Positions 1 to 64,000 of a stretch of 64,000 bases of DNA are shown here, in pieces. How positions within the stretch are numbered: the first letter of the stretch is position 1; each line of letters starts with the position of its first letter. The notes beneath the pieces were generated by a model. That model had not been told where the DNA came from. It was given only the letters and a program-made list of their open reading frames with translations, and made no database searches. This DNA is from Halichondria panicea (Eukaryota; Porifera; Demospongiae; Suberitida; Halichondriidae): positions 2,018,001-2,082,000 of the forward strand of contig NC_087389.1 of the NCBI RefSeq assembly GCF_963675165.1, in the 5' to 3' direction. The position numbers were made by a program, and so were the translations under genes.

Positions 1-228
1 TGGAGTCACATCAGAGGGAGATTAGAACATGAGACTATCAGCCGTCTGTGTGAATTTTTATATCAATCTCTATATACACGTAGTAGCCATGCATATCAAA
101 TTGATGTTTGTAACGTTTTGTGGAATCAAAAAAATGGCAATTTGTGATGATTGACTTTATGTTAAAGGTGTAGGGTGAAATGATACAAAATAATTATAAC
201 ACAGCACGGGAGTTCATACAAAAGAAGG
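1..228. other. Flank with no recognisable gene
   Basis: AT-rich sequence downstream of the SH3-protein stop codon. It probably contains the 3' UTR of that gene. I see no coding or repeat structure. Confidence 0.4.
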
Positions 229-2760
229 TTATACTTCATCTTCAACTGTTGCAGTTCTACGATTCTTTCTTGTAATGGGGTATGTGTAGATCACACTGCT
301 GTTAGGTACATAGCCAAATCGTCTCTGTTCAGAATGCCACACCCACATCCAACCTTTAGGGTAGTGCATGTGCGACTGGGGGGTGAGCACATCACCTTTC
401 TTGAGAGCCAGACAGCTGCTACTGTTCTCTGGTGGTTCGTAATCTTTAGCTGCTGTTAATGCAGGAGTGCCTCGCTGAGTTAGATCTGAGAGTGCTCTCG
501 TACTGAAAGATTTTCTCTTGTCAGTTTTATCGCTGAGTCGGCGAGGTTGCCGGTCGTTTGGGGTGACAGGTGTAACAGGAGCTGACTTTGGAAATCGCCT
601 GTTTGCTGGAGGTGTTGATGTTTGATTGGTTAATCGCTCTAGCGTGTCTTCGAACGAGAACCATGTGCCTTCTTCAGTTGCAGAGGGAGCTACTTCGATC
701 TGAGCTGTTGCTGGTGTGGTCAGCGTGTTGAGTGGAGATGTGCTTGCACTTTTCCCACCACTGGCACTCGAGGCACTACTTACTTGTCTAGCAGTGTTGG
801 TGGTTACACTTGCAGTTGAAGCCGTACTTCGCTGCCTAACAGTGTTTGTTTCGGTACTAGCGCCAGAGGCCACCTGTCTAATGCCCCCAGAGACAACTAA
901 TTCAGTTTGTGTAGTAGCGTCTGCCTGCCTTACTCCACCCGTACCTCTATCAGAATCATAACGAGTGAGAAGCTTTTTCGGAACGAGCCCTTCCACATGA
1001 TGACTTGTCATTACCCACGCCCACTGTCCACGACCATAATCCAACACAATCACCAACTCATTCTTACGCAATGCAATTTCCCCTTTGAATGTAGGCCGAC
1101 GACCTTCAAGGCAACGAAAAATCCCAAAAGGCTTCTTCTCACCAGCAACAGGAAGGAATACATCATCTGATGAGTCATAGTCTACGGCATATTGTCGACT
1201 GAGTTTGTTTCTCCGGCGATTGGATGCTGCAGGACGTTTCGAACAGTCACAGTTTTTCCTCGAGCATCCTGGAGAGCCACTGGACGAATGACGCTCTGTA
1301 GCTGCAGTTGCTTCGTCCAAGCGGTCGTCACTGGAGAGGCCAACAGTACTCAGTTTTTCACTATAATTGGAGTGAACTGCTTCTCTGGACGAGAGTAATC
1401 GGCTAACTTGAGGCCGAACTCTTGCACCACTTTCATTCATGGAAACACTTCTTTTTACAACTTGTGGCCTAGTGCTGTAGGGGGTATATTTGAAGAACGA
1501 TTCACTTCGAACAATGGTATTTGCAACTGCTGGACAGGATTGTCTACGTGCGTGTAGTCGGGATGTGGTTGATGTTCCTTCTATAAGTTGTCCAGGTGTG
1601 TTTTCATAATCTATGGAATTGGTTTGATCAACTGGTACTTTGGCAACAGTACTTACGGTATTTCGCTGACTGACATTGGATAGGGATCTGCGAATAGTTG
1701 GTCTGGGTGGGTTTGTTTGAGTAAGTGTTCTATCAGGAGTGGCTGACTCAGCAACAGTACTTATGGTATTTCGCTGGTTCCCATTGGATAATGATCTGTG
1801 AATCGCTGGTCTGGGTGGGTTTGTTTGAGCGAGTGTTCTATCAGGAGTGGCTGACTCAGCAACAGTACTTGTGGTATTTCGCTGGCTCCCATTGGATAAT
1901 GATCTGTGAATCGCTGGTCTGGGTGGGTTTGTTTGAGTGAGTGTTCTATCAGGAGTGGCGGACGACACAGCAACAATACTTGTGGTATTTCGCTGGCTCG
2001 CACTGGATAGTGATCTGTGATGAGTTCGTGTTGGTGGGTTTGTTTGAGAGAGTGTTCTATCAGGAGTTGCTGACACAGCTACAGTATTTGTGGTATTTCG
2101 CTGGCTGGCGCTGGAAAGTGATCTGCGATGAGTTGGTCTCAATGGAGGGGAAGATAGCTGTGAGAAAATACCATCAGGAGTGGTTGACACAGCAACAGTA
2201 CTTGGGGCATTCCGCTGACTGCCATTAGATAATGATCTGCGATGAGTTAGTCTCGATGGATTTGATGAAGGCTGAGATAGTGCACTATCAGGAGTAGATA
2301 ATGAAGCTTGTCTCATGACTGGAGTTGAGTTAGAGGGTCCGTCAACCTGCTCTTGAATATGATTAACTCCAACAGAGCTCTGTGATCCCTGGCCAATTGG
2401 AACTATGCCCAGATGTAGACTCACGGGCCGATGTCGATGGAGTGACGAATAATCATCATTTTTCTGGAATGCATTCTCATTAACAGCTTCGAGAGCGTAA
2501 CAAAATGACTGGGGGACATAGCCGCATTTTCCGTCAATGTTTCTTACATACACCCACTCCCTGTCAGTGAATAGGGCTTCGAGAACTTGACCTCTGTGTG
2601 CACTTAGTTCATCGGAAACAGTTGCATTGAAATCTTGCAGTACGACAGTGAAAGAGGGTCGCCCATTGGCGACTGCTGTAGTGGCATCATTTGATTGAGA
2701 AATGTTACCAACTTTGGCCTTGCTATGGCGCTTCCTTGTGGATCCACAGAACCAAGGCAT
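229..2760 (-). CDS. Three-SH3-domain adaptor protein with a 36-residue repeat array
   Basis: One uninterrupted exon encodes 843 residues from an ATG at 2760. Three SH3-like domains are visible. The first, at about residues 37-91, has the ALYDY-like segment VLQDFNAT and ends YVPQSF. The second, at about 525-585, contains WAWVMTSHHVEGLVPKKLL. The third, at about 775-835, contains AAKDYEPP and GYVPNSSV. Between domains 1 and 2 (about residues 155-365) lie six tandem repeats of about 36 residues, each with a TPD start, a Q-T-N-P-P or similar segment, and a basic phospho-acceptor motif RSLS. The rest is Ser/Thr-rich and probably disordered, with a Cys-rich patch (CSRKNCDCSK). SH3 domains bind proline-rich ligands, so a scaffolding role in signalling or the cytoskeleton is inferred. 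I cannot name an orthologue. Absence of introns in a 2.5-kb coding region contrasts with the neighbours. Confidence 0.85.
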   Translation of the reverse strand: MPWFCGSTRKRHSKAKVGNISQSNDATTAVANGRPSFTVVLQDFNATVSDELSAHRGQVLEALFTDREWVYVRNIDGKCGYVPQSFCYALEAVNENAFQKNDDYSSLHRHRPVSLHLGIVPIGQGSQSSVGVNHIQEQVDGPSNSTPVMRQASLSTPDSALSQPSSNPSRLTHRRSLSNGSQRNAPSTVAVSTTPDGIFSQLSSPPLRPTHRRSLSSASQRNTTNTVAVSATPDRTLSQTNPPTRTHHRSLSSASQRNTTSIVAVSSATPDRTLTQTNPPRPAIHRSLSNGSQRNTTSTVAESATPDRTLAQTNPPRPAIHRSLSNGNQRNTISTVAESATPDRTLTQTNPPRPTIRRSLSNVSQRNTVSTVAKVPVDQTNSIDYENTPGQLIEGTSTTSRLHARRQSCPAVANTIVRSESFFKYTPYSTRPQVVKRSVSMNESGARVRPQVSRLLSSREAVHSNYSEKLSTVGLSSDDRLDEATAATERHSSSGSPGCSRKNCDCSKRPAASNRRRNKLSRQYAVDYDSSDDVFLPVAGEKKPFGIFRCLEGRRPTFKGEIALRKNELVIVLDYGRGQWAWVMTSHHVEGLVPKKLLTRYDSDRGTGGVRQADATTQTELVVSGGIRQVASGASTETNTVRQRSTASTASVTTNTARQVSSASSASGGKSASTSPLNTLTTPATAQIEVAPSATEEGTWFSFEDTLERLTNQTSTPPANRRFPKSAPVTPVTPNDRQPRRLSDKTDKRKSFSTRALSDLTQRGTPALTAAKDYEPPENSSSCLALKKGDVLTPQSHMHYPKGWMWVWHSEQRRFGYVPNSSVIYTYPITRKNRRTATVEDEV
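1690..2310 (-). repeat. Coding minisatellite, about 108 bp x 6, inside the SH3 gene
   Basis: Six in-frame copies of a roughly 108-bp unit encode the TPD...RSLSN.SQRN...STVA repeats. The three copies at low coordinates are nearly identical in DNA and the outer ones are more diverged. This suggests recent expansion at one end of the array. Confidence 0.85.
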
Positions 2761-4671
2761 TTTGGCTTCAGCTCAGTTAAACATCTACATGTGAATAGCA
2801 GAGTTATGATAACACAATAGAGCTTAATTAACAAAAATGGACACAGTAGAAGATCGTGTGGCATTGTTTAGTATGATAGTAACTTTGCTGTACACATGTT
2901 ATGCAAGTAACTGCTTGCTTATACACAAAACATTGATAGAGATGTATCTTTAACTACACAATACAGTTTCAATATAAACACTGGGAAACGTTAAGTGTGT
3001 ACTCTGTCAAAAACTAAACAATCACTGAACTCTGGCAAATAAAGTGAGTATATATAATATGGACACAGACATCGCATATATACACCCACAAAAATGTGTC
3101 GTTAGTCAGCAACACCTGGCAAAGTAAACACACTTTATAGAAAGAGAATGATCTCAATAATTATTGCTGAATGGGCACCTTAATTGCTAGTGTAAACGTA
3201 TCCATGGTAGCTAAAATTGATGTTTCCAAACACACTGTTATAATTATCTTAAAATGCAGCACATCCAAATGAAACCGCTTGTCAAACTGAAATTATTGGG
3301 ACACATGTGCACATTCTAGTAAACAGCAACTGTTATCACTTAAGTCGTAAAGAACTAATGGATTGTTTAGATTACTTACAAAACATGTTTTCACTGAAAA
3401 CTATCGTGGAACCTTCCCAAGTGGCATCATATCATAAGAGGGTACCTGCACACTACTATCTGTCCACACGCTAGCCCACAAACTCATGCCCCAAGCATGC
3501 ATTTGCACCATACAATAACCACCACATGACACACACGAATCCATGCAGGGAATATTTTGCATCTTAGGATCTTAGGCTATGGTAAATATTATAATTATCC
3601 GTTGCTACAAAAAACCAGTACTACCGAGATAGCCCTGTCCGTATGTATGGCCACGAACACTAGTTTGAAACGTCACAGGTTATTAAAGGAGTGCTTGTCC
3701 ATACTACATTCGATGTTAATTATCAAGTCAGGAATCAGTACCAACTAATCTAATTGAGTCTGGCCACACCAGACAGACAGTAGGTACTTCAAAGAGAAAA
3801 TGGCTAAGCTGAGTACAGTGTACACAGCTACAATACACACAGTACATCTGCTACATGCATGCAGCAGCTAGTTGCAGTTGCATGCATGAATTAAACTGTG
3901 TTGCAACCTGCAGAGCTAGATACCATGCTAATAGCTCAGACCTGCATGCTTCAGTAGTTCAGACTATCTCAGCTACAGCAGTATACATTAATTTGCAAAC
4001 AGAGCTGACAGAAGCATGCATGCATATAATTATGCTTATAGTATAGATACTCGTCTGAGATAGAGTTATCATAATAGCATGCTATATAAACGTTAATTGC
4101 ATTGCAGTCTTTATGTCCATTCCAGACACATTATAAAATGATATGGACAGTAACTTGTCACTCACCAATATCTAGATCTGTGCACTTGCAGTGGTAAGCT
4201 TGCAATCCACAGTCCTTTGCAATCTGCTGGTTTTCAATGCCTCTAAATTTTATATTCATGAATTCTGCCTCATTAGACATACACTTCCACTTTTACAGAG
4301 ACTTAATTGAATGCTAATGACATCATGTAATTTGTGGTTGCCCCTCCCAGATCGACAAAGCCATTGAACACAAATGACAGACCAGAGGAGGAACGCCAGG
4401 GTCAATAGGGTCACGTTTAATGAAGGACATATAGACCATTAAGAATGTTATTACTCAATGACAAAAATTACAGACCGAAAGATGGGGGAAAAGAATGTCT
4501 ATGAGACAAAACAAAACTTAGCTATTTTATAATAGTGCTTTGATTATCATGCATGTATAAAATTAAGAACTACATAGGTATATTATAGTGCACAGCAGAA
4601 AAATAGCCCCATAGATATACGTACAATTATGGCTGCTAGTCTCAATAAAAACTACACAGAGTTGAGCAGAG
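2761..4671. other. Intergenic region between the SH3 gene and CAMK1, no gene seen
   Basis: About 1.9 kb of AT-rich DNA. No ORF longer than about 63 codons looks real and none resembles a known protein. It must hold the promoter and 5' UTR of the SH3 gene and the 3' UTR of CAMK1 (both are on the minus strand). Confidence 0.5.
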
Positions 4672-11479
<6,808 letters not shown>

Positions 11480-11639
11480 TGTACTGTTTCTTTATAATTA
11501 TAGTTCCACGATCTGGATAAGAAAGAAAAACAGAAAGTTGGGAAAGTTTCGTGGGACAAAAAAGGTGGCAACAACCTATCAAACATTATCATTTATTAAC
11601 AGCTCAGAGCTCCTGATATTGGATGGAAAGACAATACTT

Positions 11640-11940
11640 GCTAAGATACTGCAATCACACTGTTGGCACCTCAATCAAGTAGAAGCATGTACTGTACATG
11701 GATATTGGAAAGACACACAGTTGGTCACCTCAAGCAAGTAGAAGCATGTACATGGATATTGGAAAGACACACTGTTGATCACCTCAATCAAGTAGAGGCA
11801 TGTACATGGATATTGGAAAGACACACAGTTGGTCACCTCAATCAAGTAGAGGCATGTACATGGATATTGGAAAGACACACTGTTGGTCACCTCAATCAAG
11901 CAGAGGCATGTACATACATATTGGACAGACAATACTTGCT
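11640..11940. repeat. 54-bp minisatellite, about 5 copies
   Basis: Tandem units of 54 bp containing CACCTCAATCAAGTAGAGGC and GGATATTGGAAAGACACAC. The outer copies are diverged. They lie upstream of the first CAMK1 coding exon, inside the predicted 5' UTR intron. Small ORFs on both strands here are by-products of the repeat length being a multiple of three. Confidence 0.9.
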
Positions 11941-12539
11941 AACCCATTGCTCTCATTGCCATCACACTATTGGTTACCTCAACATCGTTAACAACAGACA
12001 AAACAAACATCTCTCCAATCAAGCTTTGAAATGCAGGAAATTGCGTGAAGGAAGTGAATGGTATTTAGTGTATAAAACATATTAAACAGAATAAAACTGT
12101 TTCATTGAATAATTTCCAGGAATAATTAATCAACTCCCACAGAACATAAATTCCCTTCCTGGTGGGCTCTACACAAGCCATGCTAAATGATTATTTTGAC
12201 AAGGTAGTCAAAGAAAACAGGAGATGGGATTTACTGTAGAAGTAACAACAAGAAATTCCTGAGTTAATTAATTGAGGCAATTGTACAGCCATGTATTCTA
12301 AGGAGTTCTCAAGTGTCTGTAAGTCAAGTCAGATTCTGTCAGCACAAGACCAGCAAAACTATTCCATTCATTATTACACAACAAACACTAGTACTTACTC
12401 AACAGTGAGGTACATGTATTATTTTACAGAATTTCATACCCAACTAGAGAGGTGACACCACCACGACAGTCTGATTGAAGCTTTGATTAGCTCACTGGAA
12501 GTTAGGCCAAAGAATTGTTTGCTGTGCATTCCTCGTGCA

Positions 12540-12800
12540 CATGCTAGTGTGTAAGGATGAAGGATCAGGTCCCGTTGACGTAATATTACGTAACTGTACT
12601 ACCTAACGCAAACACTGAGCAAAGGCAAGCCAAGCAAATTCCTTTACTACACTCGGTTAACCCTATTCTCATTAGGGACTCAAGTAGTGTATAAGAATGA
12701 AGGCTCAGATCCTGTTGCTATGTTGAGGACATACATGTACATGTACTAGTACAAACACTAAGCAAAACACATCCCTTTCTATACTGCACTCATTAGGGAC
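12540..12800 (+). repeat. Diverged tandem duplication of about 130 bp
   Basis: The segment beginning TAGTGTGTAAGGATGAAGG and ending with AACACTGAGCAAA is followed by a second version beginning TAGTGTATAAGAATGAAGG. No coding potential is visible. Confidence 0.5.
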
Positions 12801-12885
12801 TCAAGTGCTAACAACCATGGGTGTAAACAGTGAACTCAGTGTAACCTATCTTCATGCACTGGCTCACTACTGAGCTGTGACTTCC

Positions 12886-12943
12886 CTCCCCCCCCCCCCC
12901 CTCTCCCTTCTTCTCCCAACACACACACACAGACTGCTCCCCC

Positions 12944-12974
<31 letters not shown>

Positions 12975-13015
12975 GTACACATGCGCGTCACACACACACA
13001 CACACACACAAACAA
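12886..13015. repeat. Poly-C and (CA)n microsatellites
   Basis: A C-run at about 12887-12900 is followed by two (CA)n blocks separated by AGTACACATGCGCGT. It is a simple-sequence repeat between CAMK1 and RTCB. Confidence 0.9.
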
Positions 13016-13450
13016 GTATCATGCGTAACGCAAGGCATCAAAGATCTACCATTAATTTGACTAGAATTTCTGTCTTGAATGAACATCAGATGCCAACCAT
13101 TGTATTTTCCGTTTGAGCTAGTAAACACAACATGAACAGTTGACACAATTCCTCTCACCCAAATGTATATCTTAAACACACACATCACAGCATCCTACTT
13201 ACAGGCTAGAAGCCCTATGGCTAACAGATCAGTGGGTAAAAGGCTTTAGATAATAGCTGAACTTCTAATAGAAGTTCAGAAGTTCAGCAATCTTTCTAAC
13301 TCTGCCTTATTTTACTTGTAAAATATAATTATGTCTAAGTCATGCAACTTAGCAGACATCCACAAACAAGACAACTTACTTTTCTTCCCTTAAACACTCT
13401 CCCACTGTCTTGAGACCCTCAGGCAAGTGCAATAGTGTCTTCTAGCTGCT

Positions 13451-13582
13451 CAGAAGGAAAGGAAGTGAGAAACTGTTTCATGCGGAGATTACGAAGCAAA
13501 TATATTAAGAACGGAGATTGTATACGGAGGTGTACAAACAAAGATCAAGAGAAGGACAGCTTCTTGGTGAGGTACTATAGGT
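13451..13582. promoter_or_regulatory. Candidate divergent promoter of CAMK1 and RTCB
   Basis: A predicted CAMK1 non-coding first exon (about 13380-13450, minus strand, followed by a GTAAG donor) and the RTCB start at 13583 are about 130 bp apart and point away from each other. No TATA box is obvious. The call rests on geometry only. Confidence 0.4.
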
Positions 13583-18146
<4,564 letters not shown>

Positions 18147-20423
18147 TGAATCATCATGCATGACTCTGTTTATTGTTGATTTCTGTGTTTTTACGCCACT
18201 TTGTTGATTGCTGACTATTGCTGACTGTGCACAAACGTTTATTTATAAAAATGATGTTCTTGGATATTGACTCTGAGCACATGATTTAATAACCCAGCTA
18301 GTAGATAACTTATACTAGTGATGCCTCTTGGAACTGGACTGAGGTTTTTCTTTATGTGAGTGTGAATGCAGTTACATAAACTATAGCTAGGCTATGACAT
18401 AGCCTATGTTAGCTATGTAGCTAGGCATGGCCGGCCATGGTGGTATCTGTGTTTTCCCTTTTTATGCTGATTGTATTATTACAGGTTCTGAGGTAGATAT
18501 ATCTGTTGTAGTCTATATATATACCCCATGTAGAGATATGTACACACTTAATACTTTTAATTATAAATAAAAATCTCAAATTTTAAGAAAAAGAGAAAAA
18601 GTGCCACTCATTTTAATATTAATTTAAATAGTGCCAACATTATTTTACTTCTTGTCAATTAGCGTTTTAAATCAGACGATTTTTGCAGTTTTTTCGAAGT
18701 ATATACAATGTAGTTGATAATAAAAGCATAGATGCAATTATAATAATGGTTTCAGGAAGTTCATGAATGAGGTTGGTGAGAGGCGACTGGCTGAGTCCTA
18801 CCTGTTCAGGAGACTGGCTCAACTGACCATCTACCAGTGGACCAAACTCTCTGATATGACTGGCACACACATGCACAGTGAGTGATGACAGCTGTATATT
18901 CTAATAGTTACCTTTACTTCCGTATAGCGCCACATTTTCTTAAGGACCAACTGTTTCACGGATTTTATATTTGCGGATTGAGTTTCAAAGTAGACTCTCG
19001 TTAATCCTTGGGACAGTACAGTTTGGCCGCGTTAGCGAGGTGGCTGCATTTTAGAAAGTGGCCCCAGCTCATTCACGGTCCTACCTCAAATCCAATGGTT
19101 AATTTAGCGGTTCTGTTTCGTCTCGAGGATAAAAATCATTATAATTGCGCTCTCTCTTCCAATTTTCTTTGCCAAACAACACCCAAAACGTATATCCGGC
19201 CGCATTATAAGTATAAAAAAACTAGTTTGGAAAGATCAGAACAGAATAGCGAGGTGGCCGCAGCGAGTTTTGTGTAGTAATGATCTAGCTAGCAATCTGT
19301 GCCAAACGAAACGACCAGCTAGTATATCGAGGTGACCGTAATTCAGAGAGCTGAATTGAGATACTCTACTGTATTTCATGGCCATAATTGTCTAGGTTCA
19401 AGATCGAATGAATGTCTTTGTCACCTCCTATAATATAACACACTTTCCAGCCGAGTTGCCTCTAAAATAACGCTAGGTCACCAACTAGGCCTGGTGGTAT
19501 TGATTGTATCTGGGCGTGGTTAGGAACCAAAAAACAAAAGCAAAGAGATTTTGCTAGAACAACACACCTGTCGACAAGGGCCAGCAGTGTTGGTTTATTA
19601 GCTCTATTAGCTTGTAGTCCATCACAAAAGGCAGTAATTGATAGCAAGAAACTTGCCATACCATGTTGAAAACCAGACAAAGACGTTTCTTCCTTCTGAC
19701 AGGAGCTTGAGAGCCTGGGCCTGTTTTGCAATGAGAAGGAGGCCTTCTTGTTTCCGCAAGACAATGTATACGTCAATCTGAACAACTTAAACTTGCCATA
19801 GCTAGCTAGCTAGATAATCTATGGCTAGAGATTTTAGTGCTTGAGAGCATACACAGAGCTAAATTACGATATTAAACTTATACGGGGAAATATGACAGGA
19901 AACAAAATGTGAAGAATCTGTTTCTGATTTCTGCCACGCCCAGATACAATCAATATCAGGTCGTATTTTTCAACTTCGTTCTATATATTAAACAAAATTT
20001 ACCTGGGAACGAGGCTAAGTTTCTGGCATGATATGGTTCAATGGCTACCAACCATGCATACAATGTACATGATATCTGACTCGTAGCTAGCTGCATGCTG
20101 TGCCTCCTATGCAGGTATATCGACTGGCAGAGTGACCAAGAACTTTTTACAGAACTTGCAACGTGAAATGAAGAAAATTCAAGGTCCAAAAACATGATGG
20201 TATTAAAATGGTTGTATAATTCCAACTTTTTTTTTTATCCTCACTTAATTTATGGCATCACACATTAAATATCATGTTGTATACATGTATAATAATTATG
20301 CACTCAGTTCTCTATATACAACATGATTATGTAAAACTAATTATTAAATGAGGGGATTGAATCCATGTGAATTAATGAGTGTACAAAAATATGACAACAA
20401 AATAAAAAATACGCTCATTTGAT
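18147..20423. other. Spacer between RTCB and P5CS with one lone exon and repeats
   Basis: Apart from the exon-like block at 18756-18877 there is no gene. A stretch at about 18990-19370 has GCGAGGTGGC repeats and partly complementary ends (AGTAGACTCTCG and GATACTCTACT). Inverted arms of about 27 bp sharing TTGATTGTATCTGGGCGTGG lie at 19490-19519 and 19934-19961, suggesting an old MITE of about 500 bp. A 107-codon ORF inside it on the minus strand is not convincing as a gene. Confidence 0.5.
18756..18877 (+). CDS. Lone exon of an unidentified gene
   Basis: A 122-nt block between a clean acceptor (GGTTTCAG) and a consensus donor (GTGAGT). It encodes, in one frame, a helical basic/acidic segment containing NEVGERRLAESYLFRRL and IYQWTKLSDMTG. 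I do not recognise the family. No partner exons are visible on the plus strand before or after it, so it may be a fragment moved here. Codon use is GC-richer than the surroundings, like the real exons nearby. Confidence 0.5.
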
Positions 20424-23400
20424 CTAATTGGCCAATGTGTTAGAATGATCTTCAGTTTCAGAATGGACTGGCTTGCTCTTGTCGGTAGCCAGCTGCTGAT
20501 GTATGTACACACAAGAGCCGTCTTGGCCAAAGTCTGTCACTGCATGTCCTTCACCTCTCAGTAGCCATTTTGTTGTGAGAAGTCCTTCAATACCCACCGG
20601 TCCTCTAGCGTGGATACGCCCGGTGCTGATTCCCACCTCAGCCCCCAGTCCAAATCGATAGCCATCGGCAAACCTGGTACTGGCATTGTGAAACACACAC
20701 GCACTGTCCACACATCGGAGAAACTCATCAGCTGTGGCATCTAGGGAAGAGGTCACATTTTAAATTAATTGATACATAAAACCAAGTACGTAACATCAGG
20801 TATTCATGCACTCCTTGTAACGTGTGTTATTATTTCACGCACAAGGGGGGGTTAACCTGATTTTGTATGTTAGATGGTCAATCATTCTCACCATTTTCTG
20901 TGACAATGGCATCAGTGTGTGAGCTGCCATAAGTGTTGATATGCTGTACTGCATCAGACAAAGAGTCCACCACCTCCAAGTTGCACTCTAGCCCCCCGTA
21001 CTCAACGTGCAGTGAGGGCACTGGTCCCGAGTGGAAGGGGAGGGTGGAGCTCAGTGAAGGGCCAGGATGGATGACAACACCTCTCTCTTTCAGGGCGGCT
21101 ATCACCGACTGGAAGATGGAGGAGTTGAGGAGACTCTTGTGTAGTAGGATGGTCTCCACGGCATTGCACGCGGCAGGGTAGTCACATTTGGAGTCCACCA
21201 CTGCAGAGGTAAAGATAAAAATAAATTGCCATCAACTCACTTCTCTTTTTCTTAACTAACAATGAGGGTAAAACATTGTATGCAAAGCTGGGCCTACAAT
21301 CCAACTCACCAACATTGAGTGCTTTGTTGAGATCAGCGTCTTTGTCCAAGTAAACATGACAGATTCCGTCAGCGTGACCCAGGACGGGGATCTTGCCCTG
21401 CACCTGCTCCAAGATACTTCGTACAAGACTGTTTCCTCCCCTTGGGATGACCAGGTCGATTTGGTTATGTAGCGAGAGCAACTCACTCACTTCCTCTCTG
21501 CTGTCAACCTGTAGGTTTAATTTCACAACATTATTATGTATGAAGTGATGGCCACTCTCTGGCAAGTTGTGAAAATTAGGTAACGTTTAGAGGGGAATGT
21601 GATGACTCACCAATCCAACCGCTCCTTTGGGCACATGCAGTGAGAGAGCCTCCTGGACCAAACTATGAAGGTATCTGTTGCTATGCTTGGCCTCTTTACC
21701 ACCCTTGAGGAGGAGACCATTCGCTGTGGCCACTGACAGACCTGCAACCTGTAAAAAAGACACGTACTCAATAACTCCTCAAGACACGCATATGAAGTCC
21801 ATAATTCTTGAACCGAAGTAGTTATATACTCTTAGGTTCCAATGCATGACAGGGGTTCCATCTAGAGATTAGTTATTTGGGGGGGGGGGGGGGGGGGAGA
21901 TGAATTAAGTTAAGTCCTCCCCTGAAACAACATTTTCTTTTAGCTTCTCAGAATGTCAGTGCAATTTAAATGCCATTTAGTAGACCCTCTCTAAGAAATT
22001 GCAGTGGAGGGGGAAAGTTAGGTTGTTTGGGGAGCTTCGGTCCCTCTGCCCCCCACCCCCCCTGTATAGAACCCTGCATGAGTCAAGTATGCCATACACA
22101 CAAGCTAGCCTTCATAAAGAAAATACCACAATACAAAAGGGCTGGTTACCTGAATGAGACAGTCTGGCCTGGACTCAAAGATGACCAGAAGCACTCCAAT
22201 GGGCACTTTCTGCTGCTCCAACACCAGCTCCTTTCCCACCAGTGTTCGTCTGATCACTTGACCAACGTGGTCGCCATTGACAACTGCCTCAGCCAGCTGT
22301 TGTAGTCCATCTGAGAGGCTCTCCAGTTTCTCGTGAGTAAGCTTGAGTCGAGATTTGAGAGCATCTGCAAGGTCAATGGCTTCTTTGATGTCCTTCTGGT
22401 TGGCAGTGATAATTTCCTGCTCTCTCTCCATCACCAGGTCTGCTAGACGGTGAAGAATAGCGGCTCTCTATGACAACAAAGTAGCAGTAACTTAACTTAT
22501 GTGCACCACTTATTAAAAACACACACACCTGGTCTGAGGAGAGTGCTTGGAGAGCATAGCTTCCATCACGAGCTGTATTGAAAGAGTGCGTAACAATAGA
22601 ATGCAAAGTCACAGATAAGCCACAAGGATGTATTACATATTACAGTAGGCGCAAATGCTAGCTCTTCATAATCATACACACTAACTAAATACCCTAGCTT
22701 TACCTTCATCTGCCAAAACAGCACCACTGGTTGCTAACTCAATGTGTCCATTCCTCGTAATAAAGGTGCCGACAGGTTTTCCTTGGACAATGTCCAGAAT
22801 AGTCTCCCCTTGTCTCATCCCATTGGCAATGACAACAGCTGTCTCTCCCTCCACTGCCCTCACAGCTGACTGTAACTATAGGGGAACATTGAATAAGCAC
22901 TTCCACATTATCATAGTGTCTAGGTACAGTAGCGTTAACATTTGAAACAGCCTCCAGGCCAGACTACGTCGAAAATGAGTACTACGTACATCATAACATG
23001 AACAATAATAACACACCTTTGACTCCATTCCTCCTCGGCCCACTCTGGACTTGCCTCCAAACTTGACCTCGTTGTTGGCATGCTCAGGGTAATAAGTCTG
23101 AATAAGTCGTGAGCTGGGGTCACTGGGTGGACCGGTGTACAGTCCATCCACATCTGATAACAGCACTAGGAGGTCTGCATTCATTGCCGTGGAAACCTGA
23201 GCCGCCAGCTGGTCATTGTCTGGTATGCTTAGGACCTGTCGATGATTGTGTGTGTTTGAGTAGGTGGCTCAATAATACTATACAAACGTCTCTGTGTGTA
23301 GTCTCAACAGTGTCTGCATTGTCTGCATTGTGCAATGCAGTGAGGGTGGAGCTCAAGCATTTGACAATAGAAGCCATTGTTCTGATGGATGACCCATGTG

Positions 23401-24494
23401 CTCAACACATGCATGTAAACAACAGATTCACTCGTTAACCGTCTGTGACTCGAAATTATATACCATCATATTTCAATGGAAGCTTCAGCCTTGCATATAA
23501 TAGCTCCTCACAAACGCAAAGAGTATTACGACTACAGGAAACTTCTAAGTCAAATCCACTAGGCTATAATTAGGAGTACAGAATGGTCAGTATTCTCTAT
23601 TGAGTGCACTAGTTGAGCACTTGCCTCGCTTACATTTTCCAGGTCACTACCAATCTGGGGGGTAGGTGCTACCACATCGTTGCCATTGAGTACAGGGACC
23701 ACTTTCATGCTCAGAAGGGCATTCATTGTGTTGAGCAAATTCCTTTGACTGCTGCCATGGGTCAGATCGTTGGAGGTGATTAGTACCTGTGGTTGTTTAT
23801 ATGCCAGTAATCCACACATTTAGCAATACAATGTCACGAAAATATATACGTTAGAAGCTAGAGAACTACCTGAGCACAGCTGATTCCATACTGGGCAAAC
23901 ATGGTCTCATAGAGCGTCATGAGTCCGACCTGCCCTGATGCAGCACATGCCCTGGGTTCCAAGTCCTCCCCCTCTGAGTAGGTGGTCTCACGAGAGTTCA
24001 GAAGTGCGTGTCTCACACTTCGGGACAACTGCTTTTCTTGTCTCATACTCTGCTTTCCAATGGCCACTGCACCACTGGTCACTACTACCACATCTTTGCC
24101 ACGATTGTGTAGCCATGACACCTGTACCAAAGACAACATACAGATGAGAGTTATATAGGTCTATCTGCACAGAAAATAATAAAAATGTTACCCCATAATC
24201 CAACGTATACATATACATAGGTGGTGATATATATAGGCATTGTGTTTAACAATCCCAAGGCCTGACCTGCTCAATTATACTTGCTAGTCTCCCTAGGGCA
24301 ATTCCACACTCATCGTCCCTAGTAATCACAGCTGATCCCAACTTGACAACAATCCTCCTGCTGTTAGCAAGGTCTCCCCTTACTGCTGCAATCTTCCTCT
24401 CAGTCTTCAGTCCACTATACCTCCTCACAGGGGCTTTGAGGCTGATGTGTGTCTGCAATGACTTTACCTTGCTCTGTGTGAGAAGCCTCCACAT
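20424..24494 (-). CDS. ALDH18A1: Delta-1-pyrroline-5-carboxylate synthase (glutamate 5-kinase + gamma-glutamyl phosphate reductase)
   Basis: Bifunctional mitochondrial enzyme turning glutamate into P5C, the precursor of proline and ornithine. Exons (reading down): 24267-24494, 23870-24121, 23634-23786, 23017-23235, 22704-22875, 22529-22572, 22150-22467, 21611-21748, 21310-21508, 20892-21200, 20424-20740. Phases agree, giving 2349 nt and 782 residues; animal enzymes are about 795. The basic, acid-poor N-terminus [13 protein letters not shown] fits a mitochondrial targeting peptide. The kinase half shows [35 protein letters not shown] and [11 protein letters not shown]. The reductase half shows [52 protein letters not shown] (catalytic Cys) and [24 protein letters not shown] diverges from its 5' side. 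Confidence 0.97.
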
Positions 24495-24714
24495 TTTTGC
24501 TGCTATCTATTCTGAAGAGTTAAGTTTTATATTTTATAGTATTTGATACAGACACACTGAATTCTAGCTTCCAAGCTAGCTAGCTACAGTGCATTTATCA
24601 CAACATGATAACACAAAAGCCTTTGTCCTTGCATGCATCTGTGTGGCTTCCATGACCTGCGAAGATTCATGGAATTGAGTTAACGACCATTTACCAAATA
24701 AATCATTGTTCAAG
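24495..24714. promoter_or_regulatory. Divergent P5CS/TIPRL promoter region
   Basis: The start codons of P5CS (24494, minus) and TIPRL (24715, plus) are only 220 bp apart, so both promoters and 5' UTRs must share this stretch. It contains CTAGCTAGCTAG-like palindromes and no clear TATA box at a standard distance. The same arrangement is kept at 41795-42014. Confidence 0.6.
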
Positions 24715-26776
24715 ATGGCCAGGACTCCTGCTGCTAGTAGAAATGAGTTTGAAGCCGGCCCATGGCGGTTCCTGGTTGTTAAGAACCACATATTGAGGTC
24801 AAGCTGTGAGAGAGGTAGAGAAAATGGCTGTGATTCTGATAATGGAGATCTCTGCACTGTGTGTAGGTACGTAGGTGCTCGTCGTCATACGTGGCCGTGG
24901 GCAAACATAAATGTCGCAGTATAGTTTTAGGTATAGTTACGGTAATCTCACGGCTTGGTAAAATGTTTATGTGATCTCTTAATCGTTACATCTTTAACTC
25001 GTAAATAAAGTACATTTTGCTACCATGATCATGATACTATACAAACTCAGGTATGGCCATGAGCTGAATCTCCCCTCGCTTCCAGAGATGGTATTCCCAG
25101 AGAGTCGGCTAGAGTTAGAGCACGAGTGTGGTTGTGTGCTCAGCTTCATCACCCTGGATGCCCTCAAGCTCATCAACTCTACAGAGGAGCCACTCAAAGT
25201 GGCAGCTGCTGAAGACTGGGTCAAAACAAGGTGACATCTGCTAGCACTTTTTGCTTGTCATGATTATTGTCCACATCATTTGGAATGTGTAAACTTAGTA
25301 TGGTACTGAAGTTATTGCTGTGCCTGTTTAGCCCTGTTGCAAAGATTCTACAAACCCTGAAACAATGGCAGACTTAAAGCTAATTAACGTTTTGACAACG
25401 TGATGTACCGAATGATAATTGCCATGTCTGCTTTTTATAGAGGTACCGGTCTGCAGGAGGTTGGAGTAGTGGTGAAACCGTTTGATTGGACCTACACCAC
25501 CGACTACAAAGGAACCCTCTCTAGCAAAGGAACCACTAACTTGGAGGTGAGAGAGAGTATATGTATACACTCTATCAGTCTATTGTTGGAATTATCGCTG
25601 TTGATTTTTCTTTATTCCCGGCCATTATAGGCTACAAGTTCTTTAGCAATTATAGACATTCCATGGCCCTCTAGAGATATTCCACTTAGCAAATTGTCTA
25701 CTCGCAGGTGACTGACACCAGTGATCGTATAGACTTTGAGCAGCTTAAACAGCAAGAGCAGATATTCTTCTACGATGAGGTGATCTTGTACGAAGATGAG
25801 CTGGCAGACAATGGGACAGCTGTGTTCAGTGTGAAGATTGTGAGTTGGAGGGATGCATTCGGAGACTTTGAAATCCCTACCTGATTGTAGCTTCTTAGAT
25901 TTGGGCCGTCAGTAATCCCTACTCATACGTATCTTCAGTTTCAAGTCCAGTCAAAAGATACGGAACTATGTACTGTACAGTCTTTCTCTTCCATGCCTGC
26001 AAAGTGCTATTAATGTACGTATGTTATGTTATGTTTTTTTGTTCAATGAATTGCAGAGGGTGATGGCGAGTGGTTTTTTTATTCTGTCACGCTTCTTCTT
26101 ACGAGTGGACGGTGTGTTAGTGAGGATGAATGAGAGTCGCTTCTACCACCAGGTGAATGCTTGTTGTGGATCAAAAAAATAAGTAATGTCCTTCCTGCCT
26201 GAAGCGAGTTTGACACCACCACTTCACATTCCTATTAAAGGATAAGTGCATGTTATGTTATCAGGTCACATGGTGTTTCTCTTCTCTAGGCTGGCACCGA
26301 CCATATCCTCCGTGAATACACGAGTAAGGAAGCAAAGATAGCAGATCTGAAGGTAAGCGAAAACTGATACCCACGGCTTTAGTGCTATTCTGCAATCTGC
26401 ACCTTCTCGTTGTGCATTGCTGATTAAGCACCCAAAAATCACACGCTATACTCATGCATTTAGTTTTTCAAGATGCTAGCACGTTTAGTGCTCTTCGCTA
26501 AATTTATGTTGGTCCAGTTGGCATCGATGTGGACCCACATACCCCACTGACACCACCACCCTTTATTTTTGGCTTGATAATTCATCGTGGTTGCTAGGCG
26601 ATGATCCATACACATGCTATATATCCACACAGCGAAAGGAAATCTCTGTTCCTCACATGCAGGTCCACCCCTCACTACTCACTGACCCCAACAAACTGGG
26701 AAGCGTTCTACCCACCAAGGAACTCACTATTCACAAAATCACTATTCCTAAACAGACTACAAGTTTAACTACATAA
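24715..26776 (+). CDS. TIPRL: TIP41-like protein (copy 1, intact)
   Basis: Regulator that binds catalytic subunits of PP2A-type phosphatases; the yeast homologue Tip41 acts in TOR signalling. Exons: 24715-24866, 25051-25230, 25441-25546, 25708-25839, 26057-26152, 26290-26352, 26663-26776. Phases agree, giving 843 nt and 280 residues; the family is about 270. Recognisable family blocks are [41 protein letters not shown], the [13 protein letters not shown] block, [34 protein letters not shown], and a tail [16 protein letters not shown]. It converges with gene X, whose stop is 103 bp downstream. Confidence 0.95.
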
Positions 26777-28364
26777 TTTTGTGGACTATAAGTAAAATAT
26801 TTATACGGGTATAAATTATATTCATGATAGAAATTTTGCAAAAAAGTGAAAAAGATAAATTTTATGTCCCTCACAAAATTATCTAGTAACCATTTTGTCC
26901 CACAGTTGCTTAACATGGCCAGTAACATTTGACAGCATGCTGTGCATGTTTCCAGACTGTTTGGTAGTGGGAAGGTCCTGGGGTAATAGGTAAGGGTCAT
27001 CACATCCATGGGCAAGTGGCAAACACACAACTTACCCCTTTAATCAATGTTTGGATAGCTGTTTCAAACTGGTCTGAACTGAACTGGCTAAAGCAGATCG
27101 AATTTCTACCATCACCTGCAGAAAATAAAGGTTTAATACATTAACGCCGACATAATCGATGTGATTGGCCTCTAGCTAGTTACCTCCTGATTTATCAGTG
27201 GTAAGTTAAGGTTTTCATACGACAACTTTGGACAAAGGCAGCTGTATGCTCACATTGCCTTCTGTATACTCACAAGTAGGCCTCAGTAGTCTACAGCCTC
27301 TAGCTGAATCAGCCACACCCAGAGCCGCACCTCTCACCTTACAAAGTCCTAAAAGTTGATTTGCGATACCAGCAGAAGCCCGGTTGGTACTTGATATAAG
27401 ACTCACGAATATAGCTGAATCAGCAATAAACTACAATATAATTATAGTAGTTCTTATAGTTCGATGGTTGCACAGTTCCATGATTTTCCACAGTTCCATG
27501 GTTCCACCGTTCCATGGTTCCACGGTTCCTACAGTTCCACGGTTCCATAGTTCCATCGTTCCTACAGTTCCATGCTTCCACCGTTCCATGGTTCCATGGT
27601 TCCATAGTTCCATGGTTCCAAGCGTTCCATGGTTCCAAGCATTCCCTGGTTCCATGGTTCCACAGTTCCATGGTTCCACCGTTCCACAGTTCCATGGTTC
27701 CACGGTTCCATGGTTCCATGGTTCCACACTTCCATGGTTCTATGGTTCCACGGTTCCACGGTTCCATAGTTCCACGATTCCACAGTTCCATGGTTCCACC
27801 ATTCCATGGTTCCATGGTTCCATAGTTCCTATACAGTTCCATTGTTCCACAGTTCCATGGTTCCATAGTTCCATGGTTCCACAGTTCCATGGTTCCAAGC
27901 GTTCCATGGTTCCACGGTTCCACGGTTCCATAGTTCCACGGTTCCACGGTTCCAAGCGTTCCATGGTTCCACAGTTCCATGGTTCCACAGTTCCATGGTT
28001 CTATGGTTCCACATCCATGGTTCCACGGTTCCATGGTTCCACAGTTCCATTGTTCCACGGTTCTATGGTTCCACGGTTCCATAATTCCACCGTTCCATAG
28101 TTCCATAGTTCCTACAGTTTCATGGTTCCTACAGTTCCATGGTTCCATGGTTCCACAGTTTCCATGCTTCCACAGTTCCATGGTTCCACAGTTCCATGGT
28201 TCCACGGTTCCATAGTTCCATGGTTCCACGGTTCCATAGTTCCATAGTTCCTACAGTTCCATGGTTCCACAGTTCCATGGTTCCACATTTCCATGGTTCC
28301 ATAGTTCCATGGTTCCACGGTTCCATAGTTCCATGGTTCCACAGTTCCATGGTTCCATAGTTCC
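26393..28364 (+). repeat. Left arm of a large inverted repeat
   Basis: The reverse complement of this segment is 29330-31301; paired coordinates sum to 57694 throughout. It holds TIPRL intron 6 (part) and exon 7, the gene X 3' end and the first part of the satellite. Arms are almost base-identical. The N gap lies in the 965-bp spacer. Confidence 0.95.
26879..27381 (-). pseudogene. Gene X, 3' exons, interrupted by a satellite element (copy 1)
   Basis: Unidentified gene. The last exon 26879-26977 encodes 32 residues ending LWDKMVTR and a stop. The previous exon 27036-27115 encodes NSICFSQFSSDQFETAIQTL. Upstream coding runs from 27274 (donor GTGAGT, phase fits) to the element boundary at 27381 and includes ASAGIANQLLGLCK and ADSARGCRLLRPTC. 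All splice sites and phases match. At 27382 the reading frame runs into the terminal repeat of the foldback element. In copy B the far flank of that element restores an open frame (see findings), so the exon was split by the insertion. Function unknown; I found no known motif. Confidence 0.6.
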
Positions 28365-30312
28365 TACAGTTCCATGGTTCCACCGTTCCATGGTTCCACA
28401 GTTCCATGGTTCCATAGTTCCTACAGTTCCATGGTTCCACCGTTCCATGGTTCCACAGTTCCATGGTTCCATAGTTCCATAGTTCCATGGTTCCATAGTT
28501 CCTACAGTTCCATAGTTCCATAGTTCCACCGTTCCATGGTTCCACCGTTCCATGGTTCCATAGTCCCATGGTTCCAAGCGTTCCATGGTTCCATGGTTCC
28601 ATAGTTCCATGGTTCCAAGCGTTCCATGGTTTCACAGTTCCATGGTTCCACAGTTCCATGGTTCCACCGTTCCATGGTTCCACCGTTCCATGGTTCCACC
28701 GTTCCATGGTTCCAAGCGTTCCATAGTTCCATGGTTCCAAGCGTTCCATGGTTCCATACTTCCATGGTTGCAAGCGTTCCATGGTTCCATACTTCCATGG
28801 TTGCAAGCGTTCCATGGTTCCACGGTTCCATGGTTTCACAGTTCCAAGCGTTCCATGGTTCCACAGTTCCATGGTTCCATAGTTCCATGGTTCCACAGTT
28901 CCATGGTTCCACGGTTCCAAGCGTTCCATGGTTCCATAGTTTCAAGCGTTCCATGGTTCCATAGTTCCAAGCGTTCCATGGTTCCATAGTTCCATGGTTC
29001 CATGGTTCCAAGTATTCCAAGCGTTCCATGGTTCCATAGTTCCATGGCTCCGTAGTTTCAAGCGTTCCATGGTTCCATAGTTCCAAGTATTCCAAGCGTT
29101 CCATGGTTCCATAGTTCCATGGTTCCAAGNNNNNNNNNNNNNNNNNNNNNNNNNNNNNNNNNNNNNNNNNNNNNNNNNNNNNNNNNNNNNNNNNNNNNNN
29201 NNNNNNNNNNNNNNNNNNNNNNNNNNNNNNNNNNNNNNNNNNNNNNNNNNNNNNNNNNNNNNNNNNNNNNNNNNNNNNNNNNNNNNNNNNNNNNNNNNNN
29301 NNNNNNNNNNNNNNNNNNNNNNNNNNNNNGGAACTATGGAACCATGGAACTGTGGAACCATGGAACTATGGAACCGTGGAACCATGGAACTATGGAACCA
29401 TGGAAATGTGGAACCATGGAACTGTGGAACCATGGAACTGTAGGAACTATGGAACTATGGAACCGTGGAACCATGGAACTATGGAACCGTGGAACCATGG
29501 AACTGTGGAACCATGGAACTGTGGAAGCATGGAAACTGTGGAACCATGGAACCATGGAACTGTAGGAACCATGAAACTGTAGGAACTATGGAACTATGGA
29601 ACGGTGGAATTATGGAACCGTGGAACCATAGAACCGTGGAACAATGGAACTGTGGAACCATGGAACCGTGGAACCATGGATGTGGAACCATAGAACCATG
29701 GAACTGTGGAACCATGGAACTGTGGAACCATGGAACGCTTGGAACCGTGGAACCGTGGAACTATGGAACCGTGGAACCGTGGAACCATGGAACGCTTGGA
29801 ACCATGGAACTGTGGAACCATGGAACTATGGAACCATGGAACTGTGGAACAATTGAACTGTATAGGAACTATGGAACCATGGAACCATGGAATGGTGGAA
29901 CCATGGAACTGTGGAATCGTGGAACTATGGAACCGTGGAACCGTGGAACCATAGAACCATGGAAGTGTGGAACCATGGAACCATGGAACCGTGGAACCAT
30001 GGAACTGTGGAACGGTGGAACCATGGAACTGTGGAACCATGGAACCAGGGAATGCTTGGAACCATGGAACGCTTGGAACCATGGAACTATGGAACCATGG
30101 AACCATGGAACGGTGGAAGCATGGAACTGTAGGAACGATGGAACTATGGAACCGTGGAACTGTAGGAACCGTGGAACCATGGAACGGTGGAACCATGGAA
30201 CTGTGGAAAATCATGGAACTGTGCAACCATCGAACTATAAGAACTACTATAATTATATTGTAGTTTATTGCTGATTCAGCTATATTCGTGAGTCTTATAT
30301 CAAGTACCAACC
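27382..30312. mobile_element. Foldback-like element with octamer satellite arms (copy 1, contains the gap)
   Basis: Starts GGTTGGTACTTGATATAAG, has about 75 bp of unique terminal sequence, then hundreds of copies of an 8-bp unit GTTCCAYR (with occasional AAGC spacers) in plus orientation up to 29129. After the gap the same satellite runs in the opposite orientation (29330 to about 30235) and ends with the complementary terminal sequence. The structure matches copy B at 44705-46394, which is complete. Here the flanks on both sides are the same gene X sequence inverted, so no independent target duplication can be read. Confidence 0.75.
29130..29329. other. Assembly gap of 200 N
   Basis: Exactly 200 ambiguous bases within the satellite. 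A round number indicates a scaffolding placeholder of unknown true size. Confidence 0.98.
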
Positions 30313-30815
30313 GGGCTTCTGCTGGTATCGCAAATCAACTTTTAGGACTTTGTAAGGTGAGAGGTGCGGCTCTGGGTGTGGCTGATTCAGCTAGAGGCTG
30401 TAGACTACTGAGGCCTACTTGTGAGTATACAGAAGGCAATGTGAGCATACAGCTGCCTTTGTCCAAAGTTGTCGTATGAAAACCTTAACTTACCACTGAT
30501 AAATCAGGAGGTAACTAGCTAGAGGCCAATCACATCGATTATGTCGGCGTTAATGTATTAAACCTTTATTTTCTGCAGGTGATGGTAGAAATTCGATCTG
30601 CTTTAGCCAGTTCAGTTCAGACCAGTTTGAAACAGCTATCCAAACATTGATTAAAGGGGTAAGTTGTGTGTTTGCCACTTGCCCATGGATGTGATGACCC
30701 TTACCTATTACCCCAGGACCTTCCCACTACCAAACAGTCTGGAAACATGCACAGCATGCTGTCAAATGTTACTGGCCATGTTAAGCAACTGTGGGACAAA
30801 ATGGTTACTAGATAA
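30313..30815 (+). pseudogene. Gene X 3' exons, inverted copy
   Basis: Mirror of 26879-27381, now on the plus strand: coding piece to 30420, exon 30579-30658 and last exon 30717-30815 ending with the stop. It has no upstream exons, because the satellite element lies directly in front. Confidence 0.6.
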
Positions 30816-30917
30816 TTTTGTGAGGGACATAAAATTTATCTTTTTCACTTTTTTGCAAAATTTCTATCATGAATATAATTTATACCCGTATAAATATTTT
30901 ACTTATAGTCCACAAAA

Positions 30918-31301
30918 TTATGTAGTTAAACTTGTAGTCTGTTTAGGAATAGTGATTTTGTGAATAGTGAGTTCCTTGGTGGGTAGAACGCTTCCCAGTT
31001 TGTTGGGGTCAGTGAGTAGTGAGGGGTGGACCTGCATGTGAGGAACAGAGATTTCCTTTCGCTGTGTGGATATATAGCATGTGTATGGATCATCGCCTAG
31101 CAACCACGATGAATTATCAAGCCAAAAATAAAGGGTGGTGGTGTCAGTGGGGTATGTGGGTCCACATCGATGCCAACTGGACCAACATAAATTTAGCGAA
31201 GAGCACTAAACGTGCTAGCATCTTGAAAAACTAAATGCATGAGTATAGCGTGTGATTTTTGGGTGCTTAATCAGCAATGCACAACGAGAAGGTGCAGATT
31301 T
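30918..31301 (-). pseudogene. TIPRL last exon fragment, inverted
   Basis: Exon 7 of TIPRL (30918-31031, 37 residues plus stop) and part of intron 6. The other six exons are missing because the inverted arm stops at 31301. Not functional alone. Confidence 0.85.
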
Positions 31302-35444
<4,143 letters not shown>

Positions 35445-36053
35445 TGAATCATCATGCATGACTCTGTTTATTGTTGATTTCTGTGTTTTTACGCCACTTT
35501 GTTGATTGCTGACTATTGCTGACTGTGCACAAACGTTTATTTATAAAAATGATGTTCTTGGATATTGACTCTGAGCACATGATTTAATAACCCAGCTAGT
35601 AGATAACTTATACTAGTGATGCCTCTTGGAACTGGACTGAGGTTTTTCTTTATGTGAGTGTGAATGCAGTTACATAAACTATAGCTAGGCTATGACATAG
35701 CCTATGTTAGCTATGTAGCTAGGCATGGCCGGCCATGGTGGTATCTGTGTTTTCCCTTTTTATGCTGATTGTATTATTACAGGTTCTGAGGTAGATATAT
35801 CTGTTGTAGTCTATATATATACCCCATGTAGAGATATGTACACACTTAATACTTTTAATTATAAATAAAAATCTCAAATTTTAAGAAAAAGAGAAAAAGT
35901 GCCACTCATTTTAATATTAATTTAAATAGTGCCAACATTATTTTACTTCTTGTCAATTAGCGTTTTAAATCAGACGATTTTTGCAGTTTTTTCGAAGTAT
36001 ATACAATGTAGTTGATAATAAAAGCATAGATGCAATTATAATAATGGTTTCAG

Positions 36054-36175
36054 GAAGTTCATGAATGAGGTTGGTGAGAGGCGACTGGCTGAGTCCTACC
36101 TGTTCAGGAGACTGGCTCAACTGACCATCTACCAGTGGACCAAACTCTCTGATATGACTGGCACACACATGCACA
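36054..36175 (+). CDS. Lone exon of an unidentified gene, second copy
   Basis: Identical in arrangement to 18756-18877, with the same acceptor and GTGAGT donor. See that entry. Confidence 0.45.
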
Positions 36176-37721
36176 GTGAGTGATGACAGCTGTATATTCT
36201 AATAGTTACCTTTACTTCCGTATAGCGCCACATTTTCTTAAGGACCAACTGTTTCACGGATTTTATATTTGAGGATTGAGTTTCAAAGTAGACTCTCGTT
36301 AATCCTTGGGACAGTACAGTTTGGCCGCGTTAGCGAGGTGGCTGCATTTTAGAAAGTGGCCCCAGCTCATTCACGGTCCTACCTCAAATCCAATGGTTAA
36401 TTTAGCGGTTCTGTTTCGTCTCGAGGATAAAAATCATTATAATTGCGCTCTCTCTTCCAATTTTCTTTGCCAAACAACACCCAAAACGTATATCCGGCCG
36501 CATTATAAGTATAAAAAAACTAGTTTGGAAAGATCAGAACAGAATAGCGAGGTGGCCGCAGCGAGTTTTGTGTAGTAATGATCTAGCTAGCAATCTGTGC
36601 CAAACGAAACGACCAGCTAGTATATCGAGGTGACCGTAATTCAGAGAGCTGAATTGAGATACTCTACTGTATTTCATGGCCATAATTGTCTAGGTTCAAG
36701 ATCGAATGAATGTCTTTGTCACCTCCTATAATATAACACACTTTCCAGCCGAGTTGCCTCTAAAATAACGCTAGGTCACCAACTAGGCCTGGTGGTATTG
36801 ATTGTATCTGGGCGTGGTTAGGAACCAAAAAACAAAAGCAAAGAGATTTTGCTAGAACAACACACCTGTCGACAAGGGCCAGCAGTGTTGGTTTATTAGC
36901 TCTATTAGCTTGTAGTCCATCACAAAAGGCAGTAATTGATAGCAAGAAACTTGCCATACCATGTTGAAAACCAGACAAAGACGTTTCTTCCTTCTGACAG
37001 GAGCTTGAGAGCCTGGGCCTGTTTTGCAATGAGAAGGAGGCCTTCTTGTTTCCGCAAGACAATGTATACGTCAATCTGAACAACTTAAACTTGCCATAGC
37101 TAGCTAGCTAGATAATCTATGGCTAGAGATTTTAGTGCTTGAGAGCATACACAGAGCTAAATTACGATATTAAACTTATACGGGGAAATATGACAGGAAA
37201 CAAAATGTGAAGAATCTGTTTCTGATTTCTGCCACGCCCAGATACAATCAATATCAGGTCGTATTTTTCAACTTCGTTCTATATATTAAACAAAATTTAC
37301 CTGGGAACGAGGCTAAGTTTCTGGCATGATATGGTTCAATGGCTACCAACCATGCATACAATGTACATGATATCTGACTCGTAGCTAGCTGCATGCTGTG
37401 CCTCCTATGCAGGTATATCGACTGGCAGAGTGACCAAGAACTTTTTACAGAACTTGCAACGTGAAATGAAGAAAATTCAAGGTCCAAAAACATGATGGTA
37501 TTAAAATGGTTGTATAATTCCAACTTTTTTTTTTATCCTCACTTAATTTATGGCATCACACATTAAATATCATGTTGTATACATGTATAATAATTATGCA
37601 CTCAGTTCTCTATATACAACATGATTATGTAAAACTAATTATTAAATGAGGGGATTGAATCCATGTGAATTAATGAGTGTACAAAAATATGACAACAAAA
37701 TAAAAAATACGCTCATTTGAT

Positions 37722-40700
37722 CTAATTGGCCAATGTGTTAGAATGATCTTCAGTTTCAGAATGGACTGGCTTGCTCTTGTCGGTAGCCAGCTGCTGATGT
37801 ATGTACACACAAGAGCCGTCTTGGCCAAAGTCTGTCACTGCATGTCCTTCACCTCTCAGTAGCCATTTTGTTGTGAGAAGTCCTTCAATACCCACCGGTC
37901 CTCTAGCGTGGATACGCCCGGTGCTGATTCCCACCTCAGCCCCCAGTCCAAATCGATAGCCATCGGCAAACCTGGTACTGGCATTGTGAAACACACACGC
38001 ACTGTCCACACATCGGAGAAACTCATCAGCTGTGGCATCTAGGGAAGAGGTCACATTTTAAATTAATTGATACATAAAACCAAGTACGTAACATCAGGTA
38101 TTCATGCACTCCTTGTAACGTGTGTTATTATTTCACGCACAAGGGGGGGTTAACCTGATTTTGTATGTTAGATGGTCAATCATTCTCACCATTTTCTGTG
38201 ACAATGGCATCAGTGTGTGAGCTGCCATAAGTGTTGATATGCTGTACTGCATCAGACAAAGAGTCCACCACCTCCAAGTTGCACTCTAGCCCCCCGTACT
38301 CAACGTGCAGTGAGGGCACTGGTCCCGAGTGGAAGGGGAGGGTGGAGCTCAGTGAAGGGCCAGGATGGATGACAACACCTCTCTCTTTCAGGGCGGCTAT
38401 CACCGACTGGAAGATGGAGGAGTTGAGGAGACTCTTGTGTAGTAGGATGGTCTCCACGGCATTGCACGCGGCAGGGTAGTCACATTTGGAGTCCACCACT
38501 GCAGAGGTAAAGATAAAAATAAATTGCCATCAACTCACTTCTCTTTTTCTTAACTAACAATGAGGGTAAAACATTGTATGCAAAGCTGGGCCTACAATCC
38601 AACTCACCAACATTGAGTGCTTTGTTGAGATCAGCGTCTTTGTCCAAGTAAACATGACAGATTCCGTCAGCGTGACCCAGGACGGGGATCTTGCCCTGCA
38701 CCTGCTCCAAGATACTTCGTACAAGACTGTTTCCTCCCCTTGGGATGACCAGGTCGATTTGGTTATGTAGCGAGAGCAACTCACTCACTTCCTCTCTGCT
38801 GTCAACCTGTAGGTTTAATTTCACAACATTATTATGTATGAAGTGATGGCCACTCTCTGGCAAGTTGTGAAAATTAGGTAACGTTTAGAGGGGAATGTGA
38901 TGACTCACCAATCCAACCGCTCCTTTGGGCACATGCAGTGAGAGAGCCTCCTGGACCAAACTATGAAGGTATCTGTTGCTATGCTTGGCCTCTTTAACAC
39001 CCTTGAGGAAAAGAGACCATTCGCTGTGGCCACTGACAGACCTGCAACCTGTAAAAAAGACACGTACTCAATAACTCCTCAAGACACGCATATGAAGTCC
39101 ATAATTCTTGAACCGAAGTAGTTATATACTCTTAGGTTCCAATGCATGACAGGGGTTCCATCTAGAGATTAGTTATTTGGGGGGGGGGGGGGGGGGGAGA
39201 TGAATTAAGTTAAGTCCTCCCCTGAAACAACATTTTCTTTTAGCTTCTCAGAATGTCAGTGCAATTTAAATGCCATTTAGTAGACCCTCTCTAAGAAATT
39301 GCAGTGGAGGGGGAAAGTTAGGTTGTTTGGGGAGCTTCGGTCCCTCTGCCCCCCACCCCCCCTGTATAGAACCCTGCATGAGTCAAGTATGCCATACACA
39401 CAAGCTAGCCTTCATAAAGAAAATACCACAATACAAAAGGGCTGGTTACCTGAATGAGACAGTCTGGCCTGGACTCAAAGATGACCAGAAGCACTCCAAT
39501 GGGCACTTTCTGCTGCTCCAACACCAGCTCCTTTCCCACCAGTGTTCGTCTGATCACTTGACCAACGTGGTCGCCATTGACAACTGCCTCAGCCAGCTGT
39601 TGTAGTCCATCTGAGAGGCTCTCCAGTTTCTCGTGAGTAAGCTTGAGTCGAGATTTGAGAGCATCTGCAAGGTCAATGGCTTCTTTGATGTCCTTCTGGT
39701 TGGCAGTGATAATTTCCTGCTCTCTCTCCATCACCAGGTCTGCTAGACGGTGAAGAATAGCGGCTCTCTATGACAACAAAGTAGCAGTAACTTAACTTAT
39801 GTGCACCACTTATTAAAAACACACACACCTGGTCTGAGGAGAGTGCTTGGAGAGCATAGCTTCCATCACGAGCTGTATTGAAAGAGTGCGTAACAATAGA
39901 ATGCAAAGTCACAGATAAGCCACAAGGATGTATTACATATTACAGTAGGCGCAAATGCTAGCTCTTCATAATCATACACACTAACTAAATACCCTAGCTT
40001 TACCTTCATCTGCCAAAACAGCACCACTGGTTGCTAACTCAATGTGTCCATTCCTCGTAATAAAGGTGCCGACAGGTTTTCCTTGGACAATGTCCAGAAT
40101 AGTCTCCCCTTGTCTCATCCCATTGGCAATGACAACAGCTGTCTCTCCCTCCACTGCCCTCACAGCTGACTGTAACTATAGGGGAACATTGAATAAGCAC
40201 TTCCACATTATCATAGTGTCTAGGTACAGTAGCGTTAACATTTGAAACAGCCTCCAGGCCAGACTACGTCGAAAATGAGTACTACGTACATCATAACATG
40301 AACAATAATAACACACCTTTGACTCCATTCCTCCTCGGCCCACTCTGGACTTGCCTCCAAACTTGACCTCGTTGTTGGCATGCTCAGGGTAATAAGTCTG
40401 AATAAGTCGTGAGCTGGGGTCACTGGGTGGACCGGTGTACAGTCCATCCACATCTGATAACAGCACTAGGAGGTCTGCATTCATTGCCGTGGAAACCTGA
40501 GCCGCCAGCTGGTCATTGTCTGGTATGCTTAGGACCTGTCGATGATTGTGTGTGTTTGAGTAGGTGGCTCAATAATACTATACAAACGTCTCTGTGTGTA
40601 GTCTCAACAGTGTCTGCATTGTCTGCATTGTGCAATGCAGTGAGGGTGGAGCTCAAGCATTTGACAATAGAAGCCATTGTTCTGATGGATGACCCATGTG

Positions 40701-41794
40701 CTCAACACATGCATGTAAACAACAGATTCACTCGTTAACCGTCTGTGACTCGAAATTATATACCATCATATTTCAATGGAAGCTTCAGCCTTGCATATAA
40801 TAGCTCCTCACAAACGCAAAGAGTATTACGACTACAGGAAACTTCTAAGTCAAATCCACTAGGCTATAATTAGGAGTACAGAATGGTCAGTATTCTCTAT
40901 TGAGTGCACTAGTTGAGCACTTGCCTCGCTTACATTTTCCAGGTCACTACCAATCTGGGGGGTAGGTGCTACCACATCGTTGCCATTGAGTACAGGGACC
41001 ACTTTCATGCTCAGAAGGGCATTCATTGTGTTGAGCAAATTCCTTTGACTGCTGCCATGGGTCAGATCGTTGGAGGTGATTAGTACCTGTGGTTGTTTAT
41101 ATGCCAGTAATCCACACATTTAGCAATACAATGTCACGAAAATATATACGTTAGAAGCTAGAGAACTACCTGAGCACAGCTGATTCCATACTGGGCAAAC
41201 ATGGTCTCATAGAGCGTCATGAGTCCGACCTGCCCTGATGCAGCACATGCCCTGGGTTCCAAGTCCTCCCCCTCTGAGTAGGTGGTCTCACGAGAGTTCA
41301 GAAGTGCGTGTCTCACACTTCGGGACAACTGCTTTTCTTGTCTCATACTCTGCTTTCCAATGGCCACTGCACCACTGGTCACTACTACCACATCTTTGCC
41401 ACGATTGTGTAGCCATGACACCTGTACCAAAGACAACATACAGATGAGAGTTATATAGGTCTATCTGCACAGAAAATAATAAAAATGTTACCCCATAATC
41501 CAACGTATACATATACATAGGTGGTGATATATATAGGCATTGTGTTTAACAATCCCAAGGCCTGACCTGCTCAATTATACTTGCTAGTCTCCCTAGGGCA
41601 ATTCCACACTCATCGTCCCTAGTAATCACAGCTGATCCCAACTTGACAACAATCCTCCTGCTGTTAGCAAGGTCTCCCCTTACTGCTGCAATCTTCCTCT
41701 CAGTCTTCAGTCCACTATACCTCCTCACAGGGGCTTTGAGGCTGATGTGTGTCTGCAATGACTTTACCTTGCTCTGTGTGAGAAGCCTCCACAT
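37722..41794 (-). pseudogene. ALDH18A1: P5C synthase second copy with 2-bp frameshift
   Basis: Exons: 41567-41794, 41170-41421, 40934-41086, 40317-40535, 40004-40175, 39829-39872, 39450-39767, 38909-39048, 38608-38806, 38190-38498, 37722-38038. Ten exons match the first copy. Exon 8 is 140 nt instead of 138 because GAGGAGGAGACC reads GAGGAAAAGAGACC (about 39005-39018). This breaks the LLLKGGKEA block and shifts the frame before the catalytic cysteine. If real, this copy makes no active reductase half; if a sequencing error, it is a duplicate of a functional gene. A C-to-A change sits close by. Confidence 0.85.
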
Positions 41795-42014
41795 TTTTGC
41801 TGCTATCTATTCTGAAGAGTTAAGTTTTATATTTTATAGTATTTGATACAGACACACTGAATTCTAGCTTCCAAGCTAGCTAGCTACAGTGCATTTATCA
41901 CAACATGATAACACAAAAGCCTTTGTCCTTGCATGCATCTGTGTGGCTTCCATGACCTGCGAAGATTCATGGAATTGAGTTAACGACCATTTACCAAATA
42001 AATCATTGTTCAAG
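41795..42014. promoter_or_regulatory. Divergent P5CS/TIPRL promoter region, second copy
   Basis: Identical geometry and sequence to 24495-24714. Both divergent starts are kept. Confidence 0.5.
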
Positions 42015-44099
42015 ATGGCCAGGACTCCTGCTGCTAGTAGAAATGAGTTTGAAGCCGGCCCATGGCGGTTCCTGGTTGTTAAGAACCACATATTGAGGTC
42101 AAGCTGTGAGAGAGGTAGAGAAAATGGCTGTGATTCTGATAATGGAGATCTCTGCACTGTGTGTAGGTACGTAGGTGCTCGTCGTCATACGTGGCCGTGG
42201 GCAAACATAAATGTCGCAGTATAGTTTTAGGTATAGTTACGGTAATCTCACGGCTTGGTAAAATGTTTATGTGATCTCTTAATCGTTACATCTTTAACTC
42301 GTAAATAAAGTACATTTTGCTACCATGATCATGATACTATACAAACTCAGGTATGGCCATGAGCTGAATCTCCCCTCGCTTCCAGAGATGGTATTCCCAG
42401 AGAGTCGGCTAGAGTTAGAGCACGAGTGTGGTTGTGTGCTCAGCTTCATCACCCTGGATGCCCTCAAGCTCATCAACTCTACAGAGGAGCCACTCAAAGT
42501 GGCAGCTGCTGAAGACTGGGTCAAAACAAGGTGACATCTGCTAGCACTTTTTGCTTGTCATGATTATTGTCCACATCATTTGGAATGTGTAAACTTAGTA
42601 TGGTACTGAAGTTATTGCTGTGCCTGTTTAGCCCTGTTGCAAAGATTCTACAAACCCTGAAACAATGGCAGACTTAAAGCTAATTAACGTTTTGACAACG
42701 TGATGTACCGAATGATAATTGCCATGTCTGCTTTTTATAGAGGTACCGGTCTGCAGGAGGTTGGAGTAGTGGTGAAACCGTTTGATTGGACCTACACCAC
42801 CGACTACAAAGGAACCCTCTCTAGCAAAGGAACCACTAACTTGGAGGTGAGAGAGAGTATATGTATACACTCTATCAGTCTATTGTTGGAATTATCGCTG
42901 TTGATTTTTCTTTATTCCCGGCCATTATAGGCTACAAGTTCTTTAGCAATTATAGACATTCCATGGCCCTCTAGAGATATTCCACTTAGCAAATTGTCTA
43001 CTCGCAGGTGACTGACACCAGTGATCGTATAGACTTTGAGCAGCTTAAACAGCAAGAGCAGATATTCTTCTACGATGAGGTGATCTTGTACGAAGATGAG
43101 CTGGCAGACAATGGGACAGCTGTGTTCAGTGTGAAGATTGTGAGTTGGAGGGATGCATTCGGAGACTTTGAAATCCCTACCTGATTGTAGCTTCTTAGAT
43201 TTGGGCCGTCAGTAATCCCTACTCATACGTATCTTCAGTTTCAAGTCCAGTCAAAAGATACGGAACTATGTACTGTACAGTCTTTCTCTTCCATGCCTGC
43301 AAAGTGCTATTAATGTACGTATGTTATGTTATGTTTTTTTGTTCAATGAATTGCAGAGGGTGATGGCGAGTGGTTTTTTTATTCTGTCACGCTTCTTCTT
43401 ACGAGTGGACGGTGTGTTAGTGAGGATGAATGAGAGTCGCTTCTACCACCAGGTGAATGCTTGTTGTGGATCAAAAAAATAAGTAATGTCCTTCCTGCCT
43501 GAAGCGAGTTTGACACCACCCCTGAAGCGAGTTTGACACCACCACTTCACATTCCTATTAAAGGATAAGTGCATGTTATGTTATCAGGTCACATGGTGTT
43601 TCTCTTCTCTAGGCTGGCACCGACCATATCCTCCGTGAATACACGAGTAAGGAAGCAAAGATAGCAGATCTGAAGGTAAGCGAAAACTGATACCCACGGC
43701 TTTAGTGCTATTCTGCAATCTGCACCTTCTCGTTGTGCATTGCTGATTAAGCACCCAAAAATCACACGCTATACTCATGCATTTAGTTTTTCAAGATGCT
43801 AGCACGTTTAGTGCTCTTCGCTAAATTTATGTTGGTCCAGTTGGCATCGATGTGGACCCACATACCCCACTGACACCACCACCCTTTATTTTTGGCTTGA
43901 TAATTCATCGTGGTTGCTAGGCGATGATCCATACACATGCTATATATCCACACAGCGAAAGGAAATCTCTGTTCCTCACATGCAGGTCCACCCCTCACTA
44001 CTCACTGACCCCAACAAACTGGGAAGCGTTCTACCCACCAAGGAACTCACTATTCACAAAATCACTATTCCTAAACAGACTACAAGTTTAACTACATAA
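42015..44099 (+). CDS. TIPRL: TIP41-like protein (copy 2, intact)
   Basis: Exons 42015-42166, 42351-42530, 42741-42846, 43008-43139, 43357-43452, 43613-43675, 43986-44099. It encodes the same 280 residues as copy 1. The only clear structural change is a 23-bp tandem duplication in intron 5 (43498-43543). For role and motifs see copy 1. Confidence 0.9.
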
Positions 44100-44201
44100 T
44101 TTTGTGGACTATAAGTAAAATATTTATACGGGTATAAATTATATTCATGATAGAAATTTTGCAAAAAAGTGAAAAAGATAAATTTTATGTCCCTCACAAA
44201 A

Positions 44202-44704
44202 TTATCTAGTAACCATTTTGTCCCACAGTTGCTTAACATGGCCAGTAACATTTGACAGCATGCTGTGCATGTTTCCAGACTGTTTGGTAGTGGGAAGGTC
44301 CTGGGGTAATAGGTAAGGGTCATCACATCCATGGGCAAGTGGCAAACACACAACTTACCCCTTTAATCAATGTTTGGATAGCTGTTTCAAACTGGTCTGA
44401 ACTGAACTGGCTAAAGCAGATCGAATTTCTACCATCACCTGCAGAAAATAAAGGTTTAATACATTAACGCCGACATAATCGATGTGATTGGCCTCTAGCT
44501 AGTTACCTCCTGATTTATCAGTGGTAAGTTAAGGTTTTCATACGACAACTTTGGACAAAGGCAGCTGTATGCTCACATTGCCTTCTGTATACTCACAAGT
44601 AGGCCTCAGTAGTCTACAGCCTCTAGCTGAATCAGCCACACCCAGAGCCGCACCTCTCACCTTACAAAGTCCTAAAAGTTGATTTGCGATACCAGCAGAA
44701 GCCC
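44202..44704 (-). pseudogene. Gene X, 3' exons (copy 2), split by foldback-like insertion
   Basis: Last exon 44202-44300, exon 44359-44438, and coding piece 44597-44704. Across the insertion, at 46395 and beyond, the minus strand continues with an open frame reading CDENIFDKASAGIANQLL once one target copy is removed. The exon was therefore whole before the element arrived. Function not recognised. Confidence 0.65.
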
Positions 44705-46394
44705 GGTTGGTACTTGATATAAGACTCACGAATATAGCTGAATCAGCAATAAACTACAATATAATTATAGTAGTTCTTATAGTTCGATGGTTGCACAGTT
44801 CCATGATTTTCCACAGTTCCATGGTTCCACCGTTCCATGGTTCCACGGTTCCTACAGTTCCACGGTTCCATAGTTCCATCGTTCCTACAGTTCCATGCTT
44901 CCACCGTTCCATGGTTCCATGGTTCCATAGTTCCATGGTTCCAAGCGTTCCATGGTTCCAAGCATTCCCTGGTTCCATGGTTCCACAGTTCCATGGTTCC
45001 ACCGTTCCACAGTTCCATGGTTCCACGGTTCCATGGTTCCATGGTTCCACACTTCCATGGTTCTATGGTTCCACGGTTCCACGGTTCCATAGTTCCACGA
45101 TTCCACAGTTCCATGGTTCCACCATTCCATGGTTCCATGGTTCCATAGTTCCTATACAGTTCCATTGTTCCACAGTTCCATGGTTCCATAGTTCCATGGT
45201 TCCACAGTTCCATGGTTCCGTTCCACCGTTCCATGGTTCCACCGTTCCATGGTTCCACCGTTCCATGGTTCCAAGCGTTCCATAGTTCCATGGTTCCAAG
45301 CGTTCCATGGTTCCATACTTCCATGGTTGCAAGCGTTCCATGGTTCCATACTTCCATGGTTGCAAGCGTTCCATGGTTCCACGGTTCCATGGTTTCACAG
45401 TTCCAAGCGTTCCATGGTTCCACAGTTCCATGGTTCCATAGTTCCATGGTTCCACAGTTCCATGGTTCCACGGTTCCAAGCGTTCCATGGTTCCATAGTT
45501 TCAAGCGTTCCATGGTTCCATAGTTCCAAGCGTTCCATGGTTCCATAGTTCCATGGTTCCATGGTTCCAAGTATTCCAAGCGTTCCATGGTTCCATAGTT
45601 CCATGGCTCCGTAGTTTCAAGCGTTCCATGGTTCCATAGTTCCAAGTATTCCAAGCGTTCCATGGTTCCATAGTTCCATGGTTCCAAGCGTTCCATGGTT
45701 CCACGGTTCCACAGTTCCAAGCGTTCCATGGTTCCACAGTTCCAAGGTTCCACGGTTCCATAGTTCCACGGTTCCATAGTTCCACAGTTCCATGGTTCCA
45801 CAGTTCCACGGTTCCAAGCGTTCCATGGTTCCATAGTTTCAAGCGTTCCATGGTTCCACAGTTCCAAGGTTCCACGGTTCCATAGAACTATGGAACCATG
45901 GAACCATGGAACGCTTGGAACCATGGGACTATGGAACCATGGAACGGTGGGACCATGGAACGGTGGAACTATGGAACTATGGAACTGTAGGAACTATGGA
46001 ACCATGGAACTATGGAACTATGGAACCATGGAACTGTGGAACCATGGAACGGTGGAACCATGGAAATGTGGAACCATGGAACTGTGGAACCATGGAACTG
46101 TAGGAACTATGGAACTATGGAACCGTGGAACCATGGAACTATGGAACTGTGGAACCATGGAACTGTGGAACCATGGAACTGTGGAAGCATGGAAACTGTG
46201 GAACCATGGAACCATGGAACTGTAGGAACCATGAAACTGTAGGAACTATGGAACTATGGAACGGTGGAATTATGGAACCGTGGAACCATAGAACCATGGA
46301 ACTGTGGAACATCGAACTGTAGGAACTACTATTATTATATTGTAGTTTATTGCTGATTCAGCTATATTCGTGAGTCTTATATCAAGTACAAACC
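44705..46394. mobile_element. Complete foldback-like element with octamer satellite arms
   Basis: 1690 bp. The ends are complementary: GGTTGGTACTTGATATAAG at the left, and GGTTTGTACTTGATATAAG read from the right on the other strand, followed by about 75 bp of matching unique sequence. Inside, the GTTCCAYR satellite runs plus to 45885 and minus from 45888, with a perfect 10-bp palindrome around AA (45876-45897) at the turn. Flanks are AGAAGCCC (44697-44704) and AGAAGCCT (46395-46402), an 8-bp target duplication with one mismatch. No transposase, so it would be non-autonomous. Drosophila FB elements have a similar plan (long inverted repeats of short tandem units), but no homology is claimed. 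Confidence 0.75.
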
Positions 46395-47783
46395 AGAAGC
46401 CTTATCAAATATATTCTCATCACAATCTATCATGCATTGTGCATGCTATGACCTAAGTGTATAGACGCATCATTCGTTGACTAATCCCCCCCTCATTGTT
46501 GTGATTCACTAGTCTAGCTCCAGGCTCTTCAAAAGTGGTTTCTTTGCGGCCTGGAATCGAGGCTGTTAAAATGTTATGCCGGTGATCGCATATTTTGAAA
46601 ATTCTATCATGTATAAAAACTCAGGCTAGGCCTGCCCACTCACACTCACCAGAAACCATGAGCTTTTATCCATACACAGTAAAAACATATTCGTTACAGT
46701 GACATAAACATGTTAAATAAAGTAAAAACGCATCTTAATGTAGAAATGACATACATTTCTGTCATTTTAACGATGCATCTCATATAACATCCATGTGTTA
46801 ATTTTGCTGTGTAGGTATATGCTGTGATACTTCCCGTATCGAATCATTATCTGTCATGATCTGCTGTTGCCATTGAATGGCAACAGCAGATCATGACAGA
46901 TACTTTACATTTACCTCATGCACTATTGTTCCTCCGCTCACAACAGGATACGCGTACCCATAACTATCGATTCTCTATCTATGAATTCACCTATACTTGC
47001 ACATACATACACCAGTGTCATCAGACTCATCATCACCTGTGCACACATGTTTAAGAATGCTAAATTTGCTCTGTTTTGCAAAAAATTAATGTTTGTAGAG
47101 ACCTATAGATGATCATGTTGCACACAATTAACACCATGCTTACTTCTGTTAATTAACACTCATGTTTGATAATCATGACCATGCACACTCTGCAAATTAT
47201 GGCTTGAGGCTACGTAACCATGTAATATAAAACAACGGGCTTTCGGCCGCTCGTTTTTATTTATTGGCCACATTTTGGGTTTCTGAGGGACGCCATGCTC
47301 GGTTACTCCCGGCCGAAGCAGTTGACATTATATTACTCACTGCAATCAAGAACTAGGTCCAACCATGATTCCACATTTCCCCTCATCCCTCCAATTGCAA
47401 TTTCCCCCATGTCTGTGCGAACTTCAAGGCAATTGCACTAATTGAATTTGTTGTGCCATAGATACTATAAATTACAATTGTAATGTATCTATGGTTGTGC
47501 TATGGCTGATAGGGTAAGAAGCCAGTGTAGTCGTAGACTAATAACACCTCACTAGGCTTGCCCACGTACATCATGTACACCATGCACTTTGCATAATTAT
47601 GGTATGACAGTGATACTTCCTGTATCCAGTCACATAGTGTCATACATGTGCACTCATCAGTGCATGGTAGAGTATAGCTTATTATACATACTTTGAATTC
47701 CATTTCATATCCTATCACCAGAAAATAATTATGTGCAGTGCAAAAGTAAAGAAAATTTAGTGGGTGAATGTTCAAGAGAATTG
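46395..47783. other. Intergenic region; holds a perfect 51-bp palindrome
   Basis: The first about 80 bp continue the coding frame of gene X on the minus strand (in-frame stop TAG upstream of CATGCACAATGCATG unless spliced). The rest shows no convincing exon. A palindrome lies at 46850-46900. Confidence 0.5.
46850..46900. repeat. Perfect palindrome, 25-bp arms, 1-nt spacer
   Basis: The arm starts TCTGTCATGATCTGCTGTTG and its exact complement follows after a single G. It would form a cruciform or hairpin. No flanking gene gives it an obvious role. Confidence 0.9.
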
Positions 47784-50189
47784 TTAAACATTGAGGCTGA
47801 TTTTTGTAGACATATGATCTAGTGTTCTTTCGAGAGTGGCCTCTGTTGTAGACGATTGAAGAGTTTTTTGCTGACTTCTAGATGTATTCTCACCTGATTT
47901 GCTTGGCTTGGTTGTATCAAGGGTTGTGCGGCAAACTAGAAGATTCCAGTAAAGAGCAAACACATGTTTTGTTAACAGAAAGGCAACAAATATTACAAAA
48001 CCTTGAGTACTGTTTAAGATGATAAAAGGATACCAAGCCCAGTTAGTGCCAGCAAGCAATGCAATAAAACCGAACACCCAAGTCAGTCCAGTTACTGAAA
48101 ACACAGCAGCGTTCACACGGAAGAAAGGAAGATTATGTTTTTTGTCCAGTTTTGAGCTTGATCGAGCTGCAAGACAGAGGTATGTAGTAACTACAAGAAA
48201 CAGTACCATGTTGACAACGAGAGATATCACTAGAGGCACAATGAATGCAACAATGGCTGATTCGAGGTGATTGATCCAACAACTTCCCAACCGACCATCT
48301 TTCAACACACCATACAAGACAAGATCTTCAGTTGTGAAGTCAACAAGAATCGATGTGACGGTAATAGCTAATGGTAAACTCCAACCAACAACAAAATACA
48401 CACCAAATACTACCTTTTGCTTGTATTTAGAGTCCAACTTCATTTTAGTCGCTTGATAGAACGTCCTTGCCATCTGAAATGACATGATAGTCATCCATGA
48501 AAACTGTGACAAGAAGAAAAAATGAAGGCAAATTGCAACACTCTTACAGAGTTCTATGTTGGGAAATGCTTGAGTAACAGGTCCACCAATGATAATGAAG
48601 AGATTGTTCAATAGAATAGCAGCAGAAACGTTCATAAGGATCAAACTAGGTAATGTTCGGAGGCTCTTGAATATTCCATATGTCAGCAAAACTATTGCAC
48701 TACCAATAACAGACAAAGAACACCCAATGTATGTGAGAATAAAGTAACCTTCAGGATAGGAGTAGATAGTCACACTTCTAACAATTGTAGTGCCATTTGG
48801 AGGACAAATAATTGGTCTGCCAAAGTCATCATATTCAACAATACTGAACAATTCTTCTTCATACACAATTGTGTTGTTACCCAAATCCGTAAATTCTGAA
48901 TTGTTGAGCGCAACCAAACCACTGGGACAGTCAAAAAATTCTCCAAATAGTGAGTTGTTTAAACAAACTACTGGCTGTCCAATAAGGTCAAACTCAACAA
49001 TCATAAGCACCTGACCATTGTACAGCAGAGTGTCATTGTCAACGAAGACATAATCCGAGATGTTTAATGCCACAAAGCCACTCAAACACTGTGTTGTAGT
49101 GTTAGCAGAGCTCCCAATCAGAAAAGCACAACGACCTCCATTTTCAATGTAGCCTTCAGGACAGAGGGTAGGTCTACACTCCAACCCCAAAGCAGCTTCT
49201 CCATCAGGGCAATCTACAGTCACTGTCACCATCTCTGTCATTACTGACACTTGTACCTGTCCACCTCCCAAGTTACTAAGCGTTATCGTGAAGGGAATAC
49301 CATTACGGGTTGGTAGTGGTGGCACAATCCCTTCAAGGGGTCTGTGCACAGGTGCACATTCCAGAGGTATTTCAGTTCTAAGACTTGTTGATGAGTCGGT
49401 AAGACATAGATAAATTTGTTCACCATTACACACTGCACAATTCTGGTTTCTGTACAGAGTTCCAGATTTAGTCATCACAATATCATATGGTCCATTTTCA
49501 CATGTCTTAATCATTGCAGTATACATTTCTTCACTCAGTTCTTGTCTAGTTAGAACTTCCAAACTAGAGAGATCTAAGCAACTTGAAATCGAGGGAAAGC
49601 AGGACCTTGGTCTGGGAATAGAGGTGAGACTGGGTGCTTGGTATGAGCAGGTTTGGCATTGTGTTTGGAAAATTGTGGGATCCATTGCAAGCAACTGTTG
49701 GATTCCTACTGCAGCAAGTTGCTCATACACGTAACTGGTACAGGCAAGGTCGGGTTGCCATACTGCAAATCCTCGAGCTCTATTGCAAATGGCACAGAAG
49801 TCATTGGAATAAACCATTCCAGTACTGATATCTGTAATTGGAGGGAGAGAGCTGTTCAAAGAGACACAGTTGTCCCTCACTAATGCTTGGGTGGCGTCAT
49901 CAGTGGACCAACTGCTGGGGCAACTTGAGACCATCCAAAACGATTCATTGACTTGTGGCTCGATTCTGTTGTCAGGATATATAGAACGACATACAAATCC
50001 AGGTGGCGTAATAGTATTTAGAGTGGATTCACAACAATCTCCAAACAATTCGCACTTGCCATCACATTTACAAAGGCCATTGAACTGACCATCACCTTCA
50101 TTGCATGTACTGCAAGCACTTTGTCCTTGCACTCTAGTAGAAATTGATACTAATATTGCTATAACAGAAAAGTAAGCTGTGTACTTCAT
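47784..50189 (-). CDS. Somatomedin-B-like seven-transmembrane receptor (family B2/methuselah-like)
   Basis: Single exon, 801 residues. A signal peptide (about residues 1-22, hydrophobic YFSVIAILVSI, ending VQG) is followed by a cysteine-rich module CSTCNEGDGQFNGLCKCDGK...CCES at about 26-53, the pattern of a somatomedin-B domain. Next comes a long extracellular region rich in Asn-X-Ser/Thr sites and cysteines, with two related segments (GFVALNISDYVFVDN and GLVALNNSEFTDLGN) and the Cys-rich GLECRPTLCPEGYIENGG. Seven hydrophobic helices follow at about 490-750, starting YFILTYIGCSLSVIGSAIVL and including GLTWVFGFIALLAG (TM6), a family B hallmark. The Ser/Thr-rich tail is about 48 residues. I see no GPS cleavage motif or GAIN domain. 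Plasma membrane; ligand unknown. Start chosen at the ATG directly before the signal peptide. Confidence 0.9.
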   Translation of the reverse strand: MKYTAYFSVIAILVSISTRVQGQSACSTCNEGDGQFNGLCKCDGKCELFGDCCESTLNTITPPGFVCRSIYPDNRIEPQVNESFWMVSSCPSSWSTDDATQALVRDNCVSLNSSLPPITDISTGMVYSNDFCAICNRARGFAVWQPDLACTSYVYEQLAAVGIQQLLAMDPTIFQTQCQTCSYQAPSLTSIPRPRSCFPSISSCLDLSSLEVLTRQELSEEMYTAMIKTCENGPYDIVMTKSGTLYRNQNCAVCNGEQIYLCLTDSSTSLRTEIPLECAPVHRPLEGIVPPLPTRNGIPFTITLSNLGGGQVQVSVMTEMVTVTVDCPDGEAALGLECRPTLCPEGYIENGGRCAFLIGSSANTTTQCLSGFVALNISDYVFVDNDTLLYNGQVLMIVEFDLIGQPVVCLNNSLFGEFFDCPSGLVALNNSEFTDLGNNTIVYEEELFSIVEYDDFGRPIICPPNGTTIVRSVTIYSYPEGYFILTYIGCSLSVIGSAIVLLTYGIFKSLRTLPSLILMNVSAAILLNNLFIIIGGPVTQAFPNIELCKSVAICLHFFFLSQFSWMTIMSFQMARTFYQATKMKLDSKYKQKVVFGVYFVVGWSLPLAITVTSILVDFTTEDLVLYGVLKDGRLGSCWINHLESAIVAFIVPLVISLVVNMVLFLVVTTYLCLAARSSSKLDKKHNLPFFRVNAAVFSVTGLTWVFGFIALLAGTNWAWYPFIILNSTQGFVIFVAFLLTKHVFALYWNLLVCRTTLDTTKPSKSGENTSRSQQKTLQSSTTEATLERTLDHMSTKISLNV

Positions 50190-50269
50190 GTTGCACTCAA
50201 TCTAATGGAAATGATTTTTGTGCATGTGGTATCAAGAGTTTATATGTACAACAATGATGATCAGTGGGA

Positions 50270-51137
50270 CCATAGGTACACGAAAGAAAGGGATAGGCAA
50301 CACCCAGCACTTCCGTTGGATAAGGCGAGTTGCTAAAAAGGGGCGTGTAATGAGCAAAAAGGGGTGTGTGCACTCAAAATGTCAGTAAAGATATTAATAG
50401 TTTGTAGTATTATAGCAAACTGTGCTCTTGAGGAGACACCAGATACACTTAGACATAGGCTATTAATATTTTAGAGCTACTATATGCAAAGTGATGAGAA
50501 AGTGAGCTCCAAAGGGGGTGTCATTACACTCTACAAACCATAACAGGTCTGTTCCCAAGTCCTTCAAATGCCATCTCTTCGATCACACAATACAGATAAA
50601 GATACTTGTGTTCCACTTTCTAATACCTAAACTGTGTCTTAGAGCACTTCAAACTAGATTACCATGTACAGTAAGAGCAGGAGAGGTACGCAAACTTTCT
50701 GGACTTTGGACAAACGTTTCATGATGCTGCTACTACTTCACTGCATTGAGAGCTGGAAAATATGCTTTGTTCCATGCAGTTATAAACACACTTTAATTCT
50801 GTGAAACGTACATGTTATAAAATTATTTCATATTGGAGATATAGGTACATAAACTGACAAATCGGTGTTTTTTCACACAAATCAAGCTGAATAAAAGAAA
50901 GCTCGGCACTAACATAGCAACTGTAGCTATCAGTAGTGCTGGGTGTATGTGTGAATGATGCCTGATTGCTTTGAATTTCTCTTTTAGGCCCCCTACGAGA
51001 AAAATAAGCAGATATAGGGATCATTGTGTACTTTCTTGAGCACAACTCGCCTCCAACCGGAGGGTGTGACGTCACACACTGCATTTACCTAGCATCACGT
51101 GAGGCGTTGCCTATCCCTTTCTTTTGTGTATCTATGG
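50270..51137. mobile_element. MITE with TGGGA flanks, upstream of the receptor gene
   Basis: Ends CCATAGGTACACGAAAGAAA and, on the other strand, CCATAGATACACAAAAGAAA, both continuing AGGGATAGGCAAC. Weaker pairing extends to GGCGAGTTGCT. A 5-bp direct repeat TGGGA flanks both ends (50265-50269 and 51138-51142). 868 bp, no transposase. Superfamily not assigned. Confidence 0.75.
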
Positions 51138-51289
51138 TGGGACCAGGAATTAAACAACGATACAAAAACAGGATGCATCCTAATGACTGATGGTGACATT
51201 GTCCACGTCACATTTTCCCCACCGCCGCGGTGTCCAACTGCGCATGCACAAAATAATCAGTAGTACTGCTGGATTTTGAATGGCTATTA

Positions 51290-52830
51290 ATGTCGACTAC
51301 TCTACCAAGAATACCTAAACTGCAACCTGATCTGGTGGTTGCAACTCCAAATGATGGTGCATGGAAATCAGCAACTGGTTTTGGGGTGAGCTTTCGACTG
51401 GGGTACAAATATTTATTGGAAATTGCTACCATCTTTTTTCACAGAATAAATATTACTGCTTTATGAAGGCCAAGGACCCACTCTATTACAACAGTCTCGC
51501 TGACAAGCATACTACCAAGTATGTCGAGAAACCTGCTGTTAAGAAACACCTCCACACAATGGGTCTCACTGCTGTCGATGGAACGGTCTATCCCACGAGA
51601 GAAGAGCAATTTGAAGCCAACCGAATCAACCGTCTCTATGAGGAACGTCAAGATATGCTTTGCAAGCTCGTCATGCGTGAGCAGTCCCATCTTTGCCACC
51701 TTAGGAGATCAGCGCGAGCCGGAGAACTGATGTTCACCAAGAACGGTGTGTTTGAGACCAACCCCTGTGACGACTGTCATATCTATCACAAGGTGACCTC
51801 TTATCTACATGCCCATCCTCCTCTCTGGGGAGAAGACAAAAGAAGGAACGAGAAGCCAAGGTGGGTCTCGTGGACTGACTTGTTCTATTGTACTTTGTAT
51901 AGATTCTTTATCACAATAATTAGTTTAGAGTTCAACCAATACTATTTTTCAGCGTCTTCTCACCCGGAGACAAAGAAACTGTGTATCCGCCCGAACCTCC
52001 TGTTTGAAAAGTGCCTATGTTCACACACAGAGGATGGACCGTGTTATCACCCAGACAGCCAAGAGAGAGCCTCCAAATTGGTCGACTTACATATCTCGCA
52101 GGAATATTCCTGAGATGGGTGTCCACACATCTGAACCAGATTTTTCTGTGAATGAGTCTAGCTCTTGTGTATCGCGATACACAAGCAGCAACATATGGTC
52201 TGAGTCCTCAACTGACACACTCCTTCGTGAGATGTCGTACTCTGATCTCGACTTTGACTCTGGTCTAGAGCTCATCCACCGTTTGTCATTAGAAAACAGA
52301 GAACTTGACAACAAGCTTTGTGAACAAATGCTCAGACTTGAGAAGGATGCACTCGAGGAGATCTGGCAAAAGCTGACTGAAAAATACACCAAGGATTTCC
52401 AGTGAGTTTTGACCAACCATAGCCTTTACTATTGTGTCATTATGTGATATGCTGTCTCGGTTTAGGGATGTTGAAAGACTCAAGGCGGCCGAAGTAACAA
52501 CGTGTGAATTTAATGATCGAAATAAAGTTGACAAGTGCAAAGTAGAATACAACAGAGAACTGAAGCGCAAGACATCACTGGAGGCCATTCTCAATGTTCT
52601 AGATGTGAGTTATCACACAATTTATAGAGCTATACTTTATTTCACATTAGAATGAGCAGAATAAAGTGGATGCTGCTATGATGAAGCAGAAAGCTGCTGA
52701 TAAGCTTAGAAATGAGCAGTGCAATATAGATGAGCTCGTTGCTGAGCAGATCAAGCTCACAATTAAGGTATAATTTATAATGAATATTGGTTATTAATAG
52801 TGATCAATGAAAGGGTGTTTGAAGAAGAGC
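51290..52830 (+). CDS. Unidentified coiled-coil protein gene (5' part)
   Basis: Exon 51290-51385 (ATG; MSTTLPRIPKLQPDLVV...) joins in phase to 51445-51860, which contains KDPLYYNSLADKHTTKYVEK, RLYEERQDMLCKLVMREQ and a CDDCHIYH segment. From the acceptor at 51953 the in-phase frame (SVFSPGDKETVYPPEPPV) stops after 18 residues. A second open frame on the same strand (about 52004-52401) continues into exons 52466-52604 and 52651-52767, a Glu/Lys/Leu-rich coiled coil (RLSLENRELDNKLCEQML, VERLKAAEVTTCEFNDRN). Either an exon border is missed or there is a frame break near 52000. I do not recognise the family. A cytoskeletal or ciliary role is a guess from the coiled coil only. Confidence 0.55.
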
Positions 52831-53203
52831 TTGAAGAACAGAAAGGAGTGCTCATTTCTACCAACAATAAAGCCAGGGGGAAGGCAGATGGAACTGGTTG
52901 GGAAGCAAGATGATGATCAGATCACAAGCTACAGACTGATCAGCCATGTTGTTCGGCAGGTACATTCTTCGGGAGTGCTATCAAGGCAGAGCAGACATGA
53001 ATCTCCTCAGATTTGGTAGCAACAATTTTGTTCCTATGAGTCCAACTGAGAAAGATGTCATACAACTGTTCAGACTCTGCAGCAAATCAAATCGGACATG
53101 AACTGTATGTTTCCTCAAATCGAGAACATTCTTAAGAAAAGAATTCCAGGCGACTCTTCACTACATACAAATTTTCCAAACTGGAAATCCCAAGTGCCTA
53201 AGT

Positions 53204-55088
53204 ATGGCAGTTCCCCAAGAAGAGCTGTGCTCCACTCACGATGAAACTGAAAGCTCTTGCACAGCCCAAGCTTCCAAGTATGACTCAGCTAGTACTCTGG
53301 GAATTCTGAGCACAATATGGTCAACAATTCAAAAAGCCGAGGGTCCATCCTCTGACAAGGATGGAACCTCCGAGCCTGGATATACATCTACTAAAAGCAA
53401 CGAGGAGACCATTGTGACGCTTTCACCAGCAACAGCATCAGTGAAAAAATTTCCTCTCTCAATTCAGGAGAGGAAGAGTTCACACAGACCTCTATTCCCA
53501 GAATACCAACCCCTCCAGCTTATTCCAGACCAGCAAGGATACACTGTAATATAGGAGTGATCTCTTGTCAGTCATCTTTGCGACAAATCAAAGAAAATTC
53601 AGCGTCTGACTTTAATAATGAGTTTGTCAGCCCCTTAGCTGTTCACTCTCAGGGAGTATTTCCGTACCGCTCACAGAGAACACATCTTGGTATCAAAAAC
53701 AATATGGAAATAACTCCTGCGGATCGAAAGCAGTTCTATGAGGAGAGACTGATACATTCGAGAGATGAACTGATCAAGCAGGATGAAAGGATCAGAAATA
53801 GTATGGAAGAACTTGTCCCACCAAAGAGAACACTGTTAGAGTTCTATACTGCAGAGGGCGAGGGCAACCCAATGCCTGCTCCCACCCCAGAGGTGACTCC
53901 CATGGTCAGTGAGACGTGTATGCAATTAGAGGTAAGTTTATCCAGCCATTACAGATGTGGTTGTGACATTGATCACATAAATGTAATGAACACAGACAAC
54001 AGCATTAACTGAGGAATCCATTGGTATCCCGAGAACAGATGCTGAAAAACCTGATGAGGTAAAAATGTTGCCGCTTTAGACATTTTTATGATAACAGAAG
54101 AGTGACAAGCCACTCATGGACAAGTACTTAGACAATGCCTCAACATACACGTCCTCAGCAAAATCTTTAACATTATCAGTAATCAATGCTTCAATTTCCA
54201 AGCTCAACACAAAAGCCCAGAGTACAAGCCAGCCTGAAATTCCCTTGGCTAATATCAAAATGGAGCCAGAAACAGTGGCCCTTTTGCACACAGAGGAAGC
54301 TAACGTTCCCAAAATTGGCAGTGCTTCCTCCACCATAATTTTATCCTCCAAAAAAGGATCAAAAGCATCGTTGAATGAAACTTTGGGCACTGAAAAATTC
54401 AGCAGCATGCAGAAAACAGCCAGTTCTGCTCCCACCAAGAAAAGTTCATGTTCATCGGCAGCGTCTCTGTGACTGCCAGCATCCCAAAAACTGCCAGTGT
54501 TGCCTCCACCAAATCATCCACAAAAGCATCGCTAAATGAAACGGTGACCACTGAAAAGGTTAGCGTTCCAAGTGCTTCTATAGTGCAAAAGAAGAAGTCC
54601 ACAGCAAGCATCGCACCACCATCAGAAGTGTCTGTGGAGTCTTACATGGAGCCACTCTCCTCCAAGGTAGGTATTGTACATAATTATACATCTAGCTAAT
54701 ACATTTTTTTAAAGAACAAGAAGACACTAAAAGAAGCTCCAGTAACTATTAAATCTCCAACTGAAAGCATGAAATCATTGGGGCCACTCATCTTTCTTTG
54801 AAATCCCTTTTAGATCTACTGCCGTCTAAATTGCATGGTGAGTTGCTCATTGCATGCTCTATAATTATAGGTTATAACCTATATAGTATAGGTTGGGAAA
54901 TATTTTATCGTGCAATCACACCGATGCATCAGTTCTCTTCACAGTTTGCCAAAATGTCAAGGAGTGGTTCTAAAAGCAACAACGATGTAACAAAGTATTT
55001 GCTTTTGGTGAGTTTAAACGAAAAATATTTTCAATTTCTTTGAATTTTTTCTATATAGGGTTCAACGTCTTCGATTCACTCAAGCTAG
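53204..55088 (+). CDS. Ser/Thr/Lys-rich low-complexity coding region, possible 3' part of the same gene
   Basis: Open stretches with plausible splice signals: 53398-53932 (contains ITPADRKQFYEERLIHSRDE and PPKRTLLEFYTAEGEG, donor GTAAGT), about 53994-54056, 54100-54664 (donor GTAGGT), about 54713-54801, and a last piece ending GSTSSIHSS stop at 55088. Two related segments, SKASLNETLGTEK and TKASLNETVTTEK, show an internal duplication. Between them the frame shifts by one at a short A-run near 54440. An overlapping ORF at 53204-53554 is in another frame. Whether this is one gene with the upstream coiled coil, or a decaying gene, cannot be settled here. Confidence 0.4.
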
Positions 55089-55520
55089 AACCCCAACTGA
55101 ATGTGCCTGAGTTTATATTTTGAACTATGGGACTACTCTTTTGTAGCTATGATATACAGTCTCTCTAAGTTATCGTAACTGGAAGAAAATTTAACAGTAC
55201 TGTAGAGTGCACAAAAAACTCAGTGAACGAGTGTTGCAAGCGTGCGCTTGCTAATGCCTCTCGCCATGTTATGCTTTCGCTCTAGTGTTATAGTAGTTTC
55301 TATAATGAATTTTACATTAAAGTTAGCTTATCTATAAACTCACTGAGAAGAAAATACTTATTTACATGCATCTATTGTTGTTATCTATTGTATTATGTGG
55401 CTTACCAGGACCGCAAGAAAGAAGAAAATTGATTCATCTGTAAGTATCTATCATAACTGAGAAGAAAAGACTTGTGTACATGCATATGGTTATCTATATT
55501 GTTATATGGTAGTGGTTTGT
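55089..55520. other. Spacer before the third TIPRL copy
   Basis: AT-rich with no ORF of interest. Two related stretches, TAACTGAGAAGAAAAGACTT and CACTGAGAAGAAAATACTT, occur. Homology to the TIPRL intron begins abruptly at about 55521 (GGTATAGTTACGGTAATCTC). Confidence 0.5.
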
Positions 55521-57394
55521 GGTATAGTTACGGTAATCTCACGGCTTGGTAAAAATTAATGCTTAGATCTATGTGATCTCTTAATCATCATATTTAACTC
55601 GTAAATAAAGTACATTTTGCTACCATGATCATGATGCTATACAAACTCAGGTATGGCCATGAGCTGAATCTCCCCTCGCTTCCAGAGATGGTGTTCCCAG
55701 AGAGTCGGCTAGAGTTAGAGCACGAGTGTGGTTGTGTGCTCAGCTTCATCACCCTGGATGCCCTCAAGCTCATCAACTCTACAGAGGAGCCACTCAAAGT
55801 GGCAGCTGCTGAAGACTGGGTCAAAACAAGGTGACATCTGCTAGCAATTACAAACTTTTTGCTTGTCATGATTATTGTCTGCATTATTTGGGATGTGTAA
55901 ACTTAGTATGGTACTGAAGTCATTGCTGTGCCTGTTCAGCCCTGTTGCAAAGATTTTACAAACCCTGTCAAGGCCCTGAAACAATGGCAGACTTAAAGCT
56001 AATTAACGTTTTGACAACGTGATATACAGAATGATAATTGCCATGTCTGCTTTTTATAGAGGTACCGGTGTAGAAGCGATATGGGCCCCCCCCTTATTTT
56101 GGGGCCCCCGGCCCTAAAACGCTAGCGATTTGGGGTGTTAGGGGGGGGCCTATTGCGCTAGTGATATGGGCCCCCCATAGTGATTTAGGGCCCCCCTCGA
56201 GATAGCAACGCAATGTTCTACCATGTACCAGGAGAGAAAGGTGCCTCATCGATGAGCAAGCTGCCAGGTGCAACCTCTGAAGGTGGCTTTCAGTTCTACC
56301 TATTGATGACCACGGTTTCAGAGATGCACCCTGTATTTGTTATGGCTGGCCACTGCCATCAACCCCAACTAAGTGCAACTGTGGCTCAGCCTTCTCAGCA
56401 AACCATGCGCAATGATTTTTACCAAAGGGCGACTTCCCAACTAGAAGGCATAACGAGCTACGTGACCTGACTGCTTCACTTCTCACCAAAGTCTGCCACA
56501 ATGTTGCCACAGAACATGAGAACCCCGACTACAACCACTAAGCGAGAATCTTTATCCCACCGCTCAGCCATTTAACCACTGACAATGCCCGCTTAGACAT
56601 CCGTGCAAGAGGTTCTGGTTTGCTGTTCAAAACGCATATTTTGATATACCCGAATGCACCCAGCAACAGCTCCAGAACCATCAAAGCTGCCTACAAGAAA
56701 CATGAGGTACAAGAAACATGAGGACAAAAATAAACGGGCTTACGGCCAACGCGTCAGAGACATTGAGCAAGGAGTTTTCACCCCCTCGTCGACGTCTTCT
56801 ATAAACCACAGGTGGACTGGGGCAAGAGGCCGCCACCTTCTACAAAAGACTAGCAGACATGCTCGCCTGGAAATAAGGAAAAAACTATACTCAGTAGTAA
56901 TCAGTTGGCTAAGGTGCAAGCTATCCTTCGCTGCCGTCCGATCTTCAATTATGTGCATCCGTGGAACAAGATCATCAAATCATGGACCCCTATATACGGA
57001 ACAAGATCATCAAAATAATCATGGACCCCTACGGAACAAGATCATCAAATCATGGACCCCTACGTGATGCTACATCACTCTTCCTACAAGAGGGCCTGAT
57101 CCCTCAAATTTAATTAACTGTCACTATAAACTGCTTTCAATAAACCATTATAATTATATGTACACGTATACATGCTTCTTCTTATTAACTACTCCTGGTT
57201 CTACACATAAATTATATCGGTATGAGATGAGGCCAGCGTCGTACGTATTAGAAGTAATGGAGGTTGAGTCGAGAATCAATGGCAAAAACAAGTAATGGTC
57301 TACGTATAATAATGGCAAAACAATAATATTCAATGTCTATAATATAGCTTGCTAGCTAGCTATTTAATAACAATTTAACAGTTTGGTGATACAG

Positions 57395-60300
57395 TTAACA
57401 TGAATTAGATCTACATGTTATACACAGCCATCCTCTTGGCCTGACCTTGATGTTCATGCATTTAAAGTGAAACCACTTTTGGCATTCTGTACACTCGATC
57501 ATTCGGCTATCATATGTCTCTGGAAGACCACAAGTGCAGTACAGCTCGATGATTATCTGTTTGGGATCACATCTGTTGATTGCTGCCGAATTTTTAGATT
57601 GAGGAAAAGTGCTGAACGTTTTAGCTTCAAAACAGTGCTGAATGTGTGAACGCATTTGTTGTGAGTCATACGTTACATCTTTCGTACTCTTCGCCTGTGC
57701 AGCATTGTATGCATTTGCAATGCTGAAAACACCACAGTCCATTTCTCCTTCTTGCTTCTGTACAGGCTCAACGTAAACTTTGAGTTTGTTGTTTACCGCA
57801 AATTGATTGCCGTATATTTGAGCTAGCTGTACTTGAAGACTTGAGGTTAATTCTCCAGTTGAACAGCTGTCGTATAGTCTCAGTTTTCCATTGGTGAGGC
57901 TGGAAACAACCCAGTGCTCTCTTTCCTCAACAAATAGTATCTGAACGGCTGCATATAATTATAGGCGATAATTATTATTATACACTATGTACATTACAGT
58001 AATATAATTAGTGATCCATCGAGATAACATTATATAAGCCTAACCCGTATACCTCTTACAACAGAGTCATGACATTGCATTGCTTTAAACTCTTTTTGAG
58101 TAAGTAATGTCGATTGAAGACCATGCAGATGAGGGAACTGATACCTCAGCACTTCATGGGCAGCATAATTATACATATGCTTGTCACATAGTTTTCCTCT
58201 CTTTACAACTGCCCTATCCCTGTAACGTAGATCTAAGTCAGGTATCCAGAGACTCCCAGCATACCTGGTCTGAGAATGTACAATAATTATTATGTAGTTA
58301 ATAGTATATCTTAGGTTCTACATATTAATTGACCGTGCCTGATCACAAAATTAATGTCAGGACAATTATGCCATGCACGTGGCTGACAGAAGTTACCTTT
58401 TGACTCTTAGGTACAGACTGATTAGACTTTCGTCTCTTAGGTGGTGGTGGACGATCTAAGGGGACATCATCAATTGGTTGCAAATGAGTCACCACAGGTC
58501 CATGTCCATATATTCTGGTGGGGTGGGACCATCGGATTTCTCCGGTGGGGTGGGGCCATTTGGATCTTCTGGTGAGGTGGGGCCATTGGATTTCTCTGAT
58601 GGGGTAGGGCCATTGGATTTCTCTGGTGGGGTAGAGCCATTGGATTTATCCGGTGGAGTTTGGCCACTGAGAGCTACATTATAGGGATCGAATCTCATGC
58701 GCATGCAGGCTACATGCATGTATATATGTGCAGTATAAAATTGCCACCTGTGCTGGTAGCTAAATAAATACCTTTTTGTTCAACCAATGAAGAAGGATCC
58801 ATATAAGCCTGTATTATGCATGTGTTATTTATCACAACTATGGTATATATAGTTATAGGATTAGCTATATATACATTCATATTTACCTTGAGACATTTGA
58901 TATTACATTTCTTTTTTAACACCTTCCCATCCAAGTCCTTAAGGGTATAGACACCCTTTCCATCTGAGGTCTTAATAATGTATGGTCCACTATACTTGTT
59001 TTCGAGCTTTCCACCTTTCCTCTCCTTTTGTTGGGTGTTCTCAACCAAAACCTTGATTCCAGGTTGCAGTTCCTAAATATAAAATGTATTTAATTTGCTT
59101 AGAACAAACTGCACAGTTTGAAATCATATATGCTTCGTACATAATTATAGCATTCGCACACATGAATGTGCAAGTGTATATATACTTGCATGCAGCCTGT
59201 ATAATATATATATAGGGCTGTATAATTATATACCTCTGGTGAATGCCGTTTATCATAGCACTCCTTTTGCTTTTTTTGAGATTTTTTATGTTTTCACCAG
59301 CTATGCTCTTTATATCTTCTTGCCTCTTGAGCATTTTCTCAATAAAAGCATCTGCAGTTGTCTCTGTATCTATATCTTCACTGGTCACTGTTTCGTTTTG
59401 CTCTACATCTGCTTCTATAGGCAGCCGAGCTTCACGATGAAACATCATGAAGAATGGCGAATAGCCGGTTGATCGATGTTTCGACACTCGGTATGCAAAC
59501 AGAATAGTGTCTAGCTTTGTATCCCAATCATTGTGTGCTTCATTCACTAACTTGCTGAGAGAACGACAGATTGTCTGATTGAATCACTCTGTGAGGCCAT
59601 TAGTCTGAAAATTCAGTAATTAGCCATAATAATTATACCATAATTATAATAGTTGCATGTATATCCTATGTATTCACTCCTTTTTGCACTAGGTAAAAGT
59701 AAAAACGTTCACTCCTTTTTCGAACTTCCTTTCTGGGGTGGTGTGAAAGTATATCTATATATATATGCCATAATTTATTATACAGTATTTAATTATGTGC
59801 ATGCATGCTTCTTACTTGAGGATGAAAGGCGGAAGTGATTCTATGCTGTGTGTTTGTTCTTTTAAAGAGTGCCTCAGTAACTTTATTGACAAATTCTCTT
59901 CCTTGGTCACTGAGGATAACAGTATAGGGCAGCCGTATGTGCAAAATACCTGCGTTACAGTAAATAATTATAACTAAGGGCCGTTGCATGCACAGCACAT
60001 AATTTATATAATTATACCGAGTATATAAGACGTTGGCTACTGACAATGCAGTTTTGTCTTTTAGAGCAGCAGCTACAGCCCACTTTGTGTAGTAATCTGT
60101 AATTGTCATCAAGAACTTGTTTCCTGCTGGAGTTACAGGCAGAGGTCCCACTAAATCCATTCCAACCTGATACCAGGCTTCTTCTTTAACAGGAATGGGA
60201 TGAAGTGTTGCATTAGTTTTATGCAACTTATGGTTTTGGCGCTGGCAGTGGTCACATGAAGCAATCTGCAAGAGAAATACCGTTCAATGCACCAAACACC

Positions 60301-60698
60301 TGCACTATAACAAGGTATATAAATTTGAAACTTACGTAGGCACATGCTGTCTTGTACATGTTTGGCCAGTAGTATCGTTGAGTTAGCTGAGAAAGTCTTT
60401 TGTCTCTTCCTAGATGAGCTTGCCCATGGATGCTCTCAATGATCTTTCTTCTGTCTTCTTCACCTTCCACTACCAACCTAGGAGTGTTCTTCTTATTTCC
60501 TCCTACATACTGCAGCTTGCCCCCGAACAGCACGAAATACTTCGCTCTTTTGCGGAGGCCACGCTTCTCCTTTTTGTCAGCGTCTGGTGGATACATGCCT
60601 GATTGTAGGTAAGTAGTGATGGCAGCATATGGGTACGTCTCAGTTTCTTGCTCTTCCATTTGCAACTTAGAGGAGCCAATTTGCACTTTGGAGTCCAT
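57395..60698 (-). pseudogene. Ginger1 transposase: integrase + GPY + Ulp1 protease + PHD finger, with lesions
   Basis: Exons: 60336-60698 (ETYPYAAITTYL motif; zinc-finger histidines in HGQAHLGRD), about 59816-60265 (zinc-finger cysteines CDHC; first two catalytic Asp in GMDLVGP and SDQGREF), 59234-59604 (catalytic Glu in TNGLTE), 58887-59072 (GPY motif KYSGPYIIK), 58772-58808, about 58397-58673 (five to six PPEKSNGPT repeats, then a basic PPPPKRRK), 58053-58269, and 57395-57948. The last carries the Ulp1 triad EHW, YDS and DCGVF, then a PHD finger CTCG...CTEC...HFKC...CITC. Lesions: an in-frame TGA at 59584-59586 right after the catalytic Glu, a one-base deficit in an A-run (59271-59277), a frame change near 58500, and an ambiguous 68-bp intron near 60017. 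Coding for an active protein is therefore doubtful. Confidence 0.85.
58500..58665 (-). repeat. 30-bp coding minisatellite in the Ginger1 gene
   Basis: About five units encoding PPEKSNGPT-like decapeptides in one frame. All three minus-strand frames are open across it. The reading frame of the upstream exon and of the downstream basic segment differ here, so unit gain or loss may have broken the frame. Confidence 0.75.
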
Positions 60699-61029
60699 TT
60701 TTTCACTGACTTCGGAATTGTGGGAGCAATGTAGACTATACAGTAACTAAAATACTAGCCAAAATGTACTGCATTGTCTTTATATACACCTGATTCATTG
60801 ACAACTAACTGTGTTTGCAAGTCATAGTTACCAAGCTCTAGCTACTACACTAGTCAGCAAGAGAGCTTGGTCACCATGACTTTGTGAATGGTAAGCACTA
60901 TGTGGGAGACCTCAGACTCTACTTAGCATGATTGGGCGAGCCTGAGGGTGCTAGTGTGTAGTAAATCTGGACTATCAGTGTCAGCAAGAGAGCTTGGTCC
61001 CATGGGTCAGCCAGCACCTAGCCTCGTTC

Positions 61030-61137
61030 CCAGGCCTTACTTTTTCTTGCTGTTGTCACTGTTATCCATAAACACAAAGACATAGTGAGGCAGCAAAGAA
61101 AGAAATGGGCGTACAGTTAAGAAAAAGTAAGGCCTGG
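61030..61137. repeat. Short inverted-repeat element, 19-bp perfect arms
   Basis: CCAGGCCTTACTTTTTCTT at 61030-61048 and its exact complement at 61119-61137 enclose 70 bp. It resembles a very small MITE nested in the Ginger1 element. Target duplication not identified. Confidence 0.7.
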
Positions 61138-61797
61138 TTTGGGAAATCGCGTGATCCACAAGGATTTTTATGAACATGGGCGATATGTAGCCCACAATCT
61201 TGACCTATTGTATTCTCCCACGCATTCAGAGTAACTGTACTGTACTACCGGTATACTATACTACCGCACTGAGACAACCACCAAGCTGTGCTGCAAGTCA
61301 GATCAGAGAACCAGCGTGGCCAGCTCTGGTGGCAGTAGCTACCTGCTATATGATAATGATGACTAAGCTATTCTACTATAGCATGTAGAAAGACACAAGA
61401 AAAGGTGATAGTCTGATAGAATCTAAACACACAATCTAGACTAGTAGATCATCTAGCTAAGCCTAAGGTATAGCTAGCTATATAGTGCTTGCAAACTTCC
61501 AGTTCCAAGTCCATGTCCTAGCTTGCTGCAGGCAAAGTTTTATTAGTCGTAGACCTCTGCGTGGGCAGTCCAACATCTCTAGCTCAGTATGCCCACGCTC
61601 ATTTTCACCCTTCTACCACCCTTCTACCCTCACGCGACTTCCCAATACAGGCTCTCCTTTTTCCTAACTCTATGTCTATTTCTTTCTTTATTCCTCCAAT
61701 TAATACCGTATTGTATCTCATTGAACGAATAATACAGTATTTTATCTTATTGAACAATTGTGATAAAGAACAGAAAAAGGAGAGCCTGTGTAGAGGC

Positions 61798-62216
61798 TAG
61801 TCTGGCCCCAGACCACTCCCTTGCACGTGATCTGACATGTGCCAGGGAGAGGGTCTGGCATTTAGAGTCACTTTTCTTGGTTCAGATGTCAAAATTTGAC
61901 ATCTCCAATCAGATTCCCAAGAATGCAATTAAACTGTCACATGATTCCACTTCACAGAGGAGGTTGATAGTACTTGACCTTTGTCATTTTTAAAACTATG
62001 CCAGTAGGCAATGGCTAACTTAAATTCCTATATACATCAACTAAAAATTTTATTTCAAGTACAGAGAATCTTTCAAATCTCACTAAATCTGTATAGGAGT
62101 AGAGATAATAGCCAGCCAGTTTTAGCATTGTCACCACGCCCATTTCCGCCACGCCCACTTTTGACTGTTTGAAAACCTAGACTCTCTCCCCCGGGAGGAG
62201 TCTGGCCTCGAGACTA
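61798..62216. mobile_element. Nested MITE with 9-bp TSD inside Ginger1
   Basis: 419 bp. Inverted ends TAGTCTGGCCCCAGACCACT and TAGTCTCGAGGCCAGACTCC are imperfect but align. Exact 9-bp flanks TGTAGAGGC lie at 61789-61797 and 62217-62225. It inserted after the host element, so it dates the Ginger1 copy as older. Confidence 0.8.
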
Positions 62217-63901
62217 TGTAGAGGCTAGCCAGCACCTAGAGTCAGCACATTGTGAGAGATTTATGGAGTCAGCACTGTGGGATAGATCAGCAGGGAATTT
62301 TACTTGAGCGAATGGTCAGCACTTTGTGGTTGCCCATGCAGATCATCTATAGGGGCCCCATATCGCTGGAGGGGCCTCAAAGCGCTAGTGAAATAGGGCC
62401 GTAGGGGGGGCCCAAATCGCTAGCGTTTTAGGGCCGGGGGGAGCCCCATATCGCTTCTACACCGGTCTGCAGGAGGTTGAAGTAGTAGTGAAACCGTTTG
62501 ATTGGACCTACACTACCGACTACAAAGGAACCCTCTCCAGCAAAGGAACCACTAACTTGGAGGTGAGGGAGAATAGACGTACACTCTACCAGTCTATTGA
62601 TCACTGTTGATTTTTTGTATCCCATCCCCACCGGCCCATTATAGGCTACAAGTTCTTTAGCAATTATAGACATTCCATGGCCTTCTAGAGATATTCCACT
62701 AAGCAAATTGTCTACTCGCAGGTGACTGACACCAGTAATCGTAAAGACTTTGAGCAGCTTAAACAGCAAGAGCAGATACTCTTCTACGATGAGGTGATCT
62801 TGTCCGAAGATGAGCTGGCAGACAATGGGACAGCCGTGTTCAGTGTGAAGATTGTGAGTTGGAGGGATGCATTCGGAGACTGTGAAATCCCTACCTGATT
62901 GTAGCTTCTTAGATTTAGGCCGTCAGTAATCCCTATACTCATAATTATGTATCTTCAGTTTCAAGTCCAGTCAAAAGACACCTTTTGATACGGAACTATG
63001 TACTGTGTACAGTCTTTCTCTTCCATGCCTGCAAAGTGCTATTAATGTACATGTACATATAATTTATGTTATGTTTTTTTGTTCAATGAATTGCAGAGGG
63101 TGATGGCGAGTGGTTTTTTTATTCTGTCACGCTTCTTCTTACGAGTGGACAGTGTGTTAGTGAGGATGAATGAGAGTCGCTTCTAGGTGAATGCTCGTTG
63201 TAGATTAAAAAAATAAGTAATGTCCTTCCTTGCCTGAAGCGAGTTTGACACCACCACTTCACATTCTGGATAAGTGCATGTTATGTTATCAGGTCACATG
63301 GTGTTTCTCTTCTCTAGGCTGGCACCGACCATATCTTCCGTGAATACACGAGTAAGGAAGCAAAGATAGCAGATCTGAAGGTAAGCGAAAAACTGATACC
63401 CACGGCTTTAATGCTATTCTGCAATCTGTACCTTCTCGTTGTGCATTGCTGATTAAGCACCCAAAAATCACACGCTACACTCATGCATTTAGGTTTTCAA
63501 GATGTTAGGTGCCCTTCCGCTAAATTTATGGTGGTCCAGTTGGCATCGATGTGGACCCACATACCCCACTGACACCACCACCCTTTATTTTTGGCTTGAT
63601 AATTCATCGTGGTTGCTAGGCGATGATCCATACACATGCTATATATCCACACAGCGAAAGGAAATCTCTGTTCCTCACATACAGGTCAACCCCTCACTAC
63701 TCACTGACCCCAACAAACTGGGAAGCGTTCTACCCACCAAGGAACTCACTATTCACAAAATCACTATTCCTAAACAGACTACAAGTTTAACTACATAATT
63801 TTGTGGACATTATAAGTAAAATATTTATACGGGTATAAATTATATTCATGATAGAAATTTTGCAAAAAAGTGAAAAAGATAATTTTATGTCCCTCACAAA
63901 A

Positions 63902-64000
63902 TTATCTAGTAACCATTTTGTCCCACAGTTGCTTAACATGGCCAGTAACATTTGACAGCATGCTGTGCGTGTTTCCAGACTGTTTGGTAGTGGGAAGGTC
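63902..64000 (-). CDS. Gene X last exon, third copy (runs to window edge)
   Basis: Matches 26879-26977 base for base except single changes (for example GTGCATG to GTGCGTG). The stop codon is at 63902-63904 and the exon fills the window exactly to its end. The third duplication therefore includes gene X as well as TIPRL. Upstream exons are outside the window. Confidence 0.6.
   Translation of the reverse strand, partial: DLPTTKQSGNTHSMLSNVTGHVKQLWDKMVTR

Follow-up and report, generated by a model that had tools for sequence, protein, structure and literature searches.

A probable foldback-type DNA transposon family that carries its own octamer satellite in the sponge Halichondria panicea

Introduction

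FB/FB-NOF of Drosophila and a sea urchin element with long terminal inverted repeats (TIRs) have inverted arms built of short tandem repeats and, in some copies, a coding centre. The sea urchin element, attributed to Liebermann in 1983, reportedly makes 8-bp target duplications. The repeat units of both differ from those described here, and the comparison is one of structure. Beyond Drosophila FB, the foldback plan is already documented in Tm1 of nematodes, in Galileo and Tetris of flies and in sea urchin elements. Most foldbacks have been assigned to the Mutator/MULE superfamily (PMC4079207).

Tm1, a Mutator/Foldback family of root-knot nematodes, has composite TIRs made mostly of 13-15 bp tandem repeats in variable copy number, a unique outer motif, mostly 9-bp (8-10) target duplications, and MITE-like, passenger and transposase-encoding members, in all of which it resembles the family reported here (PMC3169594). 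Tm1 differs in its repeat unit and ends and in the size of the copies described (~1-2.6 kb, against 1.7-14 kb here; PMC3169594), and the transposase found here has OTU/CXC-like domains and no Pfam transposase match. Tm1 is the best documented parallel. Tetris of Drosophila virilis shares the foldback plan, 8-10 bp duplications and TIR tandem repeats that seed satellite DNA, but its repeats measure ~220 bp and no autonomous copy was found, whereas the family reported here has an 8-bp unit and an autonomous candidate (PMC4079207). Galileo has long, internally repetitive TIRs resembling Foldback (PMC3688188, PMC3573991), and its tandem repeats contain extra transposase-binding sites (PMC3688188). 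Unlike the 903-amino-acid protein described below, in which neither a THAP nor a P-element RNase H domain was matched, it belongs to the P-element superfamily with a THAP domain (PMC3688188, PMC3573991).

How short satellite arrays and near-palindromes come to be scattered through euchromatin is a matter of debate. The genome described below combines a coding relative and non-autonomous copies with unfilled sites, and has two families whose transposases share ancestry but whose satellites do not. The design is a new version of the known foldback one, and its transposase is unclassified; what sets it apart are the kilobases of very short, almost pure satellite, the OTU/CXC-like transposase and the presence of two such satellites in one genome.

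Results and Discussion

The window analysed comprises 64,000 nucleotides of Halichondria panicea contig NC_087389.1 (positions 2,018,001 to 2,082,000). A first-pass annotation had described a foldback-like element in it, with complementary unique ends of about 75 bp, inverted arms of GTTCCAYR octamers that switch orientation at 45886, and a near-exact 8-bp target duplication, and each of these features was recovered (Table 1). The unique 72-bp end begins at 44705 with GGTTGGTACTTGATATAAGACTCACG, and the element closes with 70 bp that are inverted-complementary to its first ~72 bp (96% over 75 bp). TRF delimited a left arm of ~135 copies of GTTCCATG (44782-45883) and a right arm of ~55 copies in reverse orientation (45885-46328), the flip falling at 45886/45887. 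With the family-typical ends GGTTGG...AACC, the element spans 44705-46394 between two near-identical 8-mers; when moved by one base, the duplication is exact on both sides. As single-stranded DNA, the element folded at -579 kcal/mol, compared with -208 +/- 7.5 kcal/mol for 12 dinucleotide shuffles, with 73 terminal and 486 cross-arm base pairs.

Table 1. Coordinates of family A and family B elements and of their parts. Positions without a contig or locus prefix refer to the window.
Feature	Position	Strand	Remarks
Left target-site duplication AGAAGCCC	44697..44704	.	one copy at empty paralogous site
Left duplication, alternative reading CAGAAGCC	44696-44703		
Left TIR, starts GGTTGGTACTTGATATAAGACTCACGAATATAGCTGAATCAGCAATAAAC	44705..44776	+	27 genome matches
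Left satellite arm, forward GTTCCAYR octamers	44777..45886	+	TRF, unit counts
Right satellite arm, same octamers inverted	45887..46327	-	TRF; adjoins left arm without spacer
Right TIR	46328..46394	-	
Right target-site duplication AGAAGCCT	46395..46402	.	
Right duplication, alternative reading CAGAAGCC	46394-46401		
Left half (TIR + forward arm), copy in first 13.4-kb unit	27367..29129	+	
200-N assembly gap within array	29130..29329	.	
Inverted copy of left half (arm + TIR)	29330..30327	-	99.95% to 27367-28364
Inverted copy of left flank 26394-27366	30328..31300	-	abuts second unit's start; possible assembly artefact
Family A, two-ended copy	C17:1654898-1660201		5.3 kb; duplication GAAAAACT/GAAAAACT
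Family A, two-ended copy	C5:6281438-6287473		6.0 kb; duplication CACCGGTA/CACCAGTA
Family A, two-ended copy	C1:12104175-12107602		duplication AGGATCTC x2
Family A, two-ended copy	C5:6442444-6444533		duplication TAAAAATG/TAAAAATC
Family A, two-ended copy	C1:4676580-4690570		14 kb; duplication GGAAATTT x2
Family A, two-ended copy	C4:4147433-4149515		ends damaged, without duplication
Family B foldback elements	L060:7304-9131; L070-L072		
Family B copy	C3:3784933-3786649		inverted 9-bp arms, CAACGTTT/CAAAGTTT
Family B copy	C15:3486228-3489561		arms flank degenerate transposase
Family B copy	C3:1126574-1131383		
Family B copy	C8:3589042		
Family B ~29-kb span	C1:5224618-5253919		forward arrays 5226-5232 kb, reverse arrays 5252-5253 kb

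The search of the 131-Mb genome with the element end, which had been proposed as a check, placed it at more than 20 other sites, satellite-armed copies among them (25 matches to the right end). Both ends and inverted satellite arms were kept at seven loci, the window included, and 8-bp duplications (8/8 or 7/8) were present in six of the seven. Since a random pair of 8-mers would match at 7/8 or better in only ~4 of 10,000 cases, these duplications are far beyond chance; their length fits the Mutator/MULE range of 8-11 bp. Family TIRs measure ~70 bp and start with GGTTGG, and copies range from 1.7 to 14 kb. Two loci had one end plus arms (C9:3815650 and C1:7639801) and one had arms without a readable end (C10:3095345); in the latter array (L065) no TIR could be read, and its left end abuts a high-copy repeat. 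Certain TIR copies carry no satellite, such as a ~135-bp MITE-like copy at C14:2619514. By structure the family falls into the foldback class: its tandem-repeat inverted arms vary in length between arms and copies, its unique outermost termini are conserved across several copies, and target duplications and empty sites are present.

Empty sites, another check that had been proposed, were sought by searching the genome with the joined flanks and aligning the matches base by base, and paralogous ones were found for five loci. The 14-kb element sits in repeated sequence of which ~20 or more other copies lack it, and the three that were aligned each carried a single GGAAATTT. One empty site was found for C5:6281438 (98% identity), one for C1:12104175 (82%) and three for C5:6442444. 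For the window copy, a diverged paralogue past the window end (C13:2084068-2084261, 74%) reads ATACCAGCAGAAGCCTTATCAA; as predicted for removal of the element with one target copy, it has a single CAGAAGCC followed by TTATCAA. Empty sites with a single 8-mer establish that insertion involved entire units together with their arms. The same paralogue holds a different ~1.7-kb insert ~70 bp from the site of the window element (L077, C13:2082001-2084300). The C17 target lies within a short tandem duplication, the other unit of which, ACAAATTGAAAAACTGTTCTATAAGT, is an uninterrupted site (right flank in L023, C17:1660202 onward).

The window insertion had also been placed in a coding exon, on the ground that excision restores an open frame. 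A minus-strand frame is indeed open across the joined flanks. However, it is not conserved in the empty paralogue, where frame-breaking indels lie on both sides of the site; the coding status of the joined frame is therefore unproven, and the exon reading was not sustained.

The satellite was almost confined to the family. An exact 22-mer, GTTCCATGGTTCCATGGTTCCA, occurred 146 times in 131 Mb (its reversed control, 0 times), and 98 of 100 occurrences among the matches listed fell in family elements. In 2,555 family octamers the commonest tail was ATG (1,196), followed by ATA, ACA, ACC and ACG, and steps were mostly of 8, with some of 9 and 16. CpG decay was rejected as the source of the YR variation, because TG and CA should be equally frequent under symmetric decay, and TG (1196) was far in excess of CA (376), TA (432) and CG (169). 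An origin of the satellite from a TIR-internal motif was likewise dropped, k-mer sharing being not significant in family A and weak and not significant in family B. The C17:1654898 and C5:6281438 elements are sister copies in opposite orientation: 49% of distinct 32-mers were shared between the C17 left and C5 right arms and 42% between the C17 right and C5 left arms, compared with 18% and 27% between the two arms of one element, and the matched arms were 87% identical over 2.2-2.4 kb. A short central spacer with TTGAACA-TTTTAAA is common to six copies and gone from the window copy; it is reversed between C17 and C5:6281438, as the sister orientation predicts. At the level of sequence, the sister copies show that the arms travel with the element.

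The autonomous relative that the first-pass annotation had proposed to look for has a candidate in the 14-kb element. Between its two ends lie a forward arm of 2.1 kb and a reverse arm of 3.4 kb, separated by a non-repetitive centre of ~8 kb that holds an intact, transposase-like frame of 903 codons (L039:5514-8222, minus strand). Several shorter frames follow one another on the opposite strand; in one of them a P-loop-like motif, GPSETGKST, was recognised by eye. No Pfam transposase was matched by the 903-residue protein, and the Pfam MULE domain matched neither it nor its relative in a second family, B. For both proteins the top NCBIfam match was IS256, weakly (E 0.01 and 0.007 for A and B), at residues 260-354 of the 903-residue frame and at the corresponding place in B. 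OTU-type matches to the 903-residue frame were weak and under the Pfam cut-offs; the frame also has a cysteine-rich stretch, and the homologue of this stretch in L062 matched MSL2-CXC at 3.7e-5, just under the curated cut-off. The family-B protein gave a weak match to an ISL3-type helix-turn-helix. The A and B transposases are 38% identical, and D221, D290 (D-D/N-C-C) and E418 (GGT..NE..H.HIN) are invariant across them, the E motif also being present in relatives on C5 and C23. AlphaFold models of the transposase domains did not confirm an RNase H fold, being of low confidence (pLDDT 38 and 45) and giving no match in a fold search against the PDB, and no relatives were found in viral contigs or among solved-structure sequences. 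From these motifs and matches we conclude that the 903-residue protein is a predicted D/D/E transposase on the IS256/MULE side, its membership of MULE not being proven. Because the arms of the 14-kb element are only ~80% like those of other copies, it may not be their direct source.

Family B was recognised from the transposase relative at C1:5248812 (L060), which is followed by a 9-bp satellite, GGTAATGTA/GGTAACACT, and then by an end that differs from that of family A. At every locus examined that carries an exact 47-mer of this satellite, all but C11:5036646, the 47-mer lay at or beside family-B ends. These findings indicate that the foldback plan is common to the transposase clade and that the satellite is not. 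When the joined flanks of C3:3784933, a member of family B, were searched for in the genome, no empty site was found. A separate frame inside the ~29-kb span encodes a P-element-like transposase (TNP-like RNase H, E 3e-24; L060:1054-2932). Nested in family B or lying beside it is a third foldback-type element (L072:257-1315, corresponding to C3:1126656-1127714, and L053 from ~2615), which has a TIR ATGGCGCGCCGTGTGTTTCAATAACAATGTCTGCA and inverted arms of a 43-bp satellite, with a AAGGGCGT duplication on both sides in L072. Near the C23 transposase relative (L062, L082; C23:16580-18965) a 9-bp GTTGCTGTA array is present on just one side; the parts of the contig examined contained no inverted partner, and a 36-mer of this satellite was confined to the C23 contig. 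A high-copy repeat (L065:700-845, ~2,150 first-look candidates) lies directly next to two satellite arrays, the octamer array of C10 and the GTTGCTGTA array of C23.

All in all, the window element is very probably a non-autonomous copy in a family of foldback-plan cut-and-paste DNA transposons, judging from its sequence and that of its relatives. The initial proposal of a mobile foldback element with its own satellite thus holds up, with further armed copies, 8-bp duplications and empty sites. The 903-residue protein would recognise the TIRs, and perhaps repeated sites in the arms as well, synapse and excise the element plus satellite as a single unit, and re-insert it through 8-bp staggered cuts. 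Slippage, unequal exchange and copying templated by the inverted repeats would lengthen and shorten the arms between jumps and remove their centre. An element excised and re-inserted with its satellite would make the satellite part of the mobile unit, spread by transposition. It is scarcely credible, in comparison, that an octamer array predated the structure and was inverted, with the unique ends as mere flanking repeats and no mobile unit. The arms are satellite-like, and a few arrays have no intact ends (C3:4760358, C1:6185930, C10:3095345), yet the same ends and arms recur at seven loci, with duplications in six and empty sites in five; the satellite hardly occurs outside family elements, sister copies have matched arms, and empty sites bearing one copy of the duplicated 8-mer refute this reading.

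As to what moves the family, 8-bp duplications are usual for hAT transposons and would fit a hAT transposase encoded elsewhere in the genome, the affiliation expected in the first-pass annotation. We consider this very unlikely: the same-ended 14-kb relative encodes a different type of protein, IS256/MULE-like with D/D/E residues and OTU/CXC-like domains; no hAT transposase or dimerisation domain was matched in the 903-residue frame or in family B; and the termini, GGTTGG, are unlike the CAG-like end of the hAT type. The coding core of the 14-kb copy could also be a passenger, or a second transposon nested inside the satellite arms, with something else mobilising the family. The divergence of that copy's arms from the rest would agree with this, as would the second, opposite-strand gene set with its P-loop-like motif. 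It is nevertheless improbable, because family B independently couples a 38%-identical transposase to its own satellite arms and ends, which makes the association of transposase and satellite arms a recurrent one.

Returning to the transposon reading, the two families might tentatively be taken for a distinct lineage of animal DNA transposons, in which an IS256/MULE-like transposase is joined to OTU-protease-like and CXC DNA-binding-like domains and the arms are always pure short-unit satellite, its sequence replaced between families (8-bp GTTCCATG in A, 9-bp GGTAATGTA in B); we regard this as possible rather than probable. If true, such a lineage would keep inventing and dispersing satellites and palindromes. 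The material makes testable the role of arms as transposase-binding arrays (cf. Galileo), the replacement of satellites and arm-driven local duplications.

The window also contains a 13.4-kb duplication: 13999-27366 differs from 31297-44704 by just four substitutions and two indels. The duplicated unit appears to carry a P5C-synthase-like gene, recognised by eye, and the window insertion would lie outside its visible exons. At the end of the first unit stands a companion copy of the element, in which a 200-N gap is followed by an inverted piece of 1,971 bp (973 bp of these being flank) that meets the second unit at ~31297 with little microhomology. With the foldback arm as template, a duplication-inversion-duplication could have produced this structure. 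It is a serious possibility, in view of the near-zero divergence and the scaffold-style gap, that it is an assembly artefact, namely two overlapping contigs left unresolved, with a chimeric tip. The window right arm is most similar (93%) to part of this companion's left arm in inverted orientation, and arm-to-arm copying is a possible cause of that right arm, put forward with reserve because the companion copy (27367-31300) is itself doubtful. Elsewhere in the window, a secretin-family receptor lies at 47787-50189 and a retroelement integrase remnant at 59041-60271 on the minus strand, its rve match (E 1e-7) falling slightly short of the Pfam cut-off.
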